From contig JAUYRZ010000132.1 of assembly GCA_030695565.1 (NCBI GenBank), positions 1-58,093 of the forward strand: DNA of 58,093 nt, read 5' to 3'. Origin of the DNA: Archangium sp. (lineage in GTDB: Bacteria; Myxococcota; Myxococcia; Myxococcales; Myxococcaceae). Position 1 is the stretch's first letter. Each line of letters starts with the position of its first letter. This document shows positions 1 to 58,093 of this stretch, one piece after another. Made by a program: the position numbers and the translations under genes. Under the pieces are notes generated by a model. It worked only from the letters and a program-made list of their open reading frames with translations. It searched no databases and was not told the DNA's origin.

Positions 1-102
1 CGGCGGAACGGGCGGCGGAACGGGCGGCGGAACGGGCGGCGGAACGGGCGGCGGAACGGGCGGCGGAACGGGCGGCGGAACGGGCGGCGGAACGGGCGGC
101 GG
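1..102 (+). repeat. 12-bp tandem repeat encoding a Gly/Thr linker
   Basis: About eight and a half copies of the 12-base unit GGCGGCGGAACG fill the start of the window. Read in the frame of the downstream lysyl oxidase they give a Gly-Gly-Thr-Gly linker. The array continues beyond the left edge, so its full length is unknown. It is a coding microsatellite, not a CRISPR: there are no spacers. Confidence 0.9.
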
Positions 103-784
103 TAGCGGATCAACGGGCAACTGCAACCCTGGGTGCACCAACGGACAGATCTGCTGCCAGGTCTCGGGCTTCACCAACGTGCCGGTGTCTCAGCGCACCT
201 TCCAGTGCCTCACCGCAACGGCTGGCCGTTGTCCCGCGCCCGATCTGGTCGTCGATCAAACCAGGCTGTTCGGATACCGCCTCGACACTCAGACCTTTGG
301 AGCCAGTTCATGCGCGCTCGGCGAAGGCTGCGTGGACGCTTCCGGAGTGCGTCGCCTGCTCAGGTTTACGACGGTGAGCATCAACCAGGGCGAGCGTGAT
401 CTCGTGCTCGGCTCCCCGCTGCAAGGTGGCGGCTTGTTCCAATTCGACACCTGCCACAACCACTATCACTTCCAGGGGTATGCGACGTATCGCATGGTGG
501 ATGCGAATGGCACGCTCGTCGCGACTGGGCGGAAGCAATCCTTCTGTCTCATGGACGGCCATCGCGTGAGCGGGTCGCAGCCTCAGACCTACGACTGCGA
601 CAACCAGGGGATCAGCGCAGGTTGGGGCGACACCTACGCCTCGGACCTCGATTGTCAGTGGGTCGACGTCACCAATGTGGAGCCAGGGAACTATTTCCTC
701 GAGGTCATCGTGAACCCGGATCGACTGCTGCTCGAGAGCAACTACGGCAACAACCTCTCCCGCGTTCCAGTCACGATTCCCTGA
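2..784 (+). CDS. Lysyl-oxidase-family protein, C-terminal part (5' truncated by window)
   Basis: The frame is open from base 2, so the true start lies outside the window. After the Gly/Thr linker comes a short Cys-containing segment (CNPGCTNGQICCQ) and then a lysyl oxidase domain. It keeps the copper talon (DTCHNHYHF, three His), the lysine that would form lysyl tyrosylquinone (GRKQSFCL) and its partner tyrosine (GDTYASDLDCQW). Lysyl oxidases oxidatively deaminate peptidyl lysine to aldehydes. The Gly/Thr linker and the close downstream relative, a lipoprotein, suggest a surface or secreted protein. It is a tandem paralogue of the next gene, 84 bases away. Assignment to the family is firm from the motifs; substrate and activity are inference. 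Confidence 0.88.
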   Translation, partial: GGTGGGTGGGTGGGTGGGTGGGTGGGTGGGTGGGSGSTGNCNPGCTNGQICCQVSGFTNVPVSQRTFQCLTATAGRCPAPDLVVDQTRLFGYRLDTQTFGASSCALGEGCVDASGVRRLLRFTTVSINQGERDLVLGSPLQGGGLFQFDTCHNHYHFQGYATYRMVDANGTLVATGRKQSFCLMDGHRVSGSQPQTYDCDNQGISAGWGDTYASDLDCQWVDVTNVEPGNYFLEVIVNPDRLLLESNYGNNLSRVPVTIP

Positions 785-868
785 CCTTGCTCCGCGTGTC
801 GGCCGAGGCACAGGCCAGCACCTTGCAGTTGCGCACATATCTGTAACCAGTACACCACGGGAGCAAAT

Positions 869-2383
869 ATGAGTGTAAAGCATTGGTGGCGGGGGGCTGT
901 TCTTGCTGTTCTCACTTTGCTCGGCTGCGGTGAACCGCCGATTGACGACCAGAACGTCGGAGTGAGATCCGACGCCGTCTGCGTCCCGGTCTGGAACCCC
1001 ACCTGGCAAGAGGGCAGCGGCGCCAATAGTTGGTGGGCGGAGTACGCGGTTGCCCCTGGCGCTGGCGGTGGCAGCGTCGTCGCGGTCTCGCTCCGGCTGC
1101 CGAACGGCACCGTCATCGCCCTCGCCAATCGCTTCGGCAAGTGGGTGAACTCCACGCCCTTCATTGCGACGAACACACAGGTCATCGTGCTCGCCAGAAA
1201 TTCACTCGGGCAAACCGCGCAAACCCTGCCTTTCCAATACCTCACCATCAATACGCCGGTGACCGATCCCTGCAACGGCATCCCTGAGGACGCGGGCGTG
1301 GTCGATGCCGGCGCGGTCGATGCCGGAGTGGACGCTGGCGTGCGTGATGCCGGCGTGATCGATGCCGGCGTGGCCGACGCAGGGTGCGCTCCGCCGCCGT
1401 GGAATGCGGTGTGGTCGCAAGGAAGCGGCGCGAACATCTGGTGGGTGGAGTACGTGATCAGCGGCTCGACTGTCGCCTCGGCCTCGCTCGAGCTTCCCAG
1501 CGGCAGCCGCATCACCCTTTCCAGCATGTTCGGCAAGTGGGTCGGTAGCGCGCCCAGCGCGATCCCCGTCACCACGCAGGTGATCGTTCACGCCACCAAC
1601 ACCCTCGGTCAGGCGGTCCGCACCGTTCCGTTCCGCTACCTCGCCGACACCACGCCGCAGACGGCCGCGTGCGGCACTGGCGGTGGCGGTGGCACTGGCG
1701 GTGGCGGTGGAACGACGGGCAGTTGCTCTCCCGGTTGCACCGGCGGACAGCTCTGCTGCCAGGTCTCGTCGATCAACACCGTGCCCGCGGCTCAGCGCAC
1801 CTTTCAGTGCCTCACCCCCGTCTCTGGCCGATGCCCGGCGGCCGATCTCGTCGTCGATCAAAGCCGGCTGCTGGACTTCTACCTCGAGACTCGAACCTAT
1901 GGAGCCAACGCCTGCGTGCTCAACGAGGGCTGCATCGACGCTTCAGGGACGCGTCGACTGCTCCGGTTCACACTGGTGAGCAGCAACCAGGGAGAGCGCG
2001 ATGTGGTGCTCGGCACGCCGCCCAATCCCAGCATCTTCCAGTACGACACATGCCATGGGCACTACCACTTCCCGGGGTATGCCCAATATCGCCTGGTCGA
2101 TGCGAATGGCAGCCCCGTCGCGTTGGGGCGCAAACAATCGTTCTGTCTCATGGACGGCCATCGCCTGAGCGGGTCGCAGCCTTCGAGGTACACCTGCGAC
2201 AATCAGGGCATGAGCGCGGGCTGGGCTGACACCTACGTGGCCAGTCTCGATTGTCAGTGGATCGACGTCACCAGCGTGCCCGCGGGGAACTACTTTCTCG
2301 AGGTCACCGTCAACCCCGAGCAGAACCTGCTGGAGAGCGACTACTCCAACAACGTCTCCCGCGTTCCAGTCACGATTCCCTAG
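869..2383 (+). CDS. Lysyl-oxidase-family lipoprotein
   Basis: The 504-residue product starts with a lipoprotein signal ending in LLGC (Cys about residue 20). Two related domains of about 85 residues follow (roughly 30-135 and 170-265). Each has an N-terminal W-x-x-x-W-x-x-GSGAN motif and ends near T-P-F-x-Y-L, and I do not recognise the family. An Asp-Ala-Gly linker separates them, and a Gly/Thr linker precedes the C-terminal lysyl oxidase domain. That domain keeps copper His 396, 398 and 400 and the quinone-cofactor pair Lys422 and Tyr456. Their spacing of 34 is close to the 35 of human LOX (Lys320/Tyr355). A purine-rich RBS (gggagc) precedes the ATG. Probable role: oxidation or crosslinking of lysines on outer-surface or environmental proteins; this is inferred from the family only. 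Confidence 0.88.
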   Translation: MSVKHWWRGAVLAVLTLLGCGEPPIDDQNVGVRSDAVCVPVWNPTWQEGSGANSWWAEYAVAPGAGGGSVVAVSLRLPNGTVIALANRFGKWVNSTPFIATNTQVIVLARNSLGQTAQTLPFQYLTINTPVTDPCNGIPEDAGVVDAGAVDAGVDAGVRDAGVIDAGVADAGCAPPPWNAVWSQGSGANIWWVEYVISGSTVASASLELPSGSRITLSSMFGKWVGSAPSAIPVTTQVIVHATNTLGQAVRTVPFRYLADTTPQTAACGTGGGGGTGGGGGTTGSCSPGCTGGQLCCQVSSINTVPAAQRTFQCLTPVSGRCPAADLVVDQSRLLDFYLETRTYGANACVLNEGCIDASGTRRLLRFTLVSSNQGERDVVLGTPPNPSIFQYDTCHGHYHFPGYAQYRLVDANGSPVALGRKQSFCLMDGHRLSGSQPSRYTCDNQGMSAGWADTYVASLDCQWIDVTSVPAGNYFLEVTVNPEQNLLESDYSNNVSRVPVTIP

Positions 2384-2548
2384 ACGACAGTCACTCGAGC
2401 GACAGGGCGCGCCGGAAGACCTCACCGGCGCTGTCCCTGCTGGTGGCGTGCTCGAGGCCCCGATGCTCCCGTGGCAATCCCTCTTCTCGGTTTCGGTTGT
2501 CCCGAACTTCAATTTCGCCGCGCGGGCTGCCGAGCCTTAATTCACCGC

Positions 2549-3607
2549 ATGGCCATTGCCCTGCGGACGTTCGCCTCTACCGACCTCGATCAGGTGCTGC
2601 GCCTCCACGCGGAAGTGTTCGGGGCGCCCGCCTCGCGGGAGCTCGCTCGACGCTGGGTGTGGTCGCAGGTGGAAAACCTCTGCCCCGAGCGCTCGCCCAA
2701 GTGGGTGCTCCAGGCTGACGGCGCGGTGGTGGGCTTCCTTGGAACGGTCCCCATCCCGTATCGCATCGGCGGCCGGCGGGTGATGACGCACTCCACCTGC
2801 GACTTCATGGTGGCGCCGCAACATCGGTTTCATGGCATCAACCTGCTGCGCGAGTGCTTCAAGGTCTGTGAGTCCAGCGTGAGCCTGGACGACGTCGCCG
2901 CCACCATCGCCGTCTCCAAGCTCCTCCGGGCCCAGCAGACGGGCACCATGCACCGGTACCTCAAGGTGCTCGACGCGCGCGTGGGGCTTCGCCGCTGGCC
3001 GAAGCTGCTCGCATCGGCGCGCCTGGTGTCTCGACCCGCGCGTGCCGCGCTCGCGTTGCGCGATCTCCCCTTCTTCCTCCGCCGCGCCCCGAAGGTCACC
3101 CGCCACGACGGGAGCTTCGGCGCGAGCTTCGATCGGCTGTTCGAGCGCTGCCTGGCGGCTGATCCGCTGCAGGCCACCGTGGAGCGCGACAGCCGCTATC
3201 TGCGCTGGCGCTACGGCCCCCAGTCACCGCAGGCGCACCGCGTGGTGGGCATCGTCGAGACCAACCGGGAGCTCCAGGGCTACGTGGTGTGTTGCGCTTC
3301 GCGCGGCGAAGACCACAGGGGGTACATCCTGGAGTTGGTCGCAGCGCCGCATGCTCCGCCTTCGCTGGTCGACGGGTTGGTCGCCTTCGCCGTGCGCGAA
3401 CTGCGGCGGCAGGGCTCGTGGACGGCGCGCTGGCATCTGCTGGAAGACGCGGCGGAACGACGCCGGGCCCACTTGCTCAGCTGGGGCTTCCGCCGCCACG
3501 GCGACCAATATCAGTTGCTCACCAGGCTCCCGAACTCCGCGCCGCAGCGACCCGTCTGGCACCAGGAGTTTGGTGACGGAGAGGCGAGCCACGGCTGTGT
3601 CTCGTAG
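2549..3607 (+). CDS. GNAT-family N-acyltransferase
   Basis: The 352-residue protein has an N-terminal GNAT fold: a V-V-G-F-L-G strand in the acceptor half, then V-A-P-Q-H-R-F-H-G, which matches the acyl-CoA-binding Q/R-x-x-G-x-G/A signature. A second acyltransferase-like half occupies the C-terminus. I chose the ATG at 2549 because the sequence before it (an earlier ATG is at 2471) reads like non-coding intergenic DNA; no clear RBS decides the start. It sits 29 bases upstream of an acyl carrier protein gene and on the same strand as an acyl ligase and a decarboxylase. It may therefore transfer an acyl or amino-acyl group made by that set. Substrate unknown. Confidence 0.72.
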   Translation: MAIALRTFASTDLDQVLRLHAEVFGAPASRELARRWVWSQVENLCPERSPKWVLQADGAVVGFLGTVPIPYRIGGRRVMTHSTCDFMVAPQHRFHGINLLRECFKVCESSVSLDDVAATIAVSKLLRAQQTGTMHRYLKVLDARVGLRRWPKLLASARLVSRPARAALALRDLPFFLRRAPKVTRHDGSFGASFDRLFERCLAADPLQATVERDSRYLRWRYGPQSPQAHRVVGIVETNRELQGYVVCCASRGEDHRGYILELVAAPHAPPSLVDGLVAFAVRELRRQGSWTARWHLLEDAAERRRAHLLSWGFRRHGDQYQLLTRLPNSAPQRPVWHQEFGDGEASHGCVS

Positions 3608-3636
3608 TCCCACAGCGCTGCTCTTGCGAAGGCACC

Positions 3637-3894
3637 ATGATCATCGACAAGCTGAAGAAGTTCATCGTCACCGAGTTGCTTCAGAGTGACATCGAACTCG
3701 ACGACGACACGTTGCTCATCAAGTCGGGCACCCTCACTTCGCTGCAGGCCGTCGAACTGGTCCAGTTCATCGAGACCGAGTTCGGCGTGGAGATCGAGCC
3801 CGAGGAGATCAGCGAGCATCAGTTCAGGTCGCCGCGCTCGGTGGCCGAGCTGGTGGAGCGAAAACAGGAAGGGCAGCGCGGGGAGGTGGCGTGA
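3637..3894 (+). CDS. Stand-alone acyl carrier protein
   Basis: An 85-residue acidic four-helix protein of acyl carrier type. The phosphopantetheine serine is Ser35 in the motif L-T-S-L; most carriers have D-S-L, so the Asp before the Ser is replaced by Thr. The stop codon overlaps the start of the acyl ligase gene (TGATG), so the two are probably translationally coupled. It is likely the carrier loaded by that ligase and is unlikely to be the fatty-acid synthesis AcpP, because no fab genes are nearby. Family assignment is strong; the partner assignment is inference from gene order. Confidence 0.85.
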   Translation: MIIDKLKKFIVTELLQSDIELDDDTLLIKSGTLTSLQAVELVQFIETEFGVEIEPEEISEHQFRSPRSVAELVERKQEGQRGEVA

Positions 3895-5456
3895 TGTTGC
3901 CTGAGTGGACCCTGTTTCACCTGCTGCAGAACGCAGCCGAGCGCGCGCCCGACCAGGTCGCGGTCGTCGACGACGACAAGACCCGCCATACCTATGGCCA
4001 GCTCCAGCAGGCCAGCGCTCGCCTGGCGCATGCGCTGCGCGCGCACGGCCTCAAGCGCGGCGATCGCGTGGGGGTCTATGTGGAGAAGAGCTTCGAGGCG
4101 CTGGCGGCCATGACCGCGTGTGCTCACGCCGGCGCTGTCTTCGTGAACATCAACCCCCTGCTGAAGGCCGCGCAGGTGGGGCACATCATGAAGAACTGCG
4201 GCGCCCGCCAGTTGATCGTCGACGGTGAGAAACTGTCGGCAGAGCTCCCTGCCGTCGACGTGGCGTACCTGCGCGGCAAGGCGCCCCCCTCACCTTCGAT
4301 CGCGGCGGACTGCGTGCGGCTGGACGACGTCTTCAAGCACGGTCCTGCCCTCGAGCCGCGCACGTGCGCCACGCAGAGCGAGCTGGGCACCATCATCTAC
4401 ACCTCGGGTTCGACCGGCTTGCCCAAGGGCATCATGCTCAGCCACCACAACCTGGTGGTGGGCGCACAGATCGTCTCGACGTACCTGGAGAACACCTCGA
4501 GCGATCGGGTGCTCAGCCTGCTGCCGCTCACCTTCGATGTGGGGATGAACCAGTTCACCACCATGCTTCGGGTGGGCGGCACCCTGGTGCTGCAGCGCTC
4601 GATGATGCCCGGCGACACCCTCGCCAATCTTCGGAAGGAGCGCATCACCGGGCTCGCCGGCGTGCCCTCGGTCTGGGCGCTGGTGCTGCAGAACAAGAAG
4701 AGCCTCGAACGCGAGCCGCTCAGCGAGCTGCGCTACGTCAGCAACACCGGCGGCATGATCCCCAGCACGCACCTCGAGCTGCTGAAGACGGTGCTGCCGA
4801 AGACGAAGATCTTCCTGATGTATGGTTTGACCGAGGCGTTCCGGTCGACGTTCTTGCCGCCCGAAGAAGTGGGTCGTGGCCCGGCCTGCATCGGCAAGGC
4901 GATCCCCAACACAGACATCTGGGTGGTGCGCCCTGACGGCACCCTGACCGCCGACGACGAGGAGGGCGAGTTGATCCACCGCGGGCCCACGGTGGCGCTG
5001 GGCTACTGGGGCGACCCGGAGAAGACGCGCGCGGCGTACCGGGTCAACCCCTTCGCGCCACCTGAGCTCAACGGCGCGGACATGGTCGTCTATTCAGGGG
5101 ACGTGGTGAGGAGAGACGCGGAGGGCTTCCTCCACTACGTCGGCCGCCGCGACGAGCAGATCAAGACGCAGGGCTACCGGGTCAGCCCGCTGGAGATCGA
5201 GGAGCTGCTCTACGGGACCGGCCGGGTGCACGAAGCCGCCGCGTTCGGGAAGAAGGACGAGCTGTTGGGGCAGCGCATCGTGGTGATCTGTTCCCTGAGC
5301 AACGGCGCTGCGGCCACGCCCGAGGAGCTGCGCAGGCTGCTCTCCACCCGCGCACCCAGCCACCTGGTGCCGCAGGAGGTGCACATCGTTCCGGACCTGC
5401 CGAAGAACGCCAACGGCAAGACCGACCGCAGCCTGCTGCGGGGGCAATACGCCTGA
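3894..5456 (+). CDS. AMP-forming acyl-CoA/acyl-ACP ligase
   Basis: About 520 residues with a complete ANL-superfamily motif set: the P-loop-like TSGSTGLPKG near residue 170, the MYGLTEA adenine-binding motif near 310, Y-S-G-D-V about 400, the hinge G-R-R-D-E-Q-I-K, and the C-terminal catalytic Lys in NANGKTDRS. It should adenylate a carboxylic or amino acid and transfer it to CoA or to the carrier protein encoded just upstream. The ATG at 3894 overlaps the ACP stop; a GTG one codon earlier is also possible. The stop overlaps the decarboxylase start (TGATG again). It resembles the ligase found with exosortase A loci, but the substrate cannot be read from sequence. Confidence 0.88.
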   Translation: MLPEWTLFHLLQNAAERAPDQVAVVDDDKTRHTYGQLQQASARLAHALRAHGLKRGDRVGVYVEKSFEALAAMTACAHAGAVFVNINPLLKAAQVGHIMKNCGARQLIVDGEKLSAELPAVDVAYLRGKAPPSPSIAADCVRLDDVFKHGPALEPRTCATQSELGTIIYTSGSTGLPKGIMLSHHNLVVGAQIVSTYLENTSSDRVLSLLPLTFDVGMNQFTTMLRVGGTLVLQRSMMPGDTLANLRKERITGLAGVPSVWALVLQNKKSLEREPLSELRYVSNTGGMIPSTHLELLKTVLPKTKIFLMYGLTEAFRSTFLPPEEVGRGPACIGKAIPNTDIWVVRPDGTLTADDEEGELIHRGPTVALGYWGDPEKTRAAYRVNPFAPPELNGADMVVYSGDVVRRDAEGFLHYVGRRDEQIKTQGYRVSPLEIEELLYGTGRVHEAAAFGKKDELLGQRIVVICSLSNGAAATPEELRRLLSTRAPSHLVPQEVHIVPDLPKNANGKTDRSLLRGQYA

Positions 5457-6802
5457 TGACTCAATACGAAAAGGCGCAGGCGCTGGTGGAGGTGCTGGGC
5501 GAGCGCCACGGCGATGAGTTCGCGCTGGGCGGCATCGCGGTCTCGGCCATCGCAGAGCAGGTGGGCACTCCGTTCTTCGCCTACGCCGGAGACGCCCTCA
5601 CCGCGCGCCTGCGCAGGGTGAAGAAGACCCTCGGTCCCGAGGTGGAGCTGTTCTTCTCCCTGAAGGCGAACCCCAGCCTGGGGTTGTGCCAGCTCATCGC
5701 CCAGGAGGGGCTGGGCGCCGAGCTGGCCTCGGTAGGTGAGCTGCGGCTGGCCCAGCGCGCCGGCTTTTCTCCGCGCAGGGCGATCTTCGCCGGCCCCGGC
5801 AAGAGCGACCAGGAGCTGCGCGAGGCCATCGAGTGGGGCCTCGAGTCGATCAACGTCGAGTCTGAAGGTGAGCTGCTCCGGGTGGCAGCGGCCGCAGCGC
5901 GGAGCCACAAGACCGCCCGGGTCAGCCTGCGCGTCAACCCGCTCAGCCAGCTCAAGGGCGCGCAGATGCGCATGGCCGGCGGCCATACCCAGTTCGGCAT
6001 CGACGAGGAGCAGCTCGAAGGCGTGCTGGCGCGCGTGGGGCGTCACCCCGGGATTCACGTCGCGGGCGTTCACGTCTATGTCGGCTCGCAGGTCGCCGAC
6101 GTCGAGGCCCTGCTCGCGCACTGCCGGGTGGTGATCGAGCTGGCGGCGCGAGTGGCCGGGCACAGCGGGACGCCGCTGGAGACGATCGACTTCGGCGGCG
6201 GGTTCGCGGTGCCCTACTTCGAAGGCGCTCCCGAGTTCGACCTCGAGGCCTTCGCGCGGGGCTTTCAGGTGATCGTCGAGGAGGGACGGAGGCGGCTCGG
6301 CCCCTTCCGCCCGATCATCGAGCTGGGCCGGTACCTGATCGCCGAGTGCGGCGTCTACGTCACCCGCGTGCTCGACGTGAAGCATTCGCGCGGCCGCACC
6401 TACGCGGTGACGGACGGGGGCATGAACCACCACATCACGGCCACCGGCAACTTCGGCCAGGTGTTCCGCAAGCCGTACCCCATGCTGGTGCTCAATCGGC
6501 TCCAGCAGCCTCGCGACGCTTCGATCACCGTGGTGGGGCCGTGCTGCACGCCGCTCGACGTGCTCGGCCACGACACCGAGCTGCCGAACGTGTCGCGCGG
6601 TGATCTCATCGGCGTCTTCTACAGCGGCGCCTACGGCTACAGCGCGAGCAGCCTGAACTTCCTGAGCCACCCCACCCCCGCGGAGGCGCTGGTCCTGGGA
6701 GGTGAGCTGCACGTGCTTCGCGAAGGAGGCGCGGCAGACCAGGTGTTGGCAGGCCAACGAGCGCTCCCTGACCGATCAACGGACACGCGCAAAGCGGGTT
6801 GA
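5456..6802 (+). CDS. PLP-dependent decarboxylase, DAP/ornithine decarboxylase fold type III
   Basis: The 448-residue protein has the alanine-racemase-like barrel and a C-terminal beta domain of the lysA/speC-type family. The PLP lysine is Lys70 in F-F-S-L-K-A-N-P. H-V-Y-V-G-S-Q and a glycine-rich phosphate loop (D-F-G-G-G-F) follow. The C-terminal substrate-site motif G-P-C-C-T-P-L-D is present, as is G-A-Y-G-Y near the end. It is the last gene of the ACP-ligase-decarboxylase set and is coupled to the ligase by a one-base overlap. A strong hairpin terminator follows 50 bases downstream. It may decarboxylate an amino acid that is free or tethered to the carrier. It resembles the decarboxylase of exosortase A systems more than housekeeping lysA, judging by neighbours. 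Confidence 0.85.
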   Translation: MTQYEKAQALVEVLGERHGDEFALGGIAVSAIAEQVGTPFFAYAGDALTARLRRVKKTLGPEVELFFSLKANPSLGLCQLIAQEGLGAELASVGELRLAQRAGFSPRRAIFAGPGKSDQELREAIEWGLESINVESEGELLRVAAAAARSHKTARVSLRVNPLSQLKGAQMRMAGGHTQFGIDEEQLEGVLARVGRHPGIHVAGVHVYVGSQVADVEALLAHCRVVIELAARVAGHSGTPLETIDFGGGFAVPYFEGAPEFDLEAFARGFQVIVEEGRRRLGPFRPIIELGRYLIAECGVYVTRVLDVKHSRGRTYAVTDGGMNHHITATGNFGQVFRKPYPMLVLNRLQQPRDASITVVGPCCTPLDVLGHDTELPNVSRGDLIGVFYSGAYGYSASSLNFLSHPTPAEALVLGGELHVLREGGAADQVLAGQRALPDRSTDTRKAG

Positions 6803-6853
6803 GACCTCCGAGACGGCGCCAATGCCGCTGGCCATCTCCTGCCCTGACACGAC

Positions 6854-6890
6854 GACGCCCGCGAAACCTTTCGGCTCGCGGGCGTCTTGT
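6854..6890 (+). terminator. Hairpin terminator after the ligase/decarboxylase operon
   Basis: A perfect 11-bp inverted repeat (GACGCCCGCGA at 6854-6864 and TCGCGGGCGTC at 6876-6886) with an 11-base loop is followed by TTGTTG. The stem and short T-rich tail fit an intrinsic terminator for the rightward operon. It lies directly left of the candidate island boundary. Confidence 0.75.
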
Positions 6891-6893
6891 TGA

Positions 6894-6904
6894 GTTGCGG
6901 GGGC
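6894..6904. other. Candidate left attachment-site repeat of the island
   Basis: The 11 bases GTTGCGGGGGC match, in the same orientation, bases 22161-22171, which form the 3' end of the tRNA-fMet gene. The position, just after a terminator and just before the defence genes, is where a left att repeat should be. The match is short and GC-rich, so chance cannot be excluded. Confidence 0.45.
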
Positions 6905-7054
6905 CCGCACTCGACATTTGCGGCGCCCCGTAGAACGTTCCGGGTCGTTGTCCCCGCCCTTCACCCGACCTCCAACCCGATCGTGCAAGGGTGAGCCGAT
7001 TCCGACGACCCCGAGCAGGGCCTACGCCGTACATCGAACGTGCGGATTTCGAGC

Positions 7055-7091
7055 GCATCAGTTGCTGACCAGGCCCATGCAACTGATGCGA
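7055..7091. other. Perfect 12-bp inverted repeat near the left island end
   Basis: CGCATCAGTTGC at 7055-7066 and GCAACTGATGCG at 7080-7091 are perfect inverted repeats around a 13-base spacer. They lie 109 bases past the dndB stop codon. No T-run follows on either strand, so a simple intrinsic terminator is not obvious. A recombinase or regulator binding site is possible. The remainder of the 397-base gap 6803-7199 holds the terminator and repeat listed separately and no convincing gene. Confidence 0.5.
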
Positions 7092-7199
7092 CAAAGTACC
7101 CTCGGAGACGAGCCTGATAGGCGAGGGCGCCTGTGGACCATCCGTGTCGTCCCAGCTGGCCAAGGGCCCGCCATGCGAACCTGGCGCAGAGGAGAGTGT

Positions 7200-8450
7200 T
7201 CACTTAGCGCGAACAAGGCGCTCGTAGTGGGGCCTGTCGTCAGGGGGGACTTGGTCCAGAATCTTCTCGCCGGAAACCAGCCGGAGGACGTTTTCAACTC
7301 GTCGGCGACCTCGATAGGTCGCCTCGAAGAACGGATCGTCGAACGAGATTGCCCGCGCTTTCGCGAACACCTTGGTGCTTGTTTCCACAACGGCACTGAC
7401 GACCTCGGACTGTTTTCGACCCGCGTGCGGCCGAGCAATGTCTGCGAGAAAGTCGCCGAGCGCTCGAATGTCAACCGCTCGCGTTAGCAGAGCTCGCTCT
7501 CCCGACCAGAGCTTCTCCTCGACCACTTGAAAGTAAGCCTTGAGCAGTGCGTATGTGTCTGCGTCTCGCTCTTCGAGGTACCAGCCGCGAAGGGCTGCCC
7601 CATCCTGCGCCTCCAAGTCGCTGCGCTTCACCCTGAACAGCGTTCGAGCCTTGAGCTGATCGCGGTCCCGTTTGGGGTTCCGAGTCAGCAAACCCAAGGC
7701 AGCGTCAACAACAGCCGCCATCGGAATCGCCCGCTTCGCACCGGGAAGTGCCTCGGCTGTAGGAGCGCCTTCCGCTTCGATCTTGACGCGCTGGTGGAGC
7801 GGGGAGTCCTTCTCGAAGTTCAGCCGTCTCGCCATGAACACTGCCAGCTTCTCGGGCGACCACTCATTCCGCGACTGATCATCAACGTTGTACCCGTAGA
7901 GGTTCATCGCGAGACCACGCCGAACGGGCTTCTGGTTGGTGTTGATTGTCGCGAACACGAAGGCCTGCACCGGCTCGGGCAGTCCAAAGAAAATCGCGCA
8001 GAGCAGATCGAAACGGTCCGGGGGCTCTTTCACGAAATCGAATGCGAAGAGGCGGTGCTGTCCGTCAACCACGCTTGCCTGCCGAGCCCCCTCCGGGATC
8101 GACAACGTCGCCAGACCCTTCGGTCCGACCTCAATCTTCCACGGCGCCGCCACATCGTCGTCGCCCGATGCGTCATCAACGGCAAGAATGATCGAATTTG
8201 GAAATGTGGCGTCAAATGTGCCGATGAATGCAGCGATCTGCTTCATTCGCTTTTCATCAGGCGCCCGCTGAGCTTCAGCGAGTTTCCCTGCCATGGGCCA
8301 ACCCGGCTTCGTGGGCGTCTCGACCATTCTGAGGGGAGGTGCGTTAGTCGTCCTTCGGAGCACCTGAGCCGGGATCGACGCGACCCAGAACTCGCCAATG
8401 GGTTGCACGACTCGAATCGCTGGCCCAACAAAGAGAGGACTATTTGCCAA
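7200..8450 (-). CDS. dndB: DGQHR-domain protein, DndB-like
   Basis: The 416-residue protein carries the diagnostic DGQHR motif (residues 129-133, within V-V-D-G-Q-H-R-L-F-A-F) followed by F-A-T-I-N-T-N-Q-K. That is the signature of the DGQHR family to which DndB belongs. In phosphorothioation systems DndB represses the dnd operon and modulates modification. Here it is the last gene of the leftward operon and overlaps the membrane-protein gene upstream by 11 bases. Being last is unusual, since dndB is more often divergent from or first before dndC. DGQHR relatives also occur in 7-deazaguanine (Dpd) islands, but DndC and DndD next door make the Dnd assignment more likely. Confidence 0.78.
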   Translation of the reverse strand: MANSPLFVGPAIRVVQPIGEFWVASIPAQVLRRTTNAPPLRMVETPTKPGWPMAGKLAEAQRAPDEKRMKQIAAFIGTFDATFPNSIILAVDDASGDDDVAAPWKIEVGPKGLATLSIPEGARQASVVDGQHRLFAFDFVKEPPDRFDLLCAIFFGLPEPVQAFVFATINTNQKPVRRGLAMNLYGYNVDDQSRNEWSPEKLAVFMARRLNFEKDSPLHQRVKIEAEGAPTAEALPGAKRAIPMAAVVDAALGLLTRNPKRDRDQLKARTLFRVKRSDLEAQDGAALRGWYLEERDADTYALLKAYFQVVEEKLWSGERALLTRAVDIRALGDFLADIARPHAGRKQSEVVSAVVETSTKVFAKARAISFDDPFFEATYRGRRRVENVLRLVSGEKILDQVPPDDRPHYERLVRAK

Positions 8451-9009
8451 GGTCTTGCTCCGGATCTCCGCCCATCGCCGCGCTCGGGGCTGCCTCCATT
8501 GAGAATCGAGGGTCGATTCCGTTGACGAGCCACCACGTCAACCAAACCGGCGCCACCACTCCGAACAGGGTCAGCCACGGGACCTGCGAGTCGGGACTCG
8601 CCTTGTAGACGAGGGAGTAGGTCAACCATCCACATCCAGCCAGCGCGACGAGCGAGATCAGAAAAAGGTTGAAGCGCACGACGCGATTCGTTTCGTCCTT
8701 GTTGATGAAGAGGTCGCCGATCGCCGAGAACACGATGGCGAATGCGTAGGTCGCGATATTGAGTGCGACATCCTTCGGCTGCGCCTGCCCGACAGCAGCC
8801 ATCACTTGCGAGAGCCACACGCCCGCGCCACCCAAAGCCGCGATGACACCGACCAAATACGGAAGCGTCCCCGCGAAAGTGTAAGGGGTGAGGAACCGAT
8901 CCACGATTACTAGCCGGATTAGCTCCCGCCACTGGGCTGTGAGTTTCTTGAGGACGATCCAGATTTTCAGCAGCATACCTTTGCTCGCCCCCCAGAGAAC
9001 CTTCAGCAC
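8440..9009 (-). CDS. Membrane protein of the Dnd-like operon
   Basis: A 189-residue protein with about four predicted membrane helices (around residues 47-70, 85-105, 115-135 and 145-165) and a basic, aromatic N-terminus. I recognise no family. It lies between the DndE-ATPase fusion (67-base gap) and the dndB-like gene, which it overlaps by 11 bases, so it is probably co-transcribed and co-translated with the modification genes. Membrane effectors are common in defence systems. A role as effector or membrane anchor is possible, but that is inference from position only. Confidence 0.7.
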   Translation of the reverse strand: MLKVLWGASKGMLLKIWIVLKKLTAQWRELIRLVIVDRFLTPYTFAGTLPYLVGVIAALGGAGVWLSQVMAAVGQAQPKDVALNIATYAFAIVFSAIGDLFINKDETNRVVRFNLFLISLVALAGCGWLTYSLVYKASPDSQVPWLTLFGVVAPVWLTWWLVNGIDPRFSMEAAPSAAMGGDPEQDLGK

Positions 9010-9076
9010 TTTCCAATCCTCCTGCCGCCGGGAGCCCGCGCAAGTTTCCGTGCTTGGACCATTGGGCGGCTTGACG

Positions 9077-10609
9077 CTACTTCTGCTCCCAGGTTTTTAC
9101 CCTGATGATGCCGGGGCGCCCCGGAAGCCGCGTCACCGCCACACCATTCGGGAGCCCGCCAAGATCCACCGTCTCCCCGAGCACCGCCTTCAGTGCATTG
9201 GGACGCATCGCATTGGTTCTGAACGAGAGTCCGAGACCGATGTTTTCAAGGAAGTTCTCGTCTTCGGAGTCGTAGTCATCCGGCGACTGCGAGATCAGGA
9301 ACATCGTCATCCCCTTCGAGCGGCTCTCCCGCACAAGCCCGATAAGCGACGGATGGCCGTAGCCGAGCACCTTTCGCGCCTCGTCAATGCCCACGACAAG
9401 CCGAAGCGCACGGTGGCCCTGCTCATCGACCGCGGAGTCAGGTAGTGATCGGCAGTGGGCATACAGGGCGTCGAGGACCAGAAAAACGATCAGTCTCTGC
9501 GCAGTCTCCGTCGCCTCGGATACGTTGATGATCCAACTCCGGCTAAAGAAGTCGGCCGGCTTGAATCGCGGCTCGAACAACTCCCACGCGGTTAGGTCGT
9601 TGAACGTCGAGGTGACCGTGTCGTCCTTGCGCTTCTTCTCGGCGTAGACCTCGCGGAGCTTGTCCCGGACATCCTTGAACTTCACAACAGCGCTCGCGGT
9701 TAACGCGCGCTGAGCAGCCTCACGGAGCGCATCGAGCTGCGCCCCACCCGGCCTCGACTGCGTCACGAGCTGAAACGACTCCCGGAAGCGCATAGCCGCA
9801 TTCGTAATCTCTGTTGGGTTCCGATCGGCAACGTGAAGGACATCGAGCGGCACGGGACTGCGAGGTGCCGAGATGACCTCCGCCCCTATCTGACGAATGA
9901 GATCTTCGTCCGCCGCGAGGTCACCCTTGGCCATGTCGAAGAGAATCACCGGACAGCCCGACAACTCCCGGACCTGCTGAATCAGGCTGACAGCTAGTCG
10001 CGTCTTGCCCGTTCCCAAGGTCCCCATCACCGCGACGTGCGGTGAGTTTCCTCGCCCGTTGAGCAGCCACGTCACTGGCTGCTGGGTCGCAATGTCGATG
10101 CCGGGGTCGCCTAACGCGAGTTCCACTGGAACGGCCCGAGGCGAGAAATCCCCGTCTGCCCCATGTCGAAGTGCCCGCGCCTTGCCACCCTCGCGCACGC
10201 CCGCTCGCCCGCCGAGCTGGAGAACGAACCGGTCGAAGTCACCTTCGCATCGCTCCCATTCTTCGCTGAGGAGGTCGATTCCCCGATTCCAATGGCGTTT
10301 CACCAACTCCTGCACGTCGCGAACCGAGGGGTTGTCGAGCTGTGCGTGCTCGACCAAGAGAGCCACCCACACTGCGAGGTCGTCACCAAAGAGATTCTGG
10401 CCAACGATGATCTTGCCGTCTTCTTCGTCGGTATCTGACTCCTGCGCTGGCGGAGCCTTAACCGCTAGACTCCGAGCGATGGCGAGGCGGGCTGGCTCGT
10501 AGCGAGACTTCAATCCGAGAAGACTCATCAACTTGGTGTTCAAGTCGTCGGCCCGCAACGAAGTTTTGAACCCTGCGTTGTTTAGGGCGAGCAGTGTTGG
10601 TTCGGCCAC
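9077..10609 (-). CDS. DndE domain fused to HerA/FtsK-like ATPase
   Basis: This 510-residue protein has two parts. Residues 10-120 resemble DndE: a small helical protein with S-L-R-A-D-D-L-N-T-K-L, an A-R-L-A-I-A-R-S-L helix, G-x-x-L-F-G-D-D, and the terminal H-W-N-R-G-I-D-L-L. From about 165 on there is a HerA/FtsK-type ATPase with Walker A GTLGTGKT (196-203) and Walker B ending V-V-G-I-D-E-A-R near 410, then a sensor-like L-I-S-Q-S-P. Free-standing DndE is about 110-120 residues and binds nicked DNA. HerA-like ATPases occur separately as DndH/DptH in the restriction arm. The fusion may join modification with translocation or restriction. The gene starts 2 bases after the DndD stop. Confidence 0.78.
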   Translation of the reverse strand: MAEPTLLALNNAGFKTSLRADDLNTKLMSLLGLKSRYEPARLAIARSLAVKAPPAQESDTDEEDGKIIVGQNLFGDDLAVWVALLVEHAQLDNPSVRDVQELVKRHWNRGIDLLSEEWERCEGDFDRFVLQLGGRAGVREGGKARALRHGADGDFSPRAVPVELALGDPGIDIATQQPVTWLLNGRGNSPHVAVMGTLGTGKTRLAVSLIQQVRELSGCPVILFDMAKGDLAADEDLIRQIGAEVISAPRSPVPLDVLHVADRNPTEITNAAMRFRESFQLVTQSRPGGAQLDALREAAQRALTASAVVKFKDVRDKLREVYAEKKRKDDTVTSTFNDLTAWELFEPRFKPADFFSRSWIINVSEATETAQRLIVFLVLDALYAHCRSLPDSAVDEQGHRALRLVVGIDEARKVLGYGHPSLIGLVRESRSKGMTMFLISQSPDDYDSEDENFLENIGLGLSFRTNAMRPNALKAVLGETVDLGGLPNGVAVTRLPGRPGIIRVKTWEQK

Positions 10610-10611
10610 GA

Positions 10612-12678
10612 TCAGAATTCCTCGAAGTAGCCCTTGCGGACCTTGTTGATGCCGACGCCGTTGGCGATCTCCTCGTGGTCAATCACGTAGGATTCGCACA
10701 CGCGGTCCTTTACGGCCTCCAGATAGCGACCCGAGACCTCATCCGGTTGCGAAAGGAGGATGACCTGCTCGCCAGGGCGCTCGGTGAAGTACCGGAGCAC
10801 GTTCTTCCTGTGGTCGGGGTCGAGTCGAGCCAGAGGCGTGTCCATTACGACAGGCACCGAGCGCGCCGAGACCCGCGCAATTGCAGCGATGAGGGAAAGT
10901 GCGAAGATTTGATCCTCTCCCGCTGAGGCGTCCATCGTTCGAAGGTCTCGCCCCTCATCGCCGAGCAACTGCACGTTGCAACTCGCGTCGATGGCGATCT
11001 GCTTCACTAGCTTCTTGTGCGCGAGCGCCTGGTAGGCCTCAGTCATCTGCTTCCCGACGCGCTCGATGTGCTGCGGGTAAGACTCCTGAATAACTCCATC
11101 GAGCATGTCGGCAGTTCGGTCAGCCATTGCAGCACGCGCGAGCTGTGGCTGGGCCTTCTGGTGACCATCAGCGAGCCGCGCAAGTTCACGGCGCTTCGGA
11201 GCAAGCTGTCCTTGGTCCCCCTCAACATGACGCTTCAGATCCTTGACGCGTCCGTCGAGCTCGTTGTGCTCCGTGCTCACGCGTTCAAGCTCATCGGTGA
11301 GCTTTCGAGCACGGTCTTCGACGCCACTCAACTGCGCGATGCGCGAAATCTGCTTCTTGATATCGCGCTCCGCCGTCGCGAGGTTTGCGAGCAAGTCCTC
11401 AAGCTCCCCGAGGGCCAGCTCATCGACGTCCTTCAGCCGCGCTTCGAGAACCGCTCTCTCCGCAATTCCCAAGTACCTGTGTCGATACGAATCCGCACAG
11501 TCGGCAGGAGGCGGATACCAGAGCGACTCCCAGCCGAGCCGAACCTTCTGCCGAACTGCTTTCTCCTGCTCCATTGTGAGCGGAGGCTCGACTCGCGGCT
11601 CTGGTCCATCAAGCGCCGTCAGCAACTTCGTCAACTTCTCCGCGCCCTGCTCTTTGCCTGACTCCCAGCGAGAGCGAGCGGCTTCTCCCGACAGTCGGCG
11701 CATGAGCTGTTGTCTCAGTTCGCTGCCCGCAATGGCGATAGCCAAATCAGTCCGGACGAGGGCGGCGAGCCTCTCTTTGATTCGGTCCTTTTCTCGCTCG
11801 AACTTCCCCTTGTTCTCATAGAGTTCCTTGAGGTTGGCGGAGTTCCCGCCGTGGATCGAACTGAACTCCTTAACCAGTCGATCGCGCTGATTCTTGAGCG
11901 GCTCCAGCTTGGGCTCGATTTCTCCTAGCTCACCCTCAGCCTTCTCGAGCTTCCCCTCAAGCTCGCGCACCTCAGCTCGAAGCCGTTCAAGCGTCTCGTC
12001 ACCCACCTTCGGAACGCTGTTGCGGCGTTGCTGGGCAAAGGTACGCAGGTCGCTCTGGAGCGCCCTCACTACCCTAACGCCAAGAATGCTCTCGATGCCC
12101 ATTTGCACCTGAGCGGACATGTCGCGCCGCGCGAGGCGTTGAACCTGTTCGCCATCGAAGAGAAAGAACTGGGCCAAATGAACGGGCAGGAACTTCTGGG
12201 CGATGAAATTCCGCACGAAGTCATCTTGGTCCTCAAACCTCGGCACCCGAACCGGGTCTTGCTCAGGCCCGTGCCAGATCCGCACCTCTTCTTCGTCCCG
12301 CCGGTGCTTTCCGTTGCCGGAGAAGTGCCAGGTTCGCTGAACCGTGATCGCCTCGTCGTCATCCTCCAACTCCACCGTGACGCTCGCCGATGAGCGGCCC
12401 TGGTCGAGCGCATGGGCGTGCAGCGCCCGCTGAAGAAACTCGTCGTAGGACTGGGCGAGGCGCTCATCTTCGCCATCCGTCATGACCGCGCGGGCGACCA
12501 TGGCAAGTCCATCGCGGCCAAACAGGCCCATGACGATGCCTTCCAGCAGGCTCGTCTTCCCGAACCCGTTCTTCGCGCCGATCAGCACGACGTTCTTCTT
12601 CTTCGTCGGTGGCGGAAACACGAACTCGGCCTGAACGTAGGCCTTCCAGTCTCGGAGCTTGATTGATCGTATGTACAT
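10612..12678 (-). CDS. dndD: DndD-like SMC/RecN-type ATPase
   Basis: The 688-residue protein is a Rad50/SMC-like ATPase. The Walker A is G-A-K-N-G-F-G-K-T-S (34-43) and there are long Lys/Glu-rich coiled coils from about 200 to 550. The signature is D-A-S-A-G-E-D-Q, with Walker B V-P-V-V-M-D-T-P-L (from 608). The ending L-A-R-L-D-P-D-H-R matches DndD closely. In phosphorothioation DndD is thought to supply ATPase/nicking activity for sulfur incorporation together with DndC and DndE. It lies between a small protein gene (15-base gap) and the DndE fusion (2-base gap), which confirms the Dnd context. Confidence 0.88.
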   Translation of the reverse strand: MYIRSIKLRDWKAYVQAEFVFPPPTKKKNVVLIGAKNGFGKTSLLEGIVMGLFGRDGLAMVARAVMTDGEDERLAQSYDEFLQRALHAHALDQGRSSASVTVELEDDDEAITVQRTWHFSGNGKHRRDEEEVRIWHGPEQDPVRVPRFEDQDDFVRNFIAQKFLPVHLAQFFLFDGEQVQRLARRDMSAQVQMGIESILGVRVVRALQSDLRTFAQQRRNSVPKVGDETLERLRAEVRELEGKLEKAEGELGEIEPKLEPLKNQRDRLVKEFSSIHGGNSANLKELYENKGKFEREKDRIKERLAALVRTDLAIAIAGSELRQQLMRRLSGEAARSRWESGKEQGAEKLTKLLTALDGPEPRVEPPLTMEQEKAVRQKVRLGWESLWYPPPADCADSYRHRYLGIAERAVLEARLKDVDELALGELEDLLANLATAERDIKKQISRIAQLSGVEDRARKLTDELERVSTEHNELDGRVKDLKRHVEGDQGQLAPKRRELARLADGHQKAQPQLARAAMADRTADMLDGVIQESYPQHIERVGKQMTEAYQALAHKKLVKQIAIDASCNVQLLGDEGRDLRTMDASAGEDQIFALSLIAAIARVSARSVPVVMDTPLARLDPDHRKNVLRYFTERPGEQVILLSQPDEVSGRYLEAVKDRVCESYVIDHEEIANGVGINKVRKGYFEEF

Positions 12679-12693
12679 TTGGGAGAGCAGCCC

Positions 12694-12903
12694 TCAGCGA
12701 GCGGGTGCGTCGTCTTCGACAGCGGAGAGGATCTCGTCAAAGCGTTCGTGAAGACCGCGCTTCACTTTCTTCCCAACTTGATCCAGTTCAGCCTCTACGA
12801 GCTGCTCGATGATGGAGATGGAAATTTTGTTATCCCGGCACCGCCGCTTCAGCGCGTCGCGACCCGGACCCGGTTCGAGCAAAGTAATCCCTTTGGACTT
12901 CAA
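12694..12903 (-). CDS. Small protein between dndC and dndD
   Basis: A 69-residue, charged, mostly helical protein. Its start overlaps the dndC stop by four bases (ATGA), so it is almost certainly translated. It is not DndE, because the DndE-like region lies in the ATPase fusion further on. I recall small proteins annotated only as associated with DNA modification systems in a comparable position, but cannot check that here. Its basic N-terminal half could bind DNA or the ATPase. No motif assigns a function. Confidence 0.72.
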   Translation of the reverse strand: MKSKGITLLEPGPGRDALKRRCRDNKISISIIEQLVEAELDQVGKKVKRGLHERFDEILSAVEDDAPAR

Positions 12904-14069
12904 GCGCGCTCCCGGCTCGCGTCGTCGAGCGCGATAAGTCTTCGCGCGGTGTCGACGGTGTCCGTGGCCCAGATGTTCCGGATCCGTTGAACCTCGTCGT
13001 CCGAAATCAGCGGCATCCCGACTTCGGCCTGTAGCTCAATTAGCCGGTCGAGAATCTCCTGACGCGCAGCGAGTGTGAACGGGCCGGGCATAGCCGACCC
13101 GTCGGGCATGTAGGTGATCGCGCCCGTCCGTCGCTCAGCCGACCGCTTGGTACGATCGAGCCTGAACTGCGCGAGCCAATCGCGGAATAGCATCAACGGC
13201 TCAAGATGATCGAAACCGGCGTCGATCATCGCCTCCATGCTCCTGTCCTTTTCGACAACGGTACAGGTCCAACAGCCGAACCGGGACGACGATGTGCCGC
13301 ACGAAGGGGCCTGAGACTTCTCGATGACAAGTGGGCACTCGCCTCCCTGTGCATTTCGGTAGAGCGTGACCAACTCCCTGTTGCTGCCTCCCCACGGTGG
13401 CGGTCTCTGAAGGAGGAGCGCCCAGACCTCCTCGGTAGAGAAGTCCACGATGGGCCGGAAAATCATGCACCCCTTGAGATCGTTGTGCGGGTTGAGCCGC
13501 GTGCCGTTGTCGTACTTGTTGACCGTCTGAGTCCTCGTCGCGGACTCTCCTCGACGAACGCCGAGAAGCAGGATGACCTTCGCATTCGCGGCGATCTGCG
13601 ACTTGATGTATTCCGACGTCGGTTGGATCTTCATTCGGTCGGTACACCACCGGAAGGTCCGATTGGGGGAGGGGTAACCCCTGCCAATGAGATTCACCCA
13701 AAAAGTCTGGTCTGGGTGCGGCTGCGTCTTGGCGACCCGAACCGGAAGGCGGAGGCTTTCGGCGGCACGCCCGACGCGAGCAAGCATCGAGTCGACGTAA
13801 GTCGCCAGGACCGGCGATTCGACCAGCGTGTCGTTGCAGAGCACATGCACCGTACGCTGCCGGTCGCTCGGGGCGAGATCCAAGAGCATCTCGAAGCAGA
13901 GTTGCAAGACAAGCGTCGAGTCCTTGCCCCCAGAATATCCGACGATCCACGGCGAGGCGTGGGAGGGGTCAAGATACTCTTCCCGCATCTCCGCCTTGGC
14001 CGCTTCCCATCGCTCGCGTGGTGCTGTCTCTGCGGCAGGACCGTCTCTAGTCGTCATCGAATTTGCCAC
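12900..14069 (-). CDS. dndC: DNA phosphorothioation sulfurtransferase DndC
   Basis: The 389-residue protein belongs to the PAPS-reductase/ATP-pyrophosphatase family. The PP-loop is S-G-G-K-D-S (46-51), after I-V-G-Y. Further features typical of DndC are R-W-C-T-D-R-M-K-I and the cysteines of S-C-G-T-S-S-S-R-F-G-C-W-T-C, which in DndC ligate a [4Fe-4S] cluster. DndC activates the DNA backbone or sulfur carrier with ATP. The sulfur normally comes from DndA or a housekeeping IscS, and no DndA lies in this window. It is the first gene of the leftward operon, preceded by a long gene-free region with repeated motifs. Confidence 0.9.
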   Translation of the reverse strand: MANSMTTRDGPAAETAPRERWEAAKAEMREEYLDPSHASPWIVGYSGGKDSTLVLQLCFEMLLDLAPSDRQRTVHVLCNDTLVESPVLATYVDSMLARVGRAAESLRLPVRVAKTQPHPDQTFWVNLIGRGYPSPNRTFRWCTDRMKIQPTSEYIKSQIAANAKVILLLGVRRGESATRTQTVNKYDNGTRLNPHNDLKGCMIFRPIVDFSTEEVWALLLQRPPPWGGSNRELVTLYRNAQGGECPLVIEKSQAPSCGTSSSRFGCWTCTVVEKDRSMEAMIDAGFDHLEPLMLFRDWLAQFRLDRTKRSAERRTGAITYMPDGSAMPGPFTLAARQEILDRLIELQAEVGMPLISDDEVQRIRNIWATDTVDTARRLIALDDASRERA

Positions 14070-14837
14070 TGACCCCTCTCGGCGAAAGACGGCGCACTCT
14101 TACGGGGTCGAGCGGTGCATCGCAACGAGAGGTTGGGGAAAGCTCCTGCACCCGTGCAGAATCTCGCGGGGCGATTGACACCGGCCCGAGATCGAGCCCG
14201 GAAGTTGAGAGGTCCTCTCGCCTGACTCGCCCCGCGGCGGGCGGTCGTGCCCACCACTCGCGCTCCGAAAGTGGGCAACGCACAATCGGCGGCTGGGCAG
14301 TTCCTCCGAGGGAATTGTGCTCCGCGACGGCGCGCGGATTGTGCATCGGACCGCCCAATTGAGGGCCACCCTTCCCGGAGAACGATGCACAATTCGGCAA
14401 GCGGACACCGCCGCGATTTGCGTCAACCGGTGACGGAAAAGGGTCCCCCTTCTCGGATTTGCTTTTCCTTCCTGCTTTGAACGACGCGACCAAGGAGACC
14501 GATTCGTGTGCTGTGTCGGCGCGTGCGCGGGCCCTTCGGCACGTGCGTCACGCTCGGCAACAGAAGCCCGAGCGACAGTCGCGTGACCGATCAACTTGCG
14601 TGCCGATGACTTCAGCCGCCAGGTCTCGGCAAGCGAGCATCGATCCGCCGTGGAGTCGAAATTGTCGAGTGGGCATCCGGCGGGTCCTTCACCCGGCGGG
14701 TATGTCCACCCGACGCAAGAACACGACCCCTAACAAATCCGCGGAAAACGCCCCCAAATGTCCGGGATCGCCTACCAAGCTAACGTCTTGTTCTTGTTAA
14801 CGAATTCGGACTCTTCAGAATTCTTAAAAAACGTACT
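14070..14837. promoter_or_regulatory. Gene-free 768-base region upstream of the Dnd operon
   Basis: No convincing gene is seen on either strand. It should contain the promoter of the leftward dnd operon. It holds four copies of an ATTGTGC-type motif (listed separately) between 14276 and 14398. A relatively AT-rich stretch, 14774-14836, lies just past the stop codon of the XRE gene. Length and composition suggest a regulatory region or the scar of a lost gene. Confidence 0.6.
14276..14398. promoter_or_regulatory. Four ATTGTGC motifs, candidate operator array
   Basis: The heptamer ATTGTGC or its complement GCACAAT occurs at 14280-14286, 14314-14320, 14338-14344 and 14387-14393. Copies three and four extend to a perfect 11-bp inverted repeat (ATTGTGCATCG at 14338-14348, CGATGCACAAT at 14383-14393). 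The loose consensus is GRATTGTGCNTCG. The array sits about 210-330 bases upstream of the dndC start. It is a plausible binding site for the DndB-like or XRE protein. Confidence 0.55.
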
Positions 14838-15113
14838 CTAGGAAGGGGGAGCGAGGAGTTCGTGGGGCGCCACCCGCAATGCCGCCGCGAGCCGCGCGAT
14901 GGTGTCGAGAGGCACGTTTACGATGCCTCGTTCGATTCGCTGAAAATACTGGAGCGAGAAGTCCGCCTCTTCAGCGGCGCCTTCTTGAGTGAAGCCCACG
15001 TGGGCGCGCGCCCGCTTGAGGTTCGCTGAGAGAATCCGGCGCAGCTCCAGATGAACTCGGGTGCGAGCGACGAGCAGTCTCTTCCCCGCCCGTTTTGGTC
15101 GCGCCCCTTTCAT
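14838..15113 (-). CDS. XRE-family helix-turn-helix regulator
   Basis: A 91-residue protein with a basic N-terminus and a Cro/C1-type HTH across about residues 27-85: L-R-R-I-L-S-A-N-L-K-R-A-R, then G-F-T-Q-E-G-A-A, then L-Q-Y-F-Q-R-I-E-R-G, then V-P-L-D-T-I-A-R-L-A. It is divergent from the secreted-protein gene at 15178, with a perfect 8-bp palindrome in the 64-base space between them. That suggests it controls its own and the divergent promoter. Control of the dnd operon downstream of it, on the same strand, is also possible. Confidence 0.85.
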   Translation of the reverse strand: MKGARPKRAGKRLLVARTRVHLELRRILSANLKRARAHVGFTQEGAAEEADFSLQYFQRIERGIVNVPLDTIARLAAALRVAPHELLAPPS

Positions 15114-15131
15114 GAAGCGCTGACGGTTCCA

Positions 15132-15152
15132 CTACAACCTCACGGGTTGTAG
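15132..15152. promoter_or_regulatory. Palindromic operator between the XRE gene and its divergent neighbour
   Basis: CTACAACC at 15132-15139 and GGTTGTAG at 15145-15152 form a perfect 8-bp inverted repeat with a 5-base spacer. Such a site in a short divergent intergenic region is typical of an XRE-family operator. A second, smaller inverted repeat (GGGTT and AACCC, 15144-15157) overlaps it. Confidence 0.7.
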
Positions 15153-15177
15153 AACCCATTAGGTTTCAAGGAGGCTT

Positions 15178-16212
15178 ATGAGCCGATCACCAACCTACGT
15201 TGGGCTTCTTCTGTGCGTCCCTCTTCTTGCGCAAATCGCAAATGCGGATGGCACCGCTGAGTCGCGAATTTCTGCAGTCAAGAAGCTCGACCTGGCTGAG
15301 CACCTACTCGACAAAGGAGATGGCATCGGCGCGGCTCGTGCCCTTCTCGAGGCAGACTCGTTCGACGAGCACGCCGATCCAGAACGCCGAGCAAGAATCT
15401 ACGCGCGAGTGAGGCCCGACGAGGAAGATGCGGAGCGCGACGCCGCAGTGCGACTAAGGGATGAAGGGGCGCGAACCGACAAGGACATAGCCGACGAGGA
15501 GCTGGCAGTTGGGGCAAGTACTCTTCTCAAGAAAGTCAGGAGCCTCCTCAAGCGCGGCAAGCTGACTGAGGCACGAGCACTCTTCGACGGCCTCTCCGAA
15601 GATGTCAGGCGACAGAACGCATTCACTGCAGGAGCCGAATGGGACGCGGTGCGAATCGAGATGATCGATGGGTTCATCGCCCAAGGCCTCAGGAACGCAC
15701 GAAAGAATCAGCCCAACCAAGCCGATGCCGATGCTGAAGCGGCGAAGAGCCTCGGCGGCGAGATCTCCTTCTTGCGTAGCGCAATTGAGTCGACCTCAGA
15801 CCGCAAGAAGGCGCGCGCTGAAGAAGTTCGGCGCGAATTGCGTGAACGCATGTCTAGCCGATTGCGGAACGCGCGGTTCATTTGGCTGCCACAGGCAAAC
15901 GCCTGGGCCGACGCCTACTCCAGAGCGATGGGTGCTCTCGCGAATCCACGCGATTGGCGCGGGACGCTGCGCGAAGAGCAGATCCAAGGTTTCTTGAAGG
16001 CGCGCGAAGCCGCGCGACCGCGGCTTCATCGAATCATCGAACTCTGCCGTTCGATTGAGCGACTCGCGAAGGGCGATGAATGCGCTGCCCACACTGACCG
16101 CTGCGCGATTGATCTCGCCGCCGCGGAGATCGAATTCGAACAGATTCGAACGAGCCTGGAAGGTTGGCTCCACGCCGCGATCGAGGATCGCCAAAGAGCC
16201 CTCGCGCTCTGA
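15178..16212 (+). CDS. Secreted helical protein of unknown function
   Basis: The 344-residue protein starts at an ATG 2-3 bases after a consensus RBS stretch (AAGGAGG at 15169-15175). It has a Sec signal peptide ending near Ala-Asn-Ala at residues 21-23. The rest is highly charged and helical, rich in Arg, Glu and Ala, with possible coiled-coil or TPR-like segments around residues 40-180. The only two cysteines flank a short segment near the C-terminus (D-E-C-A-A-H-T-D-R-C). I recognise no family. It is divergent from the XRE gene and probably under its control, as cargo of the mobile island. Confidence 0.75.
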   Translation: MSRSPTYVGLLLCVPLLAQIANADGTAESRISAVKKLDLAEHLLDKGDGIGAARALLEADSFDEHADPERRARIYARVRPDEEDAERDAAVRLRDEGARTDKDIADEELAVGASTLLKKVRSLLKRGKLTEARALFDGLSEDVRRQNAFTAGAEWDAVRIEMIDGFIAQGLRNARKNQPNQADADAEAAKSLGGEISFLRSAIESTSDRKKARAEEVRRELRERMSSRLRNARFIWLPQANAWADAYSRAMGALANPRDWRGTLREEQIQGFLKAREAARPRLHRIIELCRSIERLAKGDECAAHTDRCAIDLAAAEIEFEQIRTSLEGWLHAAIEDRQRALAL

Positions 16213-16439
16213 TTCGCGGACCCTGAGGGTTCAACCGAGAGGGCTCACGCAAAGGTCGAGGCAATTGCGGCCTTGCCGCCGCTTTCGTCGACTCCATGTC
16301 GTCTTGTGGAGGGCGCTCGGCCACGCGGTCAGGCCCGATGCCATACAAGCGCCCCAATTGGGGTCGTAGGTCACAAACGCCGGTGCGGATCGCCCTCCGT
16401 CCGGTCCCAAGCCGTTCGGCGCTTCCGCGCCGATTCTAA

Positions 16440-16466
16440 GGGCCGATAACAAGAGGTTATCGGCCC
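16440..16466. other. Perfect 11-bp inverted repeat upstream of the tyrosine recombinase
   Basis: GGGCCGATAAC at 16440-16450 and GTTATCGGCCC at 16456-16466 pair perfectly around a 5-base loop (AAGAG). No T-tract follows. It lies 22 bases before the recombinase start codon, in the 276-base gap 16213-16488 that otherwise holds nothing recognisable. It could be a recombinase binding/crossover site, or an RNA hairpin controlling the recombinase. Confidence 0.55.
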
Positions 16467-16488
16467 CACCCACCACCAAGGAGAGACC

Positions 16489-17481
16489 ATGGAAGCCGTG
16501 ACCACGGCTCCCACCGGGATCGCTTCGCTCGCGAAGCCCCGGGGGAGTCGCATCAAGACCAAGACCGAACTTGCGAAGGTCGCGATGGCCTTCGCGACCG
16601 CCGCCAAAGCGGAGAACACGAGGAAGGCCTACCGAACCGATTGGCGAACCTTCGTTGCGTGGTGTGAACAACACGACGTGAGCGCGCTCCCCGCCGACCC
16701 TGAGCATGTCGCGCTCTACCTTGCCGATCGCGCAAGCGATGCGAAGGTCTCAACGATCTCTCGCGCCTTGGTAGCAATTTCGCAGGCGCACGTGCTGGCG
16801 AATCTCCCGTCTCCTCGCTCAGCCGGAGTCGTCCGTCAGGTGCTCCAGGGCATTCGCCGCAAGCTTGGTACCGCCAAGCGACAAGCCCGCCCGCTCCTTC
16901 CACGCGACCTTCGAGAACTCCTCGCCGTGCTCCCTTCATCACTGATCGGAGCGCGTGATCGATCGCTTCTCACCCTCGGCTTCTCTGGAGCGTTTCGACG
17001 CTCGGAGTTGATCGGCCTCAATGTGGACGACCTCGCTTTCGAGCCGGACGGCCTGAAGGTGGTCCTCCGGAGATCCAAGACCGATCAGGAGGGGAAGGGG
17101 CGCGTCGTCGGGATCCCCTACGGCGCTCACCCCGAGACGTGCCCCGTGCGACTTGCTCAGAAATGGCTGGAGACTTCAGCGCTCGCGGAGGGCCCGCTCT
17201 ACCGTCAGGTCTCGAAACTCGGGCGGCTTGGTGCCAAACGGTTGAACGGGCGAAGCATCTCGAAGCTCATCAAGCGCCGCGCTCACGAAGCCGGTCTCGA
17301 TCCCGAACTCCTGTCCGGCCACTCGCTGCGGAGCGGACTCGTGACCGCCGCCGCGAAGGCGGGGAAAAGCATCTCGAGCATCAAGCGACAGACAGGCCAC
17401 CGATCGATCGCCATGGTCGAGGAGTACATCCGGAACGCCCACGTCTTCGAGGACAACGCCTTCTCGGGTTTGGACCTGTGA
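16489..17481 (+). CDS. Tyrosine recombinase (XerC/D-like integrase)
   Basis: The 330-residue protein has an N-terminal SAM-like core-binding domain (about 35-125: E-N-T-R-K-A-Y-R-T-D-W) and a catalytic domain. All catalytic residues are visible: Arg170 (F-R-R-S-E-L), Lys in R-R-S-K-T-D, His278 and Arg281 (H-S-L-R-S-G), His304 (T-G-H-R-S) and nucleophile Tyr313 (V-E-E-Y-I). A good RBS (AAGGAGA) precedes the ATG. The stop overlaps the start of the next small gene (GTGA). It probably mobilises this island or an inner element. The island also has a serine recombinase, and which of them integrates is unclear. Confidence 0.9.
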   Translation: MEAVTTAPTGIASLAKPRGSRIKTKTELAKVAMAFATAAKAENTRKAYRTDWRTFVAWCEQHDVSALPADPEHVALYLADRASDAKVSTISRALVAISQAHVLANLPSPRSAGVVRQVLQGIRRKLGTAKRQARPLLPRDLRELLAVLPSSLIGARDRSLLTLGFSGAFRRSELIGLNVDDLAFEPDGLKVVLRRSKTDQEGKGRVVGIPYGAHPETCPVRLAQKWLETSALAEGPLYRQVSKLGRLGAKRLNGRSISKLIKRRAHEAGLDPELLSGHSLRSGLVTAAAKAGKSISSIKRQTGHRSIAMVEEYIRNAHVFEDNAFSGLDL

Positions 17482-17792
17482 GACGACGCAACGAAACCGT
17501 TCGGAGCCCCACGGCGGTTCTCCCTCACGTCGTCAATCGCGCCACTCTTGGGCTCGTCCTGGATTGGTACTCATGTCCCTTCATGCGGCTTCGAGTCCCA
17601 AACTCGCAGTTCGCACGGCGTCGATACCTTCAGGAGACGCGCCCTGCCCTTCGCTGGTTCTGCCGCAACCACCAGGTGAAGGTCCCAAGTTGGCTGTGCG
17701 ACGACCGGCAATACCTCGAGCTGAGTCGGAAGGATCGCTGCGCGCTTTTCGGCGCGGCGCCTCTGACCATCATCGAGTTCCCACGTTGTTAG
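17478..17792 (+). CDS. Small basic protein coupled to the tyrosine recombinase
   Basis: I start this 104-residue protein at GTG 17478, which overlaps the recombinase stop as GTGA. An ATG at 17583 is a possible shorter start. The product is basic and aromatic (A-L-R-W-F-C-R-N-H-Q-V-K-V-P-S-W-L) and has four Cys. No family is recognised. The overlap suggests a partner or regulator of the recombinase, such as a directionality factor, but that is inference. Confidence 0.6.
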   Translation: MRRRNETVRSPTAVLPHVVNRATLGLVLDWYSCPFMRLRVPNSQFARRRYLQETRPALRWFCRNHQVKVPSWLCDDRQYLELSRKDRCALFGAAPLTIIEFPRC

Positions 17793-17887
17793 GCGCTTCC
17801 GAATGGCCTCTTGTTACTCTTCGCTTGGCAATCGGAGGGGTACTGGGTCAGAGCAATTTTTTCCTTTTCTCCTCTCGCAGCGCGCTC

Positions 17888-18457
17888 ATGACTACCAAGC
17901 GGAACAAACGAGGAGTGCCGCGAACCCTTCAGACGCTGATTGAGGAACTCAGTCGCCTCCAGTCGCAACTCGCTGGTGCCCGGCCGGAGGCGAGCAAATT
18001 GGTTGTCGCGACGATCGTCCGCAAGTTCCCCTGGGACGTTCTTGACCAACGACGACGCGAGCAAGGAAACAAGGCGCTGGCCGATGCCGCGATCCTGCTC
18101 GAGATGCTCCTTCGGAAAGTGAGTACCAGGCGGCGGCAACCCAAAGCCGAGCGCTTCCGTGAAGTGCGTCAGCAACTTCAGGTACTCGCCAGTCACAGGG
18201 AGTTCGACGAGTGTCTCCAAGATGTTGCGTCGTCGCTGAGCCACGCGGCGCTTCACGCCAGCTCCGACCAGGCAGCACGGCGTCGGCCATCCGCCATCCA
18301 GTTTCTCGGTACACTGCGGGAACAACTGCTCGAGAGCAGCGAGGTAGTCCGCGATCTGGCCGAGGGCGGCGGACCTGCGCACGCTGCGTATGGCGTCCTC
18401 GCACGTTCTTGCGGGTTGAGCCTGACCACCGTGAAAGAGGCTGTCGCCGGTCGCTAA
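17888..18457 (+). CDS. Hypothetical helical protein of the island
   Basis: The product from ATG 17888 is 189 residues, basic at the N-terminus (M-T-T-K-R-N-K-R) and helical. A C-terminal segment (A-A-Y-G-V-L-A-R-S-C-G-L-S-L-T-T-V-K-E-A-V) reads like a helix-turn-helix. An upstream extension to 17564 is open but reads as non-coding. The DNA before the ATG is pyrimidine-rich with no obvious RBS, so the start is uncertain. It may be a DNA-binding accessory protein; no family recognised. Confidence 0.55.
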   Translation: MTTKRNKRGVPRTLQTLIEELSRLQSQLAGARPEASKLVVATIVRKFPWDVLDQRRREQGNKALADAAILLEMLLRKVSTRRRQPKAERFREVRQQLQVLASHREFDECLQDVASSLSHAALHASSDQAARRRPSAIQFLGTLREQLLESSEVVRDLAEGGGPAHAAYGVLARSCGLSLTTVKEAVAGR

Positions 18458-18508
18458 CTCGAGGTTGCTGACCGGGATCTGCTTGGTAGCCGGTGCTCCT
18501 GTCGGTGC

Positions 18509-18724
18509 ATGAACAATCGCCGACTCCGAGTTCGTGACAAGCAGTGGTTGAGCATCGCTGAGGCCGCGCGTGCGTTGCGCGTCAATGCGAGGTTGGTCCG
18601 GCGAGCCGCGAAGCTTCGGGCGCTCGGGTCGTTTCTCGCCGCAGGCCGCCTTCTCATCTGCATCCCTACCAACAAGGCCGCGCGTGATCGCGCGCGAGCC
18701 GCACTCATGAGGCTTGATCCTTGA
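18509..18724 (+). CDS. Small helix-turn-helix protein, excisionase-like
   Basis: A 71-residue basic protein. Residues 14-40 (L-S-I-A-E-A-A-R-A-L-R-V-N-A-R-L-V-R-R-A) match a MerR/excisionase-type HTH, in which a helix selects DNA for recombination or transcription. Its TGA overlaps the TTG start of the primase-like gene (TTGA), so the two are probably translated together. Excisionase or replication regulator roles are both plausible. Confidence 0.65.
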   Translation: MNNRRLRVRDKQWLSIAEAARALRVNARLVRRAAKLRALGSFLAAGRLLICIPTNKAARDRARAALMRLDP

Positions 18725-20533
18725 CCACCAAGATCATTGCAGGGCCCAAGGACCAGGCGCGAGCGGCGATCGACGACCTGGCTACGAAGTGGGGACTCAC
18801 CAGCGCCCAGACCGAGCGAATCGTTCTCAGGCTCATTCGCGTGCTGGGCCTTCGCCTGCGAGAACCGTACTTCGAGAACCCGGGACATTCATGGGCGCCG
18901 AGTCGGATCAAGATCGGGCAGTGGGCGTGGGTGGGAGGAGGTTGGAGAAAGGCGTTCCTGCGGCCTGCGTTGCCTCCTCCGAAACGGCGAGCCGACTTTC
19001 TAAGTGCAAAGGCCGACTTCCAGACAGCCACACCGCTGACCTTCACGCGGGTAGTCCGCCATCTCCTGGGGGACAAGGGCGTGGTCCTCGGACAACAGCC
19101 ACGAGCAACGAGTCGCTTGGTAGTCATCGACCTTGACGCGAAGCAGAACGGAGGGCCCGTCAAGCGTCGCTATTCGAGGGTGGTGGATGCGCTGGGTCTT
19201 CGAGGCCAACACGCCGTTGTGAGATCGTCAGCGAGCGGCGGGCTCCACATCTACTTTCGGGTTGCTGAGAACCAAGGCGCACCGGAACCGCGTCACCAAG
19301 TCGCACACCAACTCTCGACCGCCGGGATCAAGATCGAGAACGGCTACTGCGAAGTCTTCCCCAAGGGCTCCAGCAATCTCAGGGTGCCTTTCGGAGAGCA
19401 ATCGCGGCTGCTGCGGCGAGGAACGCTCCGTTCGTACAGAGCCCCTCACCTCGATCAAGTTCTCCGATTCCTGAAACAGATTCGGCGGAGCGCAGTCGCC
19501 CTCCGGGTCGTCACGACCCATGGCGTATCCGCGCCATCACGGAGCCTCATTCGGCGAAGCCCAATCCTTGGTGCATCGAGCGGCGGGCCGAACCTTGGCG
19601 AACCGCGGTGTGCGGAGAACGAGCCGAGCATCGAAGAGATCATGCGCGGGATCACCGGTCCTGGGCGCCGCAACAAGGAGTCCTTCAGGCTTCTCCAGTT
19701 CTTCGTAGGGAAGGGTTGGGACGACGTGAGAATTCACGCGGCCTTCACTCACTGGCTCGATCACGGCGACCATCACAGCAAGGACTTCGAGAGAGACGCG
19801 AGTGCTGCAAAACGAAAGCTCCTCGCGGACCTTCCAGGAACGCTTCGGCGCATCAGGAGCTTTCGCGGCACGACCAAGACTCGGGCGTCATCAACTCCCT
19901 ACCTCTCCCTCTCCCCCTACAGATCCTTGGTCTGCACTCGTGCGGAGGAAGAGGGCGTGTCCAGCCGGGCATATCTCGCTCGCTACCAAAGTCCAAAAGA
20001 CGAGCGCCTCGTCGCGAATGAGCCAGCTTGGCTACGTCCCAAGCTGCTGCACCTCATCTCGATCCTCCGATTCGCGCACCAGCTCAACGGAGTGCTTCAC
20101 ATTGATTTGAGGAGCGCCGAGGTCAGCAGCATCAGCGGTCGCCAACGACTGGCGGAGCATCAACTGGACCGACGTCGCGTCAGCAGAACCAAGACGCATG
20201 TCCGCGCGCGGGCGCCCTACAGAGTCATGTTGGACGCGGCGATCCGGCAGAAGGTCATCTCGAAGGTGAAGTCCGGCGTGTGTGGCGCGCACGGCGACAT
20301 CTACAAACTCAACCCCGCAATCACGGAGCCAAAAATGAGCGACGAATCGACGTTGGTACATGTACCAAGCTGGAAGCAGCACGAAATGAGAGTGCGCCAC
20401 GTGACGAGGTACTCGACGTCACCAGTCTGGCAGCACGCGAAAACTCCGAGCTTCGAAGAACTCGCACGAGGCCTCGGTGGTCTTCTCGCCGATGCACGCC
20501 TGAGCAAGCGGCAGAAGTCGAAGGGAGGCCCAA

Positions 20534-20544
<11 letters not shown>
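18721..20544 (+). CDS. Primase-polymerase-like (AEP-type) replication protein
   Basis: A 607-residue protein starting at TTG, coupled to the HTH gene. Residues 100-260 look like an archaeo-eukaryotic primase core: V-V-I-D-L-D (metal-binding D-x-D), then S-S-A-S-G-G-L-H-I-Y-F (the s-x-H nucleotide motif), then G-I-K-I-E-N-G-Y-C-E-V-F-P. The remaining 300 residues include a helical segment (S-F-R-L-L-Q-F-F-V-G-K-G-W) and a basic C-terminus. Such proteins start replication of plasmids and integrative elements, or act in defence. There is no helicase domain. Assignment rests on the three motifs and element context. Confidence 0.6.
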
Positions 20545-22235
<1,691 letters not shown>

Positions 22236-22318
22236 ATATGTGCCCCGCTAGTACGTGGCAGGCTCTGCGACGTCAAGCCCCTTGTCGCCCTGACTTTTCG
22301 TAAAAGCGAACTCCCCCG

Positions 22319-22930
22319 ATGTCCCGCCCCCATTTACCTGCTGCCCTCGCCGGTCTTCTCGGCGTTCTGCTCAACGTGCTCGCCGTCGGCGCCCTCCGGC
22401 CGATTCCGCACACGTATCGCCCCGGTGACGTGCCGGCCTGGCTCGCGGAGACCCTCGCCCACCCCGGCCACACCACCTTCAGCGCCTGGGCCTTCACCAT
22501 CGGCCTGGTCTGCCTCGCCGCATTCGGGGGTGGGCTCGCTTTCGCCTCCCGGACCTCGTGGGCCACCGTGGGGGCAGGCCTGTTCGGCTTCGGCGCCTTG
22601 CTCGATGCCGCGGGGACCATGGGGCCGGTGGCCGCGCTCCATGTCAACTCGGCCACCGGGCTGGGGCTGCTGTGGATGAGCTTGCTGCTCGATTCGGCTT
22701 TCAATGGCCTGCTCGGGCTGGGGTTGATCTGTTTCGCGCTCGGGTTGCCGGGTGATTGGCCCCGGGGGCTGAGGATTCTGGGTTTCGTCGCCGGGATCGC
22801 CAGCCTTCCCGTGGCGCTGCAGTTTCATTCTGATGACTTTGCCCGCCTCCTCGCTGTGGCGGGGCCGCTGTGGCTCAGCTGGGTGATCTGGGCGTCGGTG
22901 TTGCTCCTGAGGGCTGAGAAGCGTGCGTGA
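22319..22930 (+). CDS. Multi-pass membrane protein, unknown
   Basis: A 203-residue hydrophobic protein with about six membrane helices, the first acting as a signal anchor (residues 7-27). It resembles small DUF998-like membrane proteins in size and in its S-x-W-A-F pattern, but this is weak. It overlaps the acyltransferase gene by eight bases and so probably forms an operon with it and the DUF1295 gene, suggesting a membrane-lipid role. The region between the tRNA and this gene is too short for more than a promoter. Confidence 0.7.
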   Translation: MSRPHLPAALAGLLGVLLNVLAVGALRPIPHTYRPGDVPAWLAETLAHPGHTTFSAWAFTIGLVCLAAFGGGLAFASRTSWATVGAGLFGFGALLDAAGTMGPVAALHVNSATGLGLLWMSLLLDSAFNGLLGLGLICFALGLPGDWPRGLRILGFVAGIASLPVALQFHSDDFARLLAVAGPLWLSWVIWASVLLLRAEKRA

Positions 22931-23936
22931 AACGGTCTCGCAGCGGTTTGCGCGGCGGGTGATCACCATTCCGGCGACCGTCGTGGCGTTTGGGGTCGTC
23001 GCTTTCGGCTTTCCCTTGATGCTCATGGTCGCTCTCGCGACCGACTTGCTGGCCCCTCACCCCAACCCTCTCCCCCGCCGCGGGGGAGAGGGAGCCTCGT
23101 TTTCGAGCACTCGACTGGCCGTGGCGGCGCTTTGTTTTCTGGCCGTCGAGAACCTCGGGTTGGTCTTGCTCGGCTGGACGTGGGTTTCGACTTCCGCCCA
23201 CAGCAAGACTCGCGCGTCGCGCACCTTTGCGATCCAGCGGCTGTACACCGGGTGGCACCTCAACTGGGTCAGCTGGGTCTTCTCCCTCACCTTCGTCATC
23301 AAGGGCGCTGAGCTCGTGCTCCCCGGCCCCCTGCTCGTCTTCGTTCGCCACGCCAGCCTCGTCGACGTGCTCATCCCCGGGGCGTTCATCGCCAACGTGC
23401 ACAAGGTCGAGCTCCGCTACGTGCTCAAACGCGAGCTGCTCTTCGAGCCCTGCCTCGACCTCGCCGGCCACTGGATCCCCAATCACTTCGTCGAACGCGG
23501 CGGGAAGAACACCGAGCTCGAGCTCAGCGCGATCGCCGCCCTCAAGGGGGGCATCGGGCAGAACGAAGGCGTGATCATCTACCCCGAGGGCACCCGCTTC
23601 AGCAGCCGCATGCGCGAGCTGACCATCGGCAAGCTCGAGGGCGCTTCCAAAGTCCGCGCGGAGAAGCTGCGGCATCTGCTCCCGATTCGGCTCGGCGGGG
23701 CAATGACGTTGCTGGGTGCGGAGCCACAGGCAGACGTGCTCTTCGTCGGGCACCACGGCCTCGAGGGCCTCACCCGGCTCGGTGACATCTGGCGCGGGTC
23801 GCTCGTCGGCCGCACCATCACCGTGCAGTTCTGGCGCGAGAAAGCCGAGCACGTGCCTTCCGGTGATGAAGCACGCCTCGCCTGGGTCAATGAGCGGTGG
23901 CAACTCGTCGATGATTGGCTGGAGGAGTTCGAGTGA
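22923..23936 (+). CDS. PlsC-like membrane acyltransferase
   Basis: A 337-residue protein starting at GTG. Two membrane helices near the N-terminus precede an acyltransferase domain with H-A-S-L-V-D (the HX4D catalytic motif, about residue 142) and Y-P-E-G-T-R (the EGTR acyl-acceptor motif, about 220). This family acylates lysophosphatidic acid or related lipids at the inner membrane. Between the two N-terminal helices lies an in-frame copy of a 40-bp REP-like repeat, adding P-H-P-N-P-L-P-R-R-G-G-E-G to the loop. It is coupled at both ends (8-base overlap upstream, GTGA downstream). Confidence 0.85.
   Translation: MRETVSQRFARRVITIPATVVAFGVVAFGFPLMLMVALATDLLAPHPNPLPRRGGEGASFSSTRLAVAALCFLAVENLGLVLLGWTWVSTSAHSKTRASRTFAIQRLYTGWHLNWVSWVFSLTFVIKGAELVLPGPLLVFVRHASLVDVLIPGAFIANVHKVELRYVLKRELLFEPCLDLAGHWIPNHFVERGGKNTELELSAIAALKGGIGQNEGVIIYPEGTRFSSRMRELTIGKLEGASKVRAEKLRHLLPIRLGGAMTLLGAEPQADVLFVGHHGLEGLTRLGDIWRGSLVGRTITVQFWREKAEHVPSGDEARLAWVNERWQLVDDWLEEFE
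23053..23094 (+). repeat. REP-like palindromic repeat, copy 1 (inside a coding sequence)
   Basis: The core CCCCTCACCCCAACCCTCTC is followed by a GC stem CCCCCGCCGCGGGGG and GAGAGGGAG, so the 3' two-thirds fold on themselves. This copy is inserted in frame in the acyltransferase gene. The same family recurs at six other places in the window. Confidence 0.85.
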
Positions 23937-24670
23937 TCGCTCTGGGTGCTCTTTGCGCGTCGATGCTGGTGCTGTGGGGCGTCTCGGTGAAGCTCCGTGA
24001 CTCGAGCATCGTGGATCTGTTCTGGGGTCCGGCGTTCGTGCTCGTCGCGTGGCTGACCGTGTTCGAATTCGGGGCCACTCCGCGGGGGGTGTTGATTGCG
24101 TCGCTCGTCAGCGCGTGGGGCGTACGCCTCGGCGCGTATCTGGCCTGGCGCAACCTCGGGCATGGCGAGGACAAACGGTATGCCGCCATGCGCGCAAAGC
24201 ATGGGGCCGCGTGGTGGTGGCGCAGCTTGTTCATCGTGTTCGGACTTCAGGGCGTGCTGGTGTGGATCGTCTCGTTGCCCGTTCGCGCGGGGATTGCTTC
24301 GGAGTTTGGGGGCTGGTCGTGGCTCGACGCGCTCGCCTGCTCACTCGTCGTCGTTGGGATCTTGTTTGAGTCCCTCGGCGACTGGCAGCTCGCCCGTTTC
24401 AAGGCGGACCCGGCCAACAAAGGGAAGATCATGAACCGTGGGCTTTGGCGGTTCACTCGGCATCCCAACTACTTCGGCGACTTCGTTGTGTGGTGGGGGC
24501 TGGCTTGTTTTGGGACCTGGTTCACTTTGATTGGTCCCGTCGTGATGAGCGTTCTGCTCATTCGGGTCAGCGGGAAAGCGCTCCTCGAGGCCGGAATGAG
24601 AGGAAGGCCTGGCTTCGATGAATACGAGAAGGCCACCAGCGGGTTTTTCCCGTGGTGGCCTCGTTCGTAA
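23933..24670 (+). CDS. DUF1295 membrane protein (steroid 5-alpha-reductase-like)
   Basis: About 245 residues with six membrane helices. The C-terminal signature N-R-G-L-W-R-F-T-R-H-P-N-Y-F-G-D is diagnostic for DUF1295 and the related isoprenylcysteine methyltransferase/steroid reductase fold, whose helices bind an NAD(P)H or SAM cofactor. I start at GTG 23933, six bases after GGAGGA and overlapping the acyltransferase stop as GTGA; a TTG at 23915 is less likely. Its lipid substrate is unknown. It is the last gene of a three-gene membrane-lipid operon. Confidence 0.85.
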   Translation: MIALGALCASMLVLWGVSVKLRDSSIVDLFWGPAFVLVAWLTVFEFGATPRGVLIASLVSAWGVRLGAYLAWRNLGHGEDKRYAAMRAKHGAAWWWRSLFIVFGLQGVLVWIVSLPVRAGIASEFGGWSWLDALACSLVVVGILFESLGDWQLARFKADPANKGKIMNRGLWRFTRHPNYFGDFVVWWGLACFGTWFTLIGPVVMSVLLIRVSGKALLEAGMRGRPGFDEYEKATSGFFPWWPRS

Positions 24671-24711
24671 GCCCTCTCCCCAACCCTCTCCCCCTCGGGG
24701 AGAGGGAGAGC
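24671..24711 (+). repeat. REP-like palindromic repeat, copy 2
   Basis: GCCCTCTCCCCAACCCTCTC is followed by the stem CCCCTCGGGGAGAGGGAGAG. It exactly fills the gap between the convergent stops of the DUF1295 and S1-domain genes and could serve as a bidirectional terminator. Confidence 0.8.
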
Positions 24712-26514
24712 TCACTTGAGCGTCAGGCCCTTGAGCTTGTCCGCCAGCGAGTTGAACCCGCCCGAGCTGGTGACCTTCTTCGCCTGATCCGCCTTCCACG
24801 CGTTCAGGTCGGCGCGCTCTTCGCTGCGCTCAGCCTGCACGATGGACAGCTTCAGCTTGTCGCCGGTGATCTCCACCACTTCGGCCTTCAGCTGCTTGCC
24901 CATGGGGAACATGCGACGGAGATCCGTACCGCGCTCCGTGCCCGTCTCGCTCGCGGGGATGAGCCCCGAGAAGCCGTCCCACTCGATGAAGATGCCGTAG
25001 GTCTCGATGCGCGTGACCTTGCCCGTCACCACCGTGCCGCGCTTCGGCTTCGGTGCACGCACCACCTTCACTTCCGTCGCGCCGGCCGGCTGCTCGGAGG
25101 CCCCGGTCTCTTCACCACCACCCGACGACGACACACCTTCGCCAACGACCACGCCGTCCTTCACCAGCCGCAGACCGATGCGCTTCTCGTTCTCGTCGAC
25201 CTTCTCGACCTTGACCTCGATCTCCTGGCCAACGGTCAGCACGTCCTTCGGGTGCGCAATGCGGCGATCCGACATCGCGGAGATGTGGATGAGCCCATCG
25301 ACACCCGGCGCCAGCTCGACGAACGCGCCGAACGGCTGCAGGCGAACGACCTTGCCCTTGAGCAGCGCGCCCTCTTTCGCGATCTCCAGCATCGCCTTGA
25401 ACGGATCCTCGAGCAGCGCGCGCATCGACAGCGTGATGCGATCCTTGCGCTTGCTCTTGTCGGGCGAACCGGGCTCGGCGTCCTCCATGCGGAGCACCTC
25501 GACCTCGACCTCGTTGCCCACTTCGACGACTTCGCTCGGGTGACCGATGCGCACGTGCGACAGCTCGCTGACCGGAATGAGCCCTTCCAGGCCCCCCAGG
25601 TCGACGAACGCGCCGAACGCCTGCACGCCCACGATGCGGCCCTTGAGCACCTTGCCGACCTCGAGCGTCTTCTTGAGCTCGATCGCCTTGCCCTTGTTCT
25701 CTTCTTCCACCAGCGCCCGGCGGGAGAGGACGACGTTCTTCTCCTTCACCTCCGTCACGCGGAAGGTGAGGCGCTGACCGACCAGGTCTTCCAGCTTCAC
25801 CGGCCGCACGTCGACCTGCGAAGACGGGCAGAAGGCGCGCACGTCGCCGACCGCGATCTCCAGGCCGCCCTTGTTGACCGACAGCACCAGACCATCGACC
25901 GGCAGGCCGGAATGTTTCGCGTCGACCAGCATCGACAGTGACGCGGCGCCCTTGGAAAGCTTGCGCGAGAGCTGAATGCCCTTGGCGCCGGTCTCCATCA
26001 CGAACGCTTCGATCTCGTCGCCCACGCCGTAGCGCAGAATGCCCTCGGCATCCTTCAGCTCGTCGAGATCGATCATCGCCTCGTGCTTGCCGATGGTCGC
26101 GAAGACCACCTCGGCGCCGAGCTGGAAGATCTTCGCGGTGACCTTCTCACCCACGCGCGGCAGCTGCTTGCGCGTCGGCACGCCGCCATCACGGGCGTGC
26201 TTCTCGAACATCGACTCGAACGACTCAGACTCGGCGACCTCGTCGGCCACGGAGTGCGTCGGCACCACCGGCTTCGGCGCAGTCTCGGTCTTGGCTTCAG
26301 TCTCGCCGTTGGCGGTAGGGGTGACCGTTCCTTTGGTCTCCACCACCACGCCTGAGCGCTTCACCACCACCATCGGCCCCGGCCGCTTCTCTTCGCGCGG
26401 CTTTCGCTCTTCGCGATCGTTGGTCTTCCGGTCTCCGCGCTCACCCGGCTTCGCGGTGGCACGGCCCGACATTACGTCCCCAAACGTGGGCAGCGGCTTC
26501 TTCTGGTCAGTCAT
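24712..26514 (-). CDS. Multi-S1-domain RNA-binding protein
   Basis: The 600-residue protein has a disordered Lys/Arg/Glu-rich N-terminus (1-110). Five S1-type OB folds follow, starting about residues 118, 205, 290, 380 and 490. The third and fourth have the best signatures (G-R-I-V-G-V-Q-A-F-G-A-F-V and G-K-V-V-R-L-Q-P-F-G-A-F-V). Ribosomal protein S1 has six repeats and a different N-terminus, so this is probably a paralogue. It may act in mRNA binding, translation or RNA protection. The name S1 is justified by domains, not by synteny with cmk or ihfB, which are absent here. Confidence 0.88.
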   Translation of the reverse strand: MTDQKKPLPTFGDVMSGRATAKPGERGDRKTNDREERKPREEKRPGPMVVVKRSGVVVETKGTVTPTANGETEAKTETAPKPVVPTHSVADEVAESESFESMFEKHARDGGVPTRKQLPRVGEKVTAKIFQLGAEVVFATIGKHEAMIDLDELKDAEGILRYGVGDEIEAFVMETGAKGIQLSRKLSKGAASLSMLVDAKHSGLPVDGLVLSVNKGGLEIAVGDVRAFCPSSQVDVRPVKLEDLVGQRLTFRVTEVKEKNVVLSRRALVEEENKGKAIELKKTLEVGKVLKGRIVGVQAFGAFVDLGGLEGLIPVSELSHVRIGHPSEVVEVGNEVEVEVLRMEDAEPGSPDKSKRKDRITLSMRALLEDPFKAMLEIAKEGALLKGKVVRLQPFGAFVELAPGVDGLIHISAMSDRRIAHPKDVLTVGQEIEVKVEKVDENEKRIGLRLVKDGVVVGEGVSSSGGGEETGASEQPAGATEVKVVRAPKPKRGTVVTGKVTRIETYGIFIEWDGFSGLIPASETGTERGTDLRRMFPMGKQLKAEVVEITGDKLKLSIVQAERSEERADLNAWKADQAKKVTSSGGFNSLADKLKGLTLK

Positions 26515-26599
26515 GATTCCTCTGAAATTTCGATACTTCTGGAGCGGTTCCCCGCCGAACCGGGCGCGTCCTATCGGATCAACGGCCTCGAAACCAGTG

Positions 26600-27088
26600 C
26601 TAGGTACCCCGGAACCGCTCTAGCACCCGCTCCAGGTGGACCTGATCGACCGGGTCGAAGGCTCCCAGCTGGGCAGAGTCGATGTCGAAGACCGCGATCA
26701 GGGCTCCCTGCCGGTTGAAGACGGGCACCACGATTTCCGAGGCGCTGCGGGAATCACAGGTGATGTGGCCGGGGAAAGCGTGCACGTCGGGCACCAGCTG
26801 CGTCTTGCCGGTGGCCGCGGCCGTGCCGCAAACGCCCTTGCCGAAGGGGATCTCGAGGCAGCCCAGGGTGCCCTGGTAGGGGCCCACCCGGAGCAGCTTG
26901 CCGGGGGTGACCACCCGGTAGAAGCCCGTCCACAGGTGGTTGAAGGCGTGGTGGACCAGGCAAGAGATGGTCGACATCGCGGTGATGTCGTCGTCCATGC
27001 CGTCCAGGATGGACTGTATTTGGGCTTCGAGTTGACGCCACGCCTCCGGCTTCGGCAGGTGGCGGAGGTCGTTTGTGGTTTCGGACAT
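26600..27088 (-). CDS. msrC: Free methionine-R-sulfoxide reductase (GAF domain)
   Basis: A single 162-residue GAF domain. The three family cysteines are Cys77, Cys87 and Cys111, with spacing (10 and 24) identical to E. coli MsrC/YebR (Cys84, 94, 118). Conserved motifs include G-C-L-E-I-P-F-G-K-G-V-C-G-T-A and F-P-G-H-I-T-C-D-S. The enzyme reduces free methionine-(R)-sulfoxide in the cytoplasm using thioredoxin. It is preceded by a REP-like repeat and read leftward. The gene symbol follows E. coli usage. Confidence 0.9.
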   Translation of the reverse strand: MSETTNDLRHLPKPEAWRQLEAQIQSILDGMDDDITAMSTISCLVHHAFNHLWTGFYRVVTPGKLLRVGPYQGTLGCLEIPFGKGVCGTAAATGKTQLVPDVHAFPGHITCDSRSASEIVVPVFNRQGALIAVFDIDSAQLGAFDPVDQVHLERVLERFRGT

Positions 27089-27094
27089 GTGTGG

Positions 27095-27136
27095 CCCCTC
27101 ACCCCGACCCTCTCCCCGCTTCGCAGGGAGAGGGAG
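27095..27136 (+). repeat. REP-like palindromic repeat, copy 3
   Basis: CCCCTCACCCCGACCCTCTC is followed by CCCGCTTCGCAGGGAGAGGG. It lies between the start of msrC and the stop of the lipoprotein gene and would fold into a hairpin in the leftward transcript. Confidence 0.85.
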
Positions 27137-27137
27137 A

Positions 27138-27578
27138 TCAGGGGATCAGTTTGACGGCGTCTCCGTCGGTGGTGAGTTGCGTCTTGCCGTCGTTCTCGAG
27201 GACGACCTCGCCTATCGCGACCGTGTGCACCCGAGACTGTTTCGCCCCGTTGAAGGTGCCCTGCACGCTCACCACCAGGTGACCTCGGCCCGTGAAGTCC
27301 ACCCGCAGCGCGCGCACCTCGCCTGACTTCACAGCCGCGCCCGAGATGGCTTCGGGAGGCGTGGTGACGGTCACCCCGTCGATGCCCGAGATGACGACCG
27401 CGACGTTTTCGCCGGGACCACTGAAACGAAGCCTCAGCTGGGCCGTCGGCGAGCTCACCTCTGACTCGAGCGAAGTGGGCGCTCCGGGCTTGAGGGTGAC
27501 CTGCGCCGGCTCAGCCACCTTCTTCGAGGCGGAGCAACCGGTGAAGAGAAGCAGTGCAGCGATGAGGAGAGTTTTCAT
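27138..27578 (-). CDS. Small lipoprotein, unknown
   Basis: A 146-residue protein with a short hydrophobic signal and a lipobox ending L-F-T-G-C (Cys15). The mature part is a beta-rich, Ig-like domain of about 110 residues with no recognised family. Its start overlaps the stop of the metalloprotease gene (ATGA), so the two are co-translated. It may assist or anchor that exported protease; this is inference from coupling. Confidence 0.8.
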   Translation of the reverse strand: MKTLLIAALLLFTGCSASKKVAEPAQVTLKPGAPTSLESEVSSPTAQLRLRFSGPGENVAVVISGIDGVTVTTPPEAISGAAVKSGEVRALRVDFTGRGHLVVSVQGTFNGAKQSRVHTVAIGEVVLENDGKTQLTTDGDAVKLIP

Positions 27579-29749
27579 GGGCTCGTGATCGACATGGACA
27601 CGTTGTAGTTGCCGCTCACCTGCCCGTAGCCCTGCAGCACGACCACGTAGGTCGCGCCTGCGGTGGTCGGGAAGCTGATGGTCTCGAAACCGGTGGTCGT
27701 GTCATCCGCCCAGTCGGCATAGGCCCCGCGCCGGAAGGCCGCGATCCACACGTCTTGCGTGGAGTTGGAGCGCACGATGACCGTGCGGCCCGTGCCGGTG
27801 ACCACGTAGTACTGGTTCTGCTGGTACGAGTTCGAGGGGAAGCCGCCGCCCAGGCCGATGGTCCCCGTGAAGGGGATGGCCGCCGGGGTGAACATGCCAG
27901 CGAGGCTGCTGTCGCCTGCTCCGAAATCGGAGGTCACCGGGCCCACCAGGTACTTCGCCAGCACCGCGTTGATGCCAGCGGCGTTCGCTCCGGGCTGCGC
28001 TTTGAGGCCGGTGACGAAGGACGCCAGGGTGGTCACTGCGTCGGTCGTCTTCTGCGGCCCGGTGAGCACGTCGTAGACCGCGGCCAGACCGACGCCGACC
28101 TGATCGTGCGCGCCGTCGGAGGTGCTGTCGTAGAGATCGTAGATCGCCCGCAGCACCGCGTTCTCGGAGAAGGCGTTGGGGGTGGGATCGTCGGTGGGGT
28201 TGGGGATGGTCTCCGCGTCGTAGCCCCAGGCGTAGAGGGTGCCGCCGCTCCAGAGGCTGTCGGTGTACATCGTCTCGGGCAGCACCATCGCGGCGACGGC
28301 GGTGCCCCACGCTTCACCGAAGGCGATGCGCGGATCGAGCACGTCACCGCGGCCGTGCGGCCCACCCGGGCTGTCGGAGCGCGAGATGTTCTCTTCGAAG
28401 TAGTGACCCCACTCGTGAACGATCACGTGCGAGTCGAACTCGTCGATGTCTGCGCCGACCAGGCCGAGCACGTAGATCTCGTTCTCGCCGGAATCGAAGT
28501 GAGAAGTGCTGATCTGACCGAGCGCCTTGTTGCCGCTCTGCGGGGCGTTGTTGGGGCTCCAGTTCACCTTGAGCGCGGGGAAGTTCGCCGCCGGGCGCAC
28601 CGCGATGAACGCGCGGGCCGCCGTGTACATGGAGTCGAGGATCGCGAACGGTGCCGCGCGCCGGTTGGGTCCGAAGGTGGTGCCGGTCCAGCCGCTGCCA
28701 GCGTGGAGATCGAGCGTGGTGACCCCGGCGGTGAGCGCGCCGCCGATCGCCCAGGTCACGTTCGAGGCAGTGTTGTCTTCGACCTGGATCACCGGGGTGC
28801 CGGTTCTGGCGAGCGCCTGCACCTGCAAGGCGCCGGGGCCCGCGGTGAAGGAGAGCGCGTAGCTGCCGTCGGCGGCCGTGGTGGTAGAGGCGAGCACGGT
28901 GCTGCCCTCGACCACGCGCACCACGCCGTTGCGCACCGGTTTGGGGATGGTCTGGTTGAAGTAGAGCGTGCCGCCCGAACCGGGCACGTAGCGCGCGGGC
29001 ACGAAGTCGTAGGTCACGCGGCCGGTGATGGTGTGCGGGCCTGCGGTTCCGCCACCTGCGCCGCCTCCGGTGCCCCCGCCTGTTCCTCCGCCCGTCCCGC
29101 CTCCGGTGCCTCCACCCGTGCCGGCTCCTCCGCACTGGGTCGAGGTCACGCAGTTGGTGAAGGTGGTGAAGCAGCTCGTCGCGGCGTCACAGGAAAACGG
29201 TGCGCTGGCCAGGCAGCCGGCTGCGGTTCCGGTGGTGTTGCAGGTGATCCCCGCGCCGCCGCCGCCTCCCGTTCCACCACCCGTCGTTCCGCCTCCGCCC
29301 GTTCCACCTGCGGTACCTCCGCCTGTGCCACCGCCTGCTCCGCCTCCGGTGCCACCGCACATGCCTGAGCCCTGGCAAGCGGCGAGCGTCGCGAAACACT
29401 GGCTCGCGGCGTTGCAGGAGAAGGGCGAGCTCGTGGTGCACCCGGCAGCGACTCCCGTGGTGTTGCAGGAAGTGGTCGTGGTTCCGCCGCCGCCTCCGGT
29501 CGCCGTGCCGCCGCCCGTATTGGCCGTGAATTGGCAGCGGCCGAGCTGGCAGGTCTGCGGTGAGACGCAGACGTCGCAGGCGTTGCCCGCAGCACCGCAG
29601 ACCGTCTGCGTTCCTCCGAGCTGGCATTCATCGTTGGAGTCACAGCAGCCCGCGCAGTTGCTCGGCGTGCAGTTCGCGGTCGGTTGAATCTGGCAGGCGC
29701 TGAGTGCGAGGACGCAGCCCAGGGTCAGGTGTCGGAAGGTGGGGGTCAT
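27575..29749 (-). CDS. Secreted metalloprotease-like lipoprotein with Gly/Thr linkers
   Basis: I start at ATG 29749 (RBS-like CTGGAG), because the longer open frame upstream lies in a dispersed repeat. The 724-residue product has a lipobox (L-S-A-C). Small Cys-containing repeats follow (C-N-T-T-G with A-G-C about 12 residues apart), separated by long Gly/Thr linkers. Next come a carboxypeptidase-regulatory-like beta domain (G-R-V-T-Y near 230-320) and a zincin core V-H-E-W-G-H-Y-F-E with a downstream G-E-A-W-G. The C-terminus is a beta domain of pre-peptidase type. The HExxH motif implies a zinc protease on the surface or secreted. Its substrate is unknown. Confidence 0.8.
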   Translation of the reverse strand: MTPTFRHLTLGCVLALSACQIQPTANCTPSNCAGCCDSNDECQLGGTQTVCGAAGNACDVCVSPQTCQLGRCQFTANTGGGTATGGGGGTTTTSCNTTGVAAGCTTSSPFSCNAASQCFATLAACQGSGMCGGTGGGAGGGTGGGTAGGTGGGGTTGGGTGGGGGAGITCNTTGTAAGCLASAPFSCDAATSCFTTFTNCVTSTQCGGAGTGGGTGGGTGGGTGGGTGGGAGGGTAGPHTITGRVTYDFVPARYVPGSGGTLYFNQTIPKPVRNGVVRVVEGSTVLASTTTAADGSYALSFTAGPGALQVQALARTGTPVIQVEDNTASNVTWAIGGALTAGVTTLDLHAGSGWTGTTFGPNRRAAPFAILDSMYTAARAFIAVRPAANFPALKVNWSPNNAPQSGNKALGQISTSHFDSGENEIYVLGLVGADIDEFDSHVIVHEWGHYFEENISRSDSPGGPHGRGDVLDPRIAFGEAWGTAVAAMVLPETMYTDSLWSGGTLYAWGYDAETIPNPTDDPTPNAFSENAVLRAIYDLYDSTSDGAHDQVGVGLAAVYDVLTGPQKTTDAVTTLASFVTGLKAQPGANAAGINAVLAKYLVGPVTSDFGAGDSSLAGMFTPAAIPFTGTIGLGGGFPSNSYQQNQYYVVTGTGRTVIVRSNSTQDVWIAAFRRGAYADWADDTTTGFETISFPTTAGATYVVVLQGYGQVSGNYNVSMSITSP

Positions 29750-29799
29750 GCGCGCTCCAGGAGCACCGTGCTTAGCACCAGTCGCCATTCCACCGCTTG

Positions 29800-30056
29800 C
29801 CTTGGGGAAGGTGGGCGTTCGAGGTCTCCATCGGGGTCGCATCGGGCAGGCCGCTCTGCCTCGGGCGAGGACCCTCACTTGTTGCGAAATGTACAATCGA
29901 TGAAGACAATGCCGACCGGCTGCACGGATCGCCGTCGATTTCGGCGTCGATTGTATGTTCCGCAACAGGCACACCTGAACGTCTTCGCCAGAAGTCGAGA
30001 GGCCTGTTCGCGTCGTGCAACTTCTGAGGCCCTTCGACACCACGCACTTCAAGGCT
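29800..30056. repeat. Foldback dispersed repeat, copy A
   Basis: About 257 bases in the 307-base gap 29750-30056 match a second copy at 38080-38412. Examples are GGGTCGCATCGGGCAGGCC, the G-GGCGAGGACCC segment, ATGTACAATCGATG, and AAGTCGAGAGGCCTG at the right. The two halves are imperfect inverted repeats: TGTTGCGAAATGTACAATCG on the left pairs with CGATTGTATGTTCCGCAACA on the right. No gene is seen in it. It looks like a MITE-like or structured non-coding element. Confidence 0.75.
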
Positions 30057-30602
30057 TCAGTTGAAGCGCACCTTCGTCTTCACCCCGCTCTTCACTTCTT
30101 CCTGGAACGGCTTCACGCCTTCCTGAAACACCTGCAGCACGATCGTCGACTGATCAGGCGAGGTGTCTTCGAGCTCGAACTCCATCCCCGTGCTCACCGG
30201 GTGCGCGTGCTCGATCTCCACCAGCACCGCCACCGACAGCGCCGCATCGTTCGCGCGGGGATCATCTCGCAGCGAGACCTTCGTCTCCTTGATGACCAAC
30301 GCGATCGGCGCGGTCGAGATCGACAGCTTCAACGGCCGGGTCGCCAGCTTGACCAACTGCTCCTTGAGCCTGGTGACCTCGAGCCCGGTGATCAGCCCAT
30401 CCCGATTCGAGTCGACCGCTTCCCGCAGCAACAGACAGCGGTCGCCCGAATCGACATCCATCACGATGAGCGCAGACACCTTCGTCTTCGTCAGCGTGAC
30501 GGTGAGCTTCTTGTGAAAGCCACTGGGGTGCCCGAACGCCGTGGTGGCGACGAGCAGCCCCAGCAGCAGGAGCGCCCTATTCCGGATCGCTGTGGAACCC
30601 AT
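30057..30602 (-). CDS. Exported protein with an EF-hand-like loop
   Basis: A 181-residue protein with a signal peptide ending around F-G-H at residue 23-25. A single calcium-loop-like motif D-S-N-R-D-G-L-I-T lies near residue 64. The rest is beta-rich, with no recognised family. Its start overlaps the end of the large PHP-domain gene by 26 bases, so it is the last gene of a leftward operon with that gene, a porin and a phosphatase. A calcium or phosphate-related role is possible but unproven. Confidence 0.75.
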   Translation of the reverse strand: MGSTAIRNRALLLLGLLVATTAFGHPSGFHKKLTVTLTKTKVSALIVMDVDSGDRCLLLREAVDSNRDGLITGLEVTRLKEQLVKLATRPLKLSISTAPIALVIKETKVSLRDDPRANDAALSVAVLVEIEHAHPVSTGMEFELEDTSPDQSTIVLQVFQEGVKPFQEEVKSGVKTKVRFN

Positions 30603-33600
30603 GGAAGAGCTTGCGCACGTCCGGCATCACGCGCGGAACGAAGGGCACGTCGTTGCCCACCGGCAAGATCCGCTTCTGCACCCGCAGCGGCTGCTTGATG
30701 GTGCGATCGACCCAGATGGGGTTGGTGAACGCATACGGCGTGACGATCTGCCGCTGCGTGGGCTTGTACTTCCCGAACTTGGGCGAGAAGCCGAACGACG
30801 AGCCGATCACGCCGACCGCGTCGCTGATCTCGAGTGAAGGCACCTCGTACGCCGTGTGCACCGGCCACATCGACTCCTCACCCGCGGCCTCGACCACGAT
30901 GAACGAGCCATCGGGAATGTTGCTGTAGCGCCTGACCACGTCGAGCCGGTTCACCTCGCGCGTGTCAGGCACGTCGATCACCTCGAGCTTCACCGGCACC
31001 TTCGCGTCACGGCCACCCCGCAGCACCGTCACCCGCTTGAGATCCATCCACGGAGCCGCGCGCGCCACGATGTGCACGTCGATCACGCCGTCTGCCGCGA
31101 CCACCGTGCTGCCCAGGCCCTGCTCGTTGACAGTGACCTCCAGAATCGGCCCGTTGGTGACCAGCGCTTTGCCCGCGTGAAGGCCCGCGAAGACCGCGTC
31201 TTCATCGAGGGCGCGCATGGTGCCGTCGGCCGTCTCACCGACCTGCACGTAGGTGCGCGGCAGACCGGCCTCCGACTTCTCACCGTGCGAATCGGAGTTG
31301 CCCGTCGCGGTCACGCGCTGCCCCCGCGAGAGCAGGATGAACCAGTCATCCTGTGCACCGGGCTGCACCGGCTGGAGCTCGAACCCACCATCGGCTTCGA
31401 TCTTCACCACCTCGTTGAGGATCTCACCGGGCGCAGGCAGACAATCGGTGTTGGCCGGAACCCCGGGCCCGCAGCGCGCCACGGTCGGCTCAGGCCCCGG
31501 AGGAGGCACCGCGGGGATGCGGTAGGGGAACATGATGTCCATGCGCTTGCCGTTGAAGACCTCCATCGCGTCGAACTCGCGCGAGAAGTTCGACGGATCG
31601 TACGGGGAGAGCCCACCGTCAGGCAGCGGCTTCGTATCGACCGAGACCGCCGAGTACCCGGGCAGCGGCTCGCCCGTGTAGCCCGAGATGTTGAAGGCGT
31701 TGAAGTACCCGAGGATGGTGTCGCGCGGGTGATTGACCTGCACCACCGTCTTCTGCGGATCCGTACCGAGCGCGCGCAGCTGCGCGAACAGCTCACCGGG
31801 CGGCCGGAAGAACCACCGGAAGCTGCCGTGCTGCACGGGGCCCGGCTGCAACGCGAGGGGGAAGGCGTTGAAGTGACCCATCTCCAGCGTGGTGAGCTCG
31901 AGGCCCACCGAGCTGGCCAGCCAGTCGTTGAGGTTGAGCGAGTCGATGGTGGGGCCGTAGTCGGCCACGTAGTTGTGATCAGTCGAGACCACGAGATCCA
32001 CGCCTTCGACCGCGAAGCTGGTGACGCGCGCTTCGAGGTTCATGTCGCTGTCGACCGACTTGATCGAGTGCACGTGGAAGTCAGCGCTGATCCACCCCGG
32101 CGTGCCGACCACCTGGGTGAGCTTGAAGCCCACGTTGGTGGTCTTGCCCGAGGTGATCTCGATGTCCTGCTTCTGCAGGTCGTACTCGATGCCGCGCGAC
32201 GCGTAGACCGTGTACTTGCCCGGGCGAATCGGCCGGCCGCCGGCACCATTGGCGTAGAAGAACTTCTCCACGTACTCGCGCGAGGCCGGATCAGCCGCGG
32301 AGTCGGTGATCAGATCCGACTGGCGCAGGCGCTCGCCGATCTTGAGGTCGTAGAAGAACTGCCGCGGCTGCAGCGTGGGATCTTCGTTCTCGTACACGCC
32401 CAGCACCGTGATCTTCGCGGGCAACGGCTGACCCCGCTCATCGGTGACGGTGACGCTCAGATCGCCGGGCTGCTCCAACTCGAAGTTCAGGGTGGCGGAG
32501 CCGCCTTCGGTGACCTCCACCTCGACCGCGCTCTTCGCGACCGAACGAACCCGATCGAGCGCGTAGCCGGTGTATTTGCCGGCGGGCACCGGCGCCGTCC
32601 ACACGCCGCCTTTGCGCGTGGTGGCCTGGGTCACGTAGTTGCCCGCGCCGTCCTTCAAGACCACCGAGAGCCCCTCGAGCGGCTGGTTGGTCTTCGCCTC
32701 GCGCACGTAACCGGAGATCGTTCCGTAGGGCGTCGACTCGCGCACCACGAACTCACGCCCGTTGGGGCGGATGGTGACGTCGCGCATGTCGTAGACGATC
32801 TTCTGCACGCTGCCCACGTCACCCGAGCCGACCGCGAGGAACGCGGTGTAGCTGTAGCTGGCGCCCTTCGGCAGCATCTGCGGCGCCTTCGCGAAATACG
32901 TGCCCAGGAAGCTCGAAGACGCGATGGGGATGAGGATCGAGTCTTTGTTGGCCGTCGGGTAGAAGTTGCCCGCCACCGCGCGTTCGCTCTGCAGGTAGCT
33001 GCCCGCGCTGTTCTGGCCGGAGACGAAGGCGTAGCTCACGCCGTCACCTTCCGTGGCCCACATCGAGGTCACTTCTCCGGGCAACGCGTCGAGCGAGGCG
33101 GGCCGCTTGTAGACGTCTTCCAGGTGGAAGCGCATGTCGAAGCCGGCCTGGCCGGGCACGAAGAGGCGCTGGCCTTCACCGAGCAAGGTGACGAACCCGA
33201 AGGGCACATTGAGCCCCCACGACGCGTCGCGGGTGCCGTTGTTGGTCACCGTGACGACGATCTTCAGGTACTGCTTTCCCGGCTCGAGAATGTAGTCGCA
33301 GGTGAAATCGAGCGGGTCTTTCGGGTCGACCACCTCGGTGAACGCCTTCACCAGCGAGATGAACGCGCCGCTGCGGCCCGACACCCGAATCGAAGCCGCC
33401 TTGCCGTCGGACCCATCGGCCAACACTTCGACCTTCGCGGGCTCGAGCGCGGTGAGGAAGAACGCGGGGAACATCTCGGTGAAGTAGTCGTTGCCCTTCA
33501 CGCCACTGGCCGAGCTGGCCTGGCCGCCGCGCACGAGATCGATGTCGATGAGCGAACCACCGAAGCTCCCGAAGCCGCGGCTGGTGCCCACGTTCTGGAT

Positions 33601-33828
33601 GATGGCGTGCATCACCCCGTTGGAGAGCTTGAAGTCACCGTCGGCGCCCGAGGCGCGTTTGCCGCCGATGAGATCGGTCGCGTCTCTGGGAGCGGAGTCG
33701 GTGTCACCCAGCGCCCGCACGCCGCCGATCAACTCGACGCGGCTGTTGATCTGAAACGCACGCGCCGGGGCTTCCGTCTTCGTGCAGGCGCCGATCAACA
33801 CCAGCGCACCGAGGAGCATTCGTTTCAT
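30577..33828 (-). CDS. CehA/McbA-type PHP-domain metallohydrolase lipoprotein
   Basis: The 1083-residue protein begins with a lipobox (L-I-G-A-C, Cys15). A large beta domain (30-350), a carboxypeptidase-regulatory-like domain (about 365-455) and a further beta segment follow. Next is a PHP-type metal-dependent hydrolase with D-F-H-V-H-S near 585, S-T-D-H-N-Y-V-A-D near 620, V-N-H-P-R near 700 and G-N-S-D-S-H-G near 840. These are the PHP metal ligands. The family includes carbaryl hydrolase CehA and phosphoesterases. It lies four bases after the porin gene in the same direction, in a probable phosphoester-scavenging operon. Confidence 0.86.
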   Translation of the reverse strand: MKRMLLGALVLIGACTKTEAPARAFQINSRVELIGGVRALGDTDSAPRDATDLIGGKRASGADGDFKLSNGVMHAIIQNVGTSRGFGSFGGSLIDIDLVRGGQASSASGVKGNDYFTEMFPAFFLTALEPAKVEVLADGSDGKAASIRVSGRSGAFISLVKAFTEVVDPKDPLDFTCDYILEPGKQYLKIVVTVTNNGTRDASWGLNVPFGFVTLLGEGQRLFVPGQAGFDMRFHLEDVYKRPASLDALPGEVTSMWATEGDGVSYAFVSGQNSAGSYLQSERAVAGNFYPTANKDSILIPIASSSFLGTYFAKAPQMLPKGASYSYTAFLAVGSGDVGSVQKIVYDMRDVTIRPNGREFVVRESTPYGTISGYVREAKTNQPLEGLSVVLKDGAGNYVTQATTRKGGVWTAPVPAGKYTGYALDRVRSVAKSAVEVEVTEGGSATLNFELEQPGDLSVTVTDERGQPLPAKITVLGVYENEDPTLQPRQFFYDLKIGERLRQSDLITDSAADPASREYVEKFFYANGAGGRPIRPGKYTVYASRGIEYDLQKQDIEITSGKTTNVGFKLTQVVGTPGWISADFHVHSIKSVDSDMNLEARVTSFAVEGVDLVVSTDHNYVADYGPTIDSLNLNDWLASSVGLELTTLEMGHFNAFPLALQPGPVQHGSFRWFFRPPGELFAQLRALGTDPQKTVVQVNHPRDTILGYFNAFNISGYTGEPLPGYSAVSVDTKPLPDGGLSPYDPSNFSREFDAMEVFNGKRMDIMFPYRIPAVPPPGPEPTVARCGPGVPANTDCLPAPGEILNEVVKIEADGGFELQPVQPGAQDDWFILLSRGQRVTATGNSDSHGEKSEAGLPRTYVQVGETADGTMRALDEDAVFAGLHAGKALVTNGPILEVTVNEQGLGSTVVAADGVIDVHIVARAAPWMDLKRVTVLRGGRDAKVPVKLEVIDVPDTREVNRLDVVRRYSNIPDGSFIVVEAAGEESMWPVHTAYEVPSLEISDAVGVIGSSFGFSPKFGKYKPTQRQIVTPYAFTNPIWVDRTIKQPLRVQKRILPVGNDVPFVPRVMPDVRKLFHGFHSDPE

Positions 33829-33832
33829 CGGC

Positions 33833-34981
33833 TCACCACACCGCGTGGATCATCGCGTCCACGCTGTCGTTGGAATAGGTGGCCCGCGCCTCTTCGTTGC
33901 GGTGGGTGTACTGGAGCAGGATTCGGAACGGTAACTCGAACGGGCGCCAGCCGACCATGGCGGCCACCTCGATCACCTGGTCATCCGTCTGGGCGTTGCT
34001 CGGCTCGAAGAACGCGAACCGCGCGGCCGCCTCGAGGCCGGTGGGCGTGTGCTGGTAGCGCACCTGCGCGAGCGCTCCGAGAGACGAGTCGGTGGGCAGG
34101 CCCGCGTAGCTGTACGACGACGACTTGCCGAGGAACGCCAGCAGCCCGGTGAGGCCCATGTGGCTCGCCGAGAGGTCAGCGCCGTAGGAGAGCTGGTTGG
34201 TGGTGAGCTGGTTGGGCCGCGCTCCGTCGGTGCGCGAGTTGTAATAGCCGTTGAGGCCGAGGGTGATGCGCTGGCTGATGTCGAGCTCGACGCGCGCGAC
34301 CGGGGTCACCGCGTTGTTGTCGTTGAAGAGGTGGTTGAGGCCGTTGCCGTTGAAGACGCCGACCGCGTACTTGAAGCCGAACCGATCTCCGAGCCGGGTG
34401 CTGCCGATCTGCACGCCCACCTGGCGATCCGGGGCGAGGCCGGTGCGCGGGCCGTAGCCCTCGGGCGGGGTGAGACCACCGGCGAGCACGGAGCGGCTCA
34501 CGAACGGAATCGCGCCGTCCGACTGCAACATCTCGGCGTAGTACGGCGGGCGGAACTGGCCCGCGCGGATCTGAAAGAACTTCGCGACGTCGTACTGCAC
34601 GTACGCGTCACGCACGTCGACGATGCGGCGGCCGGTGAGCGGATCGTTTTCGTCGACCAGCGGCGCCGCCAGCTCGATCGAGGTGTAGACGGTGAACTTG
34701 TCGACCGGGCGAAACTCGAGCCCGAGACGGAAGTCAGCCACGCGGAAGCCGCCGTTGCTGCCGACCAGCTGCTGGTCTTGAAAAGGGAACGTGTAGAAGA
34801 CGCCGACGCGCGCGAAGCCGGTGAGCGTGAACTTCTGGTACCAGGGAATCTGCACGACGGGTGCAGCGGGCGCCGCTTCAGGCACCACCGCAGCGGGAAC
34901 GTCTTTTTCCTGAACCGGTTCCGGCGCGGCCTCGGCGGGGGTCTGAGCGAGCGCGAGAGAAAGCACGAGAGCGAGCGACAT
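33833..34981 (-). CDS. Outer-membrane porin, OprO/OprP-like
   Basis: A 382-residue beta-barrel with a signal peptide, a Pro/Ala/Glu-rich periplasmic segment (15-45), and then alternating beta strands to a C-terminal aromatic residue (Trp) typical of outer-membrane barrels. The segment G-Q-F-R-P-P-Y-Y-A-E followed by F-V-S-R-S fits the phosphate-selective porin O/P family. Its neighbours, an alkaline phosphatase upstream and a PHP hydrolase downstream, support uptake of phosphate or a phosphorylated compound. Substrate specificity is inferred. Confidence 0.83.
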   Translation of the reverse strand: MSLALVLSLALAQTPAEAAPEPVQEKDVPAAVVPEAAPAAPVVQIPWYQKFTLTGFARVGVFYTFPFQDQQLVGSNGGFRVADFRLGLEFRPVDKFTVYTSIELAAPLVDENDPLTGRRIVDVRDAYVQYDVAKFFQIRAGQFRPPYYAEMLQSDGAIPFVSRSVLAGGLTPPEGYGPRTGLAPDRQVGVQIGSTRLGDRFGFKYAVGVFNGNGLNHLFNDNNAVTPVARVELDISQRITLGLNGYYNSRTDGARPNQLTTNQLSYGADLSASHMGLTGLLAFLGKSSSYSYAGLPTDSSLGALAQVRYQHTPTGLEAAARFAFFEPSNAQTDDQVIEVAAMVGWRPFELPFRILLQYTHRNEEARATYSNDSVDAMIHAVW

Positions 34982-34996
34982 GATGATGGTTCTCCT

Positions 34997-36514
34997 TCAG
35001 CGGAAGACTTCGTCGAGCGAGCGGCCTTGTGCGGCCGCGGGCGTGGGAATGGTGAGCAGACGCGACATCGTCGGAGCGAGGTTGATGGGCTCGGTGGTGC
35101 CGCCCTGCCCCTTCTTCACGTTGAGCCCGAAGAAGACCAGCGGCACGGCGCGATCGTAGAGCCAGGGGCTGGCGTGCCCCGTCTTGTCGTGCGCGCCGTA
35201 GGTCCAATAGGGCCTGGTCAGCACGATCAGATCGGGCGAGCGGCCGACGAAGGCGCCCCGCGCGTAGAGCTGGCCTTGCGGTCCCTCGAGTTTTCCAATC
35301 GGCAGGAGGTCGAGCACGCCGGGTTGGGCCCGCGCGATCTTGCGAAGCCGTTCGATCACCGGCTGCGCCTTCGCGCGCAGTGAGGCGGTGAAGGTGAAGC
35401 CCGGCGTCTTGGAGCCCGCGAACCACTCCTGCCGGCCGAGCTGATCATCGAGCTCCTTGTCGAGCAGCTCCTTGAGCGCCTTCAGGTCGACCCGGCCGGC
35501 GTCGAGACCACGCGCCTTCGAGAGCTCGGGCACCGGGGGCACGCCGTGATCAGACGAGAGCACCACCACGTACTTGCCCTTGCCCACCAGCGCGTCGAGG
35601 CCGGTGAGCAGGCGGCCGATCTCTCTATCGATGTGCAGGTACTCGTTGAGCGACTCGGGCGAATCGGGCCCGAACCCGTGCCCGATGCGATCGTGCCCGG
35701 AGAAGCTGATGGTGAGGATGTCGGGGATCTCGTCTTGACCCAGGCCCATCGCCTTCACGCCATCGAGCGCGATGTCGACCTCGGCGGTGTCGAGCGGCGC
35801 CTGCAGCAAGGGGTTTTCGGCGAGCGGCTCGCTGTCTCCCGCGCGTTGGGGCAGCGGCGGCGCCTGGCCGGTGACGCCCCCACCGGGAAGTCCCCAGGCG
35901 AAGGCGCCCTTGAGCACCAGCTGCGCGATCCGCTCGTTGGTGGCGGCGAGAAAAGCGGGCGGCTCCTTCGCGTAGAAGGTGCTGGTGGTGAAGAACGGCT
36001 TCTCGGCGTCGAACCACACGGCGAGCCCCGCGTGGCCTGCGCAGAGAATGGCCGACCGATCCTTGGCGCTGATGGAGAGCCCCAACGCCTTGTCGTCGGC
36101 AGACTTCGCGGCGTCGACCAGCGTGGGTGCACGCAGCCAGGTGGGCGCGGTGCCGTCGCGCTCGCGAGGTTCGCGGCCGAGCACCTTGAAGTTCGAGTCT
36201 TGCGTGGAGAGGCAGGCCTTGCCGGTCTCCGCGTCGATCCAGTCGTTCGAGGTGATGCCGTGCACTTCTCCGTACGCACCGGTCAAGAGCGTGGCGTGAC
36301 CGACCGAGGTGATGGTGGGCGCCGCTTCGTAGCGGGCCTCTTCGAAGGTGTAGCCCTCGGTGGTGAGGCGTTTGATGCCCGCGGTCACCTTCGGCATGCG
36401 CGCGTGAAACGCATCTGCGGAGAGCTGATCGATGACGATCACCACGCCCAACCGGGGCCGCTCTGCGAAGACGGGAGCCGCCACGAGCAGGAGGATCACA
36501 CCGAGTCGATGCAC
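34997..36514 (-). CDS. Exported alkaline phosphatase-superfamily enzyme (PafA/NPP-like)
   Basis: About 505 residues with a signal peptide ending P-V-F-A. The nucleophile loop is A-P-T-I-T-S-V-G-H, and the metal ligands appear in V-I-D-Q-L, G-H-D-R-I-G-H and S-S-D-H-G, as in type I phosphodiesterases and PafA phosphatases. I prefer GTG 36514, because the DNA before it forms a hairpin (CCTTCCC and GGGAAGG). ATG 36556 is an alternative. The enzyme would hydrolyse phosphomonoesters or diesters in the periplasm, and the porin gene follows 15 bases on. Confidence 0.85.
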   Translation of the reverse strand: MHRLGVILLLVAAPVFAERPRLGVVIVIDQLSADAFHARMPKVTAGIKRLTTEGYTFEEARYEAAPTITSVGHATLLTGAYGEVHGITSNDWIDAETGKACLSTQDSNFKVLGREPRERDGTAPTWLRAPTLVDAAKSADDKALGLSISAKDRSAILCAGHAGLAVWFDAEKPFFTTSTFYAKEPPAFLAATNERIAQLVLKGAFAWGLPGGGVTGQAPPLPQRAGDSEPLAENPLLQAPLDTAEVDIALDGVKAMGLGQDEIPDILTISFSGHDRIGHGFGPDSPESLNEYLHIDREIGRLLTGLDALVGKGKYVVVLSSDHGVPPVPELSKARGLDAGRVDLKALKELLDKELDDQLGRQEWFAGSKTPGFTFTASLRAKAQPVIERLRKIARAQPGVLDLLPIGKLEGPQGQLYARGAFVGRSPDLIVLTRPYWTYGAHDKTGHASPWLYDRAVPLVFFGLNVKKGQGGTTEPINLAPTMSRLLTIPTPAAAQGRSLDEVFR

Positions 36515-36563
36515 GGCTGGCGCTTCTAGCCGCCTTCCCGAGGGGGAAGGTGACATTTGGGGT

Positions 36564-37355
36564 TCACCACTCGCGGGTGAAGACCTGCACCTCGCCCCGC
36601 GGGTTCTGGGCGCTGATGTCGCTGCGGCGATCGTTCCACGTCAGCTGCCACGGCTTCTCGGAGCCCTCGAGGCGCATGGTGTTGCCGTCGCCCTGGAGCT
36701 CCTGCAGCGGCTTCGCGTCATCGGGCCGGTAGAAGACGCGCTTGTCGGAGACGAGAAATTCCTCCTTCGTCTTGCGATCGATGTAGCGCCCACTGCGCCG
36801 CGACCACGCCCTGGAGATCACCTCGAGCGAGCCGGTCGAGGTGAGCTTCGCGCGCTGCTCTGCGAGCACCACCACCTCAGGCAAGGCGTCGTCTTGGAGC
36901 TGGTGCTTCGCGGTGATCAGCCGGGAGATCACCCCTGCCTGGTCGAGCGTGCTCACGTCGTTCTCTGACCCAGCGTTCGAGACGTGGAAGAGCAGGCCGC
37001 CGAGCAACGCGCCCTGGTCGTCGTAGGTGAGCAGGTACGTCTGCCGGTTGGTGTCGGCGTCGTACTGGAGCAACAGCACGAGGGAGCGGGTGCGGCGGAT
37101 CGCGGCCACCGGCCAGAGCTGCTTCTTGCCACCCTTCTCTTTCCACGCGCGCAGTCCACTGAGCGCCTCGGAGGAGTCCTTCAGAAAACCCAGCGCGCCC
37201 GCTTCGGCGGCCGTGAGCTTCACCTTGTGCTCTTCGAGATCCTTGATGGTGATGGGCAGCGTGGCGGCGGGGAACTTCTTGAGCACGTCCTGAAAGACCG
37301 GCTTGGCGCCCAGCACCGCGGACGCCACGAGAAGCGCGAAGACCATGCACCTCAC
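36564..37355 (-). CDS. Exported protein of unknown function
   Basis: A 263-residue protein with a signal peptide ending near L-G-A-K at residue 17. It is otherwise soluble, with mixed alpha/beta content and no recognised family. It is the first gene of the leftward phosphatase-porin-PHP operon. The promoter must lie in the 28-base space before the divergent gene, or the start may be the ATG nine bases later (37346). Function unknown; co-location suggests a role in the same pathway. Confidence 0.75.
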   Translation of the reverse strand: MRCMVFALLVASAVLGAKPVFQDVLKKFPAATLPITIKDLEEHKVKLTAAEAGALGFLKDSSEALSGLRAWKEKGGKKQLWPVAAIRRTRSLVLLLQYDADTNRQTYLLTYDDQGALLGGLLFHVSNAGSENDVSTLDQAGVISRLITAKHQLQDDALPEVVVLAEQRAKLTSTGSLEVISRAWSRRSGRYIDRKTKEEFLVSDKRVFYRPDDAKPLQELQGDGNTMRLEGSEKPWQLTWNDRRSDISAQNPRGEVQVFTREW

Positions 37356-37383
37356 TTACACCTGTTCGGCTAGAACGGCCTCC

Positions 37384-38079
37384 GTGACCCTGTCTTCGAT
37401 GTGTGCCGTGCACCCGAACGCGCCGTCCGTCGTCACCTGCCGTCGATGTGGCCGCTTCTGCTGCACCAACTGCTTGCCCCAGTTCGAGACGTGCCCGGAG
37501 TGCGTGGCGCGCGCGACGATCTCGGTGCCGCCGATCGAGGGCCGCGCCACGGTGGCGATGGTCGCGTTGATCGCCAGCGTCGGCATGCATGCGCTGATGG
37601 CCGCGGTCGCCTGCGCGCAGCTCGCCACCGGTGACGTGGGCGAAGAAGGGGTGCTGGCGATCGTGGGTGGGCTGGTCGCCCTGCTCTACCTGGTCGTGTT
37701 CATCACCACCATCGTGCTCGTGTGCATGTGGTTCCACCTCGCCACGCGGCACGCCCTTGCGCGGGGCGCGTCGATGGAGGTCGAAACGCCCGCGGCGGCC
37801 GTGGGGAGTTGGTTCATTCCCTTCGTGAACCTGGCGCGGCCGTTCAACCTGGTGCGCCGCATGCTCGACAGTGCGGGGCTCGATGCGGGCGCGGTGTCGG
37901 CGTGGCAGGTGTTGTGGATCACGGGGAACATCACCGCGAACATCTCGAGCCGCGTGGGCGGCATGGGCGGAATTGGCATCGGGTTGCTGTCCGACCTGTT
38001 CATGGTCGGCGCGGGCATCACGTTCGTGCAGATCATTCGGAAGCTGAAGTGGCCTCCGGCTGCTGCGCTGGTGAGCTGA
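37384..38079 (+). CDS. DUF4328 membrane protein with zinc-binding N-terminus
   Basis: The 231-residue product (GTG 37384; ATG 37399 is an alternative) starts with a B-box-like Cys/His cluster (C-A-V-H, C-R-R-C, C-C-T-N-C, C-P-E-C). Four membrane helices follow. The signature W-F-I-P-F-V-N-L-A-R-P-F is diagnostic for DUF4328. Such proteins are frequent in myxobacteria with unknown function. It is divergent from the exported protein gene. The zinc cluster faces the cytoplasm if the N-terminus is inside. Confidence 0.82.
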   Translation: MTLSSMCAVHPNAPSVVTCRRCGRFCCTNCLPQFETCPECVARATISVPPIEGRATVAMVALIASVGMHALMAAVACAQLATGDVGEEGVLAIVGGLVALLYLVVFITTIVLVCMWFHLATRHALARGASMEVETPAAAVGSWFIPFVNLARPFNLVRRMLDSAGLDAGAVSAWQVLWITGNITANISSRVGGMGGIGIGLLSDLFMVGAGITFVQIIRKLKWPPAAALVS

Positions 38080-38412
38080 GTTCCAAGCCCTGGGGAACGA
38101 AGGGGTTCCGGGATCATCAGCGGGGTCGCATCGGGCAGGCCTCTCCAGCATCGGGCGAGGACCCGCACTTGTCGCGGAATGTACAATCGATGCGTCGAAT
38201 CGCGAACGCCCGCGCGGCACAGCGTGAAAAGCGGCGTTGATTGTACAATGCGCAACAGGCCGCCCGACTGTCCGTACGGCAGCAGCGTGAAAAGCGCTCT
38301 CGATGCAGTATCCGCAACAGCCACCTGGTCACTTGAACATCTGCGGCAGAAGTCGAGAGGCCTGCTCGCGATGAGCAGCGCTCGAGCACCTTCCCCACCA
38401 CGCACTTCAAGG
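38080..38412. repeat. Foldback dispersed repeat, copy B
   Basis: About 333 bases related to 29800-30056 over their outer parts. The centre has an internal duplication: CAGCGTGAAAAGCG occurs at about 38219 and again at about 38283, each followed by a stem end GTACAATGCGCAACA or GCAGTATCCGCAACA. The ends again read GCATCGGGCAGGCC on the left and GGCCTGCTCGCG on the right. It fills the gap between the DUF4328 and kinase genes and holds no convincing gene. Confidence 0.72.
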
Positions 38413-38420
38413 CAACCGTT

Positions 38421-40211
38421 TCACTTCCGCCTGGTCGGTGGCTTCGGCGCTGGTTTCGGAGCGGGTTTGGGTGCCGGCTTCGGCGCAGGCTTCGGGGCGG
38501 GCTTGACCGGTGCGGGTTCGACGGGCGGCGGTGGCGCTTCGACCGCGACGACCTTCTTCGGCGCCTCGAGACCGCGCAACGCGAGCTGACGGAAGACACA
38601 GCGGCCTTCCAGACACCCGACCGCGACTTTGGGCGAATCACCCAGCAGGTCTCTCCAGCCCGGGCCCAAAGACAAGGCGTCAGCCAGCACGCGCGCGTCG
38701 CGGCCTTCACCAGCGGTGGCCACCAGCTCGCCCGACTCGGGATCGATGCGGAAGGCGAGCCGCTGACCCGCGCGTTTGACGGGAATCGGTGCCTGCATCG
38801 AGCCGCGCCGGTCACCGAGCGCCCACTCGAGCGTGGGCTCCGTGTCACCACCGGAGATCACCAGCGCGACGTAGCGGCCATTCGCGCCGAGCAGAATGAG
38901 CCCACCCCGCACCTCGGGTGAACGGCGCCCCAGCAACCTGTTCACGGGAGCAAGGCGGCTCGGGGTGACGTCGAGCAGATCGATCACCGCCGAGAATTCG
39001 AGCCCGCTGCCAATCACGTCCGCATCGAGGACCACCCGGCCCGCGCTGTCTCCGTCTCCGAAGTCGATCACGCCGGCCTGCACGTCGGTCTTCCGCCCCA
39101 ACGCCATCAGGCCCACGGTGTCGGGCCCGTTACCGATCGACACCTCGTGGGTGCGCTTGTCCACCCGGCCAGGGCTGGTGAGCGGAAACTTCGCGCCGAA
39201 GTCGGTGAGCAGCTCGACGCCAGAGGGCAGCCGCTTCGTCTCCGTGTTCCCGCGCCAGTACGCGACCGCGATGATCACCACCGCCAGCGTCACCACCGAC
39301 CAGGCGGCGATGCGCACGACGGTTCGCCCGAACTCGCGGGTGCGCCGTGAGAGGCGCTGCAGGCGCGTCTCTTTCGACTTCCCGAGCATCGAGTTGGGCT
39401 CGGCGATGCGCTCGAGGTCCGTGATGAACGCCGACGCGGTCGGGTAGCGATCGTCAGGCGAGGTGCGCAGACACTTCGCGACGATCGCGTCGAGCCGCTT
39501 GTCGACACCGGGCTTCTTCATCGACGGCGGATCGAACTGGCCCACGGGCAGCTCGCCGGTGAGCGTCTCGTAGAGCATCACGCCCAGCGAGTAGATGTCA
39601 GCCCGCGGGCCTGCGCTCTTCGCGTCGACCGACTGCTCGGGCGCCATGTACGAGGCGGTGCCCATCGAGACGTGGGTCTGGGTGAGGTTGCGCTGCAGCG
39701 GGCCGTGCGACTCGTCGAGACCGGCGAGGCCGAAGTCGGACACCATCGGAATGCCGCCGGCCTGCTCGTCGAAGAGGATGTTCTCAGGCTTGAGATCGCG
39801 GTGGATGACGCCGCGGCTGTGCGCGTACTCGATGGCGCGCGCGACCAGCAGGATGGTGGTCAACGCGGCGTTGCTGTCGAAGTTCCCGTCGCGCATCTTC
39901 TCGCGCAACGAGGGGCCGTCGACGAACTCCATCACCCGGTAATAGGTACCGCTCGCGTTACCCCGATCGACGATGGAGACGATCGACGGGTGACGCAGCG
40001 TCGCCAGCGCCGCGCCTTCCTTCTCGAACCGCGCGACGAATTGTTCGTCCTTCGCGAGCTCCTGCTTGAGCAGCTTCACCGCCACGTTGCGCTGCAGTGA
40101 CAGCTGCGTGGCGAGGTGCACTTCGCCCATGCCGCCTTTGCCCAGCAGCTGCTTGAGCTCGTAGCCGGGGATGACGGGCTTCGACTTGTTGCTGATGGCG
40201 GTGTCCATCAT
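38421..40211 (-). CDS. Membrane Ser/Thr protein kinase (PknB-like)
   Basis: About 596 residues. The kinase domain (15-280) has the glycine loop G-K-G-G-M-G-E-V, the V-A-V-K lysine, the catalytic H-R-D-L-K-P-E-N, D-F-G and A-P-E. One membrane helix (about 300-320) follows, then an exported beta-rich sensor-like domain. The protein ends in a Pro-Ala-Lys-Pro repeat and a basic tail. The start is at the double ATG (40211/40208); a longer frame to 40250 is not needed. Myxobacteria have many such kinases. No cognate phosphatase is nearby. The C-terminal domain may sense an envelope ligand. Confidence 0.9.
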   Translation of the reverse strand: MMDTAISNKSKPVIPGYELKQLLGKGGMGEVHLATQLSLQRNVAVKLLKQELAKDEQFVARFEKEGAALATLRHPSIVSIVDRGNASGTYYRVMEFVDGPSLREKMRDGNFDSNAALTTILLVARAIEYAHSRGVIHRDLKPENILFDEQAGGIPMVSDFGLAGLDESHGPLQRNLTQTHVSMGTASYMAPEQSVDAKSAGPRADIYSLGVMLYETLTGELPVGQFDPPSMKKPGVDKRLDAIVAKCLRTSPDDRYPTASAFITDLERIAEPNSMLGKSKETRLQRLSRRTREFGRTVVRIAAWSVVTLAVVIIAVAYWRGNTETKRLPSGVELLTDFGAKFPLTSPGRVDKRTHEVSIGNGPDTVGLMALGRKTDVQAGVIDFGDGDSAGRVVLDADVIGSGLEFSAVIDLLDVTPSRLAPVNRLLGRRSPEVRGGLILLGANGRYVALVISGGDTEPTLEWALGDRRGSMQAPIPVKRAGQRLAFRIDPESGELVATAGEGRDARVLADALSLGPGWRDLLGDSPKVAVGCLEGRCVFRQLALRGLEAPKKVVAVEAPPPPVEPAPVKPAPKPAPKPAPKPAPKPAPKPPTRRK

Positions 40212-40260
40212 GGGCCCGCAGAGTACGGGCAGCCGGAGTCCACCGGACATAATTCCTGAG

Positions 40261-41898
40261 CTACGTGCGGCGAAGTACGCGGCGCACGATCGCTGACGCT
40301 TGCGGAACCTTCAGAACGATGCACCCGATTCCGTAGAGCGCGCAGAAGAGCCCCAGCAGGCCAAGGCTCATCGGAATCCGCGGGAGCGCAGGCGGGGCGA
40401 GCACCGAGCCACCCCACTCCGCCGCGACCGTCTCGACGACGCCAAACTGCGAGCCCAACCAGAACTTCACCGCCAGGGTGATGGCTCCGGCCAGGAGCGC
40501 GGCCGGCCAGACTTTGGCGAGCTGCGTTCGGGTCGAGGGCAAACCGCCCAGCTCGCGGCGCAGCGCGCCTTTGAGCAGCGACATCTCGAGCCACGCGGTG
40601 ATGCCGGTGGTGATGGTGATGAAGACCGCGCCCAGATGCTGCGGAAGTCCAAGCTGCCCGGGGAGAATCTGCACCGCGTAGTAACCGAGCGCGATGCCCA
40701 GCGTGACGCGGATGGTGGCGAACTTGAGCGGGCGCTTCGTGTCCTTCAGCGCGTAGAACGCAGAGGAATACAGGCGGCCTGACGTCTGCGCCGAGAGCGC
40801 GATGGCCGAGCCGATCAGCAGGTACCAGGTGAAGCGCGAGTCGGCGGCGGTGAACTTGCCCGACTCGAGCAAGGTGGCCGCGATCAGATCGCCCAGGAAC
40901 AAGAAGGCCACCGCCGAGGGCACCACGAAGAACGACATGCGCTCGAGGCCTGCTCCGAGGCGCTCGCGAATCGCCTTCGTGCGCTCTTCGACCGACTTCG
41001 TCGCGTCAGCGCTCATCTCAGGCAGCTCAGCGGCGGAGATCGCCATGCCGAACAAGCTCACCGGCAACAGCGCGATGGTCTGCGAGTACGTGAGCGCGGA
41101 CACCGCTCGCTCTGAGATGAGCGAGGCGTAGGCCATGTCGACCCAGCTGCTCACCTGCACCACGCCGCGCGCCAAAACGGCGGGCAGGAAGTTCTTCACG
41201 ATCTGCTTTACCGACGGCAGCGAGAGGGAGGGCCTGGGCGAGAAGCCTCCCAGCAGCGAGAGCACCCTCGGGAGCTGAACGATGAACTGCGCGATGCTGC
41301 CCAGCACCGTTCCCCATGCGGCCCAGGTGACGATCACGTCGAGCGTCTCGCCTCTCGCGAGCAGCAGCGCGGCGATGATGCAGCCGTTCCACACCACGGG
41401 CGCGGCGTAGGAGAGGAAGAAGCGTTTGTGGCTGTTGAGGATGCCCAGACACCAGGCGCTCAGGACGAGCACCCCGGTGCCGGGGAAAATCAGGCGCACG
41501 AGCTTGATCGTCAGCTCTCGTGAAGCGCCTTCGTAGCCGGGGGCAATGACGTCGACGAGGAGTGGAGCTGCGAGCACGCCCAGGCCCACCATCAGGCCGA
41601 CGAGCAGGCAGAGCAGACCGAAGATCGCTCCGGCGACCTTGCGCGCTTCTTCGTCGTCTTTCTTCGCTCGGAGACCTGCGTAGACCGGGATGAACGAGGC
41701 GGAGAGCACGCCCTCTCCGAGCAGGTTTTGCAGGACGTTGGGGATGCGCGTCGCCGCGGCGAAGGCGGCGGATTCGAGCCCGTTGCCCAGGAAGTGCGCG
41801 AAGAGCTTCTGGCGAATGAGGCCCACCAGCCGCGACAGCAGGATCCCTGCGGCCACCAGCGCGGCGCTTCGACCACTCTTTTGCGGCGGGGGGCTCAC
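40261..41898 (-). CDS. murJ: Lipid II flippase MurJ (MviN)
   Basis: The 545-residue protein has about 14 membrane helices of the MOP superfamily. The start G-R-S-A-A-L-V-A-A-G-I-L-L-S-R-L-V-G-L-I-R shows the MurJ N-terminal motif. Other motifs are R-I-P-N-V-L-Q-N-L-L-G-E-G and S-A-S-F-I-P-V-Y. MurJ flips lipid-linked peptidoglycan precursors across the inner membrane. It is followed by the kinase gene and is divergent from the response regulator, with a REP-like repeat between the two. Confidence 0.93.
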   Translation of the reverse strand: MSPPPQKSGRSAALVAAGILLSRLVGLIRQKLFAHFLGNGLESAAFAAATRIPNVLQNLLGEGVLSASFIPVYAGLRAKKDDEEARKVAGAIFGLLCLLVGLMVGLGVLAAPLLVDVIAPGYEGASRELTIKLVRLIFPGTGVLVLSAWCLGILNSHKRFFLSYAAPVVWNGCIIAALLLARGETLDVIVTWAAWGTVLGSIAQFIVQLPRVLSLLGGFSPRPSLSLPSVKQIVKNFLPAVLARGVVQVSSWVDMAYASLISERAVSALTYSQTIALLPVSLFGMAISAAELPEMSADATKSVEERTKAIRERLGAGLERMSFFVVPSAVAFLFLGDLIAATLLESGKFTAADSRFTWYLLIGSAIALSAQTSGRLYSSAFYALKDTKRPLKFATIRVTLGIALGYYAVQILPGQLGLPQHLGAVFITITTGITAWLEMSLLKGALRRELGGLPSTRTQLAKVWPAALLAGAITLAVKFWLGSQFGVVETVAAEWGGSVLAPPALPRIPMSLGLLGLFCALYGIGCIVLKVPQASAIVRRVLRRT

Positions 41899-41955
41899 GG
41901 CTGGCGCACCTTATGCGAGCGCTGTGCCTCGTCGACTTCGCCTGTTGCACGTCCG

Positions 41956-41999
41956 CCCCTCACCCCGACCCTCTCCCCGCTTTCGCAGGGAGAGGGAGA
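41956..41999 (+). repeat. REP-like palindromic repeat, copy 4
   Basis: CCCCTCACCCCGACCCTCTC is followed by CCCGCTTTCGCAGGGAGAGG. It lies in the divergent promoter region between murJ and the NtrC-type regulator, 31 bases before that start codon, so it may influence either promoter. Confidence 0.85.
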
Positions 42000-42030
42000 C
42001 GCCGCTTGATTCCCGTGGCAAACCGACTGC

Positions 42031-43425
42031 ATGAGCCGCATCCTGGTCGTCGACGACGAAGCGAACCTCCGCAAGGTGCTCGCCGCGATTTTGCGGAAGG
42101 ACGGCTACGAGGTGACGGTCGCCGAAGATGGCGAACAGGCCCTGGCCGAGTTCGAAAAGAACGGCGCTGACGTGATCATCTCCGACCTCGTCATGCCCAA
42201 GCTCGGTGGCATGGACATTCTTCACAAGGTGCGCGCCTCGCGCTCGGCCGTACCGGTGATCATCATCACCGCGCACGGCACCGTCGACTCGGCCGTCGAG
42301 GCGATCAAGCTGGGTGCCTTCGACTACATCACCAAGCCCTTCGAGCACGCTGAGATCCGGGCCGTCGTCGCGAAGGCGGCGCGCACGCAGGAAGCGAATC
42401 AGGGCCACGTCGCGCCCGATGGCAGCGCTCGCAAGTCGATCATCGGCGGCGGCAGCCACATGGAAGACCTGTTCAAGGTCATCGACAAGGTCGCTGACAC
42501 CCCTTCGACCGTGTTGATCACCGGCGAGTCGGGCACCGGCAAGGAGCTCGTCGCCACCGCGCTCCACCAGGGCAGCTCGCGCCGTGACAAGCCGCTCATC
42601 AAGATCAACTGCGCTGCGATCCCCAAAGACCTGATGGAGTCGGAGCTCTTCGGTTACGAGCGCGGCGCGTTCACGGGCGCCGTGTCGAGCAAGCCCGGCC
42701 GCTTCGAGCTCGCTGACGGGGGCACGCTGTTCCTCGATGAGATCGGTGAAGTGCCGATCGAGATGCAGGTCAAGCTGCTGCGCGTGCTGCAGGAGAGCGA
42801 GTTCGAGCGCGTCGGTGGCATCAAGACCACTCGGGTCGACGTTCGGTTGATCGCCGCGACCAACAGAGATCTCGCCAGGGAGACGGAGGCCGGCCGGTTC
42901 AGGAAGGACCTGTTCTACCGCCTCAACGTCGTCCCCATCGTGCTGCCGCCCTTGCGTGACCGCGCGGATGACATTCCGCAGCTCGTCGTGCACTTCATCG
43001 AGAAGTACAACAAGCGGCTCAACAAGAAGATCGAGACGATCTCTGACGAGGCGCTGGTGCTGCTGCAGGCGTGGCCCTGGCCCGGGAACATTCGCGAGCT
43101 CGAGAACCTGATGGAGCGCGTGTTGTTGTTCGCCGATGGCCCGCGGATCGAGGTGAAGGATCTGCCCGAGGGTGTGCGCGGGGGCATGCAGGCGGCTCCG
43201 TCGTATTCGTCAGGAGCGACTCCGGCTCCGGGTGAGACTCCGCTCAAGGATTTCTTGAAGCAGAAGCAGGCCGAGATCGAGAAGAGCTTCATCGTTCAGG
43301 CGCTCGCGAAGACTGAGGGCAACGTCACTCGCGCGGCGAAGCTGCTGCAGATCAGCCGGAAGTCGCTGCAGACCAAGATGAAGGAGTTCGGGCTGCGGGA
43401 TGAGGAGCCGGTGGTTGAAGAGTAG
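42031..43425 (+). CDS. NtrC-family sigma-54-dependent response regulator
   Basis: The 464-residue protein has an N-terminal receiver domain (V-V-D-D-E at 6-10, phospho-acceptor Asp52 in I-S-D-L-V-M-P). The central AAA+ domain has Walker A GESGTGKE (165-172) and the sigma-54 loop GAFTGA (212-217). A Fis-type HTH ends it ([15 protein letters not shown]). It activates sigma-54 promoters by ATP hydrolysis after phosphorylation. No sensor kinase gene is adjacent. A REP-like repeat flanks it at both ends. Confidence 0.93.
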
Positions 43426-43429
43426 TGGG

Positions 43430-43471
43430 CCCCTCACCCCGACCCTCTCCCCGCTTCGCAGGGAGAGGGAG
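43430..43471 (+). repeat. REP-like palindromic repeat, copy 5
   Basis: CCCCTCACCCCGACCCTCTC is followed by CCCGCTTCGCAGGGAGAGGG. It begins four bases after the regulator's stop codon and may serve as a terminator. It also runs into the 5' end of the next reading frame, which makes that gene's start uncertain. Confidence 0.85.
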
Positions 43472-43507
43472 TTTCTTCGACTCACTTCTGATCTCTCGGC
43501 GGAGTCC

Positions 43508-44140
43508 GTGGCGTTGCGGACTCTCACGCTGCAGATGCTTTCCCGCCTCGTCCCTCTTGGATTCGCTGAGCGGGGATTGGGTGAGGTGCTGAGCGCGTCC
43601 CTCAAGGACTGTGAACGGGTGACGTACTCGTTCGAGAACGCCGACCGGCTTCAAGCGGGCGTCGACGCCTGGTACTGCCGTCACCTCGCCGGCCTGCCCC
43701 ACGCGCCTCCCGACGCGGCTGAACTGCGAGCCGCACTGCAGTGGCTGGCCGACGACGATCAGCTCATCTACGCGTGGCTGATTGGCGAACAGGCCAACCG
43801 CTGTGGTCTCGAGGTCCGCGTGAAGTTGGACGAGCCGCGCCCGCTCCAAGAGCACCCGCTCCACGACGCGTACTGGCTCACCCACCTCGTGCTGCTCGAC
43901 AGCGACTACCTCGCCCGCCCGCTGAGCCACCCTGACGCCCCCGCCTGGGGTGACGAGCTGGCGCAGCTGGTGCCCTGGCTGCTGCGCGAGCCCAACCTCG
44001 ATCTCGCCGGCGAAGTGGCCTTGTGCCTTCGCTTCATGGGCCGCGATGCGGGGCCGTTGCTGAACCTGCTCGAACGCGCGGGGCCTGGCGTGGATGCGCA
44101 TCAGCAAGCAACCGCGCTCCTTGCCCTTTCAGCGGAGTGA
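43508..44140 (+). CDS. Hypothetical protein
   Basis: About 210 residues from GTG 43508 (ATG 43535 is also possible; an open frame reaching 43400 runs through the REP-like repeat and is rejected). The protein is soluble, acidic and rich in Leu, Trp and His, with no recognised motif. It starts shortly after the NtrC-type regulator and could be its operon partner. An original longer N-terminus may have been overwritten by the repeat. Confidence 0.6.
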   Translation: MALRTLTLQMLSRLVPLGFAERGLGEVLSASLKDCERVTYSFENADRLQAGVDAWYCRHLAGLPHAPPDAAELRAALQWLADDDQLIYAWLIGEQANRCGLEVRVKLDEPRPLQEHPLHDAYWLTHLVLLDSDYLARPLSHPDAPAWGDELAQLVPWLLREPNLDLAGEVALCLRFMGRDAGPLLNLLERAGPGVDAHQQATALLALSAE

Positions 44141-44226
44141 ACCCGCTACAGCTCTGTGGCAGAAAACTCGCAAGGATCACTCACGTCGGTAGGGTGACGC
44201 CGCCTTCCCTGACCCAGGAGACTTCA

Positions 44227-45282
44227 ATGCCCGAGATGCCCACGCTGGGTGCTGCACCCAAGAAGAGCCCCGTCGCTCCCATCGCCATCACGGCCGTCGT
44301 GGTGGGCCTGCTCACGGGCGGCATCTACTGGGTGCGCAGCAGCCCTTCGGACACGGGCCCCGCGGTCGCCACGCCGCAGCAAGGTGAGGCCGCGCTCCCC
44401 CAGGCAGGCGAACCCTCAGCCCCCGGAGCACCCGCTCCCGTCGCCGCGCCGGTGGTGGCCGCGCCCGTCGTTCCCGAAAAGGGCGGCCTGCGTTCGTTTC
44501 AGGTGACCATCAACGGCCCGCTCGAGTCGGCCATCGTGGCCTCCGAAGGCAAGGAGGTCGGCACCCCGCTGACCCAGGTGGTGAACCGTTCGCTCGTGTG
44601 GTGGGTGCGCGTGCCGCAGGATCTGGTCAAGGGCGACACCCTCGCGGTGGTCTACGAGACCCGCGAAGGCCAGGAGCCGCTGGTGCACGCCGTGCGTTTC
44701 GAGAGCCGCAAGCAGGGCCGCACCTTCGAGACCTACCGCTTCAAGACCACCGGTGAGAACACGGCCCGCTACTACCAGGCCGATGCCAGTGAGCTGGAAG
44801 AGCGCCTGGTCGACAGCCCCCTGGAGACCTACGAGCAGATCACCTCGCTGCTGCGCGATGGCCGCAAGCACAAGGGCGTCGACTTCAAGACGCCGTCGGG
44901 CACGCCGGTGCTGGCCACCTTCGACGGCGTGGTGGTGCGCAAGAACTGGAACTTCCGCGGCAATGGCAACTCCATCGAGCTGCAGGAGACCGGAGGCCAG
45001 GGGCGCACCGCGCTCTTCCTCCACCTGTCCGAGGTGCCCAAGACCCTGGTGAGCGGGCAGCGCATCAAGCGGGGCGAAGAGATCGCCAAGTCGGGCAACA
45101 CCGGCCACAGCTTCGCGCCGCACCTTCACTACCAGCTCATGCGCGGCGACAAGGTGATCGACCCGTTCGTCTCCCACAAGACCACCCGGCGCAACCTGGC
45201 CGCGGGTGAGCGCCCGGCCTTCGAGAAGCGCATGGGTGAGCTCAAGGCCCTGATTCCGCCATCGCAGGTCGCCGGAGGCTGA
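44227..45282 (+). CDS. M23-family (LytM) peptidase
   Basis: A 351-residue protein with an N-terminal membrane anchor (about 18-38) and a Pro/Ala-rich linker. A beta domain follows, and then the M23 fold: H-K-G-V-D (zinc ligands His and Asp, near 220) and H-L-H-Y-Q-L near 300, with G-N-T-G-H before it. M23 enzymes cleave peptidoglycan crossbridges, or bind peptidoglycan as activators; all ligands are present, so it is probably active. The ATG follows AGGAG. It is preceded by an 86-base gap. Confidence 0.88.
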   Translation: MPEMPTLGAAPKKSPVAPIAITAVVVGLLTGGIYWVRSSPSDTGPAVATPQQGEAALPQAGEPSAPGAPAPVAAPVVAAPVVPEKGGLRSFQVTINGPLESAIVASEGKEVGTPLTQVVNRSLVWWVRVPQDLVKGDTLAVVYETREGQEPLVHAVRFESRKQGRTFETYRFKTTGENTARYYQADASELEERLVDSPLETYEQITSLLRDGRKHKGVDFKTPSGTPVLATFDGVVVRKNWNFRGNGNSIELQETGGQGRTALFLHLSEVPKTLVSGQRIKRGEEIAKSGNTGHSFAPHLHYQLMRGDKVIDPFVSHKTTRRNLAAGERPAFEKRMGELKALIPPSQVAGG

Positions 45283-45299
45283 AGACTGGCGTTACTGCC

Positions 45300-45323
45300 G
45301 GGTTCGACCTACCTTTCGAACCC
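45300..45323 (+). other. Hairpin abutting a start codon
   Basis: GGGTTCGA at 45300-45307 and TCGAACCC at 45316-45323 form a perfect 8-bp stem with an 8-base loop, ending one base before the ATG at 45325. No RBS is visible outside it. It could block ribosome access or, if transcription starts here, affect initiation. Confidence 0.55.
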
Positions 45324-45324
45324 G

Positions 45325-46602
45325 ATGAAGCGACTCAGCTTTCTGCTAGCGGCCCTCCTCGGAACCACCGCGTCTGCCGCCGAGATCACGCGCGTCGCGT
45401 CGTCCTTCGAAGAGAAGGACCCCTTCGGAATGTTCCTCGACTTCACGTTCGATCGCACCGCCGACCGCGGGACGATCACGCGTGAGTGGTACCAGCTCGG
45501 CGAGCTGCAAGACGTCACCGAGCTTCGCTACCAGAAGTACGACTCGCGCCTGGGCATCGACGTGAACCTGGGCATCTACAAAGATTTCGAGCTCCACGTC
45601 GGGGTGCCCATCGTCTTCCAGCAGGATCGCACGTGGAAGTTCGCGGGCGGCACCAACGAGACGAACACCACCATCAGCCGCAACTGTTCGCTCGACCCGC
45701 AGGGCAGCCAGTGCGCCAACCCCGGCAGCGGTGAAGGCCAGCTCTTCACGCTTCCCGGTTACCCCGACGGTACCAACAGCTACCGCTCGGGCCTGGGTGA
45801 CTTCACCTTCGGCCTCGCCTGGAACCCCTTCGTGCAGAAGAAGGATCCCAGCAAGCCGACCTGGTCGTTGCGCTTCGACTACACCGCGCCGACCGCGGCC
45901 CTGCTCAACCCCAGCGTGGCGACCAGCAGCGCGAACCGCGGCAACATCGGCGACAAGCTGCACCGCTACGCGTTCAGCACCGCGGTCAGCAAGCGCATCA
46001 GCAAGTACGTCGAGCCCTACTTCGAGGTGCACTACACGCTCGCGTGGCGGGGCCCGGGGTTCTATTCGAACTGCGACGACGCCTCGGCCGATCGCCAGGG
46101 CCGCCCGGAGAACTGTGGCAAGCCGGGCTGGGAGCGTTCTGAGACCGGCGTCAAGCCCGTGCACACCGGCGGCTCGATCTTCGGCGTGGAGATCACCGCC
46201 TTCGAGCGCGAAGAACGGCACCAGCGGGTGGCCTTCGATTTCCGCGGGTTCGTGAACTACTTCTCCGAGGGCCGCTACTACAACGAGATGTCGGATCTCT
46301 TCGGCAAGCTGCTCTACACGTCGGACTACGGTCAGATGGGCGGCCAGTTCGGCTTCGTGGGCCAGGCAGCGGAGTTCGTGATCCTCAAAGCGAACGTGTC
46401 GTTCGCGTACAACTCCGAACACTTCCTCACCAACGAGAACATCGGCAAGGATCTCACGGGCAACGGCACCGTCGACGTGACCAGCAACCCCGAAGAGATC
46501 AACCCGAACTTCGACGAACGCATCGATCGGGTGGGCCGAAGGTTTCGCCTGGAGCAGCAGTTCATCTTCCGGCTCCAGGTCTCGGCGACCTTCAACTTCT
46601 GA
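45325..46602 (+). CDS. Exported outer-membrane beta-barrel-like protein
   Basis: The 425-residue product has a clear signal peptide (M-K-R-L-S-F-L-L-A-A-L-L to A-S-A). It then has alternating hydrophobic/polar beta strands through to a final Phe (V-S-A-T-F-N-F), as in outer-membrane barrels. Two Cys near 119-131 and two near 251-262 could form disulfides. It lies downstream of the M23 peptidase in the same direction. Precise transport or enzymatic role unknown; no known family motif seen. Confidence 0.75.
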   Translation: MKRLSFLLAALLGTTASAAEITRVASSFEEKDPFGMFLDFTFDRTADRGTITREWYQLGELQDVTELRYQKYDSRLGIDVNLGIYKDFELHVGVPIVFQQDRTWKFAGGTNETNTTISRNCSLDPQGSQCANPGSGEGQLFTLPGYPDGTNSYRSGLGDFTFGLAWNPFVQKKDPSKPTWSLRFDYTAPTAALLNPSVATSSANRGNIGDKLHRYAFSTAVSKRISKYVEPYFEVHYTLAWRGPGFYSNCDDASADRQGRPENCGKPGWERSETGVKPVHTGGSIFGVEITAFEREERHQRVAFDFRGFVNYFSEGRYYNEMSDLFGKLLYTSDYGQMGGQFGFVGQAAEFVILKANVSFAYNSEHFLTNENIGKDLTGNGTVDVTSNPEEINPNFDERIDRVGRRFRLEQQFIFRLQVSATFNF

Positions 46603-46603
46603 T

Positions 46604-47557
46604 TCAGACCTGACCGCGCCGCGGCAGGCCTGCGACGGCGCCCAGCTTGGTCACCACGTGCGAGCCGACCAGGCACCCGAACCGGGCGTGGCCTTCGAGC
46701 GCGTCGAGGTCGGCGCCTTCGAGGGCAGCGCGCGTCGAATAGAGCCGGGTGAGGCCGTAGAGGAAGCCAGCGGTGAAGCCGTCGCCTGCGCCGGTGGTGT
46801 CGATCACCTTCACCCTCTTCGCCGGCACCACCCGGGTCTCACCGCGGAACCGCAGTGACGCGCCTTTCGGGCCGCGGGTGACGATGGCCACCACCACGCC
46901 CTTCTTCTCGAGCCAGTTCAACGCGTCGTTCACGTCGGTGGTGCCGGTGACGAACTCGATCTCTTCTTCGGAGAGCTTCACCACCGCGCAGCGCTTGAAG
47001 AGCACGCCCAGCAATTTGCGCAGCACCGCGGGGTCCTTCCACAAGTGCAGCCGCAGGTTGGGATCGGTCGAGGTGATCTGCCCGGCTTCGTACGCCTGCT
47101 TCACCGCTTCGCTCACCGCGGCGCGTGCGGGGGCGTGAATGAGCGAGTTGGTGCCCACGTGCACGACCTTGCTCGAGCGGAGCAGCTTCGCCGCGGCCGT
47201 GGTGTCGCGCGCGTCGAGGAACGTCTCGGCGGCCCGCGTTCGGTAGAAGGTGAAGCTGCGTTCGCCCTTCTGGGTGAGCGAGACGAAGCCCAGGCCCGTC
47301 TTGCCTTCCTCGGTTTGCCGCAGGTGCCGCACGTCGACGCCTTCACGCTCCAGGCCCTGTTTCAGGAAGTGACCGAACTCATCGTGACCCGTCACGCCGA
47401 CCAGGCCCGACTTTGCGCCGAGCCGAGAGAGGCCGACGGCCACGTTCGCAGGCGCGCCGCCGAGACACGGAGTCCAGTGGGTGACCTCGCGCACGCGTTG
47501 ACCGCGGCGGTTGGGGAGAAAATCGACCAGCGCTTCACCGAGCGAAATGACGTCCAT
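46604..47557 (-). CDS. PfkB-family carbohydrate kinase (fructokinase-like)
   Basis: The 317-residue sugar kinase has G-G-A-P-A-N-V-A-V-G near residue 33 (substrate-binding) and the C-terminal D-T-T-G-A-G-D-G-F-T-A-G-F with the catalytic Asp. The start M-D-V-I-S-L-G-E-A-L-V-D-F is typical of bacterial fructokinases. It should phosphorylate a ketose such as fructose with ATP. It is next to recO, with its start codon directly adjoining the recO stop, so it is in the same leftward operon. Confidence 0.88.
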   Translation of the reverse strand: MDVISLGEALVDFLPNRRGQRVREVTHWTPCLGGAPANVAVGLSRLGAKSGLVGVTGHDEFGHFLKQGLEREGVDVRHLRQTEEGKTGLGFVSLTQKGERSFTFYRTRAAETFLDARDTTAAAKLLRSSKVVHVGTNSLIHAPARAAVSEAVKQAYEAGQITSTDPNLRLHLWKDPAVLRKLLGVLFKRCAVVKLSEEEIEFVTGTTDVNDALNWLEKKGVVVAIVTRGPKGASLRFRGETRVVPAKRVKVIDTTGAGDGFTAGFLYGLTRLYSTRAALEGADLDALEGHARFGCLVGSHVVTKLGAVAGLPRRGQV

Positions 47558-48292
47558 TCAGTCCGTCCCCACCTGTTCCATGAAGTCGGCCGACTTGAGC
47601 TTTCGCCCCAGGTGATGGCCGATGAAGATGTTGAGCAGCTCGCGGCTGCGTGCACGGAGCTCAGCCGGCATGGGCGTCCGCTCCCCCGCCTGCAACCGGG
47701 CGAGCGCGTCGACCACCTCGGGACGCACGGGAATGCCAGTGGGCACGCGCAAGCTGCACGAGTGACACACCACGCCGCCGTGTTCCGAATCGAAACGCGG
47801 TCGGTCGCCCGTGGGCTGAGCGCACAAGGCGCACGGAGTGAAGCGCGGCATGAAGCCGGTGTACTGCAGCGCATCGAGCTCGAACTTGATGAGCGAGGTG
47901 GGCCCCGCCTTCTTCTCCTCGAGCAGGCCCAAGTACTGCGCCAGCGCGTCGAAGAGCGGCTCGTGCGGTTGGTGATCGCGGGTCAATTCGCGGCACAGCT
48001 CGAGGCAGTACATCGCGCGGGCGATGCGGGCGAGATCGTCGCGGATCCGGTGGAAGGAACGAATGACGTCCACCCCGTCGAGGCGGTGGGTGTCTCCGCG
48101 GGTGCTGACCAGGCGAGCGGTGAGGTGGGTGCCTGCCTCGAGCGCGCCCGCGAAGCGCCGCTTCGACTTCCGTGCGCCTGCTGCGAACGCGGAGAGCCGG
48201 CCGTGACCGCGGGTGAACAACGTGACGATGCGATCGGCTTCACCGAAGTCGATGGTCGAGAGCACGAGTGCTTCGTCGGAGAAACGTTCCAC
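47558..48292 (-). CDS. recO: DNA repair protein RecO
   Basis: The 244-residue protein has an N-terminal OB fold (A-L-V-L-S-T-I-D-F-G-E-A-D-R-I-V-T) and a helical C-terminal domain with a zinc site (C-A-L-C about 154-157, C-H-S-C about 175-178). RecO loads RecA onto SSB-coated single-stranded DNA in the RecFOR pathway. It is read leftward after a RodZ-like gene (3-base gap) and before a sugar kinase. Confidence 0.92.
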   Translation of the reverse strand: MERFSDEALVLSTIDFGEADRIVTLFTRGHGRLSAFAAGARKSKRRFAGALEAGTHLTARLVSTRGDTHRLDGVDVIRSFHRIRDDLARIARAMYCLELCRELTRDHQPHEPLFDALAQYLGLLEEKKAGPTSLIKFELDALQYTGFMPRFTPCALCAQPTGDRPRFDSEHGGVVCHSCSLRVPTGIPVRPEVVDALARLQAGERTPMPAELRARSRELLNIFIGHHLGRKLKSADFMEQVGTD

Positions 48293-48295
48293 GGG

Positions 48296-48700
48296 CTACC
48301 GGTGCGTATACCGAATCGCCAGGTCGTACATCGCACTCAAGGCCAGGAGCACGCTGACCACCACCAGCGCCGCAATGGCGCTCCACATCACGGACGACGC
48401 GCGGGCCCGGCGATCGACCTCGAGGGCCTGGGGATCGAAGTGTTCAGCCCGAGGCGCTTCGGGGATCTCGTGGAACCGATTGACCACGTCGTCGGGCGAG
48501 AGGCCCACGGCGGTCGCATAGCTGCGGATGTAGTTGAGGACGAAGATCCGCTCGGGGAACCGTTCGCTCTGCCCCGCCTCCAACGCGCCGATCAACGTGG
48601 GCGGGATCTTGGTCTGGCGCGCGACGTCATCGAGCGAGAGCCCGCGCAGCTCACGCTGCATCTGGAGATACCGCCCGAGCTGCAGGTAGTCGGCAGCCAC
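48296..48700 (-). CDS. RodZ-like membrane helix-turn-helix protein
   Basis: A 134-residue protein with an N-terminal HTH of the RodZ type (about 5-75: L-G-R-Y-L-Q-M-Q-R-E, L-S-L-D-D-V-A-R-Q-T-K-I, Y-I-R-S-Y-A). A short linker and one membrane helix (about 105-125) lead to a short periplasmic tail. Full-length RodZ has a beta domain after the helix, which is missing here. It may link MreB-based shape control to the membrane. It is in the leftward operon with a TPR lipoprotein upstream and recO downstream. Confidence 0.85.
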   Translation of the reverse strand: MAADYLQLGRYLQMQRELRGLSLDDVARQTKIPPTLIGALEAGQSERFPERIFVLNYIRSYATAVGLSPDDVVNRFHEIPEAPRAEHFDPQALEVDRRARASSVMWSAIAALVVVSVLLALSAMYDLAIRYTHR

Positions 48701-49924
48701 TTACTTCTGCTGCTCTTTGAGCTGCTTGCAGAGGTCCTTCTGGTCGTCGTTCTGCGACTTCTCGAAGCACATCTGGAAGGCCTTGCTGGCGCCCTCTTTG
48801 TCGCCCGCGTTGGCCAGGCAGAGGCCGTCACGCTGCCAGGCATCGGGCTGATCGGGGCAGTGTTCGCGATAGCGCGCGAAGTACTTGCAGGAGTCGGCGG
48901 TGTTGTTGGCGGCTTCGTACACCTGGCCCAGCCACACCTCGCCCAGGCAGTACTTCGGGTTGACCTGCAGCACGGCCTTGAGCGTCTCGATGGCCTGCTT
49001 GCTGTCGCCCTTGCGGAAATACGCCCAGCCGATGTTCCCCTGAGGGATGTACGGGGTGCGGTAGTTCACGTCGCTCAACGCGAGCTCGTACTGCTTGATG
49101 GCGTCGTCGTAGCGCTTCTGATCCATGTACAGCCCGCCCAGGTTGGTGCGCGCCTCGGAGAACGGATCTTTCAGCTCGAGCGCCTTGGCGTAGGCGACCT
49201 GCGCTTCTTCGAGCCGCTGGAAGCTCTTGTGCAGCACCAGCGCCTTGATGTGCCACGCGTCGGCACTGGTGGGGTCGAACTTGAGCGCGTCTTCGGCTTC
49301 TTTGAGCGCGACCTGCGGCGACTTCACCAGGTTCTGCACGGCGATCTCGTAGTGGAGAACCGCCTGATCCTTGTCGCGCTCGCTGACGTGCGCGCAGCCC
49401 TGCATCAGCAGCGCAAGACAAAAGGCAGAGAACAACTTGCCCAGCTGCACCACCGACGCAGCGGCACCCGTTCCGGGCTTGGTCCGTTGACCGCTGCCCG
49501 AGCTCACCGGCGCGCCCATAGGTGCACCTGCAGCGGGAGGGGGCGGCTCTCTCATGAAGACAGGCATGGTGCGGATGATGGTCTCCTGCTCGTCGGGCGG
49601 ACGGCCGCGGAAGTTCAGGTTGTCCATGATGAACCCCATGGACTCCACGAACCCCAGCGCTTCCGATTCTTCACCCTGAAATTGTTCCGCGGGCACGGTG
49701 CCGTTGGAGGGAACGTAGACGGCGCTCTCGCCGCTCTCCTGCATGTACAGGTAGACGAACACCGCGAAGCCCGAAGGCCCACGCAGCCCCAGCACGAAGG
49801 CCATGGCGGGCCCCGCTTTGCGCCCGGGGATGGCCAGGTGAGGCGCGTTCAGCGATTGGTACAGCTGCACCACCTGGTCTTTGACAGCCGGCAGACCTTT
49901 GAGGCGCTCGTCGATTGAGTACAT
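48701..49924 (-). CDS. Tgl/PilF-like TPR protein with an extra N-terminal domain
   Basis: The 407-residue protein has an unrecognised N-terminal domain (1-125) and a Pro/Gly linker, then an internal hydrophobic segment ending in a lipobox-like L-M-Q-G-C (Cys177). Six or so TPR units follow (about 185-390). The second half looks like Tgl, the myxobacterial lipoprotein that assembles the PilQ secretin of type IV pili. A lipobox so far inside is odd. Either two genes have fused, or Tgl starts internally (GTG 49453) with the first domain as a separate product. TPR identity is firm, Tgl likely. Confidence 0.75.
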   Translation of the reverse strand: MYSIDERLKGLPAVKDQVVQLYQSLNAPHLAIPGRKAGPAMAFVLGLRGPSGFAVFVYLYMQESGESAVYVPSNGTVPAEQFQGEESEALGFVESMGFIMDNLNFRGRPPDEQETIIRTMPVFMREPPPPAAGAPMGAPVSSGSGQRTKPGTGAAASVVQLGKLFSAFCLALLMQGCAHVSERDKDQAVLHYEIAVQNLVKSPQVALKEAEDALKFDPTSADAWHIKALVLHKSFQRLEEAQVAYAKALELKDPFSEARTNLGGLYMDQKRYDDAIKQYELALSDVNYRTPYIPQGNIGWAYFRKGDSKQAIETLKAVLQVNPKYCLGEVWLGQVYEAANNTADSCKYFARYREHCPDQPDAWQRDGLCLANAGDKEGASKAFQMCFEKSQNDDQKDLCKQLKEQQK

Positions 49925-49926
49925 GG

Positions 49927-50514
49927 TTACCGAGTGGTGAAGCTGAATTCTTGAGTCACATCGGCGGTGTCGGCTGCGGTGCGCGTGAACGTCACCAGCT
50001 GCTTCTCGATGGTGACCTGATCGGTGGTGGTGTTGCCCTCTCCGATGATCACCCGGAAGACGTGCGAGCGCGACATGCTCTTGGGCGACGACGGATTGGC
50101 GTAGCGCTTCTTGGCCTGGATGATGACCAGGTTCTGCCCCGGCTTGAGCTGCTTGGTGATGTCGGTGACCAGCTGGTCGTCGCCGTTCTTCAAGGTGCGC
50201 ATGAACTTGCCGTTCAAGAACAGGTCGACCTCGTATTCGGTCATGCCGGTCACGGTCTGCTCGGTCACCAGGAAGTACTTCTGGGTGATGGCGCTCTCAG
50301 GGCGGCTGGGCTTGTCGGGCGTGCCGCTCAGGTTCACCTTCTTGACCGAGTAGCCGGGCGCGTCGATCTGCACGTTGCCGCGCTCATCGAGCCGCACGGT
50401 CACCTTCTCGAAGGTGTGATTGGTGAGGCCGTCGACGCTGACACCGTTGACGTAGACCTCCACCGCCAACGCCGGCAGCGAGACACAACACAGGGCGAGC
50501 AGGATGCGCTTCAT
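49927..50514 (-). CDS. Exported beta-domain protein
   Basis: The 195-residue product (start ATG 50514, chosen for its signal peptide M-K-R-I-L-L-A-L-C-C; a longer frame to 50559 is open) is mostly beta strand, with no recognised family. Its stop is two bases from the start of the Tgl-like gene, so both are in one leftward operon with rodZ-like, recO and pfkB-like genes. A role in pilus or envelope assembly is possible by association only. Confidence 0.72.
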   Translation of the reverse strand: MKRILLALCCVSLPALAVEVYVNGVSVDGLTNHTFEKVTVRLDERGNVQIDAPGYSVKKVNLSGTPDKPSRPESAITQKYFLVTEQTVTGMTEYEVDLFLNGKFMRTLKNGDDQLVTDITKQLKPGQNLVIIQAKKRYANPSSPKSMSRSHVFRVIIGEGNTTTDQVTIEKQLVTFTRTAADTADVTQEFSFTTR

Positions 50515-50587
50515 GTGGAGGACATATACCTGACTTTGCATTCGCTGAACCGTTGGCACCCGGGGGAAATTCGCTTACTGACGCGGC

Positions 50588-51121
50588 ATGTCGTTTTTCG
50601 CCCGCCTCAAACTTGCGCTCGCGATTCTGTTTGGCACCACCCCGGATGACGAGGCCCGCAAAGCGTTGGGTCCTCCCCCGGCCGCGCCGCCCCCGCCTGC
50701 CCCTCCCGCGCCGGTGATCGTCAAGCCCACCCCGGAGCAACAGCACGCCGCCGCCTTGTTCATGCTCGGGCTCTTCCAGCGCGAGGGCCGCCTGCTCGAC
50801 TTCCTGCAGGAAGACATCGCCTCGTTCACCGATGCAGAGGTGGGCGCTGCTGCCCGGTTGGTGCACGAGGGTTGCCGCAAGACGCTCGCTCAGTACGTAC
50901 CGATCACCGCGGTGGTGAAAGAGACCGAAGGCGCCACGATGGAGATCCCCCAGGGCTTCGACGCCAACCGGTTCCGGCTCACAGGAAACGTGGCGGGGGC
51001 TGGACCGTGGAAGGGCAGCCTCAAGCACCACGGCTGGGTGGCCACGAAAGTGTTGCTGCCTGACGTGCCGACCACCGTCGACGTGAAGGTGATTGCGCCT
51101 GCCGAGGTGGAGCTCCCGTGA
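50588..51121 (+). CDS. DUF2760-family protein
   Basis: A 177-residue protein with an amphipathic N-terminal segment, a Pro/Ala linker (30-50), then the conserved DUF2760 domain (P-E-Q-Q-H-A-A-A-L-F-M-L-G-L-F-Q-R-E-G-R-L-L-D, split by family-typical Cys and Gly). DUF2760 genes are usually coupled to an Hsp70-type gene, as here: its stop overlaps the GTG start of the next gene (GTGA). It may serve as co-factor of that chaperone. Biochemical role unknown. Confidence 0.85.
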   Translation: MSFFARLKLALAILFGTTPDDEARKALGPPPAAPPPPAPPAPVIVKPTPEQQHAAALFMLGLFQREGRLLDFLQEDIASFTDAEVGAAARLVHEGCRKTLAQYVPITAVVKETEGATMEIPQGFDANRFRLTGNVAGAGPWKGSLKHHGWVATKVLLPDVPTTVDVKVIAPAEVELP

Positions 51122-52914
51122 AGTACGCGATCGGCATCGACCTCGGCACGACGCACGGCGCGTTGTCGTACCAGCCGATGGACGCGAAGAGCGGCCGCGG
51201 CCCGAATCAGGCCGTGTTGCCGGTTCCTCAATTGACGGCGCCGGGCACGGTGGAGAGCAAGCAGCTGCTCCCTTCGTTTCTGTACCTCGCCGGTGCGGCC
51301 GAGTTCCCGGCGGGCTCACTCGGCTTGCCGTGGAACAAGTCGCTCGAGCACGTGGTGGGAGAGCTCGCGCGCAGTCATGGCGGCAAGGTGCCCACGCGGC
51401 TCGTGTCGTCGGCGAAGTCGTGGCTGATTCATCCGACCGTCGATCGCCGCACGCCGATTCTTCCGTGGGGTGCGCCGGCTGACGTGAAGAAGGTGTCTCC
51501 GGTCGAAGCGAGCGCCAAGTACATCGAACACCTGCGTCATGCGTGGGATCGCGAGCTGGGTGAAGGCGCTCCGCTGGCCGAGCAGGAAGTGGTGGTCACC
51601 GTGCCTGCGTCGTTCGACGCTGCTGCACGCGATCTGACGCTCGAGGCCGCGCGCCAGGCCGGTTTGCCTCGCGTGACGTTGCTGGAAGAGCCGCAGGCCG
51701 CGCTCTACGCGTGGCTCGAGGCGATGGGTGATGGCTGGCGCAAGCAGCTCAAGCCGGGCGACGTGTTGTTGGTGGTCGACATCGGTGGTGGCACCAGTGA
51801 CTTCTCGCTCATTGGTGTGAGCGAGGTGAATGGTGAGCTGCAGCTCGAGCGTAAGGCGGTGGGAGATCACATCCTCCTCGGCGGCGACAACATGGATCTC
51901 GCGCTCGCCTACACCATCAACGAGAAGTTCAAGGCGGGCGGCAAGACGCTCGATCAGTGGCAGCTCACGGCGCTGACCGCAGCCTGCCGCGTGGGCAAAG
52001 AGCACCTCTATGAGCACCCGCGCGCCGAGAAGGTGGCTGTCAGCATTCCGGGGCGTGGTTCTTCGCTGGTGGGCGGAACGCTCAAGTCGGAGCTGATGCG
52101 CGAAGAGCTCGACGCCGTGCTCACCGACGGGTTCTTCCCGCTGACCAAGATCGCCGATCCAGTGGTGCAGCCGCGCCGCTCGGGTCTCGCGCAGGTCGGC
52201 CTTCCCTACGCGCAGGACGCGGCGATCACCCGTCACCTCGCGGCGTTTCTCACCAGGCAGGCGGGTTCGCTGGGGCTCGGCACTTCATTCGCGCGCCCCA
52301 CAGCGGTGCTCTTCAACGGCGGCGTGCTCAAGGCCACCAAGCTGCGCACGCGCGTGATGGACGCGCTCAACTCGTGGCTGATGGACGATCAGGCTCCGCT
52401 AGCGCGCGAGCTGGAAGGCGCCGACCTCGATCTCGCCGTGGCGCGCGGCGCTGCGTACTACGGCTGGGTGAAGGCGGGTCACGGCATCCGCATTCGCGGC
52501 GGCACCGCTCGTTCGTATTACGTGGGCGTGGAGTCAGCGACGCTCGCTGTTCCCGGTTTCACCCCGCCCGTGAAGGCGCTCTGCGTGGCGCCTTTCGGAA
52601 TGGAAGAAGGCACCCAGGCCGACATTCCTCCGCAGGAGTTCGGGCTGGTGGTCGGCGAACCGACGCGCTTCCGGTTCTTCTCCTCGTCGACGCGTCGTGA
52701 CGACAAGGTCGGTGAGCTGCTGGAAGACGCCGAGCGTTCGAAGGAGCTCGAGGAGCTGCCGCCCATCGAGACTTCGTTGCCAGGCACCGGGGGCGCGCTG
52801 GTGCCGGTGAACATTCAGGCTGCGGTGACCGAGCTGGGCGCGCTCGAAGTGCGTTGTCTCGAGCGTGAAGGCAAGGGCCGCTGGAAGCTCGAGCTCAACG
52901 TTCGCCAGGACTGA
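51118..52914 (+). CDS. Hsp70-family chaperone-like ATPase
   Basis: The 598-residue protein begins with the Hsp70 phosphate loop G-I-D-L-G-T-T-H-G and has V-V-D-I-G-G-G-T-S-D-F near 220. Another conserved stretch near 190 is L-L-E-E-P-Q-A-A-L-Y. The nucleotide-binding domain is about 450 residues, longer than DnaK's. The C-terminal part (450-598) is beta-like and differs from DnaK's substrate lid. It is coupled to DUF2760 and is clearly a distinct subfamily, not housekeeping DnaK. Probable function: ATP-dependent folding of a specific client. Confidence 0.88.
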   Translation: MKYAIGIDLGTTHGALSYQPMDAKSGRGPNQAVLPVPQLTAPGTVESKQLLPSFLYLAGAAEFPAGSLGLPWNKSLEHVVGELARSHGGKVPTRLVSSAKSWLIHPTVDRRTPILPWGAPADVKKVSPVEASAKYIEHLRHAWDRELGEGAPLAEQEVVVTVPASFDAAARDLTLEAARQAGLPRVTLLEEPQAALYAWLEAMGDGWRKQLKPGDVLLVVDIGGGTSDFSLIGVSEVNGELQLERKAVGDHILLGGDNMDLALAYTINEKFKAGGKTLDQWQLTALTAACRVGKEHLYEHPRAEKVAVSIPGRGSSLVGGTLKSELMREELDAVLTDGFFPLTKIADPVVQPRRSGLAQVGLPYAQDAAITRHLAAFLTRQAGSLGLGTSFARPTAVLFNGGVLKATKLRTRVMDALNSWLMDDQAPLARELEGADLDLAVARGAAYYGWVKAGHGIRIRGGTARSYYVGVESATLAVPGFTPPVKALCVAPFGMEEGTQADIPPQEFGLVVGEPTRFRFFSSSTRRDDKVGELLEDAERSKELEELPPIETSLPGTGGALVPVNIQAAVTELGALEVRCLEREGKGRWKLELNVRQD

Positions 52915-52922
52915 TGTCGTAG

Positions 52923-52968
52923 CTCCCTCTCCCTTCGGGCCCTTCGGGAGAGGGTTGGGGTGAGGGCC
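52923..52968 (-). repeat. REP-like palindromic repeat, copy 6
   Basis: CTCCCTCTCCCTTCGGGCCC continues to AGAGGGTTGGGGTGAGGG, the reverse orientation of the other copies. It sits between two convergent stop codons and probably ends both transcripts. Confidence 0.82.
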
Positions 52969-52978
52969 TCGAGGCAGG

Positions 52979-53794
52979 TCAGCGTTCACCGGGACTGATG
53001 TTCAGCTTCGCGTGCTCGGCGAAGACGCGAAGCTGACGCTGGAACACGCGGCCGTTCTTCGGGCCCATGCGCAGGAACTGCTTGTCTGCGGCGCTGAGCG
53101 CTTCGAGCGAAGGATCCTTGAAGGCGTAGACCGCGCCTTTGGGGACGAGCTCGACTTCGCCTTCCAGCACGCGGCGCTGCGTGAAGCGACGCAACGCTGA
53201 CGCGAGCACCTCGTCGAACACCTTGCCGGCCGGACTGATCTCCGCGAACGCCGAGTCGCAGAAGCGCTTGAAGCCGCTGTACGCGTCACCCGCTGCGGCC
53301 GCGTCGATCGAACCGGCCACACGCGCGAGCACGTCGTAGCGGGCGTAACTTTCGGGGTTGATGAAGAGGCGCTCCTGCGCGGGTTCAGATTCCATTTCAC
53401 GCACCGCGAACTCGCCTGGGACGCCGAGAAACGGCAACGCGGGCTTCACGTTCTCTCCGTCGGCGACCAACTGCGCAGCGGCGACGAGGTGACGGAGGCT
53501 GACCAAATCGAGCCACCGCGCGTAGAGCTGATCAGCCGACCACGCAGCGGCCTGCTCCTTGAGGTTCGTGTCGCCTTCTTCGACCGAGATCGGCAGCCCG
53601 CTGTCGATCAGCTCCGGAGGCTCGACCTCGGTGAGCGCCACCTGGGGTGAGCCTTCCGGGCCACGTGGCTCGTTGACGATGCGGTAGACGACCAGGTAGC
53701 CGACCACCATCGAGACCAGCGGCACCACGAAGTACGGCCAGATGCGTTTGCGCCGCGGCGGGAAGTCGGGGGATGGGTCGTTGTAGTCAGCCAT
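52979..53794 (-). CDS. Membrane-anchored protein of unknown function
   Basis: From ATG 53794 the protein is 271 residues: a short basic N-terminus (P-P-R-R-K-R), one membrane helix (about 19-41), then a soluble helical domain. No family recognised. It is divergent from the next gene (71-base gap) and convergent with the Hsp70-type gene. The soluble part is probably periplasmic. Confidence 0.72.
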   Translation of the reverse strand: MADYNDPSPDFPPRRKRIWPYFVVPLVSMVVGYLVVYRIVNEPRGPEGSPQVALTEVEPPELIDSGLPISVEEGDTNLKEQAAAWSADQLYARWLDLVSLRHLVAAAQLVADGENVKPALPFLGVPGEFAVREMESEPAQERLFINPESYARYDVLARVAGSIDAAAAGDAYSGFKRFCDSAFAEISPAGKVFDEVLASALRRFTQRRVLEGEVELVPKGAVYAFKDPSLEALSAADKQFLRMGPKNGRVFQRQLRVFAEHAKLNISPGER

Positions 53795-53865
53795 GCGCAC
53801 GAGCACTTCAAGCCGCGTACCAGCGCAAATATTTCTGGTTGAATCACCACTTCCCGAAAGGCCTC

Positions 53866-54600
53866 ATGATCATCTTCAACGCGCTCGCGATCGTCGTCGG
53901 CCTCATCATCGGCATCTTCCTGGGGCCGCTCTTCTACTTCTTCCCCGAGTTCATGGACTCGACGCAGGGCAACGTCTTGAGCTGCGTGCTCATCACGGTG
54001 ATCAGCATCGCGAGCGACCTGGTCGGCTTGAAGGGGCGGATCTTCTTCCTGCCCATCTGGTTGTTCGGGCTCATCGGCATGGGCGTGAACCTGCACACGT
54101 TGTGGGGCTGGTGGGGCCCGGCGCTCGCGGCCACGTTGGTGGTGGTGCTGTTTGGCGGCTTGTTGGTGATGGGCGCGTGGAGCGAGCGAAAAGAGTGGGC
54201 TGAGGCGCCCGCGAATCTGAACGCAGCGCGCGACACCCTGGCGAAGGGCGTGAGCGAAGAGACTTGGGAGCTGCTTGCCAAAGCGTTCTTCGTGCCTGCG
54301 TGGGGCGGTGCCACGGTCGAACGCTGCAGGCACAACCTCGAGGTGCTCGCGGTGGCACGGAAGGCGATGCCGGAGAACGCGGGCGCGCTCGAGCTGCGCA
54401 TCTTCGACGCGTTGAACGTGGCCTACCGCGCGGGGCTCGCTCCGGTGATGGAAGGCAGCGAGAAGGTGGAGATCCCCACCGAGGTCTCCGCGGCGATGGT
54501 GGAGATCCTGAACAACAAGGGTCAGCTGCCGGAAGAAGAGGACCGCAAGGATCTGCTGGAGGAATTGAACAAGGCAGCTGTCGTTCCGGCTCCAAGCTGA
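53866..54600 (+). CDS. Membrane protein with a soluble C-terminal domain
   Basis: The 244-residue product from ATG 53866 has four membrane helices in its first 110 residues and a soluble, helical C-terminal domain (from about 120, K-E-W-A-E-A). I recognise no family. It is divergent from the membrane-anchored gene at left. This is the last gene with the strong G/C-rich codon bias before the small-gene cluster. Confidence 0.72.
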   Translation: MIIFNALAIVVGLIIGIFLGPLFYFFPEFMDSTQGNVLSCVLITVISIASDLVGLKGRIFFLPIWLFGLIGMGVNLHTLWGWWGPALAATLVVVLFGGLLVMGAWSERKEWAEAPANLNAARDTLAKGVSEETWELLAKAFFVPAWGGATVERCRHNLEVLAVARKAMPENAGALELRIFDALNVAYRAGLAPVMEGSEKVEIPTEVSAAMVEILNNKGQLPEEEDRKDLLEELNKAAVVPAPS

Positions 54601-54680
54601 AAGAGAACGATGCAACCGTGTGCGCGCCTGATCGTGGGCTGCATGCTCAATTCGCAGTCGTTGAGACACCGACCATTTGG

Positions 54681-54989
54681 CTACTCAGGCAGCGATGGCG
54701 CACCCTGCCGCGCGACAACACGTTTAGCGCGTACAAGAAAACCTTCCCCTCGGAGTTCGACCATCCCCGCTTCATTAACCACAAGTTTCACGGGAATGAG
54801 GGGCCCGTCGAGGGTCGCCGAGATCTCCGATACTTCAACCATGTGCAGCACCCATCTTCCATCCACTGGATTAAGGAGAACGATCTCGGCCCGCGAATGG
54901 GATGCAGCGTATTTCCAGAGAATCGCACTCCAGACGCCACTCTCGAACAGAGCACATACCTGACGCGCACCCTTAATCCATTCGCTCAT
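54681..54989 (-). CDS. Small hypothetical protein, possibly immunity-type
   Basis: A 102-residue soluble protein with alternating strands (E-I-V-L-L-N-P-V-D-G-R-W-V-L-H). No family recognised. Its ATG overlaps the stop of a short frame upstream (ATGA). The start and composition fit the neighbouring cluster of small leftward genes, which resemble immunity genes of polymorphic toxins. Confidence 0.6.
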   Translation of the reverse strand: MSEWIKGARQVCALFESGVWSAILWKYAASHSRAEIVLLNPVDGRWVLHMVEVSEISATLDGPLIPVKLVVNEAGMVELRGEGFLVRAKRVVARQGAPSLPE

Positions 54990-55063
54990 GGACCAACCCC
55001 GTAGCGGCGACTCTCCAGCACAACGGGCGCCATGAACGTGAACGGTTTCATCGGATAGCGCAC
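54986..55063 (-). other. Short leader-like frame or gene remnant
   Basis: On the minus strand a GTG six bases after AAGGAGG-like purines opens a 25-codon frame ending in TGA at 54986-54988, which overlaps the next gene's ATG. A second 22-codon frame just upstream starts at a TTG that overlaps the end of the frameshifted gene, and it stops at a TGA that overlaps an internal ATG of this one. This looks like the debris of a former gene or a translational-coupling leader. Confidence 0.3.
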
Positions 55064-55112
55064 GTCTCCTCCTTGCCGAACTGGGTCTGCAGTGCCGGAA
55101 GTCCGTTCTTAC

Positions 55113-55546
55113 TCAAGCGGTCGGCGGCTTCTTGAGGGACATCAGTGTACCAACGGGATTCGTGACGAACCGCCTCGCGACTGATCTCTCAATCTCCGAT
55201 CGAAGAATTTCGGCACTGGGCTCGTGAACACGCCCATCGCGAGTGAGAAAGACGCAGTCCCACAGGTCGGCGATCTGACAGATCGTCTCGGGGTATCCGT
55301 TGAAAAGTCATCGAGAATTACGCTGAGGCGGTCGCCCTGTTCTTGCCCCCACATAACGATCTCGTTCGACCACGAAGCGGCGCGAGGCAGAAGAGCGTCC
55401 GCTTGCGCAATGAACCCGGGGTGAGGCTGTCGTTGTTGCCAGCAACCCATTTCCTCGAAGGACGCAAAGCTCCTTGCCGGCTGCGGCTCTCCTTGGTTCA
55501 GCGCTTCGCGCGGGATCAGCGCGACATGGAATTGCCAGATCGCCAC
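55113..55546 (-). pseudogene. Frameshifted small gene (immunity-like)
   Basis: The gene starts at GTG 55546 (M-A-I-W-Q-F-H-V-A-L-I-P). The first frame reads well to L-S-V-I-L-D-D-F, after which the unshifted frame becomes Arg/Ser-rich junk. One added T in the TTTT run (plus-strand AAAA 55303-55306) restores a coherent second half: E-T-I-C-Q-I-A-D-L-W-D-C-V-F-L-T-R-D-G to L-K-K-P-P-T-A and a stop at 55113-55115. Either a recent one-base deletion inactivated it, or it is a sequencing error. The repaired protein is about 145 residues; the family is unknown to me. Confidence 0.7.
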
Positions 55547-55663
55547 CTACTCTCTCCTCCCGCCCAAACGTGGTCTGTCGCTGACAACATAGCGTTCATC
55601 AGCCAGGGCCTCAGCATCGAGTGCGACAACACTCGCAGTCGCATCAGACAGGACCAGGCCACA
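55547..55663 (-). pseudogene. Remnant of a gene 3' end
   Basis: This minus-strand frame reads D-A-T-A-S-V-V-A-L-D-A-E-A-L-A-D-E-R and ends at TAG directly before the GTG of the frameshifted gene. It has no start codon, since TGA lies in frame upstream. The coherent coding look suggests the tail of a degraded gene. A similar tail-like frame ends at 55675 after the next gene, suggesting that gene also once ran further. Confidence 0.35.
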
Positions 55664-55760
55664 TCAAATATGGGCTAGCCCTCCTGCGGTACAGCGATAA
55701 GAGGATCTCTGAACTGTTGATGCCCTCCCTGTGAAAACGTCGGCGCGTCTTCCTCGGCTT

Positions 55761-56252
55761 CTAACTGGCTGGAGTCTGTGTTGTATCGATCAGCAGCACC
55801 TCTTCGAGTTGAAATGCATCGGGATCGTTCGCGCCCCAGTGCTCGCCTTCGCGGCGACCAAAGAACCGTAAAGTCATTGTGGGAAGATCCGCATCAAGAC
55901 TGAGAAGCACTCGAAAACTTCCCTCTTTCTTCAGTCTCTCTGCAAGCTCGATGGCCGCCTTGGTTCCCTGCTGAATCAGAATACGAAGCCGCTCGGTATC
56001 TGAGGCGCCAGCCTCATCGATAAAGTCATCCACGTGGAACTTGTTAACAAAGGCTTCGTAGCCGGTCGCGTCCTGAAACGACTCCGGTCCGGTAGCGTCC
56101 GCGACGAGCGGCTCAAGTAGCAGGCCGCCAGCACGCCTTACAAATGGCGCCCGGACCAACCGGAGGAGGCGCGGATGTAACTCGATCTTTGGAAGCACTT
56201 CGCTCAGCCGCTCAGCCTCCCACCGAGCCACAAACCTCCGGTTCATTCGCAT
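55761..56252 (-). CDS. Hypothetical protein of the small-gene cluster
   Basis: From ATG 56252 the product is 163 residues, basic at the N-terminus and acidic at the C-terminus, with no recognised family. Its start overlaps by one base (TGATG) the stop of the damaged gene upstream, so they were once coupled. An open frame continuing to 56852 is a composite of other gene fragments and a repeat and should not be taken as one protein. A +1 frame after L-L-I-D-T would extend the protein to a stop at 55675, so a late frameshift is possible. Confidence 0.6.
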   Translation of the reverse strand: MRMNRRFVARWEAERLSEVLPKIELHPRLLRLVRAPFVRRAGGLLLEPLVADATGPESFQDATGYEAFVNKFHVDDFIDEAGASDTERLRILIQQGTKAAIELAERLKKEGSFRVLLSLDADLPTMTLRFFGRREGEHWGANDPDAFQLEEVLLIDTTQTPAS

Positions 56253-56463
56253 CACCCTCCCTCCCCAAGGAACCTTAGGCCCTTCTCGATGACTTTCTGC
56301 AACTCGGGGGGGCTTTGCCAAGAGTTGGCCTTGCCCATCGGCCGCAAACCAACGGATCCCCACTGATTTTCTGCGGCGATACTTGAGATCTGAACAGCAA
56401 GGCCAGTTCGCTGAGGAAGAATTTCGCAACGTCTGCTGGAGGATTGTGCAAGACGGCTGACAT
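56252..56463 (-). pseudogene. Frameshifted small gene
   Basis: The frame from ATG 56463 reads M-S-A-V-L-H-N-P-P-A-D-V-A-K-F-F-L-S-E-L. It then loses sense near 56395, while the neighbouring frame continues with S-I-A-A-E-N-Q-W-G-S-V-G-L-R-P and ends E-G-G stop at 56252-56254. The total of 212 bases is not a multiple of three. Both halves look coding, so one frameshift has split a protein of about 70 residues. Its stop is coupled to the following gene. Confidence 0.5.
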
Positions 56464-56485
56464 TCTGTCGCCGAGCGGACAGTGA

Positions 56486-56524
56486 GCCCTCTCCCCGACC
56501 CTCTCCCCCGCCGGGGAGAGGGAG
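56486..56524 (+). repeat. REP-like palindromic repeat, copy 7 (interrupting a gene)
   Basis: GCCCTCTCCCCGACCCTCTC is followed by the stem CCCCGCCGGGGAGAGGGAG. It cuts the 3' end of the gene at 56525-56852. Confidence 0.82.
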
Positions 56525-56852
56525 GACGTTGGAGATAAGGGTTGACCCCTTCCTGAGGCAGGAGACACTTGGTTCCAAGGGCTGCGGCCAGATGCCGTGC
56601 GACGTCGACGGGTGCGTCACCCGCCACGGACATCGGGTCACTCTGAATAGACAGAATGGCCGCGAATTCGCCGGCAATCGGACTGACTACACAGACGATC
56701 TCTGCCGCATCCCTTTCGGGGTAGTTGGCGACATCCTCGATGATCGAGATGCGGTGGGTGGGAAGCGAAAAAACCTTCGCGAGAGCTCCACGGATCGCCT
56801 CCGCACTGAGTGCTTTATCCACGATGAGATCGAAACCGACAAAATCCATCAT
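56525..56852 (-). pseudogene. Small gene truncated by a REP-like repeat
   Basis: From ATG 56852 the frame reads M-M-D-F-V-G-F-D-L-I-V-D-K-A-L-S and stays coherent for about 107 codons to E-G-V-N-P-Y-L-Q. Then the repeat's encoded P-S-P-R-R-G-R-G begins and the reading frame runs on without a stop through unrelated sequence. The original 3' end has been displaced or lost. Size and style match immunity-type proteins. Confidence 0.6.
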
Positions 56853-56928
56853 CGAACTGTTCTATCCGCCTTCGACGCGGCCTCGACTCGGGCGTTCCCA
56901 CGTTCTTCATTTGCCCAGGATCCCATGC

Positions 56929-57270
56929 TCAACCACTCCTCTCCCATTCGGTGCGGTTCACCACGGTGAAGTTCAGAAGCACGGCGTGATCAGTGACGGC
57001 GTTCCGGAACGCAAGGGCCGACCGATTCGCGCGATCCTTGAGGTTGCTCCATGTGAGGGCATCACGCTCAGAAAAGTCCGCGATGAGGTCCATCCGGGGT
57101 CGAATGCCGCCTTCGACCATTTCAAACCCCTCGATGCCAATGATCGCGAAGTCGTTCTCGATGCAGGCCTCGATGAAGTCGGAGCTCGTTGGAAGGTCGA
57201 AGTACCGCTCGCCGACTCTGAGAAGGGAGCGGTCGGCAAAGAAGGCTTCAAGCTGCTGCTCAGTGATCAT
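56929..57270 (-). CDS. Small hypothetical protein, immunity-like
   Basis: A 113-residue acidic protein (M-I-T-E-Q-Q-L-E-A-F-F-A-D, F-A-I-I-G-I-E-G-F-E-M). Size, acidity and setting fit immunity proteins, but no family is identified. No toxin gene is visible in the window, so if it is immunity it would be an orphan. Confidence 0.65.
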   Translation of the reverse strand: MITEQQLEAFFADRSLLRVGERYFDLPTSSDFIEACIENDFAIIGIEGFEMVEGGIRPRMDLIADFSERDALTWSNLKDRANRSALAFRNAVTDHAVLLNFTVVNRTEWERSG

Positions 57271-57327
57271 TGCGCGGGCCCTGTGTCGATGATGCGACTG
57301 ACGGCGGAAAGTCGGGTTGCGCCAGTC

Positions 57328-57588
57328 CTATTCCTGATTCAGCTCTTCGCGTAGGCGGGCGATCTCAGCCAGCAGCCGCGATATGTCTTGCCGCGCACAA
57401 GCAATGAAGTCGTAGTCAGCGACGGTTGCTCCCGAGAGTTCGATGTCTTCGCCGCGGTTCGAGCCCTCGCCGGTCATGATGAAACTCGATCCGCTCTCGT
57501 GATCGCGACCTTCGATGTGCGCCTTCCAGGGGCCGGGGGCGGCCGCCAAACTTCTCGCGCGGATCTGTTCCAACTCCTCATCGGTCAT
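57328..57588 (-). CDS. Small hypothetical protein, Ea22-like pattern
   Basis: An 86-residue acidic protein with A-A-A-P-G-P-W near residue 15 and Y-D-F-I-A-C-A-R-Q-D-I-S-R-L-L-A-E near the end. This arrangement recurs in small phage and immunity-like proteins. The start is a clear ATG. No enzymatic motif. Confidence 0.7.
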   Translation of the reverse strand: MTDEELEQIRARSLAAAPGPWKAHIEGRDHESGSSFIMTGEGSNRGEDIELSGATVADYDFIACARQDISRLLAEIARLREELNQE

Positions 57589-57630
57589 CGCAGGCTCGGT
57601 GGTGCGTCAACGGCAGCGCAGGAGAGAACT

Positions 57631-57915
57631 ATGATTGCAGGCATGGACTGGAAACGTTTCCACGAAGCCACGCTGATTGAGGTGACCACTGACTGGGCAT
57701 CGGGGAACATTCGCGCTCGCGTGAGGCTGAGCGAGGAGTCTGGCAGAGACGTCGAGCTCCAGGTCGCGGGCTTCACCATCCTGCACTGTCCGCGAAAGCG
57801 TCCTTGGGGACCAAGCGTGTCGATCAACGAGGTTCGCGTCAGTGGAATCCAAGATGGGCGGCATCGGATTGAAATCGAAGTTCAGAGCGGCGACGTGATC
57901 GAGAAGGAAGGCTAG
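57631..57915 (+). CDS. Small hypothetical protein
   Basis: A 94-residue protein (start ATG 57631 after AGGAGAG; ATG 57643 also possible). The pattern M-D-W-K-R-F-H-E-A-T-L and T-T-D-W-A-S-G-N-I-R resembles a common small family with alternating strands that is often found in orphan immunity clusters. It is the only rightward gene in the cluster, divergent from the Ea22-like gene. Confidence 0.65.
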   Translation: MIAGMDWKRFHEATLIEVTTDWASGNIRARVRLSEESGRDVELQVAGFTILHCPRKRPWGPSVSINEVRVSGIQDGRHRIEIEVQSGDVIEKEG

Positions 57916-57957
57916 TCTGTTGACGTCGTTGTGGTCTGCTGACTGACGTTAACACTA

Positions 57958-58093
57958 CTACGTCAGATCGCTTGGCTGCCCCAGCCGACGGAACGGGAAG
58001 TGGCCGCGGATAAAGCGGGTGACAAACGTGCCCTTGGAGTGAGCTGAGAGCAGGTCTGTGTACAGAGCAGCCGGAACACCGAAGTACTCGTAG
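57958..58093 (-). CDS. KTSC-domain protein, C-terminal fragment (cut by window)
   Basis: On the minus strand, from the window end to TAG at 57958-57960, 44 codons read Y-E-Y-F-G-V-P-A-A-L-Y, then A-H-S-K-G-T-F, then F-I-R-G-H-F-P-F-R-R-L. This is the KTSC domain pattern (V-P, S-x-G, I-R, Y/F-P-x-R). KTSC domains are small nucleic-acid-associated modules found in phage and toxin-linked proteins. The rest of the gene lies beyond the window. Confidence 0.7.
   Translation of the reverse strand, partial: YEYFGVPAALYTDLLSAHSKGTFVTRFIRGHFPFRRLGQPSDLT

Follow-up and report, generated by a model that had tools for sequence, protein, structure and literature searches.

The Archangium sp. DNA analyzed here, a stretch of 58,093 nucleotides that we refer to as the window, carries a set of phosphorothioation genes in which a DndE-like domain and a HerA/FtsK-like ATPase are encoded by a single reading frame. 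In canonical systems, DndE and DndH are two distinct proteins, and the question raised by this locus is therefore what their joining in one chain could do for the system: whether it ties the DNA modification complex to a motor, whether it takes over the restriction arm that DndFGH otherwise provides, or whether restriction is to be sought in other genes.

Organization of the Operon and Its Genomic Setting

The phosphorothioation gene set lies on the minus strand in the order dndC, small protein, dndD, dndE::herA, membrane protein and DGQHR protein, and is summarized in Table 1. From dndC to the DGQHR gene, the intergenic gaps are -4, 15, 2, 67, and -11 bases, where the negative values are overlaps of the start of the small-protein gene with the end of dndC and of the DGQHR gene with the membrane-protein gene; because of this spacing, we read the six genes as one operon. 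The placement of the fusion in a DndC-DndD operon, as proposed by an earlier reading of the sequence only, is borne out by the DndC, DndD and DndE models (TIGR03183, TIGR03185 and PF08870), which all score above their cut-offs. The small-protein gene and the two genes downstream of the fusion were not part of that reading.

Table 1. Positions, strand and supporting evidence of the operon genes and of the domains of the fusion protein
Feature	Position	Strand	Description	Evidence
dndC	12900-14069	(-)	389 aa, sulfurtransferase	TIGR03183
Small protein gene	12694-12903	(-)	69 aa, TTG start	ORF; resemblance to canonical DndC C-terminal tail
dndD	10612-12678	(-)	688 aa, coiled-coil ABC ATPase	TIGR03185
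dndE::herA fusion gene	9077-10609	(-)	510 aa, GTG start	
DndE domain of fusion	10205-10609	(-)	residues 1-135	PF08870, hhalign, AlphaFold model
DndH-type HerA/FtsK motor domain of fusion	9080-10132	(-)	residues 160-510	PF01935, 7es4
Small membrane protein gene	8440-9009	(-)	189 aa, 3 hydrophobic segments	hydropathy count
DGQHR protein gene	7200-8450	(-)	416 aa, DndB/ParB-like	TIGR03187, PF14072

The G+C content is 0.60-0.63 between 7.5 and 22.5 kb, compared to 0.645-0.69 on the flanks, and this low-G+C stretch (about 7.2-22.3 kb) includes a tyrosine recombinase (16489-17481), a large serine recombinase (20534-22180) and, by a weak match, a Prim-Pol-like gene (18721-20544). We infer that the operon region is an acquired island. 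A search for exact direct repeats of at least 14 bases between positions 6500-7300 and 14000-24500 found none, and thus no attachment repeats. We note that, beside the island, the plus strand carries in series (2471-6802) a GNAT acetyltransferase, a small acidic protein, an AMP-binding enzyme and a PLP decarboxylase, which possibly form a small biosynthetic cluster.

The DndE Part of the Fusion

The fusion frame begins 2 bases past dndD and is uninterrupted throughout its 510 codons. PF08870 (DndE) matches residues 15-117 with an E-value of 2.8e-8 (34.5 bits, cut-off 25), and the fusion is the sole match to this model in its own genome; the score with the stricter DndE equivalog model, TIGR03184, is 21.2 bits, short of the 71.85 cut-off. 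At the profile level, the N-terminal domain of 23 fusions aligns with three canonical DndE proteins with an hhalign probability of 93.4% (E 2.5e-7, 106 columns), with control comparisons of the same profile to DndB, DndC and DndD giving at most 0.4%. The earlier description of the first ~120 residues as DndE-like, for which a lack of profile similarity to DndE had been named as the refuting outcome, is thus upheld by both comparisons. We note that DndE is absent from the structure matches of the whole fusion model, the list being filled by the motor.

In the AlphaFold model of the fusion, built with 23 sequences (mean pLDDT 88.4), both the DndE part and the motor are ordered, residues 138-154 have pLDDT values below 50, and the motor starts near residue 160, such that a disordered linker is predicted between the DndE part and the motor. 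Artefactual merging of two genes, through misassembly or a frameshift, has in its favor that the canonical counterparts are separate proteins, but the relatives of the fusion speak decisively against it. Two peptide patterns, searched against 84,980 genomes, gave at least 28 loci with such relatives, and 22 of these 28 align with the window's protein through both domains, at 30-41% identity; we have thus ruled out an artefact, the chance of which is negligible.

The Motor Domain and Its Relation to DndH

The HerA central domain (PF01935) covers residues 189-377 of the fusion (31.8 bits, cut-off 23.2), the best PADLOC matches are to the DndH C-terminus (E 3e-19), and the best match among PDB sequences is DptH (7es4, E 2e-9). 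Superposition of the modeled motor on 7es4 (DndH-C) gives a Z-score of 38.4 and an rmsd of 2.1 over 335 aligned residues at 22% identity, with VirB4 (Z 26.9), HerA entries (about 23-18) and FtsK (about 18) as the runners-up. From this ranking, the modeled motor is nearest to the DndH motor, and not to a generic HerA. The motor motifs comprise GTLGTGKT at residue 196 and IDEA ending at residue 411, followed by RESRSKGMTMFLISQ at residues 427-441, and an alignment of 23 fusions shows no variation at the Walker A (G196, G201, K202, T203) and Walker B (D409, E410) positions or at R430 and Q441. A glutamine with an upstream arginine is given, in the part of PMC10853773 available to us, as the signature of the DndH HerA/FtsK domain. 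The sequence-only reading had placed a P-loop ATPase with both the GTLGTGKT and IDEA motifs at residues 165-510, in agreement with the PF01935 and DndH-C matches.

The window's protein shares with DndH/DptH the fold of the whole motor domain, but consists, beyond its DndE part, of this motor only, whereas DndH is described in a section of PMC10853773 as averaging 1700 residues and as including a nuclease besides further domains. Matching to Pfam, PADLOC, PDB sequences and structures found no nuclease domain in the fusion, and DndH was matched over its motor part alone, both in the window and, by one DptH query, in the genome to which it belongs. As the fusion contains no nuclease, it is not by itself a restriction arm.

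DndC, the Small Protein and DndD

The window's DndC scores 387 bits with TIGR03183 (cut-off 290.4) and is the sole match to this model in the genome. It carries the PP-loop SGGKDS at residue 46, and its cysteines 142, 245, 257, 266 and 269 are conserved across seven aligned DndC proteins. It is, however, without the canonical C-terminal tail: four canonical DndC proteins (493-544 aa) continue for 104-120 residues beyond the end point of the window's protein. A profile of 14 small proteins aligns with this tail over 45 columns (hhalign probability 95.1%, E 3.3e-8) and finds the same place when compared to whole DndC (90.2%), with DndB, DndD, DndE and 20 column-shuffled DndC alignments as controls all giving 1.3% or less. 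We read the small protein as a probable detached DndC tail, encoded separately from the rest of DndC. The Pfam model Sp-DndD gives 14 bits on the window's small protein, under its cut-off of 27.2. Such small proteins are described as rapidly evolving and mostly disordered in a section of PMC10853773, and among the literature matches listed we found no account of an origin from the DndC tail.

The neighboring DndD scores 271 bits with TIGR03185 (cut-off 245.85), and PADLOC ranks PbeC (E 2.5e-209) ahead of DndD (E 2.1e-90) as its nearest family. With the PbeABCD/CxC ABC-ATPase systems, the window's operon shares the small protein beside an ABC ATPase, but it differs from them in having DndC, in lacking the CxC motif (cysteines 394, 567 and 661 are the only ones in DndD), and in that the genes scanned did not include an HKD-helicase PbeA. 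The missing motif speaks against assignment to the CxC/Pbe type, but the PADLOC ranking speaks for it, and the motif comparison had no positive control, as a presumed CxC-type Mesorhizobium ATPase was also without it. With respect to the sulfur supply, the operon contains no DndA/cysteine desulfurase, with seven homologue matches elsewhere in the genome, two of them in one frame.

Distribution and Co-divergence of the Fusion

Joining of DndE to a HerA/FtsK motor is already published and is not new here: Rakesh, Aravind and Krishnan (2024, PMC10853773) describe, in the portion of their paper available, HerA/FtsK fused to DndE beside a DndD-like ABC ATPase ("clade-3") in a subset of Dnd systems. 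The window's fusion is like these in having DndE and HerA/FtsK in one chain with a DndD-like ATPase adjoining, a likeness of architecture. The same portion of the paper makes no mention, for its fusions, of a linked membrane protein or of the small protein as a DndC tail. A widespread fusion with a known different function had been named as grounds for giving up the sequence-only reading; the fusion does indeed occur elsewhere and in print, but no function is attached to the published fusions.

The 28 loci are spread over alpha-, beta- and gammaproteobacteria, Desulfobulbus, and members of groups such as the Rhodothermales and Verrucomicrobia. Six of them (L022, L023, L027, L030, L032 and L036) are truncated where the sequence ends, and L037 is split into several frames. 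Both dndC and dndD precede the fusion in 20 of the 28, such that the search for other DndC-DndD neighborhoods with this fusion, suggested from the sequence alone, has been successful, and a small-protein match is present in 18 of these 20 (all except L015 and L031). At L029, where the match covers fusion residues 62-499 (L029:4396-6487), the upstream 5 kb contain neither a dndC nor a dndD match; here, a methyltransferase match adjoins the fusion on the opposite strand. Among 195 genomes of the window's own phylum, the fusion query has matches in two, namely the window's genome and one in which the matching frame is 1673 aa long and resembles DptH as well, and the fusion proper is found in the window's genome alone.

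Across 18 loci including the window, the pairwise distances of DndC, DndD, the DndE part and the motor correlate with r values of 0.82-0.97, and none of 2000 permutations gave correlations as high. At the level of these sequence distances, the fusion is shown to have diverged together with DndC and DndD. Equivalent operons in Rhizobium phaseoli, Aureimonas and Burkholderia glumae share the order dndC, small protein, dndD and DndE/motor fusion, and those of Rhizobium phaseoli and Aureimonas also carry a membrane protein and a DGQHR protein; in all three, however, DndE is joined to an FtsK-annotated motor, with 22-23% overall identity of the fusion to that of the window. Judged from annotation and alignment, fusions of DndE with at least two kinds of motor thus seem to have arisen.

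The neighbor genes of the fusion loci were scanned in part, covering ten proteins (nine neighbors and one dndC) plus a few others. Beside the fusion operons, these include a SAM methyltransferase (L010:11532-12593), a TusA-like sulfur carrier (L011:11542-11784) and a phosphorothioation-associated putative methyltransferase (L018:11585-14164, TIGR04096 above cut-off).

Candidates for the Restriction Arm

Compared to the canonical DndBCDE and DndFGH systems, the window's operon shares, by sequence, the DndC, DndD and DndE functions, but it is without a TIGR03233 DndB match, its DndC is tail-less, its DndE bears a motor, and no DndF or DndH was found. In the window's own genome, a single DptH query matched the fusion only, and a DptF query (a single query, with no positive control) gave no match, such that by these single queries there is no sign of DndFGH in this genome; a DndFGH arm hidden elsewhere is improbable on the same results, although divergent forms may have escaped the DptH and DptF queries. 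The sequence-only reading had proposed a compact system in which one chain links modification to DNA translocation or restriction and DndFGH is not needed. The link of DndE to a DndH-type motor within a DndC-DndD operon is supported, and the single queries gave no sign of DndFGH, while the restriction half of the proposal finds no support, given that no nuclease domain was found in the fusion, which matches the motor part of DndH alone.

It could nevertheless be argued that the motor itself is the defense arm, with DndD and DndE at unmodified sites pumping or stripping foreign DNA and the fusion replacing the corresponding part of DndH, such that DndFGH would be superfluous. This would be in line with a motor closest to that of DndH and not to a generic HerA, and with the failure of single queries to find DndH or DndF elsewhere. 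However, a nuclease domain was not found in the fusion, the covarying DndC, DndD, DndE and motor distances also fit a subunit of the modification complex, and another DGQHR protein is present in five of the 28 fusion loci, being preceded in four by a small protein (one member having a weak nuclease match). Taking these points together, we consider this explanation unlikely.

Restriction could also be performed by a modification-reading enzyme encoded elsewhere, for example by one of two GmrSD_N proteins on other contigs (C74:14230-14838, in a 526-aa frame, and C122:5540-5983, in a 719-aa frame). Both exceed the family cut-off, and the N-terminal DUF262 of DndI belongs to the same wider group according to the accessible part of PMC11662687. 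As both are on other contigs and the family is common, being present in 8 of 14 control genomes, we regard this as highly improbable.

The Membrane-Protein/DGQHR Pair

The DGQHR protein at the end of the operon scores 140.7 bits with TIGR03187 (cut-off 58.85) and 38.7 with PF14072 (cut-off 29.1), and 318.5 bits with TIGR04172, the "DGQHR protein 1" equivalog, under the 450 cut-off of this model. The 14 best structure matches of its model are all ParB or ParB-like proteins (Noc, KorB, PadC), with Z-scores of only 8.0-6.2, such that a ParB-like N-terminal domain is weakly indicated; Foldseek of the same model gave nothing significant, and a profile of the DGQHR proteins found no credible match among PDB sequences. 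No nuclease match was obtained for it with the Pfam and TIGR models.

We compared 13 bacterial loci with a DGQHR gene of this kind, comprising the window, L028 and 11 of 12 plasmid-collection records (a Rhizobium record duplicating the coordinates of another was left out). In all 13, the gene directly upstream of the DGQHR gene encodes a protein of 157-228 aa with 2-4 hydrophobic segments, called, as throughout, by a simple hydropathy count. Based on annotation, matches and frames, the context is Dnd-type genes in 11 of these loci and adenine methylases in the remaining two (L047 and L049). A profile of nine other membrane proteins ranks the window's protein as the best of 326 ORFs (E 8e-17, the next being 0.56), and in leave-one-out comparisons 10 of the 13 were recovered, with L028, L047 and L049 missed. 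The membrane proteins of L028 and of the viral loci discussed below are 14-19% identical to that of the window. The membrane partners may thus not all be homologous.

The viral contigs provided 29 loci with DGQHR matches, of which L082 has no upstream gene, leaving 28 for assessment (21 strong and 7 weak matches). All 21 strong matches are preceded by an ORF with 2-5 segments (19 of these ORFs distinct, as L080/L090 and L091/L092 share theirs), compared to none of the 7 weak matches with an upstream ORF of two or more segments, and to a background of two or more segments in 15 of 277 other ORFs of at least 100 aa in the viral loci. Eight neighbor genes at six viral pairs comprise five D12 adenine methylases (at five of the six loci), two repressor-like genes and one integrase. 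In E. coli 55989 (L101:9001-10680), the pair is flanked by dptFGH and dndEDCB, and the annotation divides its DGQHR gene into two pieces. Among 5426 E. coli genomes, the DNA of the pair was matched in 176, including 109 in which the match extends over at least 80% of the query. The membrane protein of this strain is annotated as belonging to the accessory gene regulator B family. Among seven membrane proteins, PADLOC gave only very weak matches (E 0.006-0.009), to "2TM effector" for the window and L045 and to RT-SLATT for L074, none of which carries weight by itself, and PHROGs gave no match for six.

Among the fusion loci, the pair lies beside the operon at L028 only (1/28), and a DGQHR-domain match (E 1e-3) is absent from 18 of the 28 fusion genomes; the core would thus work without the pair or with other partners. 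A different DGQHR protein is found at L019 and, following a small protein, at L021:7672-9428, L031:11572-13330, L033:8898-10651 and L032:910-2666. A GIY-YIG scan of the alternative small protein, covering L021, L031 and L033, gave 22.1 bits for L031, under the cut-off of 22.6, and no match for the other two. In a TIGR04172 survey at E 1e-20, 3 of 385 genomes in the class of G213 (G213 included) and 1 of 369 in that of G209 gave matches, which are too few for statistics. Three of these four DGQHR domains lie in frames of 745-798 aa (L069, L070 and L071), which perhaps carry another joined domain.

According to the available text of PMC3226654, a DGQHR protein was listed in 2011 as confined to phosphorothioation genomes (7/7); for the membrane/DGQHR pair itself, we found no account among the literature matches listed. 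The closest analogues are SspE and DndI, in which a ParB-like NTPase is coupled to an HNH nuclease (PMC11662687 and PMC13251355, in the parts seen); DndI is the gene product reported together with dndFGH in Salmonella Cerro 87 (PMC11662687, in part), and for the DUF262 switch, a relationship to the DGQHR domain is described in the section seen of PMC4619093. The window's operon has in common with these a putative ParB-like NTPase accompanying a phosphorothioation system (the DndI motif being DGQQR in the excerpt available), but where SspE and DndI bear an HNH nuclease, its DGQHR protein has no nuclease match and is paired with a membrane protein. Because DndI and SspE couple a related switch to a nuclease, the pair may, by analogy, be a modification-sensing membrane effector. 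More broadly, and only tentatively, we suggest that the pair could be a two-gene defense module serving modification systems of differing chemistry (phosphorothioation and adenine methylation), in which the DGQHR protein would read the mark and the membrane protein would kill or stall the cell in place of the SspE/DndI nuclease; in the window, it would be the effector of the motor-driven operon.

The same genes could instead form a regulator pair, in which a DndB-like repressor is held at, or released from, the membrane. DndB, the nearest characterized DGQHR protein and a bearer of the same motif, is described as a transcriptional repressor of the dnd genes in the accessible portions of PMC4507180 and PMC12704722, whereas a separate dndB-annotated gene coexists with the pair in four loci (L046, L048, L050 and L101), and the viral neighbors are adenine methylases, and not dnd genes, in 5 of the 6 loci scanned. 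A regulatory role is a possible but doubtful explanation in our view.

A Proposed Role for the Motor-Bearing Operon

Our preferred explanation, to which we give about an even chance, is that of a compact, motor-bearing phosphorothioation operon in which the motor aids modification, and restriction is located in an exchangeable module, here the membrane/DGQHR pair. The domains are assigned from sequence and models. DndD and the DndE part would scan for target sites, and the motor would move the complex, or the DNA, along, thus bringing sites to DndC, which would depend on a host cysteine desulfurase and be complemented by the small protein as its detached tail. Restriction would sit in the exchangeable neighbor module and not in the fusion: the DGQHR protein, as a ParB-like nucleotide switch, would read the modification state of the DNA, and upon entry of unmodified DNA would let the membrane protein damage the inner membrane. 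Counted against this explanation are the 18 fusion genomes without a DGQHR match, the occurrence of the pair at L028 only, the GmrSD_N proteins elsewhere in the genome, the reported repressor function of DndB, the calling of membrane segments from a hydropathy count, and the null Foldseek result for the DGQHR model.

Conclusions

New in the present work, from sequence comparisons, are the probable identity of the small protein as a detached DndC tail and the recurrence of the membrane/DGQHR pair. A protein that has appeared in print as mostly disordered would thereby be explained as a split-off tail of DndC, and the recurring pair is flagged beside adenine methylases as well as Dnd operons. 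The fusion shows that DndE and a DNA motor can be encoded as a single chain within a predicted phosphorothioation operon, such that a role for translocation in modification can be tested with a single point mutant. Should the pair indeed prove to be an effector, immunity guided by DNA modification would have membranes, and not only DNA, as its targets.
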